From Paraburkholderia caffeinilytica (lineage in GTDB: Bacteria > Pseudomonadota > Gammaproteobacteria > Burkholderiales > Burkholderiaceae), in assembly GCF_003368325.1 (NCBI RefSeq), contig NZ_CP031466.1, forward strand, positions 2,418,001-2,482,000: 64,000 nt of DNA. Direction: 5' to 3'. Both the position numbers and the translations under genes were made by a program. Numbering within the stretch: position 1 is the stretch's first letter; each line of letters begins with the position of its first letter. The notes below the pieces were generated by a model that searched no databases, was not told the origin of the DNA, and saw only the letters and a program-made list of their open reading frames with translations. Below, piece by piece: positions 1 through 64,000 of the stretch.

Positions 1-1353
1 CGACTTGAAGAACTGCGTGAAGATCACGTCGGCGCTCGGACGCGCGTTGATATTGCCGAAACCCAGCGGATGCTTCATCCAGTGGTTCGACCAGTAGCCG
101 TCGGACGGCACGCGCGACACCTGAAGATTCAGACCGGCTTGCGGCGCCACCTGCTGCAGGAACATCGCCATTTCAACCGACCCTTCGGCCGCCGGCGAAG
201 CGAAGATCTGGATCGGCGCGCTACCCACCTTGGCCTTCTGGAAATGGAACTTCGCCTTGTCCGGATCGAAGGCGCGTTGCGGCAAATCGGCCAGGTAGTA
301 CTTGTTGGTCGGATCGATCGGCTGGTCGTTGCCGATCGCGCCGTACCCCTGGAAGATCGCGCGGCGCATCTGCTCGCGATCCTGCAGATACATCATGCCT
401 CGCCGAAAATCGTCGTTGGCGGTAATGCCGCCTTCGTCGCGAACAATCAGGTCGGTGTACTCGCCCGTCTTCGTCTCCAGCACGCCGAAACCGCCGGCGC
501 TCTTGATCTGGGCGGTCGAGCGCGGGCTCACCGCATTGATCAGTTGCACGTCGCCCGAGAGCAGCGCGTTCACGCGCGCCGATTCGTCGCCGATACCGAT
601 CAGTTCGACTTCGTCCAGGTGCGGCAGGCCCGGCTTCCAGTAATTCGCGTTCTTCACGCCGACGGTACGCACGCCCGGCGAGAACTCCTTGAGCTTGAAC
701 GGGCCGGTGCCGACCGCCGTTTTGAAGTCCTTGGTGCCGTCCTTGATGATCTGGAAATGCGAGGTTGCGAGAATCACCGGCAGATCGGCGTTCGGACCTT
801 CCAGCGTGATCGTCACTTCGTTCGGGCCCGTCGCCTTCACTTCCTTGATCTGATCGGCCAGCGTCTTCGCTTTCGACGCCGTTGCCGGATCCTTATGGCG
901 CATGATCGAATACACGACGTCCGCCGGCGTGAACGGCTTGCCGTCGTGGAACTGCACGCCGGTGCGCAGCTTGGCGACCCACACCGTCGCATCCTTCGTA
1001 TCCAGCGAGGTGGCGAGCGCCATCTTCGCGCCGAGATGCGAATCGAGTTCGGTCAGGCAGTTGTAGAACATGAAGCCGCGCACGTAGTCGGTCCCGAGCG
1101 CGCCCTTTGCCGGGTCGAGCGTGTCGGAGGCCGAAGCGGACTGCGTCGCCACGCGGATCTTGCCGCCCTGCTTCGGCTTCGCTTGCGCCAATGCCGCGCC
1201 GCTCGCCGTCAGAAGACCGGCGCCCGTCACCGACATCATCCCGGCCGCGGCCATCGCGCGCAACACGCCGCGCCGCGACGCGCCTTTTGACGTCAACCGC
1301 TCCAGCTCGGTGCCGAGTTGAAAAGCGTCATGTTGTGAGGTTTCCTTATTCAT
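1..1353 (-). CDS. Peptide-type ABC transporter substrate-binding protein (partial, C-terminus cut by window edge)
   Basis: The reading frame starts at 1353 and is still open at base 1, giving 451 residues without a stop. The N-terminus carries a twin-arginine signal (SRRGVLR followed by a hydrophobic Ala/Gly-rich stretch ending near ALAQA), so export by Tat to the periplasm is likely. The mature part has the family 5 solute-binding pattern of DppA/OppA proteins: GGKIRVATQ at the start, LDPAKG, TELDSHLG, and VQFHDGKPFTPADVVYS, which is the classic motif of this family. A good ribosome site (GGAGAAG) precedes the ATG. It follows the FAD oxidoreductase gene at a 66-base gap on the same strand, so it probably delivers the substrate of that enzyme group. 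Permease and ATPase genes would be expected beyond the left edge. The ligand (peptide, polyamine or opine-like) cannot be told from sequence. Confidence 0.9.
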   Translation of the reverse strand, partial: MNKETSQHDAFQLGTELERLTSKGASRRGVLRAMAAAGMMSVTGAGLLTASGAALAQAKPKQGGKIRVATQSASASDTLDPAKGALGTDYVRGFMFYNCLTELDSHLGAKMALATSLDTKDATVWVAKLRTGVQFHDGKPFTPADVVYSIMRHKDPATASKAKTLADQIKEVKATGPNEVTITLEGPNADLPVILATSHFQIIKDGTKDFKTAVGTGPFKLKEFSPGVRTVGVKNANYWKPGLPHLDEVELIGIGDESARVNALLSGDVQLINAVSPRSTAQIKSAGGFGVLETKTGEYTDLIVRDEGGITANDDFRRGMMYLQDREQMRRAIFQGYGAIGNDQPIDPTNKYYLADLPQRAFDPDKAKFHFQKAKVGSAPIQIFASPAAEGSVEMAMFLQQVAPQAGLNLQVSRVPSDGYWSNHWMKHPLGFGNINARPSADVIFTQFFKS

Positions 1354-1419
1354 CGAACTTCTCCGCGAGGGTGACAGGGATAGCTGCGTGGTTTTAATGG
1401 CAAGTGCAACAGTGAAGAA

Positions 1420-2694
1420 TCAATAGAAAATGTCTTTGATGCGGTAATACGTCCCCACCAGCGGGAGGAACCAGGGTTTGCCGGTGTGGCCTGGAATCGC
1501 GGGCCATTCGGACTCGCGCCACGGGTTGCGCTCTTCGTGGCCGTCCATCACGTCGGCCATCACCTGGCCCATGTGCGTCGACATCTGCGTGCCGTGGCCG
1601 CTGTAACCCAGCGAGAAGTAAATCCCGTCGTGCTGACCGGCATGCGGCAGGCGGTCCGCGGTCATGTCCACGAGGCCGCCCCAGCAATAGTCGATGCGGG
1701 CATCGGCCAGCATCGGGAACATCGTGGCGAGCCCTTGCTGCAGAATCCTGCCGCTCTTCGCATCGGAGGGCCGCTCGGACGCCGTGAAGCGCGCACGGCC
1801 GCCAAACAGCAACCGCGAATCGGGCGTCACGCGGAAGTAGTTGTGCATCAACCGCGTGGTGGTGTACGCGCGGCGGTTCGGAAACACCTGTGCCAGCAGT
1901 TCCGGCGAGAGCGGTTCCGTCACGACGATGAACGAACCGACCGGCGCAAGCCGCCGCCGATACCAGCCGAACGGACCATGCCGGGACGGGCCGGTGGCGA
2001 TCAGCACCTGCTTCGCGCGCACTTCGCCGCGTGCCGTGGTGACCTTGAAGCCGCTGCCGTCCTTCGCGATCGCGCTAACCGCCGCGTTTTCATAGAGCTT
2101 CGCGCCGCGGCGAACCGCGGCATCGGCGAGTCCAACCGTGAACTTGCCCATGTGCATCTGGCCGCCGTGCCGTTGCAGCAATCCGCCGTAAAAACTGTCC
2201 GACTGGATTTCGCTGCGAATCTGTTCACGTCCGATCAGTTCGATATCCGTATCGACTTCGCGCCGGATCAACGCCGCCGTCTTCTCCAGATGCGCCAGGT
2301 GATGCGGTTTCGACGCCAGCTTGAGCTTGCCGGTCGCGCTGTAATTGCAATCGATGTTTTCCTCGCGAATCAGACGCTCGACCGTGTCGACCGCATCCGA
2401 AAACGCGCGGTAGCAGGCACTGGCCCGCTCCACGCCGAGTTGCGCGACCAGCGCGACGAAGTCCTGCGCGACGCCGGTATTGACCTGACCGCCGTTGCGC
2501 CCGGACGCGCCGCCGCCGATGCGCCCCGCGTCGAGCACCGTCACCGAGGCGCCGCGCTTGCCCAACGCCTGCGCCGCCGACAACCCGGTGAAGCCGCCGC
2601 CGATCACGACGACATCGGCCTGGCCCTCGACCGGACCTTCACACGCCGAAACGAACGGCGGCGCGGTGTCGAGCCAATAGGAATCGAGCTTCAT
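1420..2694 (-). CDS. FAD-dependent amine oxidoreductase (DAO family, PuuB-like)
   Basis: 424 residues from the ATG at 2694, which has an AAGGACA ribosome site; an upstream TTG at 2718 is less likely. The N-terminal Rossmann FAD site is clear (VVVIGGGFTGLSAAQAL, then a Glu/Asp-type strand end and GASGRNGGQV). The C-terminus holds the second FAD-contact region of D-amino-acid-oxidase-fold enzymes (WGGLVDMTADRLPHAG and GYSGHGTQMSTHMG). The length and these motifs fit gamma-glutamylputrescine oxidase-type enzymes (PuuB/OrdL), which oxidise a substituted amine to an aldehyde with release of ammonia and peroxide. The neighbouring aldehyde dehydrogenase and class III aminotransferase support amine catabolism. 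The exact substrate is inference; sarcosine-type oxidases share the fold. Confidence 0.85.
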   Translation of the reverse strand: MKLDSYWLDTAPPFVSACEGPVEGQADVVVIGGGFTGLSAAQALGKRGASVTVLDAGRIGGGASGRNGGQVNTGVAQDFVALVAQLGVERASACYRAFSDAVDTVERLIREENIDCNYSATGKLKLASKPHHLAHLEKTAALIRREVDTDIELIGREQIRSEIQSDSFYGGLLQRHGGQMHMGKFTVGLADAAVRRGAKLYENAAVSAIAKDGSGFKVTTARGEVRAKQVLIATGPSRHGPFGWYRRRLAPVGSFIVVTEPLSPELLAQVFPNRRAYTTTRLMHNYFRVTPDSRLLFGGRARFTASERPSDAKSGRILQQGLATMFPMLADARIDYCWGGLVDMTADRLPHAGQHDGIYFSLGYSGHGTQMSTHMGQVMADVMDGHEERNPWRESEWPAIPGHTGKPWFLPLVGTYYRIKDIFY

Positions 2695-2748
2695 CCGGTC
2701 TGTCCTTGAGATAGGCAATAAGCGAGGCGAACAATAGGCAAACGACGC

Positions 2749-3417
2749 TTACAGGCCGAGTTCCGCGGCCAGATGCGGAATGTCGTTGACTTCGTAGTAC
2801 TGGTAGTACGGCGTCGACGGTTCGTGGCCGCGCTTGACGAAGGCCTTGTGCTTGATGCCCATGTCGTGTGCGGTCATCAGGTCGTAGCGCAGGCTCGACG
2901 ACACGTGCAGCACGTCTTCCGGATTGCAGTTCAGCTGGTCGAACATGTATTCGAAACCTTGCATGCGCGGCTTGTACGACTGCGCCTGCTCGGCGGTGAA
3001 GACTGCGTGGAACGGCGCGCCGAGCTTGTCGACGTTGCTCTGGATCTGGTTGTTCGACGCGTTCGACAGAATCACCAGCTTGTACTTCTTCGCCAGACGC
3101 GAGACGCCTTCCGGCACATCCGGATGCGGACCCCAGGTCGGCACCGCCAGATAGATCTTCTCGGCTTCCTGCTCGTCGAACGCGACGTTCATGCGCTTGC
3201 ATGCGCGGCGCAACGCGTTGACCACCACGTCGCGATACGGCTTCCATGCGCCGAGCACTTCGTCGCGACGATAGCCCGCGTAGAACGCAACGAGCTTCTC
3301 CAGGTCGTCGCCTTGCAGCACGTGGCCGAACATTTCGCGGGTCATGTCAGCCATGCGAAATTTGGTGAGCGTGCCGTAGCAGTCGAAGGTGATGTACTTC
3401 GGTTCGAAATCGATCAT
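2749..3417 (-). CDS. HAD-superfamily hydrolase, type II haloacid dehalogenase-like
   Basis: 222 residues, the usual size of L-2-haloacid dehalogenases. Motif I is TFDCYGTLT (nucleophile Asp), motif II is VILSNAS, the conserved Lys lies in SYKPRMQGFEYM, and the acidic end motif is replaced by the haloacid-type VSSSLRYDLMTAHDMG. Haloacid-type enzymes use the Asp as a nucleophile on C-halogen carbon, but many annotated members act on other substrates. The ATG at 3417 has an AGGA site about nine bases upstream. The next gene, the FAD oxidoreductase, starts 54 bases downstream on the same strand, so the two are probably co-transcribed. What a dehalogenase-like protein does in an amine operon is not known to me. 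Confidence 0.85.
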   Translation of the reverse strand: MIDFEPKYITFDCYGTLTKFRMADMTREMFGHVLQGDDLEKLVAFYAGYRRDEVLGAWKPYRDVVVNALRRACKRMNVAFDEQEAEKIYLAVPTWGPHPDVPEGVSRLAKKYKLVILSNASNNQIQSNVDKLGAPFHAVFTAEQAQSYKPRMQGFEYMFDQLNCNPEDVLHVSSSLRYDLMTAHDMGIKHKAFVKRGHEPSTPYYQYYEVNDIPHLAAELGL

Positions 3418-3471
3418 GGTGCAGTCCTATCGTGGTGGTGAACCCACATTGAGTTCAGTGGCGAAAACAGC

Positions 3472-3510
3472 GTTGCATGGGACCGGAGTCAGTGCTTTCC
3501 ACTCACTCCG
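3472..3510. repeat. REP-like palindromic element, copy A, in the 345-bp gap before the aldehyde dehydrogenase
   Basis: The stretch begins TTGCATGGGACCGG and forms a hairpin: CGGAGTCAGTG, loop CTTTC, then CACTCACTCCG, an 11-bp stem with one mismatch. The same TTGCATGGGACCGG lead-in and a similar GGAGT...ACTCC palindrome occur at 47591-47655. The rest of 3418-3762 shows no convincing gene; its middle part (about 3535-3575) is locally AT-rich and may hold the promoter for the HAD/FAD/binding-protein genes. Confidence 0.55.
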
Positions 3511-3762
3511 CCCGACAGGGATAGCTCATTCCTGTAAAAGATTTAATCAGCGCAAAAACATAGATGTTCCTGATTCGGGCGCCACGGATGACACAAACCA
3601 TGCGTTTTGAGGCCGCTGCGCAGCACAGTCTGCGGTGGACGGGCTGGAAGCCCCGTCCGTATTGGCGTTGCCGGATTCGTGCTGAGCGGTTCGCTGGCGG
3701 GCCGGTGAAGCCCAAACCCATCGAGCCGTGTACGGGTTTCTGCTTAGGAAGCCTTGCTACCA

Positions 3763-5289
3763 TCAAGGCCGCAGGTCGATCAGCACGCTCTTGAAGCGCA
3801 GGTTCGCTTCGTAAGCCTGGCGGCCGAGGTCCTTGCCGATGCCGGAGCGCTTGTAGCCGCCGGTAGGGATCATGAAATCGGAGGTGCGGCCGTAGCGGTT
3901 GACCCAGACCGTGCCCGCTTCGAGGCCGCGCACGAAGCGCAGCGCCCGGCCGAGGTCCGCGGTATGCACGCCGGCCGCAAGGCCATACTCGGGATGCTGG
4001 GCGAGCGCGAGCGCTTCTTCTTCGGTATCGAAGGTCTGCAGCGTCAGCACGGGGCCGAACACTTCTTCGCGCACGGCTTCGGAGTGGGCGGTGACGTCCG
4101 TGAGCAAGGTGGGGGTATAGAACGCGCCACTCGATGCACCGGCCGCCCCGCTATCCGCCCGCACGCCGCCGAAGCGCAGCGTCGCGCCCGCCTCCAGCGT
4201 GCGTCCCACGATCCCTTCGATGCGCGCCGCCTGTGGCGCCGAGATGATCGGCGACAGCGTAGTGCCGGCAGCCCACGTCGCACCGGGTTTCAACTCGGCG
4301 AAGACCTTGCCGATGCGCTCGGCAAGCGGCTCCGCCAGGCTTCGCTCGACCAGCAGCCGCGAGCCCGCCACGCACACCTGGCCCGCATTGCCGGTGATGG
4401 CGCCGGCGATCCGCCGCGCCACGTCGTCGAGACGCGGGGCGTCGGCGAACACGATTTGCGGGCTCTTGCCGCCCAGTTCGAGCGTGACCGGCTTGGTGCC
4501 GCTGTTGGCGCAGGCCGCCATGATCGCGGCGCCCGTGCGTGTGGAACCGGTGAAGGTCACCTTGCTGATCTTCGGATGGCGCACCAGCTCGTCGCCGGTG
4601 ACACGGCCGTCGCCCTGAATCACGTTGAAGATGCCGGCCGGCACGCCCGCCTGAACGGCCAGCTCGGCGAGCCGCAACGCCGAGAACGGCGTCATCTCCG
4701 ATGGCTTCAGCACGACGGCGTTGCCCGCCGCCAGAGCGGGCGCGATCTTCCACGACGCCATCACCAGCGGGAAATTCCATGGCGCGATGGCCCCGATCAC
4801 GCCGTACGGCTCGGCGATCGTCATGCCGAGGTGGTCGTGATCGGTCGCGGCCACGTCGCCACCCAGCTTGTCGGCGAACTCGGCATAGAAGCGGATGCCT
4901 TCGGCGGTGAACGGCACGTCCCAGCCAATCGCCTGAGCAATCGGTCGCGTCGAACCGAGCGCTTCCAGACGGCCCAGGTACGGCGCGTCGGCTTCGACCA
5001 GCTCGGCAAAACGGCGCAGGATCTTCGCTCGCTCACGCGGCGCCATGCGCGCCCAGCCGCTTGTTCTGAAAGCCTGCCAGGCGTTCTCCACCGCGCGGTC
5101 CACCATCCCGGCGCCGGCCAGCGGAACGGAGGCGTAGATCACGCCGTCAGAAGGGCGCGCCACCTCGATGCGACGCTCGCCGCCGTGCTGGCCGCCATGT
5201 TCACCGCCGCGCTCGCTCGCGTCGACATACTCGCCGCCGATGAAATGCCCGCTGCGAATCGCGACGTCGTCCGGATTGAAGCTGTCCAT
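3763..5289 (-). CDS. NAD(P)-dependent aldehyde dehydrogenase
   Basis: 508 residues from the ATG at 5289 (ribosome site AGGAAA); the frame continues upstream without a better start. All ALDH signatures are present: APWNFPL for cofactor and oxyanion contacts, KVTFTGSTRTG, catalytic Glu271 in LELGGKSP, nucleophile Cys306 in NAGQVCVAGSR, and EVFGPVL. The closest functional type by context is the PuuC/AldA group that oxidises aminoaldehydes formed by PuuB-like oxidases, and it lies in the same strand group as such an oxidase. A His/Gly-rich stretch (GGEHGGQHGGE, residues 28-37) near the N-terminus is unusual. The gene is 345 bases from the HAD gene, so it may have its own transcript. Confidence 0.92.
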   Translation of the reverse strand: MDSFNPDDVAIRSGHFIGGEYVDASERGGEHGGQHGGERRIEVARPSDGVIYASVPLAGAGMVDRAVENAWQAFRTSGWARMAPRERAKILRRFAELVEADAPYLGRLEALGSTRPIAQAIGWDVPFTAEGIRFYAEFADKLGGDVAATDHDHLGMTIAEPYGVIGAIAPWNFPLVMASWKIAPALAAGNAVVLKPSEMTPFSALRLAELAVQAGVPAGIFNVIQGDGRVTGDELVRHPKISKVTFTGSTRTGAAIMAACANSGTKPVTLELGGKSPQIVFADAPRLDDVARRIAGAITGNAGQVCVAGSRLLVERSLAEPLAERIGKVFAELKPGATWAAGTTLSPIISAPQAARIEGIVGRTLEAGATLRFGGVRADSGAAGASSGAFYTPTLLTDVTAHSEAVREEVFGPVLTLQTFDTEEEALALAQHPEYGLAAGVHTADLGRALRFVRGLEAGTVWVNRYGRTSDFMIPTGGYKRSGIGKDLGRQAYEANLRFKSVLIDLRP

Positions 5290-5568
5290 GAGAAAGGTTT
5301 CCTGTGTGACTGGCTGATAATCCCGGGCGACGTATCCTCGCCACGCCGCCGCCATGACAAAATCGTAGAGCCGCAGGCGCGGCATATATCGCCGACAAAA
5401 ATCCCCGCGCAGCAGAACACGCTTGTAATACGCGGTGAAACGCGGCGTTTTGCATCGATTTTCGATGCGGCCCTTTCCGGCGGCCCGGATAAAAAGATCG
5501 TCCTAGTCACATCGCGCACCGGATGACAAAGTGACGGCGTAAGCCTTCAGCCATCCAGGGAGTACGGC

Positions 5569-6468
5569 GTGTCCGATTCGATTACCTACAGACGCTTTAC
5601 CCACGACGACATCGCCGCCGCGCACGCGCTGACGGTCGAGCTCAAATGGCCGCATCGCGCGGACGACTGGAGATTCGTGGCGCTGCTGGGCGTGGGTTTC
5701 GTCGCGGAAGATGCGAGCGGCGTGATCGGCACGGCGTTGTGCTGGAAATACGGCGCCGACCGCGCCTCGCTGGGAATGGTGATCGTCTCCCCCGAGCAGC
5801 AGGGGCGCGGCATCGGCAGGAAACTGATGGAGCTGGTGCTGGAAGAACTCGGCGGCCGGGTCACGTTTTTGCACGCCACCACCGCCGGCCAGCCTTTGTA
5901 TGAAAAGCTCGGCTTTCGCGCGGTCGGCACGCTCGATCAGCATCAGGGCGCCGCCTTCCAGCCGCCCCTGGTTTCGTTGCCGCCCGGCGAACGCCTGCGC
6001 CCGCTCGGTTCGAGCGATACGGCGCGGCTGGTCGAACTGGCCTCGCAGGCAAGCGGCCTGGACCGAGGAGAAGTCTTGCCGGCACTATTGAGCGCCGCCG
6101 ACGGCATCGCCCTCGACCGCGACGGCGAACTGGTCGGCTTTGCCCTGTTTCGCCGCTTCGGCCGGGGCTTTGCGATCGGACCGGTGGTCGCGCCCGAGTC
6201 GGAGGATTCGAGCCGCGCCAAAGCGCTGATCAGCCACTGGCTCGCGCTGAACGAAGGCGTGTTCGTGCGCATCGATACGCCGGGAGAGAGCGGGCTGACC
6301 GAATGGCTGGAACAGTTGGGGCTGCCGCGCGTGGATACGGTCGTCAAAATGGTTCGGCATGCGGCGCCCGCCGACCTTGCGGCTTCAGGCAATGCCGGCA
6401 CCCGTGGCGCCGCCGGCAAGAACGCGCCCTATCTGCAATACGGCATCATCAATCAGGCGATCTGCTGA
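5569..6468 (+). CDS. GNAT-family N-acetyltransferase with tandem GNAT halves
   Basis: 299 residues from a GTG start at 5569 with an AGGGAG ribosome site. The first half is a standard GNAT domain: the acetyl-CoA loop is VSPEQQGRGIGRKLM and the following helix ends in LYEKLGFRAVGT. The second half (about residues 150-290) has the weaker pattern of a GNAT-like domain (FALFRRFGRGFAIGPVVAP) seen in two-domain bacterial acetyltransferases. It is divergent from the aldehyde dehydrogenase, and the GhrA-like gene starts six bases after its stop, so the two are one transcript. The acceptor is unknown; a polyamine or amino-acid derivative would fit the neighbourhood but is not shown. Confidence 0.85.
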   Translation: MSDSITYRRFTHDDIAAAHALTVELKWPHRADDWRFVALLGVGFVAEDASGVIGTALCWKYGADRASLGMVIVSPEQQGRGIGRKLMELVLEELGGRVTFLHATTAGQPLYEKLGFRAVGTLDQHQGAAFQPPLVSLPPGERLRPLGSSDTARLVELASQASGLDRGEVLPALLSAADGIALDRDGELVGFALFRRFGRGFAIGPVVAPESEDSSRAKALISHWLALNEGVFVRIDTPGESGLTEWLEQLGLPRVDTVVKMVRHAAPADLAASGNAGTRGAAGKNAPYLQYGIINQAIC

Positions 6469-6474
6469 TCCATC

Positions 6475-7401
6475 ATGGCCTTCCTTTATAAAGCCGACCC
6501 GGCGCGCGGCGCGCAATGGGCCAAACTCTTCGCGCAGAAAGCACCGAACCTGCCGTTCCACGTCTGGCCCGATCTCGGCGACCCGGCCGCGATCCGCTAC
6601 CTCGCCGCCTGGCAGCCGCCGGAGGACCCCACCCGCACCTTCCCGAACCTCGAGATCGTGTTCTCGGTCGGCGCGGGCATCGACCAGTTCGACCTGTCAG
6701 GCGTGCCAGCCCATATCCCGGTCGTGCGGATGATCGAGCCGGGCATTATTGAAGGGATGATCGAGTACGTCACGCAAGCCGTGCTGACGATCCATCGCGA
6801 TCTGTTCGACTATGGTCTCCAGCAACAGCAGCAGGTCTGGCGCGAAGTGCCCGCCAAGCCGGCCAGCGCACGCCGCATCGGCGTGCTGGGGCTCGGCGTG
6901 CTGGGCACCGCCGTGCTGGAAAAGCTGCGGCTCTTCGGCTTTGCCTGCGCGGGGTGGAGCCGTTCGCCGCGCGAGATCGAGGGCGTCGATTGCTATGCGG
7001 GTGAAGGCGGGCTGGATGCGTTTCTTGCCCGCACCGACATCCTGATCTGCCTGTTGCCGCTCACGCCCGCCACACGCGGCCTGCTCGATGCCGATCTGTT
7101 CGCGAAGCTGCCGCGCGGCGCGTCGCTGATTCAAACGGGACGCGGTCCGCATCTGAATCAGCCCGATCTGCTCGCGGCCCTGGACAGCGGCCAGTTGCAC
7201 AACGCTATTCTCGACGTCACCGATCCCGAGCCGCTGCCCGCCGGTCATCCGTTGTGGACGCACCCACGTGTGCGCATCACGCCCCATATCGCCAGCGCAA
7301 CGCGGCCCGAGAGCGCGGTCGACGTGGTGCTCGAGAATCTGCGCCGCCATCGCGAAGGCCTGCCGATGCTCGGCCAAGTTGACCGGGCGCAGGGATATTG
7401 A
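6475..7401 (+). CDS. ghrA: Glyoxylate/hydroxypyruvate reductase A-like dehydrogenase
   Basis: 308 residues, the size of GhrA. It belongs to the D-isomer-specific 2-hydroxyacid dehydrogenases: the NAD(P) site is IGVLGLGVLGTAVLEKL, followed by the family motifs LICLLPLTPATRGLLDADLF, LPRGASLIQTGRGPHLNQPDLLAAL and HPRVRITPHIAS with the catalytic Arg, Glu and His region. The N-terminal part (VWPDLGDPAAIRYLAAWQPPE and FSVGAGIDQF) is typical of the GhrA branch. It would reduce glyoxylate or hydroxypyruvate with NADPH in the cytoplasm. The gene follows the acetyltransferase at six bases and has no clear ribosome site of its own, which suggests translational coupling. Confidence 0.88.
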   Translation: MAFLYKADPARGAQWAKLFAQKAPNLPFHVWPDLGDPAAIRYLAAWQPPEDPTRTFPNLEIVFSVGAGIDQFDLSGVPAHIPVVRMIEPGIIEGMIEYVTQAVLTIHRDLFDYGLQQQQQVWREVPAKPASARRIGVLGLGVLGTAVLEKLRLFGFACAGWSRSPREIEGVDCYAGEGGLDAFLARTDILICLLPLTPATRGLLDADLFAKLPRGASLIQTGRGPHLNQPDLLAALDSGQLHNAILDVTDPEPLPAGHPLWTHPRVRITPHIASATRPESAVDVVLENLRRHREGLPMLGQVDRAQGY

Positions 7402-7449
7402 AAGTGGCGCGCAATGGAGCGCCCATCCGGCGCGGCTTTTCAGCGTCCG

Positions 7450-7484
7450 CAGCAGAAAATGCTGAGGCCGCGCATCAAAACGCG
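7450..7484. promoter_or_regulatory. Conserved 35-bp upstream block with palindrome CAGCA-N5-TGCTG (copy 1)
   Basis: CAGCAGAAAATGCTG is followed by GGCCGCGCATC, an A-run and CGCG. Almost the same block is found at 39195-39230 in front of gabD. Here it lies 101 bases before the aminotransferase start. A shared block in front of two genes of one catabolic route suggests a binding site for a common regulator; the Lrp-type regulator next to the aminotransferase is one candidate. Because the block ends in GC-rich arms around an A-run, part of it could also act as a terminator for the upstream gene. Confidence 0.5.
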
Positions 7485-7584
7485 TCGGACGCGCTTTTCG
7501 GACAATTGTTTAGGTGAGCAGGCGATCGCCCTGGGTCAGTAGTATGGAACGGTCAACAGCCCTTCCCCGCGACGAGAAACCATC

Positions 7585-8982
7585 ATGCCGATTCATTCGC
7601 TCATCGAAGCCGACCGCAAGCATCTGATTCACCCCGTCATCAACTACCGTCAGCACGAAGCCCGCGGCGTCACCGTGCTCGAGTCCGCCAGTGGCGCGTT
7701 CCTGCGCGACGCGGCCGGCAACGAGCTGCTCGACGCCTTCTCCGGCCTCTGGTGCGTCAATGTGGGCTACGGCCAGCAAAGCATTGTCGACGTCGCCACT
7801 GAGCAGATGAAGAAACTGCCCTACGCGACCAGCTATTTCCATTTCGGCTCGGCTCCGGCGATCGAACTGGCGCAAAAGCTGGTGGAGGTATCGCCCGCTT
7901 CGCTGCAACACGTGTATTTCACGCTCGGCGGGTCCGATGCCGTCGATTCGGCCATCCGTTTCATCACGCACTACTTCAACGCGACCGGGCGGCCGTCGAA
8001 GAAGCACATCATCGCGCTGCAACGCGGCTACCACGGCTCCTCGACGATGGGCGCGGGGCTCACCGCGCTGCCCGCGTTTCACCGCAATTTCGATCTGCCG
8101 CTGCCGACCCAGCATCATCTGCCGTCGCCGTACGCGTACCGCAACGATTTCGCCAGCGACGCCGCCTTGATCGCCGCCTCGGTGGCCGCGCTCGAAGCGA
8201 AGGTGGCCGAACTCGGCGCGGACAACGTCGCGGCCTTCTTCTGCGAACCGATCCAGGGCTCGGGCGGCGTAGTCGTGCCGCCGGTCGGCTGGTTGAAAGC
8301 AATGCGCGAAAGCTGCCGCAAGCTCGGCATTCTGTTCGTCGCCGATGAAGTCATCACCGGTTTCGGACGCACGGGTCCGTTGTTCGCGTGCCAGGGCGAA
8401 AACGTCGAACCGGACCTGATGACGGTGGCGAAGGGGTTGACCGCCGGCTATGCGCCGATGGGCGCCGTGCTGATGTCTGACGAAATCTACCAGGGTATCG
8501 CCGACGGCGACGCCGAGGCGATCGTCGGCCACGGCCATACGTATTCGGCGCATCCGGTCAGCGCGGCGATCGGTCTCGAAGTGCTGCGCCTGTACCACGA
8601 AGGCGGCCTGCTCGCGAACGGCGTGGCGCGCGGCCCGCGTTTCGCCCGCGGCCTCGACGCTTTGCTCGCGCATCCGCTGGTGGGCGACTCGCGCCATCGC
8701 GGCCTGCTCGGCGCGCTCGAACTGGTCTCGGACAAAGACACCAAGGCCGGTTTCGATCCATCGCTGAAACTGTCCGAGCGGATCGCAGCTGCGGCGTATG
8801 AAAACCGCCTGATCTTCCGCGCCTTCGGCGACAATATTCTCGGCTTTGCACCGGCGCTGTCGTACACCGAGGCCGAGTTCGATCTGATGTTCGAACGCCT
8901 CGAAAAAACCCTCGACGACGTTCTGGCGCAAGCCGATGTCCGGGCCGCGCTGAAGGTCAAGATTCATGCCGCTGCGTGCTAG
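7585..8982 (+). CDS. Class III omega-aminotransferase (SpuC-like polyamine:pyruvate aminotransferase)
   Basis: 465 residues. The fold-type I class III motifs are complete: FTLGGSDAVDSAIRF for the phosphate site, FVADEVITGFGRTG with the PLP-binding Asp254, and the Schiff-base Lys283 in TVAKGLTAGYAPMGAVLM. The N-terminal GLWCVNVGYG and the HPVINYRQHEARG opening are typical of the SpuC/YgjG-like diamine aminotransferases, which move an amino group from putrescine, cadaverine or beta-alanine-type donors to pyruvate. The Lrp-type regulator gene follows 53 bases after the stop and may control it. Substrate choice between putrescine, GABA and beta-alanine cannot be settled from sequence alone. Confidence 0.88.
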   Translation: MPIHSLIEADRKHLIHPVINYRQHEARGVTVLESASGAFLRDAAGNELLDAFSGLWCVNVGYGQQSIVDVATEQMKKLPYATSYFHFGSAPAIELAQKLVEVSPASLQHVYFTLGGSDAVDSAIRFITHYFNATGRPSKKHIIALQRGYHGSSTMGAGLTALPAFHRNFDLPLPTQHHLPSPYAYRNDFASDAALIAASVAALEAKVAELGADNVAAFFCEPIQGSGGVVVPPVGWLKAMRESCRKLGILFVADEVITGFGRTGPLFACQGENVEPDLMTVAKGLTAGYAPMGAVLMSDEIYQGIADGDAEAIVGHGHTYSAHPVSAAIGLEVLRLYHEGGLLANGVARGPRFARGLDALLAHPLVGDSRHRGLLGALELVSDKDTKAGFDPSLKLSERIAAAAYENRLIFRAFGDNILGFAPALSYTEAEFDLMFERLEKTLDDVLAQADVRAALKVKIHAAAC

Positions 8983-9035
8983 AGTAGAGGACTGTTCCAG
9001 ACCCTTTCACCCATCGCCGGAGCGATAACGTTACG

Positions 9036-9533
9036 ATGAGCAGCGACAGCAAGCTAGACCGAATTGACCTGCGCATACTTTCCCAGTTGCAGAAGAAAGG
9101 CCGCATAACCAACGTCGAGCTTGCCGACGCGGTCGGCTTGTCGCCCAGTCCTTGCCTGATCCGGGTCAAGCGCCTGGAGAAGGCCGGCTACATCATCGGT
9201 TACGGCGCGCAGATCCAGCTCGAAAAGCTCGGCGACGTCCAGATCGTGTTTACCGAAGTCACGCTTGCCGATCATCGGCGGGAAGACTTCATCAAGTTCG
9301 TGAACGCGATCAAGGACGTCGACGAGATCGTCGAGTGCCATCTGGCGAGCGGCGGCTATGACTACCTGCTGAAGTTCGTCACGCGCAGCGTGAGCCACTA
9401 CCAAAGCATCATCGAGGGACTGCTCGAACGCGATATCGGCATCGAGAAGTACTTCAGCTACGTCATCATCAAGTCGCCGTTCGTGAAGAGTCACTATCCG
9501 CTCGAAACGCTGTTCTCGCAGAATCACAGCTAG
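9036..9533 (+). CDS. Lrp/AsnC-family transcriptional regulator
   Basis: 165 residues, typical size. The N-terminal winged helix-turn-helix reads KLDRIDLRILSQLQKKGRITNVELADAVGLSPSPCLIRVKRLEKAGYI, matching the Lrp pattern closely. The C-terminal RAM ligand-binding domain follows (VECHLASGGYDYLLKFV). Lrp proteins form octamers and respond to amino acids; local members usually control the catabolic gene next to them. Here that is the aminotransferase 53 bases upstream on the same strand. The residues around the ligand pocket do not identify the effector. Confidence 0.93.
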   Translation: MSSDSKLDRIDLRILSQLQKKGRITNVELADAVGLSPSPCLIRVKRLEKAGYIIGYGAQIQLEKLGDVQIVFTEVTLADHRREDFIKFVNAIKDVDEIVECHLASGGYDYLLKFVTRSVSHYQSIIEGLLERDIGIEKYFSYVIIKSPFVKSHYPLETLFSQNHS

Positions 9534-9545
9534 CACAGCAGCCTG

Positions 9546-11885
9546 TTACGGATAATCGCTAAACCGGGATGTCGGTTCGGTTTCCGTTGTCGCCGGTGTA
9601 TAACCCGGCACATTCGCGCGAAACTGATTGAGCAGACCGTTATCGACCTGCGAAAAGCCTTTGAGCTGAAGTTGCATCAACACGCGCGTGCCGGTGCTGG
9701 GCGACGTGGTCGAGCTGGTGGCGTTGGTGTATTTCTCGAACGCCACGCCAAGCGACCAGCAATCCGCGTCGTATTGAAGTCCCAGCAGGCCCGCGATCAG
9801 CCGATGGGCGCTCATGTCGTAGTTGACACGCGCGACACTGACAACGTTGCGCATGAGCGGCCATTGCTCGGAGACGATGAACTGATTGACCGGTTGATAG
9901 TCGAGCGTGCTGTTGGCGCGCGTGTAGCGATACGCGACGTTCAACACCTGCCGTGAAGCCGGCGACCAGCCAAAGCCGGCTTCCGCATTCGTCAGATAGT
10001 GGTTGGCCTGACTGTACTCCACCGCCTGTTCCGCTGAAAAACCCGCGCCCAGCTTGTACGACGCACCGGCAATCACGGCCGTGCGCGCAACGGTGCCGAC
10101 TGCGTCGTCGGTGTTGAGGGTCACGCGGGGCGTGCGGAAATCGTACTGCTCCGCAAGGACGAAACGCGATCGCTCGTCGCCGCTCGCGGCATCGATGAAA
10201 CGCGTCGTCAGTGCCGCCGTAACGCGGTTGGCGTCGGACACCCGGTCATTGCCGACAAAGCTGTTGGGCATGAACAGCTCCGCCAGCCCGAAATCGGCCG
10301 TCGCCGTATCGAACAGTGGCGCGTACGACTGATTGCGGTAAGGCGTGTACACATAGAACAGCCGCGGTTCGAGCGTCTGGATGTACGACTGCCCGAAGAG
10401 CCGCACGCTTCGCTCAAAGCGCAGGCCCGAATCGAGCGTGAAGGTCGGCACGTTGACGTCGAACGTCTTGGGCTGCCCGGCGGGCGCATCCGATCCGATC
10501 GTCGTCAGGTCGTAGGCAGCGAAATGCCAGGCGAGCTTCGGCGTGATAAACCAGCCGGGACGCTCGATCGGATAGCTGACGTAAGGGTTGAAAACGAAGC
10601 GGCTGCCTTGCGTCGCATCCGCTGACGAAATCGTGAAGCGCGTCGCGTCCGTTTCGGCGCCGAAGTCGAAGCCTCCCACGTTATAGCGCGCGTATTTGAC
10701 ATTGACCTGCGGTTCGCGGTTATAGGTCGAGTCGCTTGTGAAGGCCTGCCAACGCTGCTCGCGCGCCAGCACGCTCCACGGCCCGTCCGAGTAAGTCAAG
10801 CCCGCTTCCTGCTGATACAGCGTGGTGGACCCCGTCGGAAACGCGACGCCCGACGCGAGATCGGTCACCACCGTCGAGTCCGACACCCGGTTGTAGTTGA
10901 CGTAAGCACCGAAGCCCGAGCCGAAATTCCAGTTCTGCTTCAGCGCAATCGAGTAGCGGTCGGTTTTGGTGATCGCATCATGGGGCAACCATGCGAGCGA
11001 GATCGTTCCCGAATCGTTCGGTTGCAGATAGCGATAGTCCGCCGTCAACATTTCGCCTCGCTTCGACATGATGCGAGGCGTCAGGGTGAGATCGTAGTTC
11101 GGCGCGAGGTTGAAGTAGTACGGCAACGCGACGTCGATGCCGTTGGTCGAACTGATCGAGAACGTGGGCGGCAGGAGGCCACTGCGCCGCGCGCCGGACA
11201 ATGGAAACGACAGCCACGGACTCGCCAGCAGCGGCACGCCCTGAAAGAAGAGCACGCCGTTGTGCGCAATCCCTTCGTCGTTGCCGGTGTCGATATCGAA
11301 TTCGGATGCCTTCAGATACCACGCGGGCTCCGACTCGCATTGACACGTGCTGTACGTACCGTGATGAACGACCGTGCGCTCGTTGTCGACCAGGTCCGCG
11401 CGTTGAGCGCTTCCCCACCCGCCCGTCAGATGAAACCGGTACTTCGGTACGCTGATATAGCCTTCATTCGCTTCGACGTAGAAATGCGCGTCCGGTCCAT
11501 CGAACACATTGCCGTTGTCGACCAGCCGCACCTGTCCGTAGGCGTCGGCCTTGTCGGTATCGACGTCGTAGTGCAGCGCATCGCCTTTGACGATCGACGC
11601 GTAACGCCGCAGTTGCGCGTGCCCCTTCAGCGAAACGTCCGTGTCGGCGGTCGTGGTCACCGAATCGGCGATGGCCGCGGTGACGGGTTTATCGCCCGGC
11701 CGCAAGGGTTGCTCGGTCAGTTGCGGATCGAGCCGCAGACCCCAGACGCCGTCGAGCGGTTCAGGAATCGCAGACGCGCCGACTAGTTGCGCATATCCGG
11801 CGAGCGGCACGCATCCCGCCGTACCCAGCATGAAAGAAACGAGAGGCCTTAAGCGTAGGCGTCGAAATACACCGCGTAGTATCAA
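9546..11885 (-). CDS. lptD: LPS-assembly protein LptD (probable second copy)
   Basis: 779 residues. The N-terminal periplasmic part has the OstA/LptA-like jellyroll (LRRYASIVKGDALHYDVDTDKADAYGQV) and the long C-terminal beta-barrel has the OstA_C signatures (PWLSFPLSGARRSGLLPPTF, YYFNLAPNYDLTLTPRIMSKRGEML). Cysteines are present in the N-domain (STCQCE) and near the C-terminus (DADCW), as needed for the LptD disulfides. The signal peptide is encoded only if translation begins at the TTG at 11885; no upstream ATG exists before a stop, and the internal ATG at 11831 would give a truncated signal. LptD inserts LPS in the outer leaflet of the outer membrane. The usual chromosomal partners (surA, pdxA) are absent, so I read it as a paralogue. 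Confidence 0.88.
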   Translation of the reverse strand: MILRGVFRRLRLRPLVSFMLGTAGCVPLAGYAQLVGASAIPEPLDGVWGLRLDPQLTEQPLRPGDKPVTAAIADSVTTTADTDVSLKGHAQLRRYASIVKGDALHYDVDTDKADAYGQVRLVDNGNVFDGPDAHFYVEANEGYISVPKYRFHLTGGWGSAQRADLVDNERTVVHHGTYSTCQCESEPAWYLKASEFDIDTGNDEGIAHNGVLFFQGVPLLASPWLSFPLSGARRSGLLPPTFSISSTNGIDVALPYYFNLAPNYDLTLTPRIMSKRGEMLTADYRYLQPNDSGTISLAWLPHDAITKTDRYSIALKQNWNFGSGFGAYVNYNRVSDSTVVTDLASGVAFPTGSTTLYQQEAGLTYSDGPWSVLAREQRWQAFTSDSTYNREPQVNVKYARYNVGGFDFGAETDATRFTISSADATQGSRFVFNPYVSYPIERPGWFITPKLAWHFAAYDLTTIGSDAPAGQPKTFDVNVPTFTLDSGLRFERSVRLFGQSYIQTLEPRLFYVYTPYRNQSYAPLFDTATADFGLAELFMPNSFVGNDRVSDANRVTAALTTRFIDAASGDERSRFVLAEQYDFRTPRVTLNTDDAVGTVARTAVIAGASYKLGAGFSAEQAVEYSQANHYLTNAEAGFGWSPASRQVLNVAYRYTRANSTLDYQPVNQFIVSEQWPLMRNVVSVARVNYDMSAHRLIAGLLGLQYDADCWSLGVAFEKYTNATSSTTSPSTGTRVLMQLQLKGFSQVDNGLLNQFRANVPGYTPATTETEPTSRFSDYP

Positions 11886-11977
11886 AACAGATAAGAATCG
11901 GAAAGGAAGTCAGGCGCATCAAGGCGAACGGAGACCCTGACTTGCGTCAGGATGAACAGCGGCGAATGCACGCGGCG

Positions 11978-12376
11978 CTATTGGAGTGTGGCGTCGTGAG
12001 AGCGAAGGCCGGCTGCGCCTGCCGCGCCCGCAGCGCCGCTCAGCGCCTGCTGCAGATACGGAATCTGCTCGGCCGGCAATGAAAACGACAGCCCCGCGCT
12101 GCCCGATAGACGAAACCGGATGACCACCATCTCCATGCCGTTCAATCGGCCGACTTCCCAGCCCTGGCAATGCAATGCGAAGCCCATGTCCTGATTGTTA
12201 TGAATCACGCGGTCGGCGTGCTCGATGGCGTTCGGCAGCGCCACCAGCAGATCGTTGAGCACCGAACGGTGGATTGCCGCCGTGGGCTGATTGCCGTGGA
12301 TCAGCAGATATTGACCGTCCGCCGTCAATTGCATGTCGGTGATCGAATTCAGCATGAAGGTCGACGGATCAGACAT
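11978..12376 (-). CDS. Conserved-looking hypothetical protein, 132 residues
   Basis: I chose the ATG at 12376, which has a strong GGAGGG site; the frame extends upstream to 12544 but the extension is Arg-rich and of low complexity. The protein reads like a small soluble cytoplasmic protein: no signal peptide, no membrane segment, alternating strand-like segments (MEMVVIRFRLSGSAGLSFSLP) and a short Ala/Gly-rich tail. I do not recognise the family. It lies 92 bases upstream of the LptD gene on the same strand, so the two may form one transcript, and it is divergent from the BamA gene. Confidence 0.6.
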   Translation of the reverse strand: MSDPSTFMLNSITDMQLTADGQYLLIHGNQPTAAIHRSVLNDLLVALPNAIEHADRVIHNNQDMGFALHCQGWEVGRLNGMEMVVIRFRLSGSAGLSFSLPAEQIPYLQQALSGAAGAAGAAGLRSHDATLQ

Positions 12377-12883
12377 GACGTGTGCCCTCCGGCGTAAGCT
12401 CGGCGCGGCCTGCCGCCCCGCTCGCCCTGCTGCTGGGCACGGCGCGCAGCGCGCGCGTCGACGCCATCGCCAGATGGACTGAAAAGATCGGTGAGGAACT
12501 GACGCGCAAGACAGCCGCAAGAACCGCCGGGGAAAAAAATTCAATCATGAGCACTTCTCCAGATCGCGTTACGCAGGTAGCGGAATCGACAATTTGACGA
12601 TAGCAGTGCAAGGGCGCCGCCAGGTTACGCGCGGACTACGCTTCTTTTGCGTCTGTAACGCATTATTTCGACACTCGCCCGCCAATCGGCGTCTGCCCGT
12701 GCATCCGCACGCTGCGCACGTTAACTGCCTGAATGGTTGGAAAGTTTTCCGTAACGATCGGCGAGAGACGCGTCCCTATACTTCGCGCTTTCCAGAGCCA
12801 TGGAACGTCGTTTCGAATGCGTCGCTTGCCTTCGAGCGCTCTCATCTGCGCTCCGCGCGCTGCATCAGGACTGAAAACCCAAG
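12377..12883. other. 507-bp intergenic region between the LptD-side operon and BamA
   Basis: No convincing coding frame. It must contain the divergent promoters of the hypothetical/LptD transcript and of BamA. Near the BamA side there is an interrupted palindrome GGAAAGTTTTCC (about 12739-12750) and a possible -10 element (TATACT at about 12777). I cannot see a clear sigma-E-type promoter, which would be expected for a core BamA copy. Confidence 0.4.
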
Positions 12884-15193
12884 ATGAAACTTCAAGTTTT
12901 AACGAGCCGCATCGCCGGCGCACTCTCGCTCGCCGGTGTCGCGCTGACCAGCGGTTCTGCCCACGCCGCGCAGCCGTTCGTGGTGCAAGACATCCGGATC
13001 GAGGGATTGAAGCGCGTCGAACCCGGCACCGTGTTCGCCTACCTGCCCATCAAGCAGGGCGCCACGTTTAGCGACGATAAGGCTTCCGAAGCCATCCGCG
13101 CGCTATACGCCACGGGCTTCTTTAACGACGTCAACATCTCGACAGAAGGCAATGTCGTCATCGTTCACGTTCAGGAGCGTCCGGCGGTCGGCACGATCGA
13201 CTTCGCCGGCATTCACGAGTTCGACAAGGAAAACCTGACGAAAGCGCTCAGTGCGGTCGGACTCTCGCAAGGCCGTTACTACGACAAGGCGCTGGTCGAT
13301 CGATCCGAGCAGGAGCTGAAGCGCCAATACCTGACGCGCGGCTACTATGCCGCCGAAGTCACCACCACGATCACGCCGATTGACCGCAACCGGGTCGCGG
13401 TGCTGTTTTCCGTCGTGGAAGGCCCGAGCGCGAAAATCCGCCAGATCAACTTCATCGGCAACGACGTTTTCAGCACGGACACGTTGCGCGACGAAATGCA
13501 GATGTCCACGCCGAACTGGTTCTCGTGGTACACGAAGAACGACCTGTACGCGAAAGACAAGCTGACCGGGGACCTGGAACGCATTCGCTCGTACTATCTG
13601 AACCGCGGCTATCTGGAGTTCAACATCGAGTCGACCCAGGTATCGCTCACGCCGGACAAGAAGGAGATGTACCTCACGGTCGCGCTGCATGAGGGCGAGC
13701 CGTACACGGTTTCGTCGATCAAGCTCGCGGGCAACCTGCTCGATCGCGAAGCCGAGCTGACGAAGCTGCTCAATATCAAACCGGGCGAGCGTTTCTCCGC
13801 GGAAAAACTGCAAGCCACCACCAAGGCGATCGTCGACAAACTCGGCGAATACGGCTATGCGTTCGCCACCGTCAACGCGCAGCCGCAGATCGATCAGCAA
13901 CACCACAAGGTCGACCTGACGCTGCAAGTGGATCCGAGCCGCCGCGTGTACGTGCGTCACATCAACGTGGTCGGCAACACGCGCACGCGCGACGAGGTGG
14001 TGCGCCGCGAAATGCGCCAGCTCGAAAGCTCGTGGTTCGATTCGAATCGCCTCGCGCTGTCGAAGGACCGGGTCAACCGTCTCGGCTACTTCACCGATGT
14101 CGACGTCACCACGGTGCCGGTGGAAGGCTCGCAGGACCAGGTCGACGTGGACGTCAAGGTGAGCGAAAAACCGACTGGCGCGATTACCTTGGGCGCGGGC
14201 TTTTCGTCCACGGACAAGGTGGTGTTGTCGGCCGGGATTTCGCAGGACAACGTGTTCGGTTCGGGCACCAGCCTCGCCTTGAACGTGAACACCGCGAAGA
14301 CCTATCGCACGCTGACGCTGACGCAAACCGATCCGTACTTCACGGTGGACGGCATCAAGCGGATCACCGACGTCTACTACCGAACCTCCTATCCCCTTTA
14401 CTACTATACCGACACGAGTTTCCGGATCATCACGGTCGGCGCGGACCTGAAGTTCGGCATTCCCTTCTCCGAAGCCGACACCGTTTACTTCGGCGCCGGC
14501 CTCGAACAGAACCGGCTCTCCATCGATTCTTCCACGCCGCAGAGCTACAAGGACTACGTAGCCGAATTCGGCAGCGTGGTGAACAACGTGCCGCTCACGG
14601 CGGGCTGGGCCCGGGACAATCGCGACAGTGCGTTGGTGCCTAGCCGGGGCTACTTCGTGCAAGCCAATGGTGAAGTGGGCACGCCGGCCGGCAACACCGA
14701 GTACTACAAGGCGGACGTTCAGGCGCAGTATTACTATTCCTTCTCGCGCGGCTTCATTCTCGGCCTGAATCTTCAGGGCGGCTACGGCAACGGCTTTGCC
14801 GGAAAGGCCTATCCGATCTTCAAGAATTACTACGCGGGCGGTATCGGCTCGGTACGCGGCTACGAATCGGGTTCGCTCGGCCCGACCGACAAGACGACCG
14901 GCGATCCGATCGGCGGCTCGCGCATGGTCGTGGCCAATGTCGAGATGACGTTTCCGTTGCCGGGCAGCGGCTGGGACCGGACACTGCGCATCTTCACGTT
15001 CATGGACGCGGGCAACGTCTGGGGCAACGAAGGCAACAGTACGGGCGCCAACGGCTTGCGGTACAGCTACGGCGCGGGTCTCGAGTGGATTTCACCGATT
15101 GGCCCACTCAAGCTGTCGCTTGGCTTCCCGCTTATCAAACACTCCACCGACAAGTACCAGAAATTCCAGTTTCAGATCGGCACATCGTTCTGA
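12884..15193 (+). CDS. bamA: Outer-membrane protein assembly factor BamA (Omp85; probable second copy)
   Basis: 769 residues, the normal BamA length. A Sec signal peptide ends at SAHA-AQPF. Five POTRA repeats follow in the periplasm (first: FVVQDIRIEGLKRVEPGTVFAYLPIKQGATF; the others start near IDFAGI, IRQINFIGNDVFS, VSSIKLAGNLL and VRHINVVGNTRTRDEV). The C-terminal half is the 16-stranded barrel with the essential loop motif SVRGYESGSLGP and a terminal aromatic residue (QFQIGTSF). BamA folds and inserts outer-membrane proteins. The typical flanks of the housekeeping gene (rseP upstream, ompH and lpxD downstream) are missing, and it is divergent from an LptD gene, so a duplicated or specialised copy is likely. 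Confidence 0.92.
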   Translation: MKLQVLTSRIAGALSLAGVALTSGSAHAAQPFVVQDIRIEGLKRVEPGTVFAYLPIKQGATFSDDKASEAIRALYATGFFNDVNISTEGNVVIVHVQERPAVGTIDFAGIHEFDKENLTKALSAVGLSQGRYYDKALVDRSEQELKRQYLTRGYYAAEVTTTITPIDRNRVAVLFSVVEGPSAKIRQINFIGNDVFSTDTLRDEMQMSTPNWFSWYTKNDLYAKDKLTGDLERIRSYYLNRGYLEFNIESTQVSLTPDKKEMYLTVALHEGEPYTVSSIKLAGNLLDREAELTKLLNIKPGERFSAEKLQATTKAIVDKLGEYGYAFATVNAQPQIDQQHHKVDLTLQVDPSRRVYVRHINVVGNTRTRDEVVRREMRQLESSWFDSNRLALSKDRVNRLGYFTDVDVTTVPVEGSQDQVDVDVKVSEKPTGAITLGAGFSSTDKVVLSAGISQDNVFGSGTSLALNVNTAKTYRTLTLTQTDPYFTVDGIKRITDVYYRTSYPLYYYTDTSFRIITVGADLKFGIPFSEADTVYFGAGLEQNRLSIDSSTPQSYKDYVAEFGSVVNNVPLTAGWARDNRDSALVPSRGYFVQANGEVGTPAGNTEYYKADVQAQYYYSFSRGFILGLNLQGGYGNGFAGKAYPIFKNYYAGGIGSVRGYESGSLGPTDKTTGDPIGGSRMVVANVEMTFPLPGSGWDRTLRIFTFMDAGNVWGNEGNSTGANGLRYSYGAGLEWISPIGPLKLSLGFPLIKHSTDKYQKFQFQIGTSF

Positions 15194-15263
15194 TCGCATC
15201 GTTCTGGTCACCCACACCCGCGGTCACGGCATGAGGACCGCGGGCATCGCCTGCTTCATTCAG

Positions 15264-15323
15264 TCGCGCTCTTAGTCGCCCTCTCAGTCGCCCTCTTAAT
15301 CTCCCTCTCAATCGCGCTTTCAG
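15264..15323. repeat. Degenerate 12-bp tandem repeat (five units) in the 406-bp gap after BamA
   Basis: Five consecutive 12-bp units of the form TCGCCCTCTCAG with one to four changes per unit. A related decamer repeat with the same TCGCCCT core lies at 16312-16361, on the other side of the orphan regulator gene. The frame on the minus strand through this area is low-complexity Arg/Leu and is not taken as a gene. The rest of 15194-15599 shows no gene; it should hold the regulator's promoter. Confidence 0.7.
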
Positions 15324-15599
15324 TCGCGCCAGGGCGCCCAACCGGCATGAGCCGGTTCGCAGCCCCTTCAACGCACCGCATCTCCGTCCTCCTGCTCCAA
15401 TTTCACAAAGTCTCCTCAATTTCACCATTCTTGCTCCGACATTGATACCTATCATTCGCTCATCATCAGAGCGGCCCTGTCCGGTCCGCTTTTTTTGAGT
15501 TCGACAGGTCGTACCGAAGCCGTAAATGGATGAATGGGTTGAACGTGACCATCGCACGGATTGCAACCGTCGATTCCGGTTGGGAGCTAACGCAGATTT

Positions 15600-16298
15600 A
15601 TGACGATCAGCCTTCTTGTAGTCGAACCGGATCAAGCCGTCCGGGACCAGTTGCGCTTTCACCTTCACAAGAATCAGATCGCGCTCTCAGTGCTGTACAG
15701 CGCGGCTCAGCTTGTCAGCCGGGTGGAACTGGAGTGTCCGTCAGCGATTCTGTTGCGTGCGGAGTCGCCGATGAGCGAGGCGCGAGAAGCGCTCCGGCAA
15801 CTGCGGTTAGCGGGCTACGACATGCCCATCTTCGTACAGAGCACCTCCGACGAGGTCGTCGACAAAATCGTCGCCTTCGAGTTGGGTGCGGATGACTATG
15901 TCGTCGACCCCGTCGATCCATACGAACTGACCGCCAGGATCAAGCGTGCCGTGCAACGCTGCAACCGGTCGCTTTGCGACGCGCCGGAAATTCGTGAGAA
16001 GGTCGTGTTCGGCAGCTATCAGATAGACTTCGCTACGCGGCGTCTGCTCAAGGACGGCTGCGAAATCTCGCTGCGCTCCGGTGAGTTTGCCTTGCTCAAG
16101 CTGTTCGCCAGCAACCCGATGCGAATCCTGACGCGCTCGATGGTCAACAGTCAGCTAGGAAGAGCGGAGAGCCAGAAGGCCAGTCTGGATGTTGCGGTCT
16201 GCCGCTTGCGCGGCGTGATAGAGGACGATCCGTCCAATCCCAGGTTTATTCAAACCTTGCGCGGACGAGGCTATATGTTCGTACCGTCGCTCGAGTAG
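15600..16298 (+). CDS. Orphan OmpR-family regulator with a degenerate receiver domain
   Basis: 232 residues: receiver-like domain (about 1-120) and a winged-helix DNA-binding domain (about 135-230, with VVFGSYQIDFATRRLLKDG and the ending FIQTLRGRGYMFVP). The receiver keeps the fold and two of the N-terminal acidic residues (VEPDQ), but the phospho-acceptor Asp is replaced by Arg53 (AILLRAESP instead of the usual LLDLxLP), and the conserved Lys is replaced by Asp (DDYVVDPVDP). Such a protein cannot be switched by a normal phospho-relay. There is no histidine kinase beside it; the next kinase, at 17437, has its own regulator. A GGGAG site lies 13 bases before the ATG. Its targets are unknown. 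Confidence 0.85.
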   Translation: MTISLLVVEPDQAVRDQLRFHLHKNQIALSVLYSAAQLVSRVELECPSAILLRAESPMSEAREALRQLRLAGYDMPIFVQSTSDEVVDKIVAFELGADDYVVDPVDPYELTARIKRAVQRCNRSLCDAPEIREKVVFGSYQIDFATRRLLKDGCEISLRSGEFALLKLFASNPMRILTRSMVNSQLGRAESQKASLDVAVCRLRGVIEDDPSNPRFIQTLRGRGYMFVPSLE

Positions 16299-16311
16299 CC
16301 AGCCTTGATCA

Positions 16312-16361
16312 CCCTCAGTCGCCCTCAGTCGCCCTTAGCTACCCTTAGCTACCCTTAGCTA
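16312..16361. repeat. 10-bp tandem repeat (five units) after the orphan regulator
   Basis: Two units of CCCTCAGTCG are followed by three exact units of CCCTTAGCTA and a partial sixth. The core resembles the 12-bp units at 15264-15323. It begins 14 bases after the regulator stop codon. Nothing suggests it is a transcription terminator. Confidence 0.75.
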
Positions 16362-16430
16362 CCCTTGCCCGGGCGCGGGAGAAAGCGAGCGGCATTGCAC
16401 GCTGCATTGCGTGCTTGCCGCCATGCCGGG

Positions 16431-16769
16431 CTACTCCCGACCTTCTTCTATTGCGAGCTGCATGATAGGCAACGTCATCGCCGCGTCGATCACGTCGACG
16501 ATGTCCATATCGTCGACATAATTGGAATACAGGTCACTGGTCGCCGCCAGCAGGCCACCGAACCCGTAGTGGAAATCCGCCGGAACGATTGGCCTGAATC
16601 CCGACGCATAGTGCGCCCGTGAGATGCACCCGTTCAGATCGTCGGCGACACCCGCAGGAATGCTGTGTTTGCCGGGTGCAAAAACACTGACGCTCTCCTG
16701 GCCCAAACCATGGCGGATCGAAGGACAACAGATCGATGCCACGACCAGGACGACGATGAGAATGCGCAT
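16431..16769 (-). CDS. Small secreted hypothetical protein
   Basis: 112 residues from the ATG at 16769. The N-terminus is a convincing Sec signal peptide (MRILIVVLVVASICCPS), and the mature part is about 90 residues, rather acidic at the end, with a single Cys in LNGCISRAHY. No family is recognised. The ribosome site is weak. It lies between two small features on a stretch with few other genes; codon use is plausible but I cannot exclude a chance frame. Confidence 0.5.
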   Translation of the reverse strand: MRILIVVLVVASICCPSIRHGLGQESVSVFAPGKHSIPAGVADDLNGCISRAHYASGFRPIVPADFHYGFGGLLAATSDLYSNYVDDMDIVDVIDAAMTLPIMQLAIEEGRE

Positions 16770-16892
16770 AAGGAAATGTTCAAAGTTGATCCTGCAAGTC
16801 AGACAGACATAGGATACCGAAGTTTTTTCGATTCAATTACACGCCATTTCCGGGCAACCGGGCCGGCTTGCGGAAACGAAGTTCCGCAGCGC

Positions 16893-17255
16893 TCAGCCGC
16901 GCCGCAACCGCACCCGGCCCGCAGGCGTCGTGGCGTCGTCCGCCATGGTGTGGCGCTGGCCGTTGCGATGCACGCGCACGCGCTCCCTGATTTCGGCCAC
17001 GGTCGCCGCGCCTCGCACGGCAATGCACGAGTACTCACCGTTGCGGTTGATCCATTCGACGATCCGGCAGCACTCGCCCCACGGCTGCATGAGCGGTGCG
17101 GACACGCGGCAGCCGCGTATCTTCACGACGTCCGTTGCCAGTGGCGTACGAACGCCGTTTTCAGCCGCGCCGCGGGTTGCGGCCGCGGCAGCTGTCTTTC
17201 GGCCGGGCCGGAAACCGCGCGACTCGGCACGGTTCACAGATGAGGAGACTTGCAT
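16893..17255 (-). CDS. Small hypothetical protein, basic, Ala/Arg-rich
   Basis: 120 residues from the ATG at 17255, which has a TGGAG site nine bases upstream; the frame extends to 17423 without a better start. The N-terminal half is low-complexity (TAAAAATRGAAENG). The middle (PWGECCRIVEWINRNGEYSCIAVRGAATVAEIRERVRVHRNGQ) looks like a folded small domain with three cysteines and is what persuades me it is real. No signal peptide. No function can be assigned. Confidence 0.4.
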   Translation of the reverse strand: MQVSSSVNRAESRGFRPGRKTAAAAATRGAAENGVRTPLATDVVKIRGCRVSAPLMQPWGECCRIVEWINRNGEYSCIAVRGAATVAEIRERVRVHRNGQRHTMADDATTPAGRVRLRRG

Positions 17256-17436
17256 GGGATTGCTCCACTGACGGATCTGACCACCGGCCTTAGCCTCGCT
17301 ATCAGGCCAAGGCCACTGTAAAAGTGCCACACCATCATAGCCAGACAACACGCAGACACAACGAAGAAAGGATGGAGAAGTTGTGGAGATTCGCCGGTTA
17401 CTGCGGATGGACGCCGCATTCATCTAGAATTCAGCC

Positions 17437-19182
17437 ATGCAAAGTGAAACTATCCGAATTCGTCCGAGCCGCCCTTTCTGGACCCTTCTCTCTCGCGCGC
17501 GGCAGCAGCGAATGACGGTGCGCTTTGGCATTACCTGGAAAATGTTTCTCGCGGTACTCGTCGCTTGCCTGGCGATTTCCTTGACGATGGGTTACGCCTT
17601 GCGCGTGAGCTTCGAAAACGGTTTCCTGCACTACGTTCGGGAGCGCAACGCCGGGCGCATCAAAGCCGTCATGGCGAAGGTGACGAGCGAATACGCCGCT
17701 CACGGCAACTGGAATTTCCTGCGGGAGCATCCCGAAGCATGGGTCGCGCTGCTGGACGGCGCCGCACACGACGCCCTGCGCGAAGAACTCGCCACGGCGC
17801 AGCTGGGCAAGCTGCCGGGCTGGAGAACCTTTCCCGGGAGCGGCAGCGTTCAGCAACTGCTTGGGCCGCTCTCCGGTCCGTCCGAAGGACCGCACTGGGG
17901 CATGCGCCTGCCGCCGGCTCCGCCGTCCGGTCCCGACATGGCGATGGAGCGCGACCGTGTGTCGGCAAGCGGTGTCGCGAGCGGCGACAGCCGCTATGAC
18001 CGGCCGCCTCCTTTAGCGCCTTTGGCTTCGTCTCCCGCCTCGCCGCCGTCGCGTGAAGGCGTGAACCGCGACACGCCGCCCGAAGGGCCGCCCGTCACCC
18101 TCTACGATGCCGGCCACGAACTCGTGGCGAGCACCGGCCAGCCGCCGCCGCCCGGCAGCACGATGAGACCCGTTGTGTACGCCGGCAAGGTCGTGGGCTG
18201 GCTGGCCGTGAACGGGCCCGACACCCTTTCGGACGCCGCCGACATCGCGTTCCAGGCCCAGCAGAAGCGTGCCACCTGGGAGATCGCGGGCGTGGCTATC
18301 GTGCTCGCGGCGCTAGTCGCGCTGGGCCTTGCGCGCATCGTGCTCGCGCCGGTCAAGCGCTTGATGAATGCGACCCACCGCCTGGCCGGCGGCGACTACA
18401 CGACCCGGGTGCCGGCCGGCAGACGCGACGAGCTCGGCCGGCTTGCGGGCGACTTCAACGTATTGGCCGATTCGCTGCAAAAAACCGAGCGCTCCCGGCG
18501 CAATTTCATCGCGGATATTTCACACGAGCTGCGCACGCCGCTCGCCGTGCTGCGCGGCGAACTGGAAGCCATCGAAGACGGCGTGCACGTGTTCAACCGC
18601 GACTCGCTCACTTCGCTGCAAGCCGAAGTGAACATGCTCAACAAGCTCATCGAAGATCTATACGAGCTTTCTCTGAGCGATGTCGGCGCGCTCAGCTATC
18701 GCAAGACGCCGACCCACGTCGGGCAACTGGCGCGCGCCTCGATCGAGGCCATGCGGGAGTCGTTCAAGGCGAAACGAATCGAGCTCGACCTGACCTGCAT
18801 GCAGGACATGGCCGACACGACTTTCGCGGTCGATCCCGCGCGTTTCGTGCAACTGCTGAAAAACCTGCTGCAGAATTCATTGCGTTATACCGATCCGGAC
18901 GGCCACGTGCGCGTGTCGCTTTCGCGGAGCGCGAGCGGCTGGCAACTCGACGTGCAGGACTCGCTGCCCGGCGTGCCCGAGGCCGCGCTCGAGCATCTGT
19001 TCGACCGCTTCTACCGCGTGGATGAATCGCGCAGCCGCCAGAACGGCGGTGCGGGCCTCGGCCTCTCGCTGTGCCACGCCATTGTGACGGCGCATGGCGG
19101 CACGATCGGCGCCAAGGCCTCGCCCCTCGGCGGGGTCTGGATCACTGCCCGCTTTCCACCGGAAGGAGACCTGACATCATGA
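17437..19182 (+). CDS. Two-component sensor histidine kinase (BaeS-like)
   Basis: 581 residues. First membrane segment about 35-55, periplasmic sensor domain about 56-280 with an unusual Pro-rich linker (residues 144-220), second membrane segment about 282-305, HAMP about 306-360, HisKA with phospho-accepting His363 in [13 protein letters not shown], then the ATPase domain (N box [15 protein letters not shown]1-like [21 protein letters not shown]2 GGAGLGLSL). The arrangement fits BaeS, an envelope-stress sensor, but the Pro-rich insert makes the input domain atypical. Its stop overlaps the start of the response-regulator gene (ATGA), so the pair is co-translated. An internal ATG at 17512 is an alternative start just before the first membrane segment. 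Confidence 0.88.
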
Positions 19183-19892
19183 CCGAAGGGCGCCCTTCGC
19201 ACATCCTGATCGTCGAGGATGAACCCAAGCTTGCCGCCGTGCTCGAAGCGTATCTGCAGCTCGAGGGCTTCGCCACCACGATTCTCGACGACGGCCATCA
19301 AGTCATGCCCTTCCTTCGCTCGACGCCGCCGTCGCTGATGCTGCTCGACCTCATGCTGCCCGGGCGCAGCGGCATGGACATCTGCCGCGAGCTAAGGCAA
19401 TTTTCGGCATTGCCCGTGATTATCCTGACCGCGCGCATCGACGAAATCGACCGTCTGCTGGGTCTCGAGATCGGCGCCGACGACTACGTCTGCAAACCGT
19501 TCAGTCCGCGCGAAGTGGTGGCGCGCGTCAAGGCGATCCTGCGCCGTGCCATGCCGGCCGCCGCGGCGGCGGACGGCTTGCCGGGGCAACAGGGGCAACA
19601 GAGTCCACAAGGTCTCCAGGTCGACGAGCAGTTTCATCATGCCTTGCTCGACGGCAAGGAGCTCAAGCTCACACCGCTTGAATTGCGGCTCCTCGCGCTG
19701 CTGATGAAATCGCCGGGACGCATCTTCTCCCGCGACTACCTGCTGAGTCATCTGTACGCGGATCACCGGGTGGTCACCGACCGCACCATCGACAGCCATA
19801 TCAAGAACCTGCGCCGCAAACTGCAGGGCGCGCGGCCGGACAGCGAGCCTATCGCGTCCGTGTACGGCGTGGGCTACCGTCTGGAAATCTGA
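19179..19892 (+). CDS. OmpR-family response regulator (BaeR-like)
   Basis: 237 residues. The receiver is complete: acidic pair in IVEDEPK, phospho-acceptor Asp57 in [10 protein letters not shown], conserved Lys106 in YVCKPFSP. A Gly/Gln-rich linker (about residues 130-145) leads to the winged-helix domain ending with the standard [12 protein letters not shown] strong GGAAGGAG site precedes the ATG, which overlaps the kinase stop. It is the cognate partner of the upstream kinase. Targets are not evident in the window; the neighbouring genes are not clearly efflux genes. Confidence 0.92.
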
Positions 19893-19948
19893 TCGACGGG
19901 ATCGGACGCCGCCATGCCGTTCCTTCCGCGCGCCAGCCGTTTTCGAAT

Positions 19949-20890
19949 TCAGCTCGCCTGCCCCGTCGCCGCTGTGTCAGGCGGCGGACTCCATTGCGCG
20001 AACTCCTCGCTCAGAAAGTCGACGCACACCCGCACTTTCGCCGACTGAGCCAGCCGCGCCGGATACACCGCCCACAGGTTCGCGGGTTGCGTGACATCCG
20101 GCAAGACCTGCTGCAACTGGCCGCTGTCGAGCAACGGCCGCACATCCCACATCGAGCGCAGCACGATTCCGCGCCCGGCCAGGGCCCATTGCACGGCCAC
20201 CTCGCCGTGATTGGTCGAGAGCGGTCCGGTAACCTTGATCGACGCCGCCTCGCCCCGCACCGTCAAACGCCAGAGGCCGAATGGATGGTCGCGCTCCTTG
20301 ATCGCCAGACAGGCGTGCGACGACAGGTCCGCGAGTTGCCGCGGCGCGCCGTGCCGCGCGAGGTATTCCGGCGACGCGCACAGCACCCGATGATTCGACG
20401 CGAGCCGTTTGGCAATCAGATGCGGCGCGATTTCGTCGCCGATGCGGATATCGAGGTCGAAGCCTTCGCCGCCCACGTCCACGAGACGGTCGAACAGATC
20501 GAGCCGCACGCTCAGTTGCGGATACCGCTCGGAGAAGCGGGCCAGCGCGGGCGCGACGAAACGGCGGCCAAAGCCGAAGCTGCTGGAAATACGCAGCTTG
20601 CCGCCGGGAATGCGGCGCGTGGTGGAGACGTCTTCCACCAGTTGCTCGACGTCGTCGAGAATCTTTTCGGCCCACGTGTAGACGCGTTCGCCGGCCTCCG
20701 TTATCGCGACGCGCCGCGTGGAACGATGCAACAACCGCGTACCGAGCGTAGTCTCGAGCACGTTGATACGTTTGCTGACGTACGCCGCGGACACCGACAG
20801 CGCCTCCGCCGCCGCGCTGAAACTCGATTTGCGCGCCACTTCGCAAAACACGCGCAAATCGCCTAGATCGGGTGATGGGACGGCGTTCAT
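19949..20890 (-). CDS. LysR-family regulator (DmlR/TtuA-like)
   Basis: 313 residues from the ATG at 20890 (GAGCGA site); a GTG at 20920 would add ten residues without a ribosome site. The N-terminal helix-turn-helix is standard (FCEVARKSSFSAAAEALSVSAAYVSKRINVLETTLGTRLLHRSTRRVAITEAGERVY). The effector domain follows (LRISSSFGFGRRFVAPALARF, FDLDIRIGD). Divergent placement next to the tartrate dehydrogenase gene, 135 bases away, is the classic layout for a LysR activator of that gene; DmlR of E. coli does this for the related D-malate dehydrogenase. Confidence 0.92.
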   Translation of the reverse strand: MNAVPSPDLGDLRVFCEVARKSSFSAAAEALSVSAAYVSKRINVLETTLGTRLLHRSTRRVAITEAGERVYTWAEKILDDVEQLVEDVSTTRRIPGGKLRISSSFGFGRRFVAPALARFSERYPQLSVRLDLFDRLVDVGGEGFDLDIRIGDEIAPHLIAKRLASNHRVLCASPEYLARHGAPRQLADLSSHACLAIKERDHPFGLWRLTVRGEAASIKVTGPLSTNHGEVAVQWALAGRGIVLRSMWDVRPLLDSGQLQQVLPDVTQPANLWAVYPARLAQSAKVRVCVDFLSEEFAQWSPPPDTAATGQAS

Positions 20891-21025
20891 GGGTCGCTCG
20901 ATCGTGGTGAGTTTGTACACGATTCGTGCACAGTGGCTTAACTAAAGCGACTATTTTAAGCTCAAACAGCAGGAATAAAATAACCGCTATCGAAACGTCG
21001 AAAATCCCAACGGAGGAGCAGGAAC

Positions 21026-22108
21026 ATGTCGAAGACCTATCGCATTGCGGTCATACCCGGCGACGGCATTGGCGTCGAAGTGATGCCGGAAGCCATTCGC
21101 GTGCTGGACACCGTGAAAAAACGCTTCGGCATCGAACTCGAGTATCAGCACATCGAGTGGGCGAGCTGCGATTACTACGCGAAGCACGGCAAGATGATGC
21201 CGGACGACTGGAAAACCCAACTGCAATCCGCCGACGCGATTCTGTTCGGCGCGGTCGGCTGGCCCGACACGGTGCCCGACCATATCTCGCTGTGGGGCTC
21301 GCTGCTGAAGTTCCGGCGCGAATTCGACCAGTACATCAATCTGCGCCCGGCCCGGCTTTTCGCGGGTGTGCCTTCGCCGCTCGCGGGCCGCAAGGCGGGC
21401 GACATCGATTTCTGGATCGTGCGCGAAAACACCGAGGGCGAGTATTCGTCGGTGGGCGGCGTGATGTTCGAAGGCACCGAGCGTGAATTCGTGCTGCAGG
21501 AATCCGTGTTCACGCGGCACGGCAGCGAGCGCGTGCTGAAGTTCGCATTCGATCTCGCGCAGCGGCGCGAACGCAAGAAGATCACCGTGGCCACGAAGAG
21601 CAACGGCATCGCGATCAGCATGCCGTGGTGGGACAAATGCGCGGCCGGCATCGCGGCGCAGTATCCGGATGTGACGTGGGACAAGCAGCACATCGACATT
21701 CTCTGCGCGCGCTTCGTGCTGAACCCGGATCGCTTCGACGTGGTGGTCGCGACCAATCTGTTCGGCGACATCCTCTCCGATCTCGGTCCTGCCTGCACAG
21801 GCACCATCGGCCTCGCGCCCTCGGGCAATCTGAATCCGGACCGCAAGTTTCCCTCGCTGTTCGAACCGGTGCACGGCTCGGCGCCCGACATCGCCGGCAA
21901 GAACATCGCCAATCCGATTGCGATGATCTGGTCGGCCGCCATGATGCTCGACTTCCTCGGCAATCACGAAGGCAAGGAACGCGAGGCGCATGACGCGATC
22001 CTCGCCGCGATCGAAGCGACACTGATCGAAGGTCCGCATACCGGCGACCTCGGCGGCAAGGCGAACACCACCGAAGTCGGCCAGGCCATCGCGGCCAAAC
22101 TCGGCTGA
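21026..22108 (+). CDS. Tartrate dehydrogenase/decarboxylase or D-malate dehydrogenase
   Basis: 360 residues, a member of the isocitrate/isopropylmalate dehydrogenase family. Motifs seen: IAVIPGDGIGVEVMPE, FGAVGWPDTVPDHISLWG and FDQYINLRPARLF for the substrate-binding arginines, WIVRENTEGEYSSVGG, and the metal-binding DVVVATNLFGDILSDLG. The VPDHISLWG and CDYYAKHGKMMPDDW segments mark the tartrate/D-malate branch rather than LeuB. The enzyme oxidises tartrate or D-malate with NAD and a divalent metal, giving oxaloglycolate or pyruvate plus CO2. The start has a very strong GGAGGAGCAGG site. It opens a run of three genes on this strand with the LysR gene divergent. Confidence 0.9.
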   Translation: MSKTYRIAVIPGDGIGVEVMPEAIRVLDTVKKRFGIELEYQHIEWASCDYYAKHGKMMPDDWKTQLQSADAILFGAVGWPDTVPDHISLWGSLLKFRREFDQYINLRPARLFAGVPSPLAGRKAGDIDFWIVRENTEGEYSSVGGVMFEGTEREFVLQESVFTRHGSERVLKFAFDLAQRRERKKITVATKSNGIAISMPWWDKCAAGIAAQYPDVTWDKQHIDILCARFVLNPDRFDVVVATNLFGDILSDLGPACTGTIGLAPSGNLNPDRKFPSLFEPVHGSAPDIAGKNIANPIAMIWSAAMMLDFLGNHEGKEREAHDAILAAIEATLIEGPHTGDLGGKANTTEVGQAIAAKLG

Positions 22109-22153
22109 GCCTGTCGATCTGCCGACCCCAACCCTCTGCGAGGACACGTTCGA

Positions 22154-23149
22154 ATGAGCATGGAAGCCTATCCCATCGAGGTCGAGTTCCCCGATATTTC
22201 GATTCACGAGCAATCGCCGTCCGGCGTCGCCTACGTTCATACGTTCGACTCGGGCGTGCCGGGACCGCACGTGATGATCAACGCGCTCACGCACGGCAAT
22301 GAAGTGTGCGGGGCGATCGTCGTCGACGAACTGCTGCGCCGCGCGTTGCGGCCGCGTCGTGGGCGCCTCACGCTTGCCTTTGCGAACGTCGCAGCGTATC
22401 GGCGCTTCGACCCGGCCAAGCCCGACGCCGCCCGCTTCGTCGATCAGGACTTCAACCGTGTGTGGACCGCCGCGGTGCTCGACGACACGTCGCGCACGTC
22501 GAGCGAATTGGCCCGTGCACGCGAGATGCGCCCGGTGATCGACACGGTCGACGCACTGCTCGATCTGCATTCGATGCATGAAAAAAGCAAGCCGCTGATC
22601 GTGGCGGGACCGCTGCAGAAGGGCATCGACCTTGCGGTGCGTCTCGGCACGCCTGCCACGGTGATCTGCGACGAGGGCCATCCCGAAGGCCGCCGCATGC
22701 GCGATTACGAAGGCTTCGGCACGGCCGATAGCCCGAAACACGCGTTGCTGATCGAATGCGGACAACACTGGGAACAGAGCGCGGTAGCCGTGGCCCGCGA
22801 CACGACGGCGCGCTTCCTGCTGCTGGCAGGCGTAATCGACGAAGCTGATCTGCCGGAAGGCTGGCTGGCGCCGCTGCCGCCCGCTCAGCACATCGTCCGC
22901 GTCACGCAGCCGGTGGTCGCGACCAGCATGGATTTTCGTTTCGCGGCGCCCTATACCGGCCTGGAAATCTTTCCGGACGCCGGTGCGGTCATCGGCTGGT
23001 CGAACGGCGAGGCCGTGACCACGCCTTACGACAACTGCATGCTCGTGATGCCGTCGCTGCGGCAGTTGCGTCCGGGCGTCACCGTCGTGCGGCTCGGCAA
23101 GATCGAACACACCGTGACGAGCACAAGCACGAACACGAACGGCCGGTGA
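22154..23149 (+). CDS. Succinylglutamate desuccinylase/aspartoacylase-family zinc hydrolase
   Basis: 331 residues. The zinc-binding carboxypeptidase-like motifs are clear: first ligand pair in NALTHGNEVCGAIV (His and Glu), third ligand His in LLDLHSMHE, and a second-shell LIECGQHWEQSA. The fold removes an acyl group from an N-acyl amino acid or cleaves a related amide. It starts 45 bases after the tartrate dehydrogenase gene and is followed closely by a cupin gene, so all three appear to be one operon. The arginine-catabolic ast genes are not present, so succinylglutamate is an unlikely substrate here; the real one is unknown. Confidence 0.82.
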   Translation: MSMEAYPIEVEFPDISIHEQSPSGVAYVHTFDSGVPGPHVMINALTHGNEVCGAIVVDELLRRALRPRRGRLTLAFANVAAYRRFDPAKPDAARFVDQDFNRVWTAAVLDDTSRTSSELARAREMRPVIDTVDALLDLHSMHEKSKPLIVAGPLQKGIDLAVRLGTPATVICDEGHPEGRRMRDYEGFGTADSPKHALLIECGQHWEQSAVAVARDTTARFLLLAGVIDEADLPEGWLAPLPPAQHIVRVTQPVVATSMDFRFAAPYTGLEIFPDAGAVIGWSNGEAVTTPYDNCMLVMPSLRQLRPGVTVVRLGKIEHTVTSTSTNTNGR

Positions 23150-23183
23150 TTCGGCTCATGCACATTCAAAAGGTAACGTGAAA

Positions 23184-23528
23184 ATGAAGGTTCAAAGCAT
23201 CAAGCAAAGCGTGAATCTGCAGAATCTCGAGGACTGGGGCACGGCAGGGCTGCCCGGCACGCCGCCGCTTCAGGTGTCGGGCGTGCAGCGTGTGATCAGG
23301 GGCAGCGAAGCCATCGACACCGGTATTTTCGAATGCACGGCGGGCACGTATCGCCGCTCGGTCAAGCAGGCCGAGGTGATGCACTTCCTCGCGGGGCGCG
23401 GCCGCTTCACGCCCGACAACGAAGAGACCATTCATTTCGAAGGCGGCGACACGCTCTTTTTCGAAGCCAATACAGAGGGGCTTTGGGAAGTCGAGGAAAC
23501 CATGCGAAAGGTGTATGTGATCTTCTGA
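23184..23528 (+). CDS. Small cupin-domain protein
   Basis: 114 residues from the ATG at 23184; a GTG two codons upstream is equally close to the AAGG site. One conserved cupin barrel: GIFECTAGTYRRSVKQAEVMHFLAGRGRFTP followed by FEGGDTLFFEANTEGLWEVEETMRKVYVIF, the pattern of the DUF861/EutQ-like cupins. The usual metal His of motif 1 is replaced by the QAEVMH arrangement, so metal binding is uncertain. It is the third gene after the tartrate dehydrogenase and probably modifies or binds the same pathway's ligand. Confidence 0.8.
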   Translation: MKVQSIKQSVNLQNLEDWGTAGLPGTPPLQVSGVQRVIRGSEAIDTGIFECTAGTYRRSVKQAEVMHFLAGRGRFTPDNEETIHFEGGDTLFFEANTEGLWEVEETMRKVYVIF

Positions 23529-23994
23529 GCACGGCCTGAAAGACTGCTCCGGGCGCCGCCTTCCGGCGCTCGTCTTCCGCCCATTTCCACATTTCCACGC
23601 CACCCCACTCCCGGCGCAACCTGCGCCGCGGCATCCGCAGCCATTCGCGCGGTCCTTTCGCTCTGCCCCATTCGATGGGTATCGGCGCCATGGTCGGGTA
23701 ATCCCGCGTTGCTCCTCGTTGTCAAACTACTTACAGTTCGGCGTGTTCTTATAGAGAATCTGGGTTCTTTATGCGAACAATTTGGATGAAATTATCGGCG
23801 CCCGGGGCACCGGTATCGTCTTGCAGGTCAAGGCAGGCCAACCAGTCCGAGTGCCATACACTGTCGAAGCGTACCGGCCTCTGTGCGCTGCCGGCGGTCG
23901 GCATCGTGCTCCGCTTCCAACCGGCGTACGATCGTAAAAGAAAGGAAGGCTCGTCACGGCGAGCCTTTAAGTATTGTGCAGTCAGGAGGCCATC
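23529..23994. other. 466-bp intergenic region, MFS gene leader with a perfect hairpin
   Basis: No gene seen. At 23946-23967 there is a perfect 8-bp stem (AAGGCTCG, loop TCACGG, CGAGCCTT) directly in the leader of the MFS gene, 27 bases before its ATG. It is too weak and too close to the ribosome site to be a plain terminator, and it has no U-run. The part around 23740-23800 is AT-rich compared with the rest and is the best place for the promoter. Confidence 0.45.
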
Positions 23995-25353
23995 ATGAGC
24001 CGCAGCAACGCTGTGAACGTTCAAACGTTTATCAACGACCACCCCTTCTCGCCGTTCCAGTGGCTCATCTTTTTCATGTGTTTCATCATCGTCCTGCTGG
24101 ACGGTTTTGACACCGCCGCGATCGGCTTCATTGCACCGTCGCTGATCGCCGAATGGGGCATTACCCGGCCGGCGCTTGCGCCAGTGCTCAGCGCGGCGCT
24201 GTTCGGCCTCGCGTGCGGCGCGCTCGTCTCAGGGCCGCTGTCCGACCGGCTCGGGCGGCGCTCCATGCTGCTCGGCTCGGTGCTGCTGTTCGGCGTGACC
24301 TGCTTCGCTTCGGCGTTTTCGGACAGCATCGAACACCTGACTGTGCTGCGCTTCATCACCGGCGTCGGCCTCGGCGCGGCCATGCCGAACGCCGTGACGA
24401 TGATGGGCGAGTACTGCCCGGATCGCCGCCGCGCGACCGTGATCAATCTGATGTTCTGCGGCTTCCCGCTGGGCGCGGCCTTCGGCGGCTTTCTCGCCGC
24501 ATGGATGATCCCGCACTTCGGCTGGCGCAGCGTGCTGCTGCTCGGCGGCATTACGCCGCTGTTGCTGCTGATCGTGCTGGTGGTGAAGATGCCGGAATCG
24601 GTCCGCTACATGGTGGCCAACAGCAAGCCGGTCGAACGGATTCGTGCAGCGCTCGCGCGCATTTCGAGCGAAGCCGCGCAGGCCGACAGCTTCGTCATGA
24701 CCGAGACCGCGCCGCAAACCGGCGGCAAGGGCATGACCGTGGTGCTGTCGCGCTCCTACATCATCGGCTCGGTGATGCTGTGGATCGCCTACTTCATGGG
24801 CCTCGTGATCTTCTACGCGTCGATCAACTGGATGCCGATTCTGCTCAAGGACGCCGGACTCACGCCGCAACGCGCGACGCTGATCTCCGCGCTGTTCCCG
24901 CTCGGCGGCGTGGGCGCCGTGCTGTGCGGCGTGCTGATGGACCGCTTCAACGCGAACCGCATCATCGCGGCCTGCTATGCGCTGACCGCGGTGAGCGTGT
25001 ATTTCATCGGCCAGGCGGTCGGCAATGTCGGCGCGCTGGTGTTTATCGTGTTCGTCGCGGGCGTGCTGATGAATACCGCGCAATCGTCGATGCCGGCGCT
25101 GGCCGCCGCGTTCTATCCGACGCAAGGTCGCGGCACGGGCGTGGCATGGATGCTGGGGATCGGCCGCTTCGGCGGGATCGCGGGCTCGTTCCTCGTGGCT
25201 GAACTGACGCGCCGCCACTTTACGTTTGGCGGCATCTTCGCGATGGTCGCGGCGGCGGGTCTGATTTCGTGCGTGGCCTTGCTGATCAAGCAGGCGGCGC
25301 GGCCACATGTCGCGGTGGAGGCTGGGGCGAAAGCGGAATCGTTTGGGCATTGA
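23995..25353 (+). CDS. MFS transporter, aromatic acid:H+ symporter type
   Basis: 452 residues with twelve hydrophobic segments. The ATG at 23995 has a perfect AGGAGG site. Family features: the start HPFSPFQWLIFFMCFIIVLLDGFDTAAIGFIAPSL with the DGFD acidic motif of the AAHS group (PcaK, BenK), the loop 2-3 motif GPLSDRLGRRSML, and the corresponding loop 8-9 motif GVLMDRFNANRI. AAHS members import benzoate, protocatechuate, 4-hydroxybenzoate or similar acids with protons. No aromatic ring-cleavage genes are in the window, so the natural substrate may be another organic acid, possibly one handled by the tartrate dehydrogenase operon upstream. Confidence 0.88.
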   Translation: MSRSNAVNVQTFINDHPFSPFQWLIFFMCFIIVLLDGFDTAAIGFIAPSLIAEWGITRPALAPVLSAALFGLACGALVSGPLSDRLGRRSMLLGSVLLFGVTCFASAFSDSIEHLTVLRFITGVGLGAAMPNAVTMMGEYCPDRRRATVINLMFCGFPLGAAFGGFLAAWMIPHFGWRSVLLLGGITPLLLLIVLVVKMPESVRYMVANSKPVERIRAALARISSEAAQADSFVMTETAPQTGGKGMTVVLSRSYIIGSVMLWIAYFMGLVIFYASINWMPILLKDAGLTPQRATLISALFPLGGVGAVLCGVLMDRFNANRIIAACYALTAVSVYFIGQAVGNVGALVFIVFVAGVLMNTAQSSMPALAAAFYPTQGRGTGVAWMLGIGRFGGIAGSFLVAELTRRHFTFGGIFAMVAAAGLISCVALLIKQAARPHVAVEAGAKAESFGH

Positions 25354-25432
25354 GTCGGGCCGTCGACGATAGGCCTTCCCAGCGCCGATAGCCGAAGGGT
25401 CGACACGTACGGCGCTGCGATCGACCCGTTCA

Positions 25433-26194
25433 CTACAGCCGCGCGTAAGGCTGCGACAACGCCTTTGCGGACCTGATGAGATCTTCCAGCATCGTCGTGC
25501 GCTTTTCCGGAGCCGTATCGCGGCTCGTCATAAAGCAAAGCGCGGCGACTGCCAGCCCTGTTCGGTCATGGATGGGCGCGGCCATGCAGTATCGAAACGT
25601 GTGCGAAAGACCTTCGGTGCAACAGTAACCCTGTTCGGCCGCGCGCCCGACATCGCGGAGAAAGTTCTCGAATTCAACACGCCTGCCGTTGTCGAGAATG
25701 AAGTCCTCGTCTGGAATCAGTGCGCGAATCTCGTCCGCGCGCAGGTGTGCGAGCAACAGGCGGCCTGTCGCGGTCCACGGAATCGGCACCTTCACGCCGA
25801 TATCGGAACTGATATTGAACGGTCGCGAACTGTTCTCCGACAGCACCACGGTGTACTTGTTACCCTCGAGCATGCACAACTGCGCGGTCTCATCGTGGTC
25901 CCTGACCAGCGCGATGATTGCCTGGTGCGCGCGGCTTATCAGATCGTTGTGTACGGCGTAATCGGCGCCGTAGTAATGCATCTCGCGGCCAAAAAACACA
26001 CTGCCGTCCGCCGCGGTTTCGAGCCATCCCGCCTCCGCGAGAATGGTGACCAGTTCATAGATGCTCGAGCGCGGCGCCCCGGTTGCTTCAATCAATTCAC
26101 GCATCGTCATTGGACGCCGCGCGATATGCAACTGCCTGAAAATTCCGATGACGCGGTCAACTCCCCTGGCCCTCGATGATTCTGGTGCAGACAT
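25433..26194 (-). CDS. IclR-family transcriptional regulator
   Basis: 253 residues. The N-terminal winged helix reads RGVDRVIGIFRQLHIARRPMTMRELIEATGAPRSSIYELVTILAEAGWLE and the IclR effector domain covers about 80-250 (VPIPWTATGRLLLAHL, GYCCTEGLSHTFRYCMAAPIHDRTGLAVAAL). The gene lies 125 bases after the amino-acid ABC operon on the same strand, and converges with the MFS gene. It could regulate either; its position at the end of the ABC transcript favours the importer. Confidence 0.92.
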   Translation of the reverse strand: MSAPESSRARGVDRVIGIFRQLHIARRPMTMRELIEATGAPRSSIYELVTILAEAGWLETAADGSVFFGREMHYYGADYAVHNDLISRAHQAIIALVRDHDETAQLCMLEGNKYTVVLSENSSRPFNISSDIGVKVPIPWTATGRLLLAHLRADEIRALIPDEDFILDNGRRVEFENFLRDVGRAAEQGYCCTEGLSHTFRYCMAAPIHDRTGLAVAALCFMTSRDTAPEKRTTMLEDLIRSAKALSQPYARL

Positions 26195-26319
26195 TCCTTC
26201 AACTCCGTCGACAATAGGGTTCGCGGTTTATCTTTTGTGTGACGTGAGTTTAGCGGGTAACGAGCGTCTCTTCTCCATTCGCGGGCCCGGCTGCGACAAG
26301 CACTCTTTCGTTTTCGCGA

Positions 26320-27078
26320 TCAATGGTCGAGCACGCGATGCAGGAACTGGCGCGTACGTTCGTTTTGCGGGTTCACGAAGATCTGCTCGGGAGCGCCTTG
26401 CTCCGCGATCACTCCCTTATCCATGAACACGACACGATCGGCGGTCTTGCGCGCGAAACCCATCTCGTGCGTGACGACCACCATCGTCATCCCGTCGCGC
26501 GCCAGGCCTCGCATGACCTCGGTTACTTCGCCGACGAGTTCCGGGTCGAGGGCGGACGTCGCCTCGTCGAAAAACATGATGCCTGGCTCGACTGCCAGCG
26601 CTCTTGCGATCGCCACGCGCTGCTGCTGGCCGCCTGAAAGCTGGCTCGGGTAGTGCTCGCCGCGATCGGCGAGACCGACACGATCGAGCGCGTCCATCGC
26701 CCGCTTGCGCGCATCCGCCGGGCTCATCTTGCGCGCCTTGATCAGCGCGAGCGTTACGTTGCCAAGCGCGGTCTTATGCGGGAACAGGTTGAATTGCTGA
26801 AACACCATGCCGACGTGTCCGCGGATTTCTCGCGCTCGCCGCGCGTCGTGCAGCGGCACATCGTTGACCCAGACCTCGCCTGCATCGGCCGTTTCCAGGC
26901 CACTCATGATGCGCAGCACCGTACTCTTCCCAGAACCGGATGCCCCGATCAGCACAAGCACTTCGCCCGGCCGCACATCGAGGTTGATCTCCTTCAGCAC
27001 CTGCGTGGCGCCAAAGGACTTGCTGACACCGGCAAGATTGATGATGGGTCTGGCCGGGGTAGTAGTAGCAACGCTCAT
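26320..27078 (-). CDS. Polar amino-acid ABC transporter, ATP-binding protein
   Basis: 252 residues. Walker [11 protein letters not shown]-loop [13 protein letters not shown], signature LSGGQQQR, Walker [13 protein letters not shown] and switch His in [11 protein letters not shown] are all present. The FNLFPHKT motif is typical of the HisP/GlnQ group. It energises import through the two permeases encoded directly upstream; its start overlaps the second permease's stop by four bases. Last transporter gene of the operon. Confidence 0.95.
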
Positions 27079-27725
27079 GACAACAGGCTCCTTCTTCGAT
27101 CATGGTGGCGCACCCACTGCGACAGTGGAAAGCACACGACGAAATACAGCACGGCAACGAGTCCATAGATTTCCACCGGCTTCCCAACCCGGTCGACGAT
27201 GGCCTGCCCCCCATGCATCAATTCGGACATGCCGATCATGCTGACGATCGACGTGTCCTTGATAAGCGACAGATACTGGCCGATGAGCGGGGGCATCACG
27301 ATCTTTCCGGTCTGCGGCAGCACCACTGAAAAGAAAGCCTGCGTCCTGCTGAGCCCGAGGATCTGCGACACTTCCCACTGACCTTTCGGAACAGCCTCGA
27401 TGCCGGAGCGGAACACCTCCGCGATGTAGGCACCTTGATAGACGCTCAGGCCCACCACACCCGCTGCGAACACATCGATCGCATAGCCGAAATACGACAC
27501 GCCGAAATAGATGAACATCAGCGTGATCAGCACAGGCGTGCCGCGAAACAGTTCGGTATAGAGTCTTGCAATGCGCGGCGTACCCCAGGGCCCGAATGAA
27601 CGCAACACGGCTGCCAGCAAGCCGATCAACGTTGCGCCGGCAATCGCCGCCGCGGACAGAAGCAGTGTCGCCAGCAGACCCTGAATCAGGATCGCGAGGC
27701 TCGTCATCAGCAATTCGCTTGACAT
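27075..27725 (-). CDS. Polar amino-acid ABC transporter permease (second)
   Basis: 216 residues from the ATG at 27725 (GGAG site); the frame runs upstream to 27773 but this would invade the leader. HisM/GlnP family: [19 protein letters not shown] near the N-terminus and the EAA loop ([36 protein letters not shown]). About five membrane segments. It pairs with the other permease as a heterodimer, and the stop overlaps the ATPase start. Confidence 0.93.
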
Positions 27726-27747
27726 CTTCGATCTCCGGTTTGGGCAC

Positions 27748-28464
27748 TCAGGTGCGATCGGCCTGTCGCGCAATAAGGAACGACCGGCGCGTGCGTTTCT
27801 TCATGACCAGCGGCGGATGAAAAATGCGCACACCGACCTGGTCCGCCACCCACGACAGGAAGTTGCTCAACACCAGATAGACGATCAGTGTGATCGTGAA
27901 GGTCTGAATATAGAGCAGCGTGCGTGCGTTGATCACCGTCGCTGTTCCGCTCAGCTCCGGAAGCGCGATCGCCGACAGAAGCGATGTGCCGAGCAGCAAC
28001 TGGATCAGGTTGTTGACGATCGCCGGATAGACGGCGCGCGCGGCCTGCGGCAGAACGACCTCGACAAAGATCTGCGAGCGCGAGAGGCCGAGGATCGACG
28101 CCGCCTCCAGCTGACCACGCGAGACGGACTGGATGCCCGCGCGAAATACCTCGGCCAGGTACGCGCCGACGTTCACCCCTAACGCAATGACACCCGCCGT
28201 GTAGGCGTTGAGCGTGATGCCGAGAGACGGCAAGCCAAAGAACACGATGAATATCTGCAGTAGTACTGGCGTATTGCGGATCGCCTCGATATAGACGCTC
28301 GCAATGGCACGCAGCAACCCAACGCGCGATGTGCTGGCGAGCGCCGTCAGCAAGCCGAGCAGCAGCGCGAGGACGAAAGCCAGCAGCGTAATCTGGAGTG
28401 TCAGCCAGGCAGCGTGAACGAAATCATTCCAGTAACCCGCAAGGGTCAGCCATTCATAGCTCAT
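27748..28464 (-). CDS. Polar amino-acid ABC transporter permease (first)
   Basis: 238 residues from the ATG at 28464, which has an excellent GGAGG site. HisM/GlnP family with IEAIRNTPVLLQIFIVFFGLP and the EAA loop EVFRAGIQSVSRGQLEAASILGLSRSQIFVEVVLPQ. It has a longer, basic C-terminal tail (MKKRTRRSFLIARQ) than its partner. It starts 40 bases after the binding-protein gene and ends 22 bases before the second permease. Confidence 0.93.
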   Translation of the reverse strand: MSYEWLTLAGYWNDFVHAAWLTLQITLLAFVLALLLGLLTALASTSRVGLLRAIASVYIEAIRNTPVLLQIFIVFFGLPSLGITLNAYTAGVIALGVNVGAYLAEVFRAGIQSVSRGQLEAASILGLSRSQIFVEVVLPQAARAVYPAIVNNLIQLLLGTSLLSAIALPELSGTATVINARTLLYIQTFTITLIVYLVLSNFLSWVADQVGVRIFHPPLVMKKRTRRSFLIARQADRT

Positions 28465-28504
28465 GGTTCCTCCGTCTCTCAACCGGCATGGAGCGGGCGC
28501 GGAT

Positions 28505-29338
28505 TCAATACTGTGGATTCAGCGGGAAGCGCGGGTCGGCGCCGAACCACTTCTTGTAGAGCTGCGCGTTCATCTTCGACGCGTTGACCTGAAACAGGAA
28601 CAGGTTCAGGTAATCGAGCCAGACCTGATCTCCCGCCTTCACGCCAAACGCGTTGTATTCGAGAGGAACCAGCGCTTCGTTGGTCACGGTCAGATCCGGA
28701 TCGAGCGATGCCTGATAGGCGAGGAAGTTGTTGTCCTCGATCATCGCGTCGGCCTGGCCCTGCTTGACGGCGAGAATTGCAGCCTCCGAACTGTCGAATT
28801 CCTGAATCTTCACCTGCATGTTCAGCGAGCGCACTTCGTCGCCGTTCGTGGAACCCTTGACGGTCGCAATCGTACGGTTCGACATGTCCTGGACGGACTT
28901 GATGCCGCTGCTCTTCTTCACGAGCAGCGCCTCGCTCGCCACAACGTACGGATTCGTGAACGCGATTTCCTTCGCGCGCTCGAGGTTGCGGGTGAAGTTG
29001 CAGAACACCACGTCAACCTTGCTGGTCTGAAGGTTCGGAATGCGATTGGCGCTTGTCGTATTCACAACCTCGAGCTTGACGCCCATCTGCTTCGCCAGTT
29101 CCTTCGCCAGGTCGACGTCGTAACCATCGGGCTGGCCGTCCTTGTTGTAAAAGCCGAACGGTGCGAAGGTCAGACAATCGCCTACTCGCAGCGTCCCGCG
29201 TTGCAGAACCTGCTTCAACGTCGAATTGGCCGAGTCTCCCTGATCGGGCGTGGCGATCTTTGTGCAACCGGCCAACACCAGCAGACCGGTCACGGCGAAC
29301 AAACAAGCAAATCTTGCGCTTTCTCTGACAAATCTCAT
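28505..29338 (-). CDS. Amino-acid ABC transporter substrate-binding lipoprotein
   Basis: 277 residues from the ATG at 29338. The signal peptide ends in a lipobox (VLAGC), so the protein is probably anchored in the inner membrane on the periplasmic side. Family 3 binding-protein features follow: LRVGDCLTFAPFGFYNKDGQPDGYDVDLAKELAKQMGVKLE, VDVVFCNFTRNLERAKEIAFTNPY, and the second-lobe IATVKGSTNGDE. It heads the operon and should bind a polar amino acid or opine-like compound. A frame extension to 29449 adds only leader sequence. Confidence 0.93.
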   Translation of the reverse strand: MRFVRESARFACLFAVTGLLVLAGCTKIATPDQGDSANSTLKQVLQRGTLRVGDCLTFAPFGFYNKDGQPDGYDVDLAKELAKQMGVKLEVVNTTSANRIPNLQTSKVDVVFCNFTRNLERAKEIAFTNPYVVASEALLVKKSSGIKSVQDMSNRTIATVKGSTNGDEVRSLNMQVKIQEFDSSEAAILAVKQGQADAMIEDNNFLAYQASLDPDLTVTNEALVPLEYNAFGVKAGDQVWLDYLNLFLFQVNASKMNAQLYKKWFGADPRFPLNPQY

Positions 29339-29838
29339 TTTCGGGTCCGATCTGAAGTAAGGAGTCGGTGCGGGGAAAAAAGCGATCGGCATGGCGTACG
29401 CAGCATGCTCCGACGGGTTAGATCGGAATGATCGTGCGCTCACGCTCAACTGTCTGATATACCGGAATGGTGTCCGACACAGCAGATGAGACGCAGTGTT
29501 TCATGGAAAAAAAATCGTTGCAATGGGGTATTCGTCAGTACACCCGGTGTGCGTTTTATCGTTCTTCGAGTCTTGCAAGCTGAAGGAATCCGCACGATCA
29601 ACCGGATCAAGAGCCGCCTGTCGCCGCTCCTTTCCGATTCGCGCTTTCAGATTCAATATCAAACCTGCCGCACAGGCCACACAGGCCACGCGGCGCCGTG
29701 AGGAAAGTGGAATTGTTCGAGCCACTCGGATCGCAGGGCGATGTTGATAAACTACGCCGCTATTTGATTCGACCGGTTGCCGCGATGGTGGATACCGTCT
29801 CAGCCGAACCGTCGCCCATCTAACAACAGGATTTGACA
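29339..29838. other. 500-bp intergenic region upstream of the amino-acid ABC operon and the small exported protein
   Basis: No credible gene on either strand. It must carry the divergent promoters for the binding-protein gene (minus) and the small periplasmic protein (plus). Local composition around 29505-29560 and 29635-29670 is less GC-rich than the coding regions. I see no clear operator. Confidence 0.4.
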
Positions 29839-30168
29839 ATGAAACGCGTAGTCGTATCGGCCGTGCTCGCGGTGTGCCTTGCCCAGCCGGCCGTTGAGGC
29901 CGTTGCACAGACCGTCAGCGATCAGTGTTTTGCGATCGGCGATATTGCCGGACAGGTGGCCTCGTGGCGTGCGCACAAGAAGACGAAAGCGCAGGCACTC
30001 GATCAGGCGGCCAGGTACTACAAAGGTGAATCCGACCGGCAAGCCGTCTCCGCCATCGTCGAAAAGATCTACAGCCCGAACGCCCCCCACATGACGCCCG
30101 ATCAGGCCAGCATGGCGTTCACGTCGGACTGTGCGAACCAGCACAAATCGCAGGCACCCACGCAGTAG
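29839..30168 (+). CDS. Small periplasmic hypothetical protein, two-cysteine type
   Basis: 109 residues from the ATG at 29839 (AGGA site). Signal peptide MKRVVVSAVLAVCLAQPAVEA. The mature part has one Cys near the start (SDQCFAIG) and one near the end (TSDCANQH), with a central helix and VEKIYSPNAPHMTPDQA. The same plan (Cys, long helix, aliphatic-Tyr, Pro-x-QA, Cys) is seen in the small protein at 43831-44241, so they may be one family. A disulfide between the two cysteines is plausible. Function unknown. It converges with the galactan operon. Confidence 0.65.
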   Translation: MKRVVVSAVLAVCLAQPAVEAVAQTVSDQCFAIGDIAGQVASWRAHKKTKAQALDQAARYYKGESDRQAVSAIVEKIYSPNAPHMTPDQASMAFTSDCANQHKSQAPTQ

Positions 30169-30218
30169 TGCCTGCTATCCGCACGGCCATTGCGCCGCAC
30201 TAGCGGTTGGAGCGAGGA

Positions 30219-31379
30219 CTACCGCTTCCGAAACGCATCCAGCGACGTCAACGCGTTCCCGTGGAAATCAAACAACGTGTTGTTGTCCCACTGATCGCCC
30301 GCGCCGACTTTCCATCCTACGTTCGGTGTCGGGATCCATTCCGGCTCCCACCAGAACACCCCCTTGCCGTGTCCGCCGGGTATCGCCTTCACGATGTCCG
30401 TCACCGCGCCGATAAACTGCGCCTGGCCGGCCGGTGTCTGCGGGAAGGTCGTGGAACCGGTATTGGTCATCGAGTTGGGTTCCGAATCGCCGTCGCTGGT
30501 GGTCCACGGATACGCAGTCTCGACGACCATCACATCCTTGTCGTAGCGCGTCGCCATATCGTTCGCATTGTTCTGCAGGTCGCTTAACGAGCCCTGCCAC
30601 TGCGGGTAGTAGGACAGGCCGATCACATCGAACGTGACGCCGCGTTGTACGGCGCTGTCGAACCACCAACGGCTCGTCGCATTGTTGCCGCCGCTGTCGA
30701 GGTGCAGCATGACCTTGATCCGTTCATCGACGGATTTGACCGCATCGTGCCCGGCCTTCAGCAACTGCGCGAGATTGTCCCACTGATCGTACTTGCCGAG
30801 CGGCCACAGCATGCCGCCGGTGATTTCATTGCCGACCTGAACCCACTCCGGATGCACACCGTCGCGCTTGAGCATCGTGAGGACCTTCGACGTGTAGTCG
30901 GACAGCAGCGCACAGGTTTGCACGATATCCTTGCCCGCCCAGTCGTGAGGCGGATACTGCTTGCCCGGATCGGCCCACCAGTCGCTGTAGTGGAAATCGA
31001 TCAGCACGCGCATGCCGAGCGCAGCGGCGCGGCGAGCCAGCACACGTACGTGTTCGGCATTGTTGTAACCCGCTGCTGGGCTTTGGTCGGCCGGAAAAAA
31101 GTTCGGATTGCCAGGATCGTTCCACACCTTGATGCGGATCGAGTCGACGCCGTGACTCTTCAGAATGAAGAGGCAGTCGAGCGGCACACCGTGCTCGTAA
31201 AACTTCGCGCCGTTGGCCTCGAGTTCCAGCAACGTCGATATATCGGCGCCTTTCGCAAACCGGTTGCCGCGGCCTGCCAGGTCGAGTTCAGCGGCAACAG
31301 CCGGCGAGCCGACCATTGCGCCAACACCCGCTGCGGCCCCAGCAGACGCGAGCCATCCGAGCATTTCTCTTCTGTTCAT
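30219..31379 (-). CDS. ganB: Arabinogalactan endo-beta-1,4-galactanase (GH53)
   Basis: 386 residues. The N-terminus is a signal peptide with a possible twin-arginine start (NRREMLGWLASAG). GH53 features: FAKGADISTLLELEANG, VDSIRIKVWNDP, IDFHYSDWWADPGKQ, acid/base Glu185 in WVQVGNEITGGMLWP, nucleophile Glu287 in VMVVETAYPW, and VFWWEPEWIP. The enzyme cuts beta-1,4-galactan side chains of plant pectin outside the cytoplasm to galacto-oligosaccharides. It is the last gene of the galactan operon, after the GH42 gene. Confidence 0.92.
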   Translation of the reverse strand: MNRREMLGWLASAGAAAGVGAMVGSPAVAAELDLAGRGNRFAKGADISTLLELEANGAKFYEHGVPLDCLFILKSHGVDSIRIKVWNDPGNPNFFPADQSPAAGYNNAEHVRVLARRAAALGMRVLIDFHYSDWWADPGKQYPPHDWAGKDIVQTCALLSDYTSKVLTMLKRDGVHPEWVQVGNEITGGMLWPLGKYDQWDNLAQLLKAGHDAVKSVDERIKVMLHLDSGGNNATSRWWFDSAVQRGVTFDVIGLSYYPQWQGSLSDLQNNANDMATRYDKDVMVVETAYPWTTSDGDSEPNSMTNTGSTTFPQTPAGQAQFIGAVTDIVKAIPGGHGKGVFWWEPEWIPTPNVGWKVGAGDQWDNNTLFDFHGNALTSLDAFRKR

Positions 31380-31508
31380 TTGTCACCCTCCATCGATTGA
31401 ATGGCGGCTCTTTTGAAGGCCGCCTGTTCCGGGTTGAAGCGCTTGAATTTCTGCCTCCGATAACGCCTTCTTCGTACTTGCTCAAGTCAACTGCATTGAC
31501 GCGAAGCG

Positions 31509-33473
31509 CTACGCGCTCCTCCAAACGCTGACGTCGCCGGTTTTCAACTGCGAATGTCCCAGCACAAAAATCGCATTGGCCGGTGCGGGTGCCTGCACTT
31601 GCTCCGGACCGAAGTTGAACGCGAAAGTCAGATCGCCACGCCGGCGAATGCGCAAGCCGTCAGCCAGATGTTGCGTCTCGATGCCGGCATCGTTCGCGGC
31701 CTGCTGCAAAACCGCGCGATGCAACGCGTGCGATAACCAGCCCGCCACATAGCGAACCTTTCCGTGGGAGAGGATCGCCGGCCACGTGTCGTCGAATTGC
31801 GCGTCGACGGTCGTCTCGCCATTGGCGCGAACGTGCTCGCGCCAATGCAACGCGACACCTTGCGTGCCGCCGATCGAAAGCGCGGGTTGGAGCGTCGGCC
31901 GCAGCGTTTCGACTTCAAGCACCTGCATCGGCAAAACGCGTTGCAACGCGCCGGGCGGCAAGCTCGAAGGAATGGCAAAGGTCGTGGTCTTCGAACCGCT
32001 CCTCGGACCGAAGACCCACTGCGCCGAACTCCGCTCGATCTGCTCGACGAGCGCGTCGTCGATCACGGCAATGCTCGGCACCACCACCAGCCGGTACGGC
32101 GAAAGGTCGGCCCTGCTCGACACGATATCGACGTCGAGGCCGAGTTCACGCAGCGCCTCGTAGTAGTCGAACGCCAGCGTCTGATAGTCGAAGGTTTTGC
32201 CATGACGCTGAATCTCGAACATCCATTGCGTCTCGTAGTCGAACACGAGCGCGGTGGCCGCGCGCGCCGGTGCGCCGAGCCCGGACAACGCCGCGGACGA
32301 GGCAATTTCACGCGCCGCCTGCTGCACTTCAAGACCGCCAGGCGATAGTTCGTTGTTCGGCAAGTTGAGACCCGAATGCATCTGTTCCTGCGCATACGGA
32401 CACTGGCGCCAGCGGAAATACGACACCAGTTCCGCGCCGTGCGCGAGTGCTTCATACGCCCACAGCCTGACCATGCCCTTCGCCGGCACAGGATTCCACG
32501 CTGCCCAGTTCACCGGCCCTGCCTGTTGCTCCATCACCCAGAATCGGCCGGCGCCGATCGCGCGGTAACGGTCGTGATCGAAGGCGGAGACGTCGGGATG
32601 CGCGGTGCGTGCGTAACGCGCTTTCTGCTCTTCAGGCAGAGCGATCGATTCCGTGCGCGCGATCGGATAGCTGTCCCACGCGGCCACGTCGAGCGCGTTG
32701 TCTTCGGCGAAACGGTAATGATCGAAGGTCGTGAAGAAGCCCATGAAGTTGTGCAGCAGATCCGCCCCGGGTGCATGCTCGCGCAGCACGTCGATCTGCT
32801 CGCGGTGAAAGCTCGCCACCTCGTCCGACATGAAGCGCCGGAAGTCGAGCAGATGGATCGGATTGGCGTCGGTGGGCGTGAGGTTAGGCAGGCCGATCGT
32901 CTCGAACGACGGATACTCCATGCTCCAGAATACGTTGCCCCACGCGTCGTTCAACGCCTCGACGCGCTCGTAGCGATGTCGCAACCACGTCTGAAAACGC
33001 GTCAGTGCCGCGCTCGAATAGCTCGGCACGGTCTCGTGGCAGCCGAGTTCGTTATCGGTCTGCCACGCGACGATAGACGGATGCCTTCCGTAGCGCTCCG
33101 CCATCGCGGTGACAATGCGCACGCATTCGCGCCGATAGGTGTCGCTGGATATATCGTAGTGGCGGCGCGAGCCGAAATTCCAGCGCACGCCGTCCGCGCG
33201 CACCGGCAACACATCCGGATGCGCGTCGATCAGCCACTTCGGCGGCGACGCGGTCGGCGTACCGAGCACGAGCTTCAGCCCCGCGGCCGCCAGCGTCTCG
33301 ACGGCTTCGTCGAGCCAGCCCCAAGTGAATTCGCCGGCTTGTGGTTCCATCCGGCTCCACGCGAACTCAGCGATCCGCACATGCGTGATACCGAGTTCGA
33401 CCATACGCTTCGCATCGTCGGCCCACATCGAACGCGGCCATTGTTCCGGGTAGTAGCAAACGCCAAGTTGCAT
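31509..33473 (-). CDS. ganA: Beta-galactosidase, GH42
   Basis: 654 residues, normal for GH42. GVCYYPEQWP at the start, acid/base Glu142 in WQTDNELGCH and nucleophile Glu315 in FWVMEQQAGPVNW; the trimerisation domain (ALVFDYETQWMFEIQ, VVVPSIAVIDDALVEQIE) and a small C-terminal domain follow. No signal peptide, so it acts in the cytoplasm on imported galacto-oligosaccharides, releasing galactose. It lies directly after the second permease gene (38-base gap) and before GH53, as in Bacillus ganA-ganB. Confidence 0.95.
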   Translation of the reverse strand: MQLGVCYYPEQWPRSMWADDAKRMVELGITHVRIAEFAWSRMEPQAGEFTWGWLDEAVETLAAAGLKLVLGTPTASPPKWLIDAHPDVLPVRADGVRWNFGSRRHYDISSDTYRRECVRIVTAMAERYGRHPSIVAWQTDNELGCHETVPSYSSAALTRFQTWLRHRYERVEALNDAWGNVFWSMEYPSFETIGLPNLTPTDANPIHLLDFRRFMSDEVASFHREQIDVLREHAPGADLLHNFMGFFTTFDHYRFAEDNALDVAAWDSYPIARTESIALPEEQKARYARTAHPDVSAFDHDRYRAIGAGRFWVMEQQAGPVNWAAWNPVPAKGMVRLWAYEALAHGAELVSYFRWRQCPYAQEQMHSGLNLPNNELSPGGLEVQQAAREIASSAALSGLGAPARAATALVFDYETQWMFEIQRHGKTFDYQTLAFDYYEALRELGLDVDIVSSRADLSPYRLVVVPSIAVIDDALVEQIERSSAQWVFGPRSGSKTTTFAIPSSLPPGALQRVLPMQVLEVETLRPTLQPALSIGGTQGVALHWREHVRANGETTVDAQFDDTWPAILSHGKVRYVAGWLSHALHRAVLQQAANDAGIETQHLADGLRIRRRGDLTFAFNFGPEQVQAPAPANAIFVLGHSQLKTGDVSVWRSA

Positions 33474-33511
33474 GAGAGAGTCTCTTTGTTAGATGACGGC
33501 AAACAGGGCGA

Positions 33512-34363
33512 TCAGCCCTTGCTTGCACCAAAAGTCAGGCCCGCGACGAAATGCTTCTGCATCAGGAAGAACATCAGCACCGAGGGCAATGCGGCGAGCA
33601 CCGAGCCGGCGGCGACCAGATTCCAGGCCGTCGTCCATTGACCTTTGAGCGCGGCGACGCCCACGGTGATCGGCGCGGCCTCATCGCCTTGCGTGAGGCA
33701 CAGTGCCCAGAAATAGTCGTTCCAGACAAACGTGAATACGAGGATGCCCAGCGCGGCGAGCGCGGGCCGGATCAGCGGCAGCACGATGCGCCAGTAGATC
33801 GTCCATTCGCTCGCCCCTTCAACGCGCGCCGCCTCGATCATCTCGAACGGCAGCTGCTTGATGAAGTTGCGCAGAAACAGCGTGCAAAACCCGGTCTGAA
33901 ACGACACGTGAAAAATCACCAGCGCCCACACGCTGTTGAAGAGCCCCACTTTCAACGCCATGTCGCGCACCGGAATCATCAGAATCTGGATCGGTACGAA
34001 GTTGCCGGCGACAAAGGCGAACAGCACAGCGGTGTTGCCCGGAAACCGGTAGGTCGCCAAAGCGAAGCCCGCCATCGACGCCAGCACGATCGCGCCGATC
34101 ACCGAAGGCACCGTAATCACCACGCTATTGGCGAAGTAATGGAGCATCGGCGTTTGCGTGAGCGCCGTGCCGTAGTTTTCGATTAACGCAAAATGCCTGG
34201 GCCAGCCCCAGTAATCGCCTTGCGACAACTCATCCGAAGAGCGGATCGACGTGACGAGCACGGCCAGCATCGGCAGCAGCCATACGAGCAGCGCGAGCGG
34301 CAAAGACGCCTTGTATAGCGTGCGATTGAGCGGTTTCCAGCGTTCGACGGGAAGCGGATACAT
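33512..34363 (-). CDS. ganQ: Carbohydrate ABC transporter permease, GanQ/MalG type
   Basis: 283 residues from the ATG at 34363 (AGGAG site); the frame extends to 34459 but overlaps the previous gene. Six membrane segments and the MalG-type EAA loop (LPFEMIEAARVEGASEWTIYWRIVLPLIRPAL). It forms the import channel with the GanP-like permease encoded 19 bases upstream. Confidence 0.92.
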   Translation of the reverse strand: MYPLPVERWKPLNRTLYKASLPLALLVWLLPMLAVLVTSIRSSDELSQGDYWGWPRHFALIENYGTALTQTPMLHYFANSVVITVPSVIGAIVLASMAGFALATYRFPGNTAVLFAFVAGNFVPIQILMIPVRDMALKVGLFNSVWALVIFHVSFQTGFCTLFLRNFIKQLPFEMIEAARVEGASEWTIYWRIVLPLIRPALAALGILVFTFVWNDYFWALCLTQGDEAAPITVGVAALKGQWTTAWNLVAAGSVLAALPSVLMFFLMQKHFVAGLTFGASKG

Positions 34364-34382
34364 GACACGTGACTCCTGAAAA

Positions 34383-35288
34383 TCAGTGTTCTTCGCGCAG
34401 CATGCGGCGCAGGTGGAACACGATGTAGACGAGCATGATGGCGAACAGCACGACGGCAATCGCCGCGGAATAGCCTTCGCGGTAGTACTTGATCGCCTGG
34501 TCGTACATGTAATAAGCGAGCACGGTCGAGCTATCGAAGGGACCGCCGCCGCTCATCACCGCAATCAGGTCGAAGCTGCGCAGCGCGCCGATCACGGTCA
34601 GCACGACTGCCATGAACGTGGCGGGCCGCAGTTGCGGAAGGATCACGTGCCATAGCAGGCGCACGCCTTTCGCGCCCTCCATGCGCGCCGCCTCGACCAC
34701 TTCGGGATTGATGCCCGTTAGCCCGGTGAGATACAGCACCATGCAGAACGGCGTTTGCGGCCAGAGGGCGGCGAAGATGATGCCGAAGGTCACCGTACCC
34801 GGATCGCCGAGCACAGGAATGCCGTGACCGACAATCAGACGCAGCAGGCCGAAACCGGGATCGTAGAACCAGCTGAACACGAGACCGACCACCACGCCCG
34901 ATAGCACGAATGGCGCGAAAAACAGCGACTTCACGACCCGCATGCCACGGATATGCTGGTTCAGATATAGCGCGAACAGCAGCCCGAGCGGCGGCGCCAG
35001 CAGGAAAAGCGCGAGCCAGATCAGGTTGTTCCTGAGCGCCGTGTAGAACGTGTCCGCATGGAACAGCTCGATGTAGTTATCGAAGCCCGCGAACGTCTTC
35101 GGCGTCATTCCGTCCCAGTTGTAAAAACTGAGCGAAATGCTGCTGATGATCGGATAGATCACGCACAGGCAGAACAACGCGCAACCCGGCAACAGGAAGA
35201 AAAGCGCCGCGCGGTGCTGATGACGGCGCGTCGTGGAGACGTGCCGGCGCCGCGCCGCGGGCAGGCGGCGCGCTACGGAATGAGACAT
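34383..35288 (-). CDS. ganP: Carbohydrate ABC transporter permease, GanP/MalF type
   Basis: 301 residues, six membrane segments, MalF-like EAA loop (INPEVVEAARMEGAKGVRLLWHVILPQLRPATF). The N-terminus is very basic (RRLPAARRRHVSTTRRHQHR) before the first membrane segment. It starts 75 bases after the binding-protein gene, within the same operon. Confidence 0.93.
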   Translation of the reverse strand: MSHSVARRLPAARRRHVSTTRRHQHRAALFFLLPGCALFCLCVIYPIISSISLSFYNWDGMTPKTFAGFDNYIELFHADTFYTALRNNLIWLALFLLAPPLGLLFALYLNQHIRGMRVVKSLFFAPFVLSGVVVGLVFSWFYDPGFGLLRLIVGHGIPVLGDPGTVTFGIIFAALWPQTPFCMVLYLTGLTGINPEVVEAARMEGAKGVRLLWHVILPQLRPATFMAVVLTVIGALRSFDLIAVMSGGGPFDSSTVLAYYMYDQAIKYYREGYSAAIAVVLFAIMLVYIVFHLRRMLREEH

Positions 35289-35363
35289 GATCGGGCCTGG
35301 TCGGAGATCGAGGGAGATCGAAGGCGAGCGCCAGCGGTTGCTGCCCTGCTGGCGCTCCGGGGC

Positions 35364-36617
35364 TTACTTCTTGTAGATGCGCTTGCGGGTCGCTTCGAGG
35401 CGGACGAGCACGGCGTCGAGTTGCGACGGATCGCTGTAGAACTGCTGCATCGCCTTCATGCCCTCGTCGGCCATTTCCTTTTGCATGTCGCGATCGTAGA
35501 ACTGGGCGATGCCGCCCTTCGTGTTGGCAAGCGTCTGGAAGCCGACCTTCGAAATCTCGTCGTCAGGTTCGGCCGCCTGGCTGTTCGACGGCAACGTCCC
35601 CCAACCCTTCGCGAGATCGGCGTTGATCTGCGGCTGTTCCATGAAGGCCAGCAGTCTGCGGGCATCGGCCTTGTTCTTTGCTTTGGCCGGAATCAGCAGC
35701 ACGTTGACCGGACCGTCTTCGGCCATCGGCACGTTCGCGTCGATCACCGGGAAGCGGAAGAAACCGGTCTGCGGCTTGACCGATGGCGGAATGCTCGCCG
35801 AGAAGAACGTGCCCATCAGCATCATCGAGGCCTTGCCGTTCACGAGGAACGGGGCAATCGAATCGAGGTCGTAGGAGAGCGCGTTGTCGATGAAGTAGTG
35901 ATCGTCGATCAGCGTTTTCCACGCGGTGTAGACCTTTTTGACGCGTGCATCGGTGTAGGGAATTTCGCCGGCCATCAACTGCTGGTGGAATGCGTTGCCG
36001 TTGATGCGCAGGTCGAGATAGTCGAACCACGCGGCAAGCGTCCAGCTATCGCGTGCGGCAACGGCGATCGGTGCAACGCCGCTTGCCTTGAGTTTTTTGC
36101 AGGCGTCGAGAAATTCATCCCACGTTTTCGGTTCGCCTTTGATGCCGGCCTTCTCGAACAGATCCTTGCGATAGAAGAAGCCGTAGGCGTCGTAACCGAG
36201 CGGCGCGGCATACTGTTTGCCCTTATACGTCGAAGCATCCTTCACCGACGCGTACTGCTGCGACCAGCCGTTCTTGCTCCAGTCCGACGACAGGTCTTCC
36301 AGCAAGCCGCGTTGCGCGTAATACGCCATGCGCTCGCCGTCATGCCACGACACGACATCCGGCGCGTCGGTGGCGAGCCAACCGCCCATCTGCACCTTGT
36401 ATGCTTCCTCGCTGACGTAGGTCACCTTGAGGTCGACGTCGGGATTGGCTTTCTTGAACTTGTCGAACGCGTCCTGCCACGTCGAGCGCTGATTGCCGCG
36501 CGCCGATACGTTGACGGTCAACGTGGCCGCGTCGGCCGCGGTGGCGCAGAGCGTGCCTGCAACCAGCGCGGCGGCGATCGACGCGTATGCCAGACGGCGA
36601 AGGCGAAGAGAAATCAT
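35364..36617 (-). CDS. ganS: Extracellular sugar-binding protein of the galactan ABC importer
   Basis: 417 residues. Sec signal peptide (MISLRLRRLAYASIAAALVAGTLCATAADA). Family 1 sugar-binding protein features: DAFDKFKKANPDVDLKVTYVSEEAYKVQMGGWLATDAPDVVSWH and GKQYAAPLGYDAYGFFYRKDLFEKAGI. It should present galacto-oligosaccharides to the permeases. No lipobox, as expected for a Gram-negative periplasmic protein, unlike Bacillus GanS. Confidence 0.9.
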   Translation of the reverse strand: MISLRLRRLAYASIAAALVAGTLCATAADAATLTVNVSARGNQRSTWQDAFDKFKKANPDVDLKVTYVSEEAYKVQMGGWLATDAPDVVSWHDGERMAYYAQRGLLEDLSSDWSKNGWSQQYASVKDASTYKGKQYAAPLGYDAYGFFYRKDLFEKAGIKGEPKTWDEFLDACKKLKASGVAPIAVAARDSWTLAAWFDYLDLRINGNAFHQQLMAGEIPYTDARVKKVYTAWKTLIDDHYFIDNALSYDLDSIAPFLVNGKASMMLMGTFFSASIPPSVKPQTGFFRFPVIDANVPMAEDGPVNVLLIPAKAKNKADARRLLAFMEQPQINADLAKGWGTLPSNSQAAEPDDEISKVGFQTLANTKGGIAQFYDRDMQKEMADEGMKAMQQFYSDPSQLDAVLVRLEATRKRIYKK

Positions 36618-36742
36618 CTTATGTCTCCTTGACTACCTTGTTGGCTGACAGCGGCTCGCTGCCAGACGATGTACCCGCTCTGTGGCGGAATAGGGTCGGG
36701 TGAATCCGGTGGTGCTTTGGTGTTTTGGATGCCCGAGGCGCC

Positions 36743-37882
36743 TCAAGCGGCAACCCGCTCGGGCTCGAACGTACTGCGCCGCAGTGCCACGCCGTCCGCA
36801 TCGAACAAGTGACACGCGGAAGGCGGAACGTGAACGCGGATGCGCTCGCCCGATCCGATCGGCGTATCGCCCTCGGCCTTGACGATGAGCGTGCCCGCCT
36901 CGTGATCCGCGTGAATATAGCTGTGCTCGCCGAGCCGTTCGGATAGCACCGTGACGCACTGAATGAACTGCTCGTCGCCGGAGAGACGCAGATGTTCCGG
37001 GCGCACGCCGAGCGTGACGGGCTGGCCGCGCTGAAGACGCTGGCCGTCGACATTCGCCGTCAGCCGCTCACCGCTCCTGGTCAGCGTGACGGCCACCTTG
37101 CCCGCTTCGATCGAATCGACCACGGCATCGATGAAATTCATGCGCGGCGAACCGATGAAGCCCGCCACGAAGCGCGACTTCGGATGGTGATACAACTCGA
37201 GCGGCGCGCCGCTCTGCGCGATGCTGCCGAAGCGCTCGGCGTCCGCGCCTGCGTGCAGCAGCACGATTCTGTCGGCAAGCGTCATTGCCTCAACCTGATC
37301 GTGCGTCACATAGACCACGCTCGCGTTCGCGAAGCGCTGGTGCAGACGAGCGATTTCGACACGCGTCTGGCCGCGCAACGCGGCGTCGAGATTCGACAGC
37401 GGTTCATCGAACAGGAACACACCGGGCTCACGCACGATCGCCCGGCCGATCGCCACACGCTGCCGCTGCCCGCCCGAGAGCGCTTTCGGATAGCGGTCAA
37501 GAAAGGCGTCCAGTTGCAGAATGCGCGCGGCTTCGCGCACCTTCCGGCCGATGACGTCTTTCGGTTGCTTCGCGAGCTTCAGGCCGAACGCCATGTTGTC
37601 GAACACGGTCATGTGCGGAAACAGCGCGTAGCTCTGGAACACCATCGCCACGCCGCGCCCGGCGGCGGGCACATCGTTCATGAGGCGGCCGCCGATGTGC
37701 AGCTCGCCTTCGCTCAGGTCTTCGAGACCGGCGATCATTCTCAGCAGGGTCGACTTGCCGCAACCCGAGGGTCCGAGAAACACGCAGAACTCATGCTGCG
37801 CGATCTCGAGATTCACGCGCCGGATCACCGGCGGATGGTCACCGTACGACTTCTGCACGTTCGTAAGACGAATCGTAGCCAT
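36743..37882 (-). CDS. Sugar ABC transporter ATP-binding protein (UgpC/MsmX type)
   Basis: 379 residues. Walker [12 protein letters not shown]-loop [13 protein letters not shown], signature LSGGQRQR, Walker [14 protein letters not shown]-loop [16 protein letters not shown]; the C-terminal regulatory TOBE-like domain covers about 240-379 ([14 protein letters not shown]). In Bacillus the galactan importer borrows a shared ATPase (MsmX); here a dedicated one opens the operon. AGGAGG precedes the ATG and a LacI-type palindrome abuts it upstream. Confidence 0.95.
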
Positions 37883-37898
37883 GCTGCTTCCTCCTGGA

Positions 37899-37914
37899 TT
37901 TAACCGCTTAAATT
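37899..37914. promoter_or_regulatory. LacI-family operator O1 of the galactan operon
   Basis: ATTTAACCGCTTAAAT, a palindrome with the central CG that LacI-family proteins need. It sits 17 bases before the ATG of the ATPase gene, immediately upstream of its AGGAGG site, where a bound repressor would block the start of the operon. It shares all but one base with the second copy at 37953-37968. Confidence 0.82.
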
Positions 37915-37952
37915 TTTATGAAAAATAAACGGCCAGCTCTTGTGCAGCAGGC

Positions 37953-37968
37953 ATTTAATCGCTTAAAT
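37953..37968. promoter_or_regulatory. LacI-family operator O2 of the galactan operon
   Basis: ATTTAATCGCTTAAAT, centred 54 bp from O1, about five helical turns, suitable for looping by a tetrameric or paired LacI-type repressor. It lies between the divergent ATPase and LacI genes, so it could serve both promoters. Confidence 0.82.
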
Positions 37969-38089
37969 TCGAGTTCGAGGAAAAAAGTCATGGCGAGTGT
38001 CTCCGCTGTGTATTTTTCAGCAAGTTATCAACGTCGCCAGTCGCTTGCAACATTTGAATCACATTCCCTGAATTTGGGATAAACAGAAA

Positions 38090-39106
38090 ATGGTCACCCT
38101 GTCCGAAGTCGCGAAGCGTGCGCACGTTACTGCCGCCACCGTTTCCAATGTCCTGCGCAACCGCGAGAAAGTCCGCCCGGAGACTGCCGAACGCGTGCTC
38201 AAGGCGATCGCCGATCTCGGCTACCGCCCCAATCTGAACGCCCGCGCGCTGGCGGAGGGCCATTCGTCGACCTTGGCCTTGATGTTGTCGAACATCTCGA
38301 ACCCGTTCTACCCCGAGTTCGTGTTGGCCGCCGAGCGAGCGGCACGCAAAGCGGGATACTTCCTGATGGTTTGCAATACTGACGATGATGCGGAGGTCGG
38401 CCGTGCGTATCTGAACCAGATCGCCGGCACACTCGCGGACGGTGTTCTCGTGATGAACACGGACATCAAGTTCAACGAATTGTGCGCGTCGGCCACACAC
38501 AGCGCACCGATCCTGCTGGCGATGTGGGAGCACCCCGAAGCGCCGCCCGCCTTGCCCTGCATCGCCGTGGATTTTGCTCACGCGGGCGCGCTTGCCGCAA
38601 ACCATCTGCTCGAACTGGGTCACCGCGAGATCGGCCTCCTGATCGGCGACGGCTGCGGCGGCTTGCAGGATGCACGCTCCAACGGATTTCGCGCGGTGAT
38701 GCGCGAGGCCGGAATCGAAACCGACGCAGCCGCGGTGCTGCAGATCCGCGACTCGATCGACGCCGGTTACGCCGCCTGCATGCAGTTGATGGCGAACCGC
38801 CCTCACCTCACGGCGATCTTCGCGACCAACGATCTGCTGGCGATCGGCGCGGCACAGGCGTTGATCACGCTTGGCCGCGCCGTGCCGAACGATGTGTCGG
38901 TGATCGGCATTACGGACATTCAGCTGGCGCACCAGGTGCATCCCGCGTTGACGACGGTTGCGATCCAGACGGCCGACGTTGCCGAGTTGTCGATCGAGAG
39001 TCTGATCCGGTTGATCCAGGCGCCCGAACAGCAGCCGTCGATGGTGCTCGCGCCGCCGCCCCAACTCGTCGTCCGCGCTTCGACGGGGCCGCGGCGGGTG
39101 CGTTGA
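38090..39106 (+). CDS. LacI-family repressor of the galactan operon (GanR-like)
   Basis: 338 residues. The N-terminal DNA-binding domain is canonical: VTLSEVAKRAHVTAATVSNVLRNREKVRPETAERVLKAIADLGYRPNLNARALAEG, including the hinge helix. The ligand domain follows (LALMLSNISNPFYPEFVLAAERAARKAGYFLMVCNTDDD; GLLIGDGCGGLQDARSNGF; TAIFATNDLLAIGAAQAL). It is divergent from the galactan operon with two palindromic sites between them, so it very likely represses it and responds to a galactose-containing sugar. Confidence 0.93.
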   Translation: MVTLSEVAKRAHVTAATVSNVLRNREKVRPETAERVLKAIADLGYRPNLNARALAEGHSSTLALMLSNISNPFYPEFVLAAERAARKAGYFLMVCNTDDDAEVGRAYLNQIAGTLADGVLVMNTDIKFNELCASATHSAPILLAMWEHPEAPPALPCIAVDFAHAGALAANHLLELGHREIGLLIGDGCGGLQDARSNGFRAVMREAGIETDAAAVLQIRDSIDAGYAACMQLMANRPHLTAIFATNDLLAIGAAQALITLGRAVPNDVSVIGITDIQLAHQVHPALTTVAIQTADVAELSIESLIRLIQAPEQQPSMVLAPPPQLVVRASTGPRRVR

Positions 39107-39194
39107 GGCGCGAGCCTGCACGTACAGCAGTCCGCGCGGCAGGGCCGTCGCCAAGCCGTCAGGCTTCGCGGCGCAGCGCGCTTCACCCCGCATT

Positions 39195-39230
39195 CAGCAG
39201 AAAATGCTGTGGCGGCGCAAAAAAAACGCG
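39195..39230. promoter_or_regulatory. Conserved upstream block with palindrome CAGCA-N5-TGCTG (copy 2)
   Basis: CAGCAGAAAATGCTG, then GGCGGCGC, an eight-A run and CGCG, about 160 bases before gabD. Nearly identical to 7450-7484 in front of the class III aminotransferase. The aminotransferase and GabD work in consecutive parts of putrescine/GABA breakdown, which makes a shared regulator site the best reading. A terminator role for the upstream lacI gene is the alternative. Confidence 0.5.
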
Positions 39231-39391
39231 CCGCGTACGGTCAAGGGCCCGATGTGATGATTTCATTGACCGCGCCGTACGCGTAGGATCAACGTGTTAA
39301 TCGTCCGCAATCGACCGAATGTGCGCGGCCGCGCCGCCGGATCGATGACTCGCCCTCGCTACGTCCAGGGCAACCCGAAGGAGCAACCTCG

Positions 39392-40864
39392 ATGTCTCTC
39401 GCCTTGACCCGCAAAGAACTGATTCGTCCGCAGAACCTGATCGACGGCAAGTGGATCGACGCCGCCGACGCCGCGCGCTTTCCCGTCACCAACCCGGCCA
39501 CCGGCGAATTGATCGTCGAAGTCGCGAACAGCGGCGCACTGGACGCACGCGCCGCCACCGACGCCGCAGCCCGTGCTTTCCCCGCGTGGCGCGACAAGCT
39601 GCCGCGCGAACGCGCGGAGATTCTGCGCCGCTGGCATGCGCTGATCGTCGCCAATACCGAAGACCTCGCGAAGCTGATGTCGACGGAACAGGGCAAGCCG
39701 CTCGCGGAAAGCCGTGGCGAAGTCGCCTACGGCGCCTCGTACGTCGCCTGGTTCGCCGACGAGGCGACGCGCATCTACGGCGATCTGATCCCCCAGCAAC
39801 AGCGCGGCAAACGCATGAGCGCGGTAAAGGAACCGGTCGGCGTAATCGCGGCGATCACGCCGTGGAATTTCCCGCTGGCGATGATTGCGCGCAAGATCGC
39901 GCCCGCGCTCGCAGCCGGATGCACGGTCGTGGCCAAGCCTGCCGAAGACACGCCGCTCACGGCGCTCGCGCTGGCGGCGCTCGCCCAGGAAGCGGGCTTG
40001 CCGGACGGCGTGCTGAACATGCTGTCGGCTTCGCGTGAACAGGGCATTGCGGCGGTCGCCGACTGGCTCGCCGACGCGCGCGTGCGCAAGATCACGTTCA
40101 CGGGCTCGACGCCGGTCGGCAAGCATCTCGCCCGCGAATCGGCCGGCACGCTGAAGAAGCTGTCGCTGGAATTGGGCGGCAATGCGCCCTTCATCGTATT
40201 CGACGACGCCGATCTCGACGCGGCGGTCACCGGTCTGATGGCCGCCAAGTTCCGCAACGGCGGCCAGACTTGCGTGTGCCCGAACCGGGTCTACGTGCAG
40301 GCGGGCGTGTATGCGCGCTTCGCCGATCTGCTCGCGAAGCGCGTCGGCGCGCTGAAGGTTGCGCCCGCAACCGATCCGGCCGCGCAGATCGGCCCGATGA
40401 TCAACGAACGCGCAATCGACAAGATTGCCCGGCACGTGGAAGACGCCGTCAAACACGGCGCGACCGTGCTGACAGGCGGCAAGCGCCTGACCGAACTCGG
40501 CCCGAACTACTATGCGCCGACCGTGCTGACCGATGCGCAGGACGATATGCTCGTCTGTTGCGAGGAAACCTTTGGACCGGTGGCGCCGCTGTTCCGCTTC
40601 GACGACGAAGCCGAAGCGATCCGCCTCGCCAACGACACGCCGTTCGGCCTCGCCGCCTACTTCTACACGCAGGACGTGCGGCGCATCAATCGCGTTGCGG
40701 GCCAGCTCGAGGCGGGCGTGATCGGTATCAACGAAGGCGCCGTATCGAGCGAAGCGGCGCCCTTCGGCGGAGTGAAAGAATCGGGTTACGGGCGCGAAGG
40801 GTCGAAGTACGGACTCGACGATTACATGTCGATCAAGTACCTGTGCCAGGGCGGGCTGGATTAA
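39392..40864 (+). CDS. gabD: NAD(P)-dependent succinate-semialdehyde dehydrogenase
   Basis: 490 residues, the GabD length. Catalytic Cys294 in FRNGGQTCVCPNR (the CVC pair is typical of GabD), Glu260 in LELGGNAPFIVFDDADLD, and AITPWNFPLAMIARKIAPALAAGCTVVAKPAEDTPLTALAL. The enzyme oxidises succinate semialdehyde, the product of GABA transamination, to succinate for the TCA cycle. It stands alone on its strand with a well-spaced leader containing the CAGCA palindrome. Confidence 0.94.
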   Translation: MSLALTRKELIRPQNLIDGKWIDAADAARFPVTNPATGELIVEVANSGALDARAATDAAARAFPAWRDKLPRERAEILRRWHALIVANTEDLAKLMSTEQGKPLAESRGEVAYGASYVAWFADEATRIYGDLIPQQQRGKRMSAVKEPVGVIAAITPWNFPLAMIARKIAPALAAGCTVVAKPAEDTPLTALALAALAQEAGLPDGVLNMLSASREQGIAAVADWLADARVRKITFTGSTPVGKHLARESAGTLKKLSLELGGNAPFIVFDDADLDAAVTGLMAAKFRNGGQTCVCPNRVYVQAGVYARFADLLAKRVGALKVAPATDPAAQIGPMINERAIDKIARHVEDAVKHGATVLTGGKRLTELGPNYYAPTVLTDAQDDMLVCCEETFGPVAPLFRFDDEAEAIRLANDTPFGLAAYFYTQDVRRINRVAGQLEAGVIGINEGAVSSEAAPFGGVKESGYGREGSKYGLDDYMSIKYLCQGGLD

Positions 40865-40974
40865 GGAGCCGTAGCGGGCTTCATGATCCGCTGCCCGCTG
40901 CGGCGTCTTTGAGGAGACGCCGGTGCGCTAGCGAGGGCGCGCGGTGGGCAGCCGCATCCCCACCATGCCCCAAC

Positions 40975-41829
40975 CTAATGCCCAGGCTTCAGCGCCGCAT
41001 ACGTCCCCGGCGTAATCCCATAGGCCCGCTTGAAAAGCCGGTTGAGATGGCTTTGATCGTAAAAGCCGACGGCCGCAGCAGCGGTCGCCGCACTATGCCC
41101 CGCCGCGAGCATCCGTTTGGCGGCGAGTAGCCGCACCTGCGTCGCATACGCGTGCGGCGGCAGTCCAAACTCCTTGCAGAAGGCTCGCGTGAGGTAATAG
41201 CGGCTCAGCCCCACCAGTTCCGCCAGTTCGTCGACCGGAATATCGCGCGCGTAGTTGGCGGCGACGTACTCGCGCACCTGCGCCATCTTGCGGGCTTCGC
41301 GCCGCGCTTCGCCGAGCTCGTGCCGCGATTGCCCATAGCGCCCGACCAGCATCCCCATCGCTGCCCACCAATTCGCCTGCCGCTCCATCAGCGAGACCGA
41401 GCCGTGTTCGTCGAGACTCGCATGCGCCTTGACCAGCAGACCGGCAAGGTGCGCATCCTGATAGAGTCCCGGCGGAATCAGAAGCGGTTTGTCCGCACGC
41501 GAGTCGGGCGAAAACACGGCGCCCAGCGCGCCCAGGCCCTCCATGTCGAGATAGATGGCGCGGTAATTCCATTCGCGCCCTTCCCACACCTCGCCGCTGT
41601 GGTATTCGCCGGGTCCGAACACGAGCACGCTGCCGGGTCCGGCGACCTCGCTGCCGGTGCGCGTATGGCACTGGCCCGCGCCGGTTTGCGTCATCACAAT
41701 GACGAGCTCGTCGTGCAGATGGCGGTCGAACTTGTGCTCGCCGTAGCGGGCGGTCGCCAGACAGGCGCCGTCGAGCGCGCCGTCTCGCCAGCACACCACT
41801 TCCGGCTCGCTTTTATCCGATGTGTCCAT
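40975..41829 (-). CDS. AraC-family regulator with cupin sensor domain
   Basis: 284 residues from the ATG at 41829 (GGGAG site). N-terminal cupin-type ligand domain about 20-115 (FDRHLHDELVIVMTQTGAGQCHTRTG, VFGPGEYHSGEVWEG), C-terminal double helix-turn-helix about 180-284 (IPVDELAELVGLSRYYLTRAFCKEFGLPPHAYATQVRLLAAKRML; AAAVGFYDQSHLNRLFKRAYGITPGTY). The AlaX-like gene starts upstream and ends 30 bases before it on the same strand. The ligand and targets are not known; regulators of this shape often control amino-acid exporters. Confidence 0.9.
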   Translation of the reverse strand: MDTSDKSEPEVVCWRDGALDGACLATARYGEHKFDRHLHDELVIVMTQTGAGQCHTRTGSEVAGPGSVLVFGPGEYHSGEVWEGREWNYRAIYLDMEGLGALGAVFSPDSRADKPLLIPPGLYQDAHLAGLLVKAHASLDEHGSVSLMERQANWWAAMGMLVGRYGQSRHELGEARREARKMAQVREYVAANYARDIPVDELAELVGLSRYYLTRAFCKEFGLPPHAYATQVRLLAAKRMLAAGHSAATAAAAVGFYDQSHLNRLFKRAYGITPGTYAALKPGH

Positions 41830-41859
41830 GGGTGGCTCTCCCGGGATGCCCTTCAAACG

Positions 41860-42573
41860 TCAAACCAGTTCTATTCTCACCCGGCGATTGCGACGCCCCT
41901 TGTTTTCTATCTTCACGATGCGGATCGGTCTCGATTGCGCCGTGTTGGTCAGATGCGTGCCGCCGCAAGCCTGCCGGTCGAGGTCGCCGATTTCGACGAT
42001 CCGTACCGTGCCGTCGGAGGTCGGCGGCGGCGCCACCGAGAGGCTGCGGATCAGACCCTGGGTCGCCTTGGCCTCCGATGCGCTGACGTAGTAGGTGCGC
42101 ACGTCCATGGCGCTGCGGATCACCTCGTTGGACGGCTCCTCCAGCAGACGCAGCGCGTCGTTATCCGCCTCGGGCAGATCGAAGTCCATGCGGGCGGTGC
42201 CGTCGGCATTGATCTGCGCGCCGGTCACGAGCGCGCCGGCGAAGCGCTGGTAGACGAGGGCATTGAGAATATGGGTGGCCGTGTGAAGCTGGGCGACGGT
42301 GGCGCGCCGGGCCGCGTCGACGGCCACGTGAACATCGCCGTTCAATTCGAGCGGCTCGTCGAGCAGATGCCAGAGCATGCCGCCTTCCGGTGCGACGCCG
42401 GTAATGCGGACGGCGCCCTGCGCGTGCGTCAGGGTCGCGGCATCCGAGACCTGGCCTCCGCCGCCCGGGTGCAAGGCCGAGCGGCCCAGCACGACGGCGC
42501 CGGGCCGGGAGGCGATCACGCTCGTTTCGAACTCGAGTAAATCCGGCTGCTCATGGCAAAGATAGTGCGCCAC
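41860..42573 (-). CDS. Alanyl-tRNA editing protein, AlaX type
   Basis: 237 residues. Free-standing editing domain of AlaRS: zinc ligands His97 and His101 in HTATHILN and Cys203 and His207 in CGGTH. The N-terminal beta-barrel part (LHPGGGGQVSD) classes it with the longer AlaX forms. It hydrolyses Ser-tRNA(Ala) or Gly-tRNA(Ala) in trans. It precedes the AraC gene on the same strand. Confidence 0.9.
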   Translation of the reverse strand: MAHYLCHEQPDLLEFETSVIASRPGAVVLGRSALHPGGGGQVSDAATLTHAQGAVRITGVAPEGGMLWHLLDEPLELNGDVHVAVDAARRATVAQLHTATHILNALVYQRFAGALVTGAQINADGTARMDFDLPEADNDALRLLEEPSNEVIRSAMDVRTYYVSASEAKATQGLIRSLSVAPPPTSDGTVRIVEIGDLDRQACGGTHLTNTAQSRPIRIVKIENKGRRNRRVRIELV

Positions 42574-42730
42574 CTTGATGTCCCCGCATGGAATGACTGA
42601 TTACGCCTAGCATACTCAGTCCCATGGGAGGTCGTCTTGGTTAAAAATGCCCTGCTCAGCCGGGGCCGGACCATAGCCGCCCCGTTTCTTCACGTCGGGC
42701 GGCATGCTGCAGGCGAGCCGCCCGGTCCGC

Positions 42731-42779
42731 GTGCGGCGTGCGGCGTGCGGCGTGCGGCGTGCGGCGTGCGGCGTGCGGC
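42731..42779. repeat. Heptanucleotide tandem repeat (seven exact units)
   Basis: Seven exact copies of GTGCGGC followed by a partial eighth, ending seven bases from the stop codon of the HrpF/NolX-repeat gene. It does not code in the neighbouring gene, so length changes would alter only the 3' end of the transcript. The wider 42574-42785 gap has no gene. Confidence 0.9.
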
Positions 42780-42785
42780 GTGCGA

Positions 42786-43616
42786 TCAGACGGACAGCGT
42801 CTGCTGAAGGTTCAGATCGGGCGAATTGAACGCCAGATCCGTGTTCAGGTTCGGCAAATTGAACGAACCGTTGCCGGACGCCGTCTGGTCGAGGCCGCCT
42901 TGCGCGGCCCACTGGAAGTTGCCCACGCCGGAAATGCCGTCCGCACCGGACACATCGTGCGTCTCGATCTGCTTGTAGACGTCCGGATTCTGCAGCATGT
43001 ACGACGCCGCGGCGGACACATCGGACGGAGTGCCGGCCGGCGGGTTGTTGGCGAGCTGGTAGAGCTGGTCCGGATCGAGCGACGAGATGCCGTTCTGGCT
43101 CATGTAGCTCGACAGCGCGCCGGCCGCGCTTTGCGTGTCCATCATCGCGCCTTGGGTAGTGGTCGAATTCATCGTATCGGTCGTGCTCGGCGACGGCTCG
43201 CTATCGAGCCCGCCTTGCGCGGCCCACTCGAAGTTGCCCACGCCGGAAATGCCGTCCGCACCGGACACGTCGTGCGTCTCGATCTGCTTGTAGACATCCG
43301 GATTCTGCAACATGTACGCCGCTGCCGACGACACGTCGGGCGGCGTGCCCGCCGGCGGATTGTTGGCCAGCTGATAGAGCTGATTCGGATCGAGCGACTT
43401 GATGCCGTTCTGGTTCATGTAGCTGGCGAGCGTGCCCGACGCGTTCTGCGCCATCGCATTCTGTCCCACCGACGAGGAACTCTGCTGCAGCGCCTGGTTG
43501 ATCATCGCATCGACTTGCTGCTCCAACTGCTGGATGGACTGGTCTTCCGAAGAGAACGAAGAGTCGAAGCTGGGTGTGGCAAGACTGGAGACGGTGTCGT
43601 TGGCGATAGCGGTCAT
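42786..43616 (-). CDS. HrpF/NolX-type repeat protein, likely type III secreted
   Basis: 276 residues from the ATG at 43616 with a strong AGAGGAC site; an upstream in-frame start at 43655 has none. Two near-identical repeats cover about 61-138 and 165-243. Each contains LxSYMxQNGIxSLDPxQLYQ, NNPPAGTPxDVS, YMLQNPDVYKQIETHDVSGADGISGVGNFxWAAQGG. This is the pattern of the N-terminal repeats of HrpF (Xanthomonas), NolX (rhizobia) and PopF (Ralstonia), T3SS translocon proteins, from my memory of those families. The long C-terminal hydrophobic part of HrpF is absent: the protein is only repeats, Ser/Gln/Asn-rich, acidic, without Cys. A perfect hrpII box lies 119 bases upstream. Confidence 0.72.
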   Translation of the reverse strand: MTAIANDTVSSLATPSFDSSFSSEDQSIQQLEQQVDAMINQALQQSSSSVGQNAMAQNASGTLASYMNQNGIKSLDPNQLYQLANNPPAGTPPDVSSAAAYMLQNPDVYKQIETHDVSGADGISGVGNFEWAAQGGLDSEPSPSTTDTMNSTTTQGAMMDTQSAAGALSSYMSQNGISSLDPDQLYQLANNPPAGTPSDVSAAASYMLQNPDVYKQIETHDVSGADGISGVGNFQWAAQGGLDQTASGNGSFNLPNLNTDLAFNSPDLNLQQTLSV

Positions 43617-43734
43617 GGAGTCCTCTGCAAGGAAAGATAGACCGCCATCGGTCAAGCGAGTGCGAAACGCAACACTGCGGCGGTCCGGAGTCGTCTAATG
43701 CTAATTGGGCCGACCAGGCCGGTTTCGGTCCACG

Positions 43735-43758
43735 CGAAAAGCGGGCTGAAAATGCGAA
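43735..43758 (-). promoter_or_regulatory. hrpII/PIP-type box upstream of the HrpF/NolX-repeat gene
   Basis: Read on the minus strand it is TTCG-N16-TTCG (CGAA at 43735-43738 and 43755-43758 on the plus strand), the exact site bound by HrpB of Ralstonia. On the same strand, 31 bases after the box, a TAGCAT element fits the YANNNT -10 motif at the spacing known for PIP-box promoters. The gene's ATG follows 119 bases after the box. Confidence 0.72.
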
Positions 43759-43830
43759 GCCATGTCCGTGCGCGAGGAAATACGCGGCATCCGAAGCGAG
43801 ACGTTGACGACCGAGCCCGCGTGCCGCGCA

Positions 43831-44241
43831 TCACTGGACCTGTGCGGCGCCGCGTGCGGCCTGTCCCTCGCAGTACGCCAGATATTTATCGTAGGCCTGC
43901 TGCGGCGGCGTTTTGGCGTACTGCCCGTACAGACGGTCGACAAAGGTGGTCAGTTCCGCCTGCGCGTACAACTGCCGTTCAATCGGCATCGCCGCCGCCA
44001 CGCGCTGCGCCTTGCGCAACTCGTCTTCTTTGCTGACGCCCGCATCGCGATCCTGCGCGATCAGCTTCGCGTTGTTCGCCCGCGTCGTGCAGACCTGTGT
44101 CATCGCCGACGAAGCCTGTGCATGCGCGGACAGCGGGCTTAGCGCCGCAGCCGATGCGACCACCAGCACGGTCACGGCCATGCCCCGTGCGAATGGCAGA
44201 AAGGGGGCGCGTAGTGAGTCGCTTCGGGTTACGACGATCAT
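43831..44241 (-). CDS. Small exported hypothetical protein, two-cysteine type
   Basis: 136 residues from the ATG at 44241, which overlaps the stop of the JmjC-domain gene (ATGA). A signal peptide with a long n-region is visible (cleavage likely after LSAHAQA). The mature part is helical with one Cys near the start (TQVCTTRAN) and one near the end (LAYCEGQ), plus VDRLYGQYAKTPPQQAYDKY. It resembles the small protein at 29839-30168 in plan. It is the third gene of the methyltransferase/JmjC operon and so probably under the same hrpII box. The function is unknown. Confidence 0.65.
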   Translation of the reverse strand: MIVVTRSDSLRAPFLPFARGMAVTVLVVASAAALSPLSAHAQASSAMTQVCTTRANNAKLIAQDRDAGVSKEDELRKAQRVAAAMPIERQLYAQAELTTFVDRLYGQYAKTPPQQAYDKYLAYCEGQAARGAAQVQ

Positions 44242-45422
44242 GCGGTCCTCGATGTAGTCGATGTGCTCGATGCGTTCGATGCGTTCGATGTGTTCGATGT
44301 TGAAAGCGTGCCGTCGAGCAGCATCGCAGCGGATTCGTCGTCGGCAAAACGGCTGATCGACAGCACATGGTCCAGCGCCCAGACGCAGTGAAACCAGCCG
44401 GTTGGAATCACCAGCAGATCGCCCGGTTCGAGCATGAGGTCCACGCCAGGCGCTCCGGCAAAGCGCGGAAAGCGTGTCAGGTCGGGAGCCGCTGCGTCGA
44501 CGCGGCAGGGACGATAGGTGTTGAATGCATCGAGCGCGTAGACGGCGCCTTCCTGAGCGGGCGCATAGAGCCGCACGCGCTTGCGGCCATGAATCTGCGC
44601 GAGAAACGAATTCGCCATGTCGCAGTGCAAACGCGTGACCAGCGAGGCGGCGCTCGCCCGCCCGAACCAGAGTTGCCCGGCGCCGAACATGCGCGGCGGC
44701 AGCATCGGCAGAGAGAAACGCGCTTCCCATGCTGGCGGTAAGAGGCAGCCTTCCGTGTAGTTCGCGGCGCCGGCGGCGGGAGCATGATCGGCGGAGAACC
44801 CGTCGATGAAGTCAGCGACGGTTTGCGGCAGACCGCTCGACGGATCCGCGCGCAGCACCGTCGCGCCCTCTTGCATGCGCCAATCGTCGAGTGTCCAGTC
44901 GACTTCGGGCCAGTTCAGCATGCCGCGCAACACCAGTGGCACGGAGGCATCGAGCGTGTCCGCGAGTGCCGCGTGCAGGTACTTGCCGTCGCAGCCGCCG
45001 GCCTGCAGCGCCGGTACCGTCGCCAGCGCTTCGGGTGCGCGCCGCCGGGCTCGCTCCAAGGCCATGCGCGCCACCGCCGAAGGCCGCTTGAGCAGTTGCA
45101 GCCAGTAAGCGGCGAGCCGCTCGGCGCCGTCGATTCGCACGCCGCCGAGCGTCATTGCCGCCGCACTGCGCGGATCGAAGCCGGTGGGGTCGTCGAGCAT
45201 CGCGCTCAACAAAGCGCGGCTCAGCGTGATGCGAGCCGCGGCGCGGTGCATGCCGTCGAGCGGAATCGGCATCGACTCGATCCGTGGACCGAACGTGAAA
45301 CGGCGGCTGGCATCCGTGCAATCGCTGACGATCAGATCCACGGCGCTCACGTGCGGCGGCGCCACGTAATGTTCGCCGAGCCGCGCCTCCAGAAGCGCGA
45401 TGAGTTCGGCATGCGCAATCAT
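44238..45422 (-). CDS. JmjC/cupin_8-domain Fe(II)/2-oxoglutarate oxygenase-like protein
   Basis: 394 residues from the ATG at 45422 (GGTGAG site), two bases after the methyltransferase stop. The C-terminal two-thirds are a JmjC/cupin_8 domain: the iron ligands are His266 and Asp268 (TRLHCDMANSFLAQIHGRKRVRLYAP) and His345 (LLVIPTGWFHCVW). The N-terminal 130 residues (LSRALLSAMLDDPTGFDPRSAAAMTLGGVRIDG) look like an SCP2-type lipid-binding domain, which is an inference. The last 20 residues are a Ser/Asn/Thr tail made by a 9-bp DNA repeat. JmjC enzymes hydroxylate proteins or small molecules; here the partners are a TylF-type methyltransferase and a small exported protein. Confidence 0.8.
   Translation of the reverse strand: MIAHAELIALLEARLGEHYVAPPHVSAVDLIVSDCTDASRRFTFGPRIESMPIPLDGMHRAAARITLSRALLSAMLDDPTGFDPRSAAAMTLGGVRIDGAERLAAYWLQLLKRPSAVARMALERARRRAPEALATVPALQAGGCDGKYLHAALADTLDASVPLVLRGMLNWPEVDWTLDDWRMQEGATVLRADPSSGLPQTVADFIDGFSADHAPAAGAANYTEGCLLPPAWEARFSLPMLPPRMFGAGQLWFGRASAASLVTRLHCDMANSFLAQIHGRKRVRLYAPAQEGAVYALDAFNTYRPCRVDAAAPDLTRFPRFAGAPGVDLMLEPGDLLVIPTGWFHCVWALDHVLSISRFADDESAAMLLDGTLSTSNTSNASNASSTSTTSRTA
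44250..44303. repeat. 9-bp tandem repeat in the 3' end of the JmjC gene
   Basis: Six units of the form CGATGCGTT with small variations (plus-strand sense). Being a multiple of three they keep frame; on the coding strand they encode the repeated Asn/Ala/Ser tail of the JmjC protein. The last unit ends nine bases before the start of the neighbouring signal-peptide gene. Confidence 0.8.
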
Positions 45423-45424
45423 GC

Positions 45425-46375
45425 TCACCATGGCTTGCGCCAGTAAACCGCCTGTGCGTTGATGCGCGTCAGCGGCGCGTCGATCCGATGCGCGGCGCGG
45501 TATTCGTCGACGGCGCGCGCGCAGCCGGTCGGCAGGCCATAGTCGTCGACGATCACGAAGCCACCCGGCGACAAACGCGGATACAGGGCGTCGAGTGCGA
45601 CACGGGTGGACTCGTACCAGTCGCCATCGAGCCGCATCAACGCGAGGCGCGCGATCGGCGCTTCCGGCAAGGTATCGGCGAACCAGCCCGGCAGGAAACG
45701 CACCCGGCGATCGAGCAGGCCCGCGCGCGCGAAGGCCTCGCGCACGGCCGCCAGATCGCTGCGCAGCAGGCCGACCGCGCGCATCAGGTGATGCCAGATG
45801 GCATCGCGCAGATCCGTGGCGGGGTCTGGCGCGGGCAGGCCCGCGAACGAATCGGCCACCCATACGCTGCGGCCCAGGTCGCCGAACGCGGTCAGCGCGG
45901 CGCGCATCAGAATCGTCACACCGCCGCGCCATACGCCGGTTTCGATGAAGTCGCCCGGCACGCGCTCGTCGATCACGACACGCGCCAACTCGACGACGTT
46001 ATCGAGCAGCACGTCGTGGCACATCGTCAGACGGCGCGACTCGTGGTGCATGTGGTTGAGCGCGTCCGCCATGCGCGCAGGTTCGATGCCGGCGGCCTCG
46101 GCCGCCGGACGGCGCAGCGGCGCGAGCCATTGGGCGAATACACGGTCCGCATCGGCGAGCCGTTCGGCGCAATCGTCGGCGGTGATCGGCGCGGTTCGCG
46201 CCGTGGCGGATTGCGTGGGGCGGTCAATATCGGCCGCGCCGCCAATGTAGCGGCGGATCATCGCCAGATAGGCATCGGCGCGCGCGTCATCGGCGGGCGG
46301 CATGAAGGGCTGCGGCTCGACGTCGGACAAAGCAGCGAAAGGAAAACTCGGAGGATTCGGAAGATTCAATTCCAT
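45425..46375 (-). CDS. TylF/MycF-type class I methyltransferase
   Basis: 316 residues. SAM site DFIETGVWRGGVTILMRA, then WVADSFAGLPAPDP, and the metal-binding stretch LALMRLDGDWYESTRVALDALYPRLSPGGFVIVDDYG typical of the TylF macrocin O-methyltransferase group. These Mg-dependent enzymes methylate sugar hydroxyls of macrolides and related natural products. The N-terminal 100 residues are helical and not conserved in the core fold. The ribosome site is weak. First gene of a three-gene operon; a perfect hrpII box lies 149 bases upstream on the coding strand. Confidence 0.82.
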   Translation of the reverse strand: MELNLPNPPSFPFAALSDVEPQPFMPPADDARADAYLAMIRRYIGGAADIDRPTQSATARTAPITADDCAERLADADRVFAQWLAPLRRPAAEAAGIEPARMADALNHMHHESRRLTMCHDVLLDNVVELARVVIDERVPGDFIETGVWRGGVTILMRAALTAFGDLGRSVWVADSFAGLPAPDPATDLRDAIWHHLMRAVGLLRSDLAAVREAFARAGLLDRRVRFLPGWFADTLPEAPIARLALMRLDGDWYESTRVALDALYPRLSPGGFVIVDDYGLPTGCARAVDEYRAAHRIDAPLTRINAQAVYWRKPW

Positions 46376-46523
46376 CGCCGGTTCGGGTGGGCGCTCGGGC
46401 CGCTATTGGGCTCGGGCGTTTATCGGAAGATATGTGTGCGGGAAGACCGTCACGCACAAGGCCGAGCGCGGCGGCCAGCCCGAATTAGTATCGGCCGACG
46501 CGGGACCCAGTTCGGCTGAATCG

Positions 46524-46547
46524 CGAACGGATGCATGCTCATGCGAA
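46524..46547 (-). promoter_or_regulatory. hrpII/PIP-type box upstream of the methyltransferase/JmjC operon
   Basis: On the minus strand it reads TTCG-N16-TTCG (CGAA at 46524-46527 and 46544-46547 on the plus strand). An AT-rich GATACTAATT lies about 31 bases beyond it in the right place for a -10 region. No other gene on this strand is closer than the methyltransferase. Confidence 0.65.
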
Positions 46548-46629
46548 CCACCGGGGTTTGCTGAGTTGACGCGTAGGTGCCTCGACGCCTTCGCGTCCTC
46601 GCGCCCTCGTGCGTTTGCGCCTTCATGCC

Positions 46630-46773
46630 TTCGCCCCTTCGCCCCTTCGCCCCTTCGCCCCTTCGCCCCTTCGCCCCTTCGCCCCTTCGCCCCTTCGCTC
46701 CTTCGCTCCTTCGCTCCTTCGCTCCTTCGCTCCTTCGCTCCTTCCCTCCTTCCCCCCTTCGCCCCTTCGCCCC
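46630..46773. repeat. Octanucleotide tandem repeat, 18 units
   Basis: Eighteen consecutive 8-bp units: eight of TTCGCCCC, six of TTCGCTCC, two variants (TTCCCTCC, TTCCCCCC), then two TTCGCCCC. Because eight is not a multiple of three and no unit holds a stop, all frames stay open across it; frames through it are artefacts of composition. It lies in the 524-bp gap between the methyltransferase start (46375) and the lipoprotein start (46900). The rest of this gap holds the hrpII box and nothing else I can name. Confidence 0.95.
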
Positions 46774-46899
46774 TTCGCAGACCAGCATATGTGCCCGGTT
46801 CACTGCGTGCGGTTTTCAATGCACTCGTTCGTGTCGCGCCCTACAGCACCGTGCCGGATCAGGTGTGATGGCAACATCGCCCGCCTCCCCCTTCTCCCC

Positions 46900-47583
46900 A
46901 TGACTGGTTCTCCGCCCCGCCCCGCGCAGTTGCCGCGCCTGCCGATGATCTGCCTCGCCGCAAGCTGCCTGCTCGCACTCGCCGGCTGCGCGACGCCGCT
47001 TAAACCGCCACCGCCGACCGCCGACGAATCCTTGCCCGTGGCATTGCGCGCCAGCCAGGACGAGGTGCTCCAGGAAGTCATGACCACCCATGGCGACGAA
47101 ACCTATGTGTGCCGGCGCATCAAGGCGAGCCCGCCCGAGATCGGCGCGACTGCGCTGCCGGACACGCTCCCTGGTGTCGCCCGTGACGGCACGCAACTGC
47201 TCTGGGATCCTTTGGGTTCCGAAGCAATCCTCGTCGACGCCGCCGGCCAAAGCGCGGGCACCGTCGCGCCGGGCCGTTACTTTCTCTCCTACGACGGCAG
47301 CTACGTGATCGGCAAGGTCGACGCCGAAAGCCAGGTGGGCGCAAATGCACTGACCTGGGCGCGCTACACGACCCGTTTCGTCGCGGCCCCACGCCCCGGC
47401 GAGGGCCGTTTCGCCGATGTCAGCTCGATCCAGCGCATCGACACTTCGGGCGGCTTGCCGCCGCAGCCCACTTGCGAACTCGAGGGCGCGCATCTGCTCG
47501 TGCCGTACGGCGCGACCTATATGTTCTACCGCGCCAAAGGCCACGCACCGGTCGCCTTGTCGGCGAGCCGAGCCACACAGTGA
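46900..47583 (+). CDS. DUF3455-like lipoprotein
   Basis: 227 residues from the ATG at 46900; a lipobox (ALAGC) follows a hydrophobic stretch, so outer- or inner-membrane lipoprotein is likely. A second ATG (about 46945) also gives a signal peptide. The mature sequence has a short domain with THGDETYVCRR, LPDTLPGVARDGTQLLWDPLGSEA, and AGRYFLSYDGSYVIGKV-like elements that fit the DUF3455 pattern of secreted proteins. No enzyme motif is seen. Upstream, the frame continues through the 8-bp repeat, but that part is low-complexity and not counted. Confidence 0.7.
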   Translation: MTGSPPRPAQLPRLPMICLAASCLLALAGCATPLKPPPPTADESLPVALRASQDEVLQEVMTTHGDETYVCRRIKASPPEIGATALPDTLPGVARDGTQLLWDPLGSEAILVDAAGQSAGTVAPGRYFLSYDGSYVIGKVDAESQVGANALTWARYTTRFVAAPRPGEGRFADVSSIQRIDTSGGLPPQPTCELEGAHLLVPYGATYMFYRAKGHAPVALSASRATQ

Positions 47584-47590
47584 CCCGGCC

Positions 47591-47655
47591 TTGCATGGGA
47601 CCGGCGTAAGCGCTATGGGGCTGGAGTAAGCGCTAAAGCGCTAACTCCGGTCGAC
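47591..47655. repeat. REP-like palindromic element, copy B
   Basis: Begins TTGCATGGGACCGG as at 3472 and contains GGAGTAAGCGCT, two bases, then AGCGCTAACTCC: a 12-bp inverted repeat with one mismatch. It sits between the lipoprotein stop and the flavin monooxygenase ribosome site. No U-run, so not an ordinary terminator. Confidence 0.55.
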
Positions 47656-47669
47656 AAAAGGAGTCAACG

Positions 47670-48758
47670 ATGCAATTCGGTTTGTTCATGACGCTGCCCG
47701 CCCCAGAGCCTGCGCCCGCAGCCGAGCTCTACCAACGTGCGCTTGCGATGGCCGAAGCCGCCGATACGCTCGGCTTCACCCACCTGTGGCTTGCCGAACA
47801 TCACTTCACGAACTATTCGCACTCGTCGCGGCCGCTGATGCTGCTCTCGCACATCGCGGCACGCACCCGTCATCTGCGCCTCGGCCCGGCTATCGTGCCG
47901 GTGCCGCTGCATCATCCGCTCGTGATCGCGGAAGAACTCGCCACGCTCGACGTGCTGAGCGGCGGACGCGTCGAAGCCGGCCTCGGCAGCGGTTATCAGC
48001 GCTATCAGTACGAGCGCTTCCAGCTCGTCAAAGGCGCCACCTCCGCCCGCGACGACGAGGCGATCGACGTGCTATTGCAAGCCCTGCGCGAACCCTTGTT
48101 CTCGCACCAGGGCGAGCACTTCAGCATTCCCCGCACCGGCCTCGTGCCGCAGCCGCTGCAACGCGCGATGCCGGTGTGGCTCGTCGTCAATTCGAGCCGG
48201 CGGGCGTCGGTCGAACAGGCGGTGCGGCGACGCGCGAACCTTTTCACCGGCGTGCTTGAACCCATTTCGAAGCTGACCGACGTGCGGCGCCACTATCCGG
48301 ACCTCGCCGGCGCGCTCTCGACGGTACGCATCGGCACACAGCGGCCAGTGTTCGTCGCGCAAAACGAAGCGCAGGCCCGCGAGGCCGTCGAGCATGCGCG
48401 CTGGAACGGACGCGCGACGCTGCGCCTGCGTCACGACCTGGGCGACGTGGTGGACGGCATCGTGCCGGCGCAACCGCTACCCGGCGAACCGTCCGACGAC
48501 GTGCTGCGCAACGATTTCCTTGTGATCGGCACTGCCGGCGAATGTATCCGCCAACTGCGCCGGATTCAAAGCGGGCTCGGCTGCGACTATTTCAGCGCGA
48601 GCTTCTGGTTCGGTTCGATGCCGCACGAGATGGCAATGGAATCGATGCACCGCTTCGCGCGTGACGTGATGCCCGCATTCGCCGGCGAAGCCGCGGCGGC
48701 AGACACACCGCAAGCATCGGCATCGCGCCCGCAATGGGAATCCACCCTGGCGTGGTGA
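47670..48758 (+). CDS. LLM-class (luciferase-like) flavin-dependent monooxygenase
   Basis: 362 residues with an AGGAG site. The bacterial luciferase-like TIM barrel is clear: FGLFMTLP, LGFTHLWLAEHHFTNYSHSSRPLMLLSHIAARTRHLRLGPAIVPVPLHHPLVIAEELATLDVLSGGRVEAGLGSGYQRYQYERF (substrate and FMN loops), and NDFLVIGTAGECIRQLRRIQSGLG near the end. These two-component enzymes use reduced FMN and O2 to oxygenate small molecules. No flavin reductase gene is adjacent. It stands between the two enzyme operons of this accessory region, so joint action is possible but not shown. Confidence 0.88.
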   Translation: MQFGLFMTLPAPEPAPAAELYQRALAMAEAADTLGFTHLWLAEHHFTNYSHSSRPLMLLSHIAARTRHLRLGPAIVPVPLHHPLVIAEELATLDVLSGGRVEAGLGSGYQRYQYERFQLVKGATSARDDEAIDVLLQALREPLFSHQGEHFSIPRTGLVPQPLQRAMPVWLVVNSSRRASVEQAVRRRANLFTGVLEPISKLTDVRRHYPDLAGALSTVRIGTQRPVFVAQNEAQAREAVEHARWNGRATLRLRHDLGDVVDGIVPAQPLPGEPSDDVLRNDFLVIGTAGECIRQLRRIQSGLGCDYFSASFWFGSMPHEMAMESMHRFARDVMPAFAGEAAAADTPQASASRPQWESTLAW

Positions 48759-48813
48759 ACGCATTCGGCACGCATGGCATGCGCTCGTGCGCAAGCCATT
48801 CGCAACCGCCACG

Positions 48814-48837
48814 TTCGCATCCCCGGCCCTCACTTCG
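48814..48837 (+). promoter_or_regulatory. hrpII/PIP-type box upstream of the large putative effector
   Basis: Perfect TTCG (48814-48817), 16 bases, TTCG (48834-48837). It is 90 bases before the GTG start at 48928. The -10 region at the expected spacing is not a good YANNNT match, so this promoter is a little less convincing than the one at 43735. Confidence 0.65.
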
Positions 48838-48927
48838 GACTTCGCTCACCGCAATGTGACGTGGCGATGAAAATTCGTCATCGTCGGCAATCAGCCGATG
48901 CGACCGTCCTCACATGGGAGACCGCTC

Positions 48928-51900
48928 GTGCCATTCGGGATTCGCAACCCTTTCTCACGCGGCGCGCCGCCAGTTCAACAACAGCAGCCCGCGGCTGCGC
49001 AGGCCAATCAGCGGCAGACCAACACGCCACTGCCCGAGACGAGAGTAGTGGGTGGCCCGCTCGACAAGCTGCGCGCATTGCGCAACCATCTGCCGGGCGC
49101 ACCGGTGCAGACACCGCTTGCACCAGGGCAGACGCAGAGTGACCCGATGCCGCAAGGCTCGCCCCTCAACGACCTGACCGGCAGCGGCGCCAACCGCGTC
49201 TACACGCCGTTCCATGCGCGGACCACCGTGCGCGCGTCGCGGCCCGCGCCGGAGGTCCTGCCGAGCGCCGAGCAGATGCGCACGCCGAAGGCCAACGCGA
49301 GCACGCCGCTTGGCGTCAACTCGCACAACAAGACCAACGTGAAGACCGCGGTCGGCAAAAACGAGCGCGCCGCGTCGCAAGCGAGCACCGAACTGCGCGA
49401 CACGGCCGCGGCCGACGCGCATCTCGCCGCAAGCTTTCCGGCCGAGCCGGGCACCCAGTTCGCAACCCAGCGCGACGCGCTGCTGGCCAACATCCGCAAC
49501 GCGATTCCGCAAGGTCAGCGCGGCGACCCGCCGCTCGCGAAGGCGCGCTATCTCGGTCACGCGCTCGCCGAAGCGACGGGCGGCAACGTGCAACGCGCGA
49601 ACGACGTGCTCGGCGTGCTGCAAGGCACGATCCAGAATCCCACCCCGCAGCAGGCGCGCGATGCTTTCGCGACGCGCTGCTCGATGGCGCGCTCGCGCGC
49701 CGCGTTCCGCGCGCTGCGCGACGTCGAGGCGGCGCCGCCGATGGGCGGCAATCACCAGGCGCCCACCGACCGCGACCGCAAGGTTCACGCGGAAGCCGAC
49801 TGGCAAACGTGGCGCGCCGCTGGCACGCTGTTGTCGGCATGGCCGGCCGGCATGGAAAAACCCGCCTCGCTGCGCGAACTCGGCGAGTCGGCCAACGCCA
49901 TGCTGCCCGCCGCCGAACGCGATACCCACACCCAGGTCGCGCAAAGCCAGCAGCAACCCGCGATCAGCCAGGCGCTGACGCCGCATACGCAGACCGCCAA
50001 GGCCATGCTGTGCGGCAACGCGTTGCTCGACGATCCGCGCGCGCAGCCGGAAACGCGTTTTCGTTCGGCGTACCTGGCGCATCGCAACGGGATCGCCGAA
50101 GCCGATGTCGGCCAGGTGCAAAACCGCATGTACTCCGTGGTCAAGCACGCGCAACGCAACGCGACGTCGGCGCGCACCGGTTCGTGGATGAACCGCACCG
50201 CGCAGCGTTTTCGCAGCGGCGTCAAGCAAAGCTTCGGCCACGAGAAGGATCCGATCTCGGCGCTCGGCATGGGCACCGCCGGCGGTCTGATGGATCATCC
50301 GGACAAGGACTTCAGCACGTTGCAATCCATCGACACGGTGGTCGACGCGCTGAATACGCAGGTGGTGAACGCGCCGCACCGGCGGCGCGGCGAAGCGCCG
50401 GACAACGCCACCATGAACGCCGCCGTGCGCGCCGCCGCGCTGCGCAACTGGAAGGCGAGCATCGGCACCAAGGGCTGGCTGCGCGACGACACGAAATTCG
50501 GCCGCCTGCAACGCAATCAGATTGCCCGCGACGTTGCGGGCGCGCTGAACGTCGACAAGGAAACGGTGCGCAACAGCCCGGCGTTCCGCGATCTGCCGAA
50601 GATGAACGCCGAGACGCTGCGCACCTGGGCAACCGGCGCGGGCGCGAATATGAACGCGCAGATCGGCGCGACCGGCCGCACGCTCGGCGAAAATCTCGAC
50701 CGCATGCAGGCGATCCGGCAGGATCCGGTGGCGACGCCGGCAACGCCGCAAGGCAATATCGATTCGCTGTGCCATCTGGTCGAAAACGTGCCGAAAACGT
50801 GGAGCGTGCAGATGTCGAGCGGCGGCGTCTACGGGCTCGACGCGAACATCTCGGAGAACATCGCGACCGCGCTCGGGCTCGTCGGCGCGCCGAGCGCGTC
50901 GGTGGCGCCGGACGTGCGCTATCTGAAAGGCCGTCATGCGGTGCTCGAAGTCGGCTCCACCTCGCATCACGGCGAAATGTTCATCGGCACCGACAACCGC
51001 AAGTCCGCGCATCTCGGCGTCGGCGGCTTCATCGGTTGGTCGCTCGCGGGCGGCAAGGCAATGGCGAGCGGCTACGGCTCTCTGATCGGCGGCCGCGACA
51101 CCAGCAATCCGCGCGGCGTGGTGATCCGCACGCCGTTCGACCAGACCGGCAACAACGACCCCGAGGCCTGGCGCGGCAAGATGACCGACGTGGTGCGCAC
51201 GCTCGGCGGCTCCGGTCCCGGCGGACAGCTGCCGCGCACGAAGGACGAAATGTGGAACGGCATGGCGGACAAGTTCTTTGCCGATCCGGACGTGTCGATC
51301 GGCTGGGTCGACAACAAGAGCCGTTCGAACTACGGCTCGTTTGCGGTGACGGGCGGCGCGCGTTACGTAACCCCGGCCAACGTCAAGTTCGGGCCGCTCG
51401 TGACGGGCGAGGCCGTCCTCAGTTCGAGCAAGGCTCACTCGACCGATCAGAGCGGCGCGCGCAACGTCGACAAATCGAGCAGCGGCCATCGGTTCGCCAT
51501 CAACGGCAGCGCCACGCTGGTCTCAAGCGCGCCTCCCGTGCCGATCGGCAACGCCGGGCCGTTCAACTCGCTGTCGTTTTCGAGCGCGCCGCTGGTCGGC
51601 TTCGGCACGACCCTGATGCAGACCGGCACCGGCTCGACGCTGCGGCTCTACGAAGAGAGCGGCGACATCGTGCCCGAGCGGACCTATCGCGACACCGAGT
51701 TCACCAGCGTCGGCAAATACCTGCAATACATCGACAGCCGCAACGATGAATGGGCGCATTCGATGAACGGCGACCAGGCGGCATTGAACACGTATCAGAC
51801 CAAGGTCAAGCTCAACGCGACGCGCGGCAATCAGTTCTATGGCGAACGGCAGCGCATCGTGCCGCAAGCCGCCGCCGAAATCAACGCGTATCGCGGCACG

Positions 51901-52143
51901 CTGCGCATGTTCGAGCAAGGCGGACGCACGCCGACCCAGGACGAGCAGAACGAGATGCTGCGGATTCGCGGCGAGATCGCACGCCTGCTCGACTCGCCGA
52001 CAAGCTGGACGAATCACGTGCTGTACAGCTACGAGTCGAATTCGGCGTCGCGCACGTCGGGGCTCTCGTATGTCGGCACGGCGCAGGCGGTCAAGCAGGT
52101 CAGCGCGCAGCGGGAGCTCAGCTCCTTGCCGGCGCAGATTTGA
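48928..52143 (+). CDS. Large putative type III effector, AWR (RipA)-like
   Basis: 1071 residues. I chose the GTG at 48928, which has GGGAGA seven bases upstream; the ATG at 48898 has none. The N-terminus is Gln/Pro/Ala-rich and without membrane segments (about 1-130), as common in T3SS secretion signals. The middle is helical, Ala/Arg-rich; from about 600 on the protein is Gly/Ser-rich with strand-like repeats (SSGGVYGLDANISENIATALG, HLGVGGFIGWSLAGGKAMASGYGSLIGG, GSFAVTGGARYVTPANVKFGPL). It contains an AWR triad in NNDPEAWRGKM; size, composition and triad recall the AWR family of Ralstonia, with relatives in Burkholderia. The family name is from memory. A hrpII box stands upstream. Convergent with the pyruvyl transferase gene at an 11-base gap. 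Confidence 0.7.
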   Translation: MPFGIRNPFSRGAPPVQQQQPAAAQANQRQTNTPLPETRVVGGPLDKLRALRNHLPGAPVQTPLAPGQTQSDPMPQGSPLNDLTGSGANRVYTPFHARTTVRASRPAPEVLPSAEQMRTPKANASTPLGVNSHNKTNVKTAVGKNERAASQASTELRDTAAADAHLAASFPAEPGTQFATQRDALLANIRNAIPQGQRGDPPLAKARYLGHALAEATGGNVQRANDVLGVLQGTIQNPTPQQARDAFATRCSMARSRAAFRALRDVEAAPPMGGNHQAPTDRDRKVHAEADWQTWRAAGTLLSAWPAGMEKPASLRELGESANAMLPAAERDTHTQVAQSQQQPAISQALTPHTQTAKAMLCGNALLDDPRAQPETRFRSAYLAHRNGIAEADVGQVQNRMYSVVKHAQRNATSARTGSWMNRTAQRFRSGVKQSFGHEKDPISALGMGTAGGLMDHPDKDFSTLQSIDTVVDALNTQVVNAPHRRRGEAPDNATMNAAVRAAALRNWKASIGTKGWLRDDTKFGRLQRNQIARDVAGALNVDKETVRNSPAFRDLPKMNAETLRTWATGAGANMNAQIGATGRTLGENLDRMQAIRQDPVATPATPQGNIDSLCHLVENVPKTWSVQMSSGGVYGLDANISENIATALGLVGAPSASVAPDVRYLKGRHAVLEVGSTSHHGEMFIGTDNRKSAHLGVGGFIGWSLAGGKAMASGYGSLIGGRDTSNPRGVVIRTPFDQTGNNDPEAWRGKMTDVVRTLGGSGPGGQLPRTKDEMWNGMADKFFADPDVSIGWVDNKSRSNYGSFAVTGGARYVTPANVKFGPLVTGEAVLSSSKAHSTDQSGARNVDKSSSGHRFAINGSATLVSSAPPVPIGNAGPFNSLSFSSAPLVGFGTTLMQTGTGSTLRLYEESGDIVPERTYRDTEFTSVGKYLQYIDSRNDEWAHSMNGDQAALNTYQTKVKLNATRGNQFYGERQRIVPQAAAEINAYRGTLRMFEQGGRTPTQDEQNEMLRIRGEIARLLDSPTSWTNHVLYSYESNSASRTSGLSYVGTAQAVKQVSAQRELSSLPAQI

Positions 52144-52154
52144 GCTGAGCGCGC

Positions 52155-53639
52155 CTAGCCTTCGAGCACGGCGCGCACCCGCTCGCCCATCGCGTCGAAA
52201 CGGGCGCGCTGCATGCGTGCGTAATCGCCGTAGGCGGCAATCAACGCGCCGCGCACGCCGCCGTCCTGCAGCGACGCGATGGCCGCGAGCGCGGCCTGTG
52301 CGCCGTCGTCGTCATCGCATGCGGCGCGCCATGGCCCGCAACCCATCTCGCTCAACAGACGCTCGATGCGCGCGTCCATCGAGAGCCCGAACACCGGCAC
52401 GCCATGCGAGATCGCGAGCACGGCTGCGTGATAACGCGTCGTCACCACACATGCCGCATGCGCGACCGTGGCGGCCACTTCGTCGAGCGTATGCGGGCCG
52501 CGCGCGACGATGTCGATCGGGAATGGCACACGGGCCGCCAGATCGGCGCACGCGCCGCGATCGAGTTGCTCCATGCCCACCAGCACCGGCATGTAACCCT
52601 GCTCCCTCAAACCGACAGCGATCTGCGCGAAGCGATCCAGATAGGCGCGATAGGCCTCGGCGCGCGCCGCGTCCCAACTGTGAAAATGCAACGGTCCATA
52701 GCGCAGCGGCGATGCCTCGCCGCGCGCATCGAGTTCACGCGCCCGCGCGGCGTCGGCACGCACCGGCCACCAGAACGGATTGTTCGGACAGAGCGCGGCA
52801 CGTCGTGAGCCGGGCGCCGCGTTGTGCGAGTCAGCGCGCGCCCGATAAGTCCACGCGGTATCGGCGCCCGTTTGCGCGCTCACGCCGAGCGAAGCGAGCT
52901 GCGCACGCGCCGCGTCGTTGCGGCAAATGACTTCGCCGGCTTGCGCATTGCGTTCGACAAAGCGCGTGAGCGCCGCGCTCATCGTGCCGCTATCGACACC
53001 GTAAGCCATCGCCGGCCGCCGGTGCGCATGGGCGAGCGCAATCCCGCCGATCAGCACGCCCGCCAACGAATCGGAAAACTTCGACGTGTAGGTCGACCCT
53101 TCCACGTTCAGCACGAGATCGGCATCGCGCACGGCGGCGTCGAGCGCATCGGGCAGATAAGGCAGTGAGGGGGTGAGCCGCGGCGTGCCGGCAAGCAGCG
53201 GATGATCGAAGCAGTCGCCGAGCGCAAACAGCGTGATGCGAGGCTCGCGCGGTGCGAGCAGACGGCGCAGCTGGGCGATCGTTTCGATGGTGCGCAAATC
53301 GGCGCCGGTGTTGCCGGCGCCGCTGTAGCCGAGCAGCAGCACGCGCGGCTCGGCGCGATCTGCTTCGTGGTTTGCGGCACGATTCGAGTCACGTTTCAGG
53401 TCGCCATTAGCGCCGGGATTCGAGTCACGTTTCAAGTCACCATTCGCGGCAAGATTCAAGTCGCCATTCGCGTCTCTTCGCGCGCCGGGACCGCTGCGGC
53501 CGGCCACACGCCGTGCCGCGTCGATGCGTTGCTGCATGTCGTCGAGAAAGACCTCGTCCGGCGCGGGTGCGCCTGCATAGCGGTTCAACGCGGCAAGCGA
53601 ACGCTGCAACGGGCTGTCGACAATGTCCCAATCCATCAT
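52155..53639 (-). CDS. Polysaccharide pyruvyl transferase-family protein
   Basis: 494 residues from the ATG at 53639, overlapping the stop of the preceding gene (ATGA). The PPT domain starts near residue 98 with VLLLGYSGAGNTGADLRTIETI, followed by DLVLNVEGSTYTSKFSD, ARAQLASLGVSAQTGADTAWTY, and the C-terminal VTTRYHAAVLAISHGVPVFGLSMD that ends all CsaB/WcaK-type proteins. Such enzymes add a ketal pyruvate from PEP to a sugar in surface polysaccharides. The N-terminal extension (residues 50-95) is a repetitive hydrophilic linker (two NGDLKRDSN units) made by a 36-bp DNA repeat. With a MenD-like enzyme and a Rieske oxygenase before it, a small-molecule substrate is as likely as a polysaccharide. 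Confidence 0.82.
   Translation of the reverse strand: MMDWDIVDSPLQRSLAALNRYAGAPAPDEVFLDDMQQRIDAARRVAGRSGPGARRDANGDLNLAANGDLKRDSNPGANGDLKRDSNRAANHEADRAEPRVLLLGYSGAGNTGADLRTIETIAQLRRLLAPREPRITLFALGDCFDHPLLAGTPRLTPSLPYLPDALDAAVRDADLVLNVEGSTYTSKFSDSLAGVLIGGIALAHAHRRPAMAYGVDSGTMSAALTRFVERNAQAGEVICRNDAARAQLASLGVSAQTGADTAWTYRARADSHNAAPGSRRAALCPNNPFWWPVRADAARARELDARGEASPLRYGPLHFHSWDAARAEAYRAYLDRFAQIAVGLREQGYMPVLVGMEQLDRGACADLAARVPFPIDIVARGPHTLDEVAATVAHAACVVTTRYHAAVLAISHGVPVFGLSMDARIERLLSEMGCGPWRAACDDDDGAQAALAAIASLQDGGVRGALIAAYGDYARMQRARFDAMGERVRAVLEG
53381..53472. repeat. 36-bp in-frame tandem repeat in the pyruvyl transferase gene
   Basis: Units starting GATTCGAGTCACGTTTCA at 53381 and 53417 and a degenerate, shortened unit at 53453. 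The period is 36 bp, twelve codons, so copy-number change would lengthen or shorten the protein linker without frameshift. Confidence 0.85.
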
Positions 53640-55789
53640 GCCGCTCCCAAAGCTTGCGCGAGGTGTTGCATTTGCAGCGCGCCGGAATACGGCTCGACCG
53701 CCACCTCGACGATCGTCACGCCGGCGTGATCGCGCGCCTCGGCGAGCGCCTGGTCCAGTGCGTCTCGCCCCTCGACACGCCGATGCGCGAGCCCGAACGC
53801 CTGCGCCAGTGCGCCGAACTCCATCTTGCAGGGATTGCGGATCGTGCGCCGATAGGCCGGTGCATGCGCGATCGGCAAAAAGTCGAAGATCGCACCGCCG
53901 CCGTTGTCGACCACGCAGATGCAGGCCGGCGTACTCACACGTTGCGCGCTCGCCAGCGAGGACAGATCGTGGATCAACGCCTGATCGCCGAGCAGCAGCA
54001 GACCCGTATCGCGGCGCGCGAGCGCTTCGCCGATGAACGTCGCCATCGTGCCGTCGATGCCGCTCACGCCGCGATTCACGTAGATGTCCTGGCGCGCGGC
54101 GCGCACGTCGTAGCCGATATCGGCGTGACGCATCGACATGGAATTGCCGAGATGGACGAAGGCGAAACCGGGCGCCGCCAGCACGCGATGAACCGCCGAC
54201 ACTTCGCCCCAGGCGAGCGATGCGACACACGCGCGCCGCTCGCGTGCACCGTAGCCGGCGACGCTTGCCCAGCGGTCCCGCCAGGAAAAGGCGACGGGTG
54301 AACGTGTTTTGGCGGTCGCGTTGGTGTGTCCTTCATCGCCGGCAGTCGGATGCGCTTCGCCGCGAGCGGTGGAATTTGCTTCGCTGCCGGCTGCGGCGAG
54401 CGTTTTTGCGGGCGCCTCGCCATCCACCATTCCGCACAGCGCCTCAGCCAGTTCGCTCAACGTATCGGCGGAAGGCGCAACCAGCACGTCGCGCGGATCC
54501 AGCGCCGGGTGCAGATAGTCATGCGCCACGCGGCACGGCGCGATCTTGATCGTGGGCACGTCGGCATGCGTTTCGAGGTAGGCATGCAGCACGGGCATGA
54601 CCGGTGCCAGGCCGAAGCGCACGATCAGTTCCGAGCGCGCCGCCGCCATCCGCGCCGCGCCGCCGAGCACGTCGAATGCATTGACGATCAATGCACCCGC
54701 CGCGCCACGTGCGGCGGCTTGCGGCGCCAGCGCGGACGGCCCCGAGCGCAGTCCGCTGCCCGCATCGGCGAGTACCGGGAAGCCGCTCGCCGCGGCCAGC
54801 GCGAAGATCGCTTCGGATGACACGCCCGGTTCGGGGCCGACCACGATCAACCCGTCGATGCCGCCACTGAGCGGCCGGCTGCCGCGCTTCGCCAGCACGC
54901 GCGCCATGACGCGTCCGACGATATGCGCGGGAGACGCTTCAAATGCGGGCAGCCCGGCGCGTGGAGACACGGCGCGAAAGTGCGAAGCCCGCGTTGCCCG
55001 TGCGGTGTGGATGGCATCGCGCGGCGCCGTCGCTGCCCGTCTAGCGCCGATAGCATCACTTTGCGCCATCGTTGCTCGCGCCGCGCCAGCGGCATCATGC
55101 GAAGCCGTCGCCGCTCGTGCCGCGCGGACCGTCTCGAACGAAACCGGCTGCGTCTCGACCGCATCGTAGACACCCGCCAGCGGGACGTTCAGGTGCACCG
55201 GACCGCGCGTCGGCCGCTTTGACGATGGATGCGCATCGGCGCGCGACAAGCTGCCATCGAGATCGGGCACGCCGTCGAACATCGCAGCAAGCGCTGCTGC
55301 GAGCTCGTCGCGGACCTGCTCCAGGGCCTGCACGGAATCGTCAGGATCGGCCAGGTCCGCCTGCGCGCGCACGAACGCGCGGGTCGCGCCGAGATGATCC
55401 GCCATCTGTCCAAAACCGGTGCCGCGCAACACACGCGGCCGGTCGCACGTCAGCACGACGAGCGGCACATCGGATGCGTCCGCTTCGGTCAGCGCCGGCA
55501 AGACATTCGCCACCGCCGAACCGGAAGTCGTGACGATCGCAACCGGTTCGCCGCTCGCTTTCGCGATCCCGAGCGCCACGAATGCGCCGCTGCGCTCGTC
55601 GGTGCTGACCATCTCGACAGTAATGCGCGGATGCGCGTCGAACGCGAGGCACATGGCGCTCGCGCGTCCGCCAGGACAGAGCACGGCATGACGCACGCCG
55701 GCCATACTCAACATCTCGACGATGAATTCCACCCATATCGCGTTGAGCGATTCACCGCTTGTCGCGGGAACATCAGGAACGGCGCTCAT
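53636..55789 (-). CDS. MenD-family thiamine diphosphate enzyme, non-menaquinone
   Basis: 717 residues from the ATG at 55789, which overlaps the Rieske stop (TGATG). MenD features: LCPGGRASAMCLAF, catalytic Glu in STDERSGAFVALGIAKASGEPVAIVTTSGSAVANVLPALTEADASDVPLVVLTCDRP, NRGVSGIDGTMATFIGEAL, and the ThDP/Mg motif GDQALIHDLSSLAS followed by VDNGGGAIFDFLP. MenD is near 560 residues; here 13-residue Ala/Arg repeats (about 222-270) and an Ala/Thr-rich insert (about 500-545) enlarge it. MenD joins a decarboxylated 2-oxoglutarate unit to isochorismate; Burkholderia uses ubiquinone, not menaquinone, so a different acceptor is likely. It lies between the oxygenase and pyruvyl transferase genes. Confidence 0.84.
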   Translation of the reverse strand: MSAVPDVPATSGESLNAIWVEFIVEMLSMAGVRHAVLCPGGRASAMCLAFDAHPRITVEMVSTDERSGAFVALGIAKASGEPVAIVTTSGSAVANVLPALTEADASDVPLVVLTCDRPRVLRGTGFGQMADHLGATRAFVRAQADLADPDDSVQALEQVRDELAAALAAMFDGVPDLDGSLSRADAHPSSKRPTRGPVHLNVPLAGVYDAVETQPVSFETVRAARAATASHDAAGAARATMAQSDAIGARRAATAPRDAIHTARATRASHFRAVSPRAGLPAFEASPAHIVGRVMARVLAKRGSRPLSGGIDGLIVVGPEPGVSSEAIFALAAASGFPVLADAGSGLRSGPSALAPQAAARGAAGALIVNAFDVLGGAARMAAARSELIVRFGLAPVMPVLHAYLETHADVPTIKIAPCRVAHDYLHPALDPRDVLVAPSADTLSELAEALCGMVDGEAPAKTLAAAGSEANSTARGEAHPTAGDEGHTNATAKTRSPVAFSWRDRWASVAGYGARERRACVASLAWGEVSAVHRVLAAPGFAFVHLGNSMSMRHADIGYDVRAARQDIYVNRGVSGIDGTMATFIGEALARRDTGLLLLGDQALIHDLSSLASAQRVSTPACICVVDNGGGAIFDFLPIAHAPAYRRTIRNPCKMEFGALAQAFGLAHRRVEGRDALDQALAEARDHAGVTIVEVAVEPYSGALQMQHLAQALGAA
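54980..55126. repeat. 39-bp degenerate repeat encoding a 13-residue motif in the MenD-like gene
   Basis: Four successive 13-residue units of the form ARAxxAxxDAIGA cover residues 222-270. DNA units are diverged, suggesting an older expansion than the 36-bp repeat in the next gene. In the MenD fold this falls after the N-terminal ThDP domain, in a linker. Confidence 0.6.
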
Positions 55790-56895
55790 CAAGCCACCGC
55801 TTGCGACGTGTCCGCCACCGGCGTAATCGCAATCGTGCGCGCCTGTGGCGGCACTGCCCCCACTGCCCCCTGCTCCGCCGCAATCAACCGCTCCATGACA
55901 CGTCGTGCGCGAATCGCGCCGGCATCGATCGGCAGCAGCGCGGGCTGCATCGCCCAGAATTCGTTGTCGCCGAGATTCTTCTGCTGTGCTTCGAGCATCG
56001 GCAGATCCTCGCACTCGAACGGCTTCATCAACCCTTCGACGGCATAGCGCACCAGCCCGCGCGCCGCGTCACCCATCTCCTTCGGCAAGCCGAACGCGAA
56101 GAAGTAATGCGTCGTGCGCTCGGTCTCGGGCGTCAGCCAATGCGCGGAAGGCGCGATCAGCCCCGCTTCGCGCGGCATGCCCGCCGCGGTCACGCCGACC
56201 ACGATCGAAAGCAATCCAGGCGGCGTCCAGCGCACGTCCATCCAGCGATCCACCCGCGTGCCGGGCGGAATCCCGAAGCCTTGCGCGACGAACGGCTGCA
56301 GCGCTTCGTCGTAAGCGCTGCGGCGAACCCAGACAATATCGCCGAGACTGCCCGACTGCACGTCGCCGCGCGCAATCGCCTCGCTGCCCAGCGTATCGGG
56401 ATGAAGAAACTGGAAGTGGCTCAGATCGAGCAGATTGTCGGCGCTCAGCTGATAGTGCGCGCGCGTATGCAGGTACCCGTCGTGCGTGACGTTGGCTGCG
56501 GGGTCGACGAACGGAAACGACGGCAGCAAGGCCGCGTCGGCGCGCGCCGGGTCGCCCGGCCAGAACCAGATAGCGCCATATCGTTCGAGCGAAGGGTACG
56601 CACGCACCTTCGCACCGGAAGGCACCCTGCCGTCGCCGTGCGGATTGTGCACGCACTGCCCGCTCGCGCTGAAACGCAGACCGTGATACGGACATTCGAG
56701 CACGCCGTCGACGATCCGGCCTTGCGACAGCGGCGCGAAACGATGCGCGCAGCGATCGTCGAGCGCGATCGCACGCTGTTCCGCGTCGCGATACAGCACC
56801 ACGGGCCGCCCAAGCAGCGTGCGCGAAAACGGCACGTCGGCGCGGACCTCGTGGGCGAAAGCGGCGACATACCACGCGTTTAACAGAAAGGACAT
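55789..56895 (-). CDS. Rieske-type aromatic ring or O-demethylating oxygenase (VanA-like)
   Basis: 368 residues from the ATG at 56895; an upstream in-frame start is less likely because MSFLLNAWYVAAFAHEV is the usual beginning. Rieske 2Fe-2S ligands Cys49, His51, Cys68 and His71 (RCAHRFAPLSQGRIVDGVLECPYHG). Mononuclear iron site NLLDLSHFQFLH with bridging Asp157, His160 and His165. Vanillate demethylase-like length and order. It would need an electron-donating reductase, which is not adjacent. First gene of a three-gene operon with the MenD-like enzyme and pyruvyl transferase; all three overlap, so stoichiometric expression is likely. Confidence 0.9.
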   Translation of the reverse strand: MSFLLNAWYVAAFAHEVRADVPFSRTLLGRPVVLYRDAEQRAIALDDRCAHRFAPLSQGRIVDGVLECPYHGLRFSASGQCVHNPHGDGRVPSGAKVRAYPSLERYGAIWFWPGDPARADAALLPSFPFVDPAANVTHDGYLHTRAHYQLSADNLLDLSHFQFLHPDTLGSEAIARGDVQSGSLGDIVWVRRSAYDEALQPFVAQGFGIPPGTRVDRWMDVRWTPPGLLSIVVGVTAAGMPREAGLIAPSAHWLTPETERTTHYFFAFGLPKEMGDAARGLVRYAVEGLMKPFECEDLPMLEAQQKNLGDNEFWAMQPALLPIDAGAIRARRVMERLIAAEQGAVGAVPPQARTIAITPVADTSQAVA

Positions 56896-57390
56896 GAGCG
56901 CACTCGCAATGGAATCGGCACGAAAAAAGACACGGTGCGGCGCCGCATTGGCGGCCACCTCATGCGAGTGTAAATAGCCGGTCATTCCACAGATTCAACA
57001 AAGCTCATGGCAATGCGAAGCCGCACTTCTTAAAACGCGCATTCCAGATTCTCAACAAAAATAAATATGGCTTGCAACGCTGAAAGGTATTGCGAACCTT
57101 GCTTCGCGTGCGATTCCCGGCGATGCGGGTCTCTTTTACCCGTCGCGGCACAGACGACGGTAATTGATGCCGAAATCGTGTTTAGAAGTGCATCTCCCGG
57201 CTAATAGCCGCGATCTGTCTGCTTATTGAGCGGATCGAAACGATGCGAAACAAATTCATCATCTTTCATGTAATTTCAATTCATCCCACGAAGAAACAAT
57301 TCGTTACAGCCCTGATATTTTAAGGGCCGTAATTTGCGGGACGTGCAATGTGGTTTGAGAAGCAACCTTAGGCTTCAGTCCCGGGAGGGC
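56896..57390. other. 495-bp intergenic region between the Rieske operon and the HrpG-like gene
   Basis: No gene seen. The region is clearly less GC-rich than its surroundings (for example 57045-57075 and 57240-57330). It must contain the divergent promoters. On the Rieske side only an imperfect hrpII-like match exists (CGAA at 57016, CGCG twenty bases later), so I do not call a box. Confidence 0.4.
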
Positions 57391-58449
57391 ATGTTGAAAT
57401 TCGCCGTGATGACTACCAGCAGCAGTCTGTTCAATCTGATTTGCCAATGCTTTCGCGACGAGACGATCGAATGCTGCCGCTTCCTCGATGACGTCGCGCT
57501 ATCGCGGGCGATCTATCGGGAGGACTATCACGCCATCCTTGTCGACGCGGCAACGGGAATCGATGCGACGCGCGCGGTGTTCGCGCGCCGCGCCTGCTAT
57601 GGCGACCGCCGCGCACCGTTGATCGTGGTCGGCGCATTTGCCGATCGCGACAGCATCGAGCGGGCCTTCGAGGTCGGCGCCGACGACGTGGTGCTGTCGC
57701 CCATCGATCAGGGCGAGCTCGAGGTACGCACCTACCAGGCGCTGCGCCGCTTCCAGTCGCCGCCGCCGTTGCAATCCGAGGATCGTGCCGAACTCGGTCC
57801 TTATCGGCTGGACCGGCGGACCGGCACGGTACTGGTGGACGAACGCGAAATCCGCCTGACGGTGCGCGAATTCGCGATTGCGTGGCTGCTGTTCTCACGC
57901 GCCGGCGAGTATGTGAGCCGCCGGCAGATTGCCGGTGCGATCTGGAGCAGCACGGAAGATATCGTGGGACGCACGCTCGAACAGCACATCTACAAACTGC
58001 GCAAGAAGCTGGGACTGAGCGGTGCGTCGGGCGTCCAGCTACGCACGATGTATGCGCATGGATATCGCGTCGAGTTGTGCGACGGCAAGGCGGATGCCGA
58101 CGCGATCATGCCGGGGATCGCCCAGGTCGGGCAGGCCGCCGATGCGATCGCGGCGATCACTGAAGTGGTCGATATCGCGCGCCACGAAGCAAACAGAGAG
58201 CGCATCGGGAAAACCGCGCGCCCTTCCCGGGCGCTCGACGTCCACGTAAAAGACAGTGAAGCCGCTCGCAGCGCGCAACCGTGGGGGCAGTATGCAGCCA
58301 TGTGGCACGGCGGCGCCGCGCACATCGTGCACCCGGTAGCGGACTTCACCGTGCGCGGCGCTGAATCGCCGGGCAGCGGTTCTTCGACAGCATTGACGTC
58401 GTTCTCGATTCCCGCGGCGCTGCTGGGGAGCAACGCACGGCGCCGCTAA
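57391..58449 (+). CDS. Orphan OmpR-family regulator, HrpG-like
   Basis: 352 residues from the ATG at 57391; GGGAGG is very close to it, and the ATG at 57409 is an alternative. Receiver-like domain 1-125: an Asp (Asp52 in AILVDAATGI) is at the phospho-acceptor place, but the N-terminal acidic pair is missing and the conserved Lys is replaced by Ser (VVLSPIDQ). The winged helix covers about 135-232 (LGPYRLDRRTGTVLVDEREIRLTVREFAIAWLLFSRAGEYVSRRQIAGAIWSS; ending RTMYAHGYRVEL). The C-terminal 115 residues have no match I recognise. HrpG in Ralstonia and Xanthomonas is an OmpR protein that switches on hrpB or hrpX; location beside the hrp genes supports the same role here. Confidence 0.75.
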   Translation: MLKFAVMTTSSSLFNLICQCFRDETIECCRFLDDVALSRAIYREDYHAILVDAATGIDATRAVFARRACYGDRRAPLIVVGAFADRDSIERAFEVGADDVVLSPIDQGELEVRTYQALRRFQSPPPLQSEDRAELGPYRLDRRTGTVLVDEREIRLTVREFAIAWLLFSRAGEYVSRRQIAGAIWSSTEDIVGRTLEQHIYKLRKKLGLSGASGVQLRTMYAHGYRVELCDGKADADAIMPGIAQVGQAADAIAAITEVVDIARHEANRERIGKTARPSRALDVHVKDSEAARSAQPWGQYAAMWHGGAAHIVHPVADFTVRGAESPGSGSSTALTSFSIPAALLGSNARRR

Positions 58450-58577
58450 GCCGCGGCCAAAGGAACGCACGACACTGGCAGCCCCCTGCTGAAGCGGTGC
58501 CTCAACCGCACGCAGGGGCAAGCACGGCGCGCGTTTGACGCGCCACGCCTGCCCCGCGTTTCGCAACAGTCCCCCGA

Positions 58578-60362
58578 TTACAGATCCAGCACGCGCGGCG
58601 ACAACAGGAAGACGCGTTCCATATGCGAGCGGGAGTCGTTGTTATTGCGGAACAGCGCGCCAATCAGTGGAATCTTCGACAAACCCGGCACGCCGGTCAC
58701 GCCGTTCGAGTTGTTATCCACGCTATAGCCCGCGATCAACAGGCTCTCGCCCTGGCCGACAAAGGCCTGCGTATTGATCTCGCTGCTGGTGATCACCGGA
58801 ATGTTGTCGACCTGCTGCCCGGTGAGCTGGCCGTCTTCGATGTGCACTTCGAGCTTGATGCGCATCTGCCCGTCTTCCTGCACGACCATCGGCAGCACGC
58901 GCAGCGAGACGCCGGTCGACACGCTGTACAGATCCGCCGACGTATAACCGGACACGCGCACGAAGAACTTGGTCTTGTTGTCCATCACGGCCTCGACGTT
59001 GTCGAGCGTCGCGACCTTTGGCGACGCGTCGATCTTCGCCTTCGAGGTGGACTGCATCGCATTGACGCGCGCCATCAGATAGCGGCCCGCGTCGCCGAGC
59101 ACGGCGGTGATCGAGGCACCCACCGGCGTGGCGGAGACCACCGTGGTGCCGTCGGCAAGCGTCGTGGTGCCGAAGTTCGGGTTGATCTGGCCGTTCGCGT
59201 AGCTGTTCTGCTGATACGTTCCGGTGCCGGTCTGGAAGTCGAGATGACTGTTGTGCGCGCGCCAGTCCACGCCGATCTGCGCGAGCACGTCGTCGTCGAT
59301 TTCGATGATGTGCGCTTCGATTTCGATCAGCTTGGGCCGCGTGTCGAGCTGATCGATCAGCGACGCGTACTGGTCGATGCGCTGCGGCGTATCGCGGATC
59401 AGCACCGAGTTGGTGGTCGGATCGGGCTGCATGATCGGCAAGGTCAGATCGCCACCGCTCGGCTGGCTCGCCTGCGAGGCGCCTGGCGCGTTGCCGTAGC
59501 CGACATTGCCCGTGCTGCCGTAATTCGACGGCTGCGCGTTGCCGACCAGGCCGCCGAGCGCCGAGCCTTGCCCATCGGCCATATTGGGCGGCAACGGCGG
59601 GTTCAGGACCGGCGCGCCGCCGTTGTTGCCGCCGCTCACGTCGGTCATCGGCGGCACGCGCTGCATGTTCGGCGACACCGAGGTCTGCGACTGTCCGCCG
59701 CCCTTCTCCTGCTTCGCGTGATACATGTTCGACAGCACGGTGGCCACACCCGGCACCGTGATCGTGTTGCCGTCGATCTGCACCTTGTGGTCCGCGGCCC
59801 ATGCGTGCTTCAGCTTGAACACGCGAATCACCGAGCCGCTGCGGCGGCTCGCGTTCTCGTCGAGGCGTCTGGCGATCTCGCTCACCATCTGGACATATTG
59901 CGGCGGACCGTTGACGATCGCCGTGCCCGCGCTTTCGTCGTATACGACCGGGAAGCGCGCGTCGTCGACACTCATCGTATGCAGGGCCGCGCGCAGATCG
60001 GCGGCGGATGCGTGATCGAGCTTGATCACCTGATGCGTGACGTCGTTGGCGCTGCTGATCGACAGCACGCTGCCGTCGTAGAACCAGACAAAGCCGAAGG
60101 TCGACGCGAGCGTGTCGAGAAAGCGCTGCGGCGACATGTCGAAGCGGCCCGTCACCGCGCCCTGAACATTGCCCGCAATCGACGTGGCCACGCCCTGGCT
60201 CGCGGTGAAATCGCGCAGCACGTCTTTCAGATCCTTGCCTTCCACGGCGATGTGCACCGTGGTGCCGCGCCATCGCACGGGAGCCGCGCCGGCAGGTTGC
60301 AGCGCGCTCAACGTCAGGGACGCCGCGAGCCACGCGGCGCAGAACAGCGTCTTCGATTTCAT
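58578..60362 (-). CDS. hrcC: Type III secretion outer-membrane secretin HrcC (SctC)
   Basis: 594 residues from the ATG at 60362. Signal peptide ending near LQPAGAA. N0/N1/N3 periplasmic domains (HIAVEGKDLKDVLRDFTASQGVATSIAGNVQGAVTGRF; DLRAALHTMSVDDARFPVVYDESAGTAIVNGPPQYVQMVSEIARRLD), a Gly/Asn-rich linker (about 245-325), and the secretin core (KLIEIEAHIIEIDDDVLAQIGVDWRA; VPGLSKIPLIGALFRNNNDSRSHMERVFLLSPRVLDL). It forms the outer ring of the injectisome. In Ralstonia hrcC follows hrpB directly, as here. The ribosome site is weak. Confidence 0.94.
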   Translation of the reverse strand: MKSKTLFCAAWLAASLTLSALQPAGAAPVRWRGTTVHIAVEGKDLKDVLRDFTASQGVATSIAGNVQGAVTGRFDMSPQRFLDTLASTFGFVWFYDGSVLSISSANDVTHQVIKLDHASAADLRAALHTMSVDDARFPVVYDESAGTAIVNGPPQYVQMVSEIARRLDENASRRSGSVIRVFKLKHAWAADHKVQIDGNTITVPGVATVLSNMYHAKQEKGGGQSQTSVSPNMQRVPPMTDVSGGNNGGAPVLNPPLPPNMADGQGSALGGLVGNAQPSNYGSTGNVGYGNAPGASQASQPSGGDLTLPIMQPDPTTNSVLIRDTPQRIDQYASLIDQLDTRPKLIEIEAHIIEIDDDVLAQIGVDWRAHNSHLDFQTGTGTYQQNSYANGQINPNFGTTTLADGTTVVSATPVGASITAVLGDAGRYLMARVNAMQSTSKAKIDASPKVATLDNVEAVMDNKTKFFVRVSGYTSADLYSVSTGVSLRVLPMVVQEDGQMRIKLEVHIEDGQLTGQQVDNIPVITSSEINTQAFVGQGESLLIAGYSVDNNSNGVTGVPGLSKIPLIGALFRNNNDSRSHMERVFLLSPRVLDL

Positions 60363-60416
60363 GGAGTCGACTGTGTGAGGGTGATGGAAAAAACCGCGAA
60401 TAAGGTAACGCGCAAC

Positions 60417-60476
60417 CACAGCAACAACCGTAGCGGCGACCGCAGCAACAAGCGCAGCAACAAGCGCAGCAACCTC
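60417..60476. repeat. 12-bp tandem repeat between hrpB and hrcC
   Basis: Five 12-bp units; two exact (CGCAGCAACAAG) and three diverged. It fills half of the 124-bp spacer between the hrpB stop and the hrcC start, where a promoter or the leader of hrcC would be. Confidence 0.8.
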
Positions 60477-60486
60477 GGCGGCGGCG

Positions 60487-61962
60487 CTATCGTTCGAGCG
60501 TCTCGGACGGCGCCTCGTGAAACTGTTTGCGATAGCCGTTCACGAGTGTCGAGCGGTTCTGCACGCCCCATTTGCTCGCCGCGCCCAGCACGCCGCGATC
60601 GCTCGAATACGACCGGTCGGTGAGTTCCGCGCGAATCCGCTCCATGCGTTGACGGCGGATCAGTTCGGTCGGCGACAGGCCGAGGAAATTCTTGAAGGCG
60701 CTCTGCAACGCCCGTTCGGTCACGCCGATCTCGGCGGCCACCTCGCGTACCGACAGATCGCGCCGCTCCAGGTTGTCGAGCACGTAGCTGTAAGCGCGGC
60801 GGTACTTGGCCGGCAGGCGTGCGCCGACGTCGTCGAGTTGCGGCGAGGTTTTCGCGCTGCGCTGCAGGAACGGCGCACGCACCTGCGAGTCTTCGCGCAG
60901 GCATTGCATGGCCACGAGCGCGTAGCGGCTATAGAGTTGCAGCGACTCCTGCGCGCGCCCCTCGGCCTGACGCGTTTTGGCGCTGCAGTAGAGATATTCG
61001 AGCTGACGGTGGCCGGTGGTGCCGTTGCGGCCAATCTGATGCAGCGGCTCCAGAATGGAGCAGGCCAGATGCGGCGCCGCGCCGGCCAGCGTCGCCAGCG
61101 CGATTTCGAGGCGCAGCGTGCGCTGATAGTCGCCGATTCCCTGCTCGCGCGACCAGTGCAAATGACGCTGCAATTCGCCGATCGCGTCGCGATCCGCGCA
61201 GGCGGCCAGACGCAATTGCTGCAGATAGTCGATGCGCGCGCGCAGCAACGGCGAGCGCACGCCGAACACCGCGCGCGCGAGGCCGTCGACGCTCGCATCG
61301 GCGCCCTGGCCCGGCCGCGGTACGCGTTCGCTCGACAAACCCGATTGCCAGTAGACGTGATCGCGCAGCGCCGTCGCATTACGCACTTCCATTTGCACGG
61401 CGAGGTCGAAGCGCAGCGTCGCGAGCAGCGCGTGCCAATGGCCCGCCGCATCGTCGAGATCGCGCTCCACCCGTTCGAACAGATCGTCGAGCGCGTCGGC
61501 GGCTTCGCTGGTGCGGCCCAGTTCGTAGAGTACGCAGACAATGCCGAAGTGCGCTTCCACGGCGCGCGCCGGCTCGATGTCGGGCTCGTCGGCAACCCGT
61601 GAGAAGCACGCGAGCGCGGTGCCGAGGCGATGCCGGAACAACGCCTGCCATGCGGCGTTGCGGCACGACGCGGTACGGATCGCGTGCTTCGACGAACGAA
61701 TCAGTTTTTGCGAACGACGGTAGTTCTCCTCGGCCTCGACTTCGATACCGAGCATCAGTTGCAGATCGGCGTGCAGTTGCAACGCATGCGGCGCGAATTC
61801 GGCGTTGCCGGCCTCGTCGGCCCAGCGGCTTGCAAGCTGGCTCGCGGCGTTCAGCTTGCCGTCGAGCAACGTATCGAGAAAGCGGCTGGACAGTGCGGTG
61901 TGGGCACACGGTGCGGGTGTCGCGAGCGCGGATACCACGGGGAAGTAAAGCATCGAGAACAT
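60487..61962 (-). CDS. hrpB: T3SS transcriptional activator HrpB (AraC family)
   Basis: 491 residues from the ATG at 61962 (GGAG site); the frame runs upstream to 62103 but lacks a better start. The N-terminal 370 residues are TPR-like helices (SRWADEAGNAEFAPHALQLHADLQLMLGIEVEAEENYRR). The C-terminal AraC domain (about 385-491) reads VLDNLERRDLSVREVAAEIGVTERALQSAFKNFLGLSPTELIRRQRMERIR and GVLGAASKWGVQNRSTLVNGYRKQFHEAPSETL. It matches HrpB of Ralstonia and HrpX of Xanthomonas, which bind TTCG-N16-TTCG boxes. Such boxes occur in this window in front of three transcription units. Confidence 0.93.
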   Translation of the reverse strand: MFSMLYFPVVSALATPAPCAHTALSSRFLDTLLDGKLNAASQLASRWADEAGNAEFAPHALQLHADLQLMLGIEVEAEENYRRSQKLIRSSKHAIRTASCRNAAWQALFRHRLGTALACFSRVADEPDIEPARAVEAHFGIVCVLYELGRTSEAADALDDLFERVERDLDDAAGHWHALLATLRFDLAVQMEVRNATALRDHVYWQSGLSSERVPRPGQGADASVDGLARAVFGVRSPLLRARIDYLQQLRLAACADRDAIGELQRHLHWSREQGIGDYQRTLRLEIALATLAGAAPHLACSILEPLHQIGRNGTTGHRQLEYLYCSAKTRQAEGRAQESLQLYSRYALVAMQCLREDSQVRAPFLQRSAKTSPQLDDVGARLPAKYRRAYSYVLDNLERRDLSVREVAAEIGVTERALQSAFKNFLGLSPTELIRRQRMERIRAELTDRSYSSDRGVLGAASKWGVQNRSTLVNGYRKQFHEAPSETLER

Positions 61963-62150
61963 GGACGACTCCTCTGAGTGCGGGAACGCGTCGCAAGCGG
62001 CAAGCGCGATGCGTCGAGTGGAGTCAATGTAACGAGGCGCATGAAACGAAGTTTCAATTAATCTGATATTTGCGGCCCATTTGAGAAGGTTTGAGATTTG
62101 CATCGGCGCGCCCGCGCAGCGGCGTTTTGCCGGACATTCTCAACATAAAC

Positions 62151-63068
62151 TCAAGGCTTACCCGACGGAGCCGCCAGGTTCGGCGGACTCGATGCACCCG
62201 GTGTGCTCAAAGCGTTCGGCCTGTTCGAAGGCACTGAAGCGTTCGATCCATTCGGCGCCTTCGTCGTTTCGCTGAGCACGCGAAACTGCGCCTCAAGACC
62301 ACGCAAGGTCACCTGATCGCGGACCTGGTCGACGAAGATGCCGACGAACAACGCCAGCATCAACACGGTCACCGCGCCCTTGACCGGCTGACTCAGCGTC
62401 ATCAGATCGAGCTTCGACGCGGACTTCGCCGCAAAGCCAAAAGCGAAGTCGACCAGCAGCAAAATGAACATCATCGGTGCCGCGAGCTTGGCGATGGTTT
62501 GCATCAGCGTGTCGGTCTGGCTGAGCACGAACGATTCGAGTATGTTCGACACGTTCGGCCCCGCCGACACGATCGGCCACCAGTGATACGACTCGTATAG
62601 CGTGCCGAGCAGGAAGGTCATGCCGCCGAGCGCCCAGAACGCGACGGAGGCGATCTGCCCGAGCAGCGTGGCGGTCGGCGTCGATTGCTCCTGGCGGGTG
62701 GGATTGGTGATCTGCACGTTGTTGTAGCCGGTCAGATCGTCGATATAGGTGCCCGCACCCTCGGCGACCCAGAACACGATCGAGGCCGCGAAACCGATCA
62801 CGAGTCCAATCAGCGCCTCGCGCAAGCCGACTTCCAGCAGCATGACGCCGTGCAGCGACTGCATGAAAACGACCGGCTGACCGTACGCCACGTAAGAGCT
62901 GAACAGCAGCACGATGGCATTGCGCACCACGCCTTGCAGCAAACCGTCGGCGGTCGGCGGAAAAATGAACATCACGATGAAGAGGCGCAGCGAGCACACG
63001 CCGATCAACGTGATGTAGCCGACCAGCAGCGTGCCGAGTTGCGGCAGCGCGGAAAAGATGTCGTTCAT
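62151..63068 (-). CDS. hrcT: Type III secretion export apparatus protein HrcT (SctT)
   Basis: 305 residues from the ATG at 63068, overlapping the HrpB7 stop (ATGA). Six membrane segments; SctT/FliR features include MFIFPPTADGLLQGVVRNAIVLLFSSYVAYGQP, EVGLREALIGLVIGFAASIVFWVAEGAGTYIDDLTGYNN, and PMMFILLLVDFAFGFAAKSASKLDLMTLSQPVKGAV. It is part of the inner-membrane export gate. The C-terminal 40 residues form an Asn/Ser/Pro-rich tail. The hrpB gene follows on the same strand with a 188-bp gap. Confidence 0.94.
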   Translation of the reverse strand: MNDIFSALPQLGTLLVGYITLIGVCSLRLFIVMFIFPPTADGLLQGVVRNAIVLLFSSYVAYGQPVVFMQSLHGVMLLEVGLREALIGLVIGFAASIVFWVAEGAGTYIDDLTGYNNVQITNPTRQEQSTPTATLLGQIASVAFWALGGMTFLLGTLYESYHWWPIVSAGPNVSNILESFVLSQTDTLMQTIAKLAAPMMFILLLVDFAFGFAAKSASKLDLMTLSQPVKGAVTVLMLALFVGIFVDQVRDQVTLRGLEAQFRVLSETTKAPNGSNASVPSNRPNALSTPGASSPPNLAAPSGKP

Positions 63069-63592
63069 GCGGGCGCACCACGCGCCTGAAAACGTCGCGC
63101 GAGCGCGGTTTCCTCGGCCTCTTCGTCGCTCGCGTCGCTGGCGGCGTTTTCCTGAACGCGACGGATATCGCGAATCCGCTCGCCGCACAGATCGATGCGG
63201 CCTTGATTCAGGCCGATGTCGCGTTGCGTCTGTGCAATCGCGGCGGCATTTTCCTGCACGGCGGCTTCGGCTTGCGCGAGTTCCGCTTCGAGCACGCGCA
63301 GCCGGTCGTTCACCACGCCGATATACAAACGGCAGTTGTTCAGATCGTCGAGCGAGAACGGCTCGGTGCCCGTCATCATGCCGTCGATGCGATGCTGGTA
63401 GAACTGCAGCACGCTGGCCTCGTGCCCGACCTCGTCCGCCTTTGCGTCACGCGCGGCGTCGAGTTGCAGTTGTGTGTTGCGCTGCGCCGTCAGCGTCGCG
63501 CGCAAGGTCTCGTCGAGACGCCGCCGTCGCGTGCACGATCTCTCCAGCGCCACGATGCGCCTTTGTTGCATACCCATCGATCCTGCCGCCAT
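63065..63592 (-). CDS. hrpB7: T3SS protein HrpB7 (SctO-like stalk)
   Basis: 175 residues, almost entirely helical with long heptad patterns (VNDRLRVLEAELAQAEAAVQENAAAIAQTQRDIGLNQGRIDL), the coiled-coil form of FliJ/YscO-like stalk proteins. HrpB7 stands between hrcN and hrcT in Xanthomonas and Ralstonia, as here. The start overlaps the hrcN stop (TGATG), and its stop overlaps the hrcT start, so the three are translated together. It should act with the ATPase in the cytoplasmic sorting complex. Confidence 0.87.
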   Translation of the reverse strand: MAAGSMGMQQRRIVALERSCTRRRRLDETLRATLTAQRNTQLQLDAARDAKADEVGHEASVLQFYQHRIDGMMTGTEPFSLDDLNNCRLYIGVVNDRLRVLEAELAQAEAAVQENAAAIAQTQRDIGLNQGRIDLCGERIRDIRRVQENAASDASDEEAEETALARRFQARGAPA

Positions 63593-64000
63593 CAGCCGAG
63601 CCCGCTCAGGTCGTACAGCAGCGCTTCCGTGTCGTTCGGCGCGGCGTAGTCGCCAGTGCGTTGCGACAGGAACGCCTTGATCGCGTCGGCCTTGGCGATG
63701 GCTTCGTCGGCAAGCGGATTGTTGCCGGGCTGATATTCGCCGATCTGCAACAGCATCTCCACCTCGCGATGCTTCGCCATCAATTCGCGAATCCGCGCCG
63801 CCGCCTGCACGTATGCGTCCGGCACGACCTGCGGCATCACGCGCGACAAACTGCCGAGCACGTCGATCGCGGGATACTGGTTCTTCGCCGCGATTTCGCG
63901 CGACAGGATCATGTGGCCGTCGAGAATCCCCCGCACTTCTTCCGCGATCGGATCGCTGCCGCTGTCGTCCTCGGCGAGCACGGTGTAGAGCGCGGTGATC
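63592..64000 (-). CDS. hrcN: Type III secretion ATPase HrcN (SctN), C-terminal part
   Basis: The last 136 residues are present; the frame is open at the right edge. ITALYTVLAEDDSGSDPIAEEVRGILDGHMILSREIAAKNQYPAIDVLGSLSRVMPQV is the highly conserved end of the F1-like ATPase core of FliI/SctN proteins, followed by the helical C-terminal domain that binds effector-chaperone complexes. It energises unfolding and export. The rest of the T3SS operon (hrcJ, hrpB1/2, hrcU and others) should lie to the right. Confidence 0.95.
   Translation of the reverse strand, partial: ITALYTVLAEDDSGSDPIAEEVRGILDGHMILSREIAAKNQYPAIDVLGSLSRVMPQVVPDAYVQAAARIRELMAKHREVEMLLQIGEYQPGNNPLADEAIAKADAIKAFLSQRTGDYAAPNDTEALLYDLSGLG

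Follow-up and report, generated by a model that had tools for sequence, protein, structure and literature searches.

Does an enzyme operon that lies near a type III secretion system answer to the same regulator as the injection machine, and if so what do its enzymes act on? The DNA analysed, hereafter the window, is a stretch of 64,000 nucleotides from Paraburkholderia caffeinilytica (NZ_CP031466.1, 2,418,001-2,482,000), and the coordinates given are window positions. The operon occupies the minus strand. The first gene (45425-46375, ATG at 46375) encodes a TylF/NovP/MycF-type O-methyltransferase of 316 amino acids, assigned with Pfam PF05711. The second (44238-45422) encodes a JmjC/Cupin_8 oxygenase of 394 amino acids, recognised from Pfam, alignment and a PDB profile match to JMJD5. 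The third (43831-44241) specifies a small protein of 136 amino acids, of no known family, with a signal-peptide-like N-terminus that, judged by eye, gives it the look of an exported protein. Neither Pfam nor NCBIfam profiles match it at E values up to 0.1, and among its 18 homologues those with a named source are from Paraburkholderia, Burkholderia or Trinickia. The oxygenase start at 45422 is two bases past the methyltransferase stop, the alternative start at 45431 gives a 7-base overlap with the methyltransferase gene, and an ATGA overlap joins the oxygenase and third genes. The initial annotation had named the same three products and tight junctions between their genes, and the Pfam searches and inspection of the junctions bear this out.

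Pattern scanning places a perfect hrpII/PIP box, TTCGCATGAGCATGCATCCGTTCG, at 46524-46547 on the minus strand, with the TTCG-N16-TTCG arrangement that serves as the criterion of an hrpII/PIP (HrpB) promoter. It lies 149 bases ahead of the methyltransferase gene, as first noted (46524 minus 46375, with 148 nt between). The hexamer GATACT (46487-46492, minus), 31 nt past the box, resembles a -10 element of the form NANNNT; the first base differs from the published YANNNT. The PIP definition in the available text of PMC8565462 has [CT]ANNNT 30-32 nt after TTCG[CGT], so that GATACT is correctly placed and departs from the strict pattern in having G as the first base. The PIP-box survey of Burkholderia s.l. 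described in that text was scanned with the strict -10, which this promoter, with G for C/T, would escape.

How much can a single box tell us? The window holds nine perfect boxes over both strands, compared with a shuffle mean of 5.08, and seven of 100 shuffles reach nine. The genome (8.32 Mb) has 711 (365 + 346) against 348 (177 + 171) for a control pattern, approximately one per 23 kb of strand; the earlier estimate of one chance box per strand per 65 kb was too low. As sequence evidence one box by itself is weak, and the weight comes from conservation and the -10 element. The combination of box and GATACT occurs twice in the 8.3 Mb genome, and the reversed control not at all.

Searches found 101 oxygenase homologues, of which 31 were aligned; 20 loci were examined, 19 of them Burkholderiaceae, together with further loci from other genomes (L078, L081, L082, L089, L090 and L091). 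Twelve orthologous promoters were stacked on the box without gaps. All eight box bases are invariant, as are eight positions of the 16-base spacer. Of the 150 flanking columns 12 are invariant, and seven of those 12 are the CGATACT at the -10 position. The window and the two most distant members, L032 and L033, have flank identities of 0.30-0.37 in the three stretches measured, with closer pairs more alike (0.44-0.70 for the window against L024, 0.65 upstream for L032 against L033). An invariant box and CGATACT amid diverged flanks is the pattern expected of a selected promoter. On the initial annotation's own terms, its reading would fail if close relatives retained the operon but not the box; the box is present in all 12 loci of the Paraburkholderia type where the two genes adjoin, counting the window. 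Within the spacer CATGC (46533-46537) is invariant in the 12 orthologues and, shifted by one base, also occurs in this genome's boxes ahead of the hrpB2/hrcJ side and of hrpD5.

A perfect same-strand box is found no more than 300 nt from the match start at 19 of 26 loci, against 0.58 expected, an expectation that ignores the relatedness of the loci. The background derives from 67 other boxes in 899,076 strand-bases at 22 loci, equivalent to 0.022 per 300 nt. Each place was counted once, T. fusca therefore twice since it has two places. Loci L002-L005, L050, L074-L077, L079, L080 and L083-L088 repeat others and were counted once; L043 (a partial match, 28%, Myxococcales) was excluded and L006-L023, weak methyltransferase matches, were unused. 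The distant oxygenases, six or so, include L089 (37%) and L091 (27%), both retained as misses. Gene order matters: 14 of 15 methyltransferase-first loci carry the box, the exception being Robbsia, compared to five of 11 oxygenase-first loci. The seven loci lacking a perfect box are L038 (Robbsia) and the oxygenase-first L034, L035, L037, L082, L089 and L091. At L037 there is a one-mismatch box with CATACT as -10; at the other five oxygenase-first loci no box within one mismatch plus -10 was found. A strict YANNNT follows the box at L039, L040, L041, L090 and, by eye, L081, and is absent at L036 and L042.

The arrangement of these loci is informative. The T. fusca methyltransferase (L090) and oxygenase (L039) are on different contigs, with a box and YANNNT ahead of each. 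One in-frame TAG was reported in the T. fusca oxygenase match; in L039 the open frame spans 9818-11041 and extends beyond the match. In T. dinghuensis the gene pair sits between two hrpB-like genes, and the boxless Robbsia pair starts 19 nt behind the hrcT stop. The P. kururiensis-type loci L034 and L082 have no hrp gene within the stretch examined.

The candidate regulator is close by. An OmpR-type regulator gene (57334-58449, plus), HrpG-like by position, is followed by hrcC/sctC, the secretin (58578-60419, minus; TIGR02516, 557 bits, cut-off 238), an AraC-type regulator gene with HTH_18 at the C-terminus, taken as hrpB by domain and position (60487-62103, minus), and hrcT/sctT (62151-63188, minus; TIGR01401, 209 bits, cut-off 163). 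These four are some 11 to 17 kb from the operon. Past the window end are hrcN, hrcJ, hrpB2, hrcU, hrcV, hrcQ, hrcR and an hrpD5-like gene (281.5 bits, cut-off 300); we take HrpB2 and HrpD5 to be marks of an Hrp-2 type system. The next genome stretch, L092, runs in window coordinates from 61000 to approximately 80900. Of its eight boxes six have YANNNT, starting 32 or 33 nt past the box: 7655, ahead of the reading frames leading to hrpB2 and hrcJ; 7669, ahead of hrcU; 11725, just upstream of hrcQ and inside the preceding frame; 15622, ahead of hrpD5; and 18993 and 19166, ahead of stretches without gene identification. The boxes at 10480 and 17838 have no YANNNT. Judged from the DNA, the type III secretion promoters of this genome have the same architecture as the operon promoter. 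A second HrpB-like gene, 37% identical, is encoded elsewhere in the genome (L093:9363-10814; G000:C1:49362-50813).

Two other boxes flank the operon. One (43735-43758, minus; TAGCAT at the -10 position) precedes a Ser/Gln-rich reading frame at 42786-43640 (minus) that by eye resembles a harpin or translocon protein; the family search gave no significant match and 'harpin' is simply a by-eye label. The other (48814-48837, plus), with no YANNNT and only GAAAAT at the -10 position, precedes a frame of 1081 codons (48898-52143, plus), which its size and box alone make a putative type III effector. It has no Pfam, NCBIfam or PDB match, and the label 'AvrE-like' was dropped on that account. None of the six remaining boxes in the window has YANNNT, and one (35548) has NANNNT.

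Does the oxygenase travel with the regulator? Of 398 genomes searched in the family, 54 give a match to the oxygenase profile at E<=0.001, in many cases a short one. A full-length oxygenase was defined by E<=1e-60, a value chosen after seeing a gap from 7.6e-66 to 4.1e-53, and an hrpB-like gene by E<=1e-30, matches to which include paralogues. An hrpB-like gene is present in 18 of the 19 genomes with a full-length oxygenase as opposed to 96 of 398 overall (Fisher P 3e-11), and the genome in which none was found is 89% complete. The two genes are within approximately 16 kb on one contig in ten of the 19 and 33-62 kb apart in three; the remaining genomes have them widely separated or on different contigs, or have no hrpB-like gene. 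Counted otherwise, nine of the 19 have no hrpB within 20 kb or have it on another contig. Among the matches listed for 399 genomes from the order, a sample with few family members in that listing and one that missed all the relatives known from the family search, only the window's own genome reaches E<=1e-40.

These comparisons strongly support one part of the initial annotation, which proposed an HrpB-driven small-molecule operon: control by HrpB is very probable. The activator, taken as the product of the AraC-type gene between hrcC and hrcT some 14 kb from the operon, would bind the TTCG-N16-TTCG box, conserved like the -10, and start transcription approximately 100 nt ahead of the three genes. 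The other part, a small-molecule product, is plausible, and draws on the enzyme families, an SCP2-like region in relatives and the genes around them.

The methyltransferase matches TylF PF05711 with E 8.8e-75 (251.8 bits, cut-off 23). Its PDB relatives are 5i10 (1.8e-60) and 4cdz (1.4e-59), with MycF and NovP also represented, and the solved relatives are mostly named as antibiotic-pathway O-methyltransferases. The catalytic region is common to these TylF/NovP/MycF-type enzymes (5i10, 4cdz, 4x7u and 2wk1), and LDGD and DDY, which presumably bind metal, align exactly with 5i10 and 4cdz. Unlike those four, the window enzyme has a matched region starting 40-65 residues later, and its operon contains no glycosyltransferase. 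TylF-type enzymes methylate sugars; 4cdz and 5i10 act, we assume, on spinosyn rhamnose.

The oxygenase matches Cupin_8 PF13621 (6.4e-20, 72.6 bits, cut-off 27.4) and JmjC_2 PF08007 (4.4e-9, 36.4 bits, cut-off 22); the score against plain JmjC PF02373, 13.8 bits, is below the cut-off of 24. The HxD...H metal triad, His266, Asp268 and His345, is invariant in all 31 aligned sequences of the 101 found. By profile the closest solved structures are JMJD5 (1.6e-30), FIH, C2orf60 and JMJD7, which are macromolecule hydroxylases acting on protein or tRNA. The window enzyme shares with the JMJD5/FIH type the JmjC region, as a sequence profile, and the HxD...H triad. It differs in being bacterial and hrp-linked, and in an N-terminal region with an invariant QLLKRP (residues 109-114) that is SCP2-like in some relatives. 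Ahead of QLLKRP those relatives score above the gathering cut-offs of the alkyl-sulfatase C-terminal and SCP2 families; the N-terminal piece of relative P0053, for example, gives 29.4 bits with PF14864 (cut-off 27) and 24.4 with PF02036 (cut-off 21.3). At E<=0.1 five of seven N-terminal pieces match PF14864 and four of seven PF02036, the pieces having been partly chosen for prior matches; with whole proteins the counts are three and one of 31, respectively. The region in those relatives also finds one PDB chain, PSdsA, at E 0.0026. The window oxygenase itself has no SCP2-like match to Pfam profiles; from the alignment we infer that its N-terminal region is also SCP2-like.

The surroundings of the relatives add a metabolic flavour. 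Genes for P450 enzymes are near the oxygenase at L037 (same strand, with an esterase gene also nearby), L081 and L042 (both opposite strand, the latter about 6 kb off). The distant relative L089 has a luciferase-type monooxygenase and a PLP decarboxylase nearby, and DUF4915 proteins occur in L039 and L091. APS kinase genes with a box and YANNNT lie beside Trinickia oxygenases (boxes at L039:9765 and L040:7292, both minus), the L040 box being, by eye, inside the longest reading frame and ahead of the likely start. A similar box with YANNNT is beside the Trinickia oxygenase at L041:9772 (minus), the APS kinase annotation being confirmed for L039 and L040. These boxed kinases raise the question of sulfation chemistry in the hrp regulon. 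Within about 8 kb of the T. fusca methyltransferase are class-III aminotransferase, 2OG-Fe(II) oxygenase, EamA, haem-oxygenase-like, GHMP-kinase, PLP and ATP-grasp genes. None of these metabolic neighbours is found at the P. kururiensis-type loci L034 and L082. Neighbour sets vary between species and some genes are on the opposite strand; read as gene content, they favour metabolism over protein modification.

On balance we lean towards the operon tailoring a small, probably hydrophobic metabolite, the hydrophobic character being suggested by the SCP2-like region of the oxygenase relatives. Most likely the two enzymes would O-methylate and hydroxylate this compound, which would be made during operation of the injection machine. 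From the occurrence of either gene alone, the oxygenase would be the core part and the methyltransferase accessory; the third protein may, at a guess, help in export or handling of the product. Against such a scheme, the three genes include no scaffold-making enzyme (PKS, NRPS or glycosyltransferase), the methyltransferase adjoins the oxygenase in only 14 of 25 oxygenase loci, and neighbours differ by species.

The oxygenase's kinship with JMJD5, FIH, C2orf60 and JMJD7 also sits uneasily with a metabolite, and it lends support to a different, rather unlikely possibility, that the substrate is a macromolecule employed alongside type III secretion. Secreted proteins, the pilus, harpins and surface polysaccharides are candidates: the oxygenase would hydroxylate one of these, or the methyltransferase would methylate its glycan, for example hiding the modified molecule from host recognition. 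The sugar substrates of TylF-type enzymes fit this, and the boxed Ser/Gln-rich frame next door is a possible substrate; that frame was, however, not found in L028, L032, L033 and others, and the operon has no glycosyltransferase. The SCP2-like region of relatives suggests a lipid-like ligand instead, and P450, esterase, PLP and APS-kinase genes are found in the neighbourhood of relatives. Passages of PMC3879358 speculate that HrpL-regulated methylases of P. syringae modify conserved elicitors, which is in keeping with a macromolecular substrate.

The same passages provide a precedent for metabolic genes co-regulated with type III secretion: HrpL regulons hold non-effector enzymes, and the Erwinia hsvABC operon is physically linked to the secretion genes. 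The P. syringae and Erwinia systems belong to the HrpL regulon and involve other enzymes (amidinotransferase, AvrD, ApbE-like and others), and the available text has no oxygenase or cupin match by term.

In Ralstonia, HrpB reportedly induces 3-hydroxy-oxindole synthesis (Delaspre, in 2007). By title the likeness is small-molecule synthesis under HrpB, in another organism.

In the parts of the literature on HrpB/HrpL regulons and Burkholderia s.l. PIP boxes that were available the operon is not mentioned, and literature searches on JmjC together with type III secretion and hrp, and on SCP2 together with JmjC, brought up nothing on the subject. Effectors have been the main interest in mining type III regulons; here a conserved enzyme operon, controlled through a box and close to an Hrp-2 system, points to a chemical step coupled to injection. 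In this soil bacterium one DNA signal appears to turn on both the injection machine and two modifying enzymes, with the wiring kept in many relatives, so a chemical may be made or modified during protein injection into a host. For testing this, the genes, the promoter and the relatives to look at are all defined. We tentatively extend the idea: the Hrp-2 systems of Burkholderiaceae might carry a small-molecule arm, in which an SCP2-JmjC oxygenase recurs as a member of the hrp regulon, with TylF methyltransferase, APS kinase and P450 exchanged for one another as its partners. The oxygenase would make a hydrophobic signal or co-factor that acts alongside injected effectors, and its promoter would have been kept or regained where the genes moved apart.

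Could the methyltransferase, the oxygenase or both be injected effectors themselves? The available text of PMC12027289 treats the hrpII box as a main mark of effectors in Ralstonia, and boxed frames that are possible effectors flank the operon. The N-termini, with two and four Ser in the first 50 residues and acidic residues in the first 12, lack the P. syringae secretion pattern, a crude rule (the frame of 1081 codons also has only three Ser). The tight operon with a third protein of Sec-exported look argues further against this weak and improbable proposal. Weakest is a chance match, with the operon outside HrpB control: the abundance of boxes in genome and window, the relaxed -10 and the seven boxless loci would allow it, but a box and -10 invariant in 12 orthologues, boxes at 19 of 26 loci, some arranged differently, and the rarity of box plus GATACT make it very improbable, and on promoter conservation we reject it.

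Two minor features of the window deserve mention. Beside the HrpG-like gene, at 52155-56985 (minus), are genes for a Rieske oxygenase, a MenD-like TPP enzyme (TIGR00173, 249 bits, cut-off 244) and a pyruvyl-transferase-like protein. These genes are also near hrp genes in L032, L033 and L035, and in part in L036 and L042; perhaps they form a second hrp-linked metabolic operon, and no box within one mismatch plus -10 was found for them in the window, L032, L033, L035 or L042. Between the operon promoter and a divergent DUF3455 gene, at 46590-46780, is a run that by eye consists of a tandem 8-base unit of the TTCGCCCC type, in which the TTCGs are spaced by 8, not 20.
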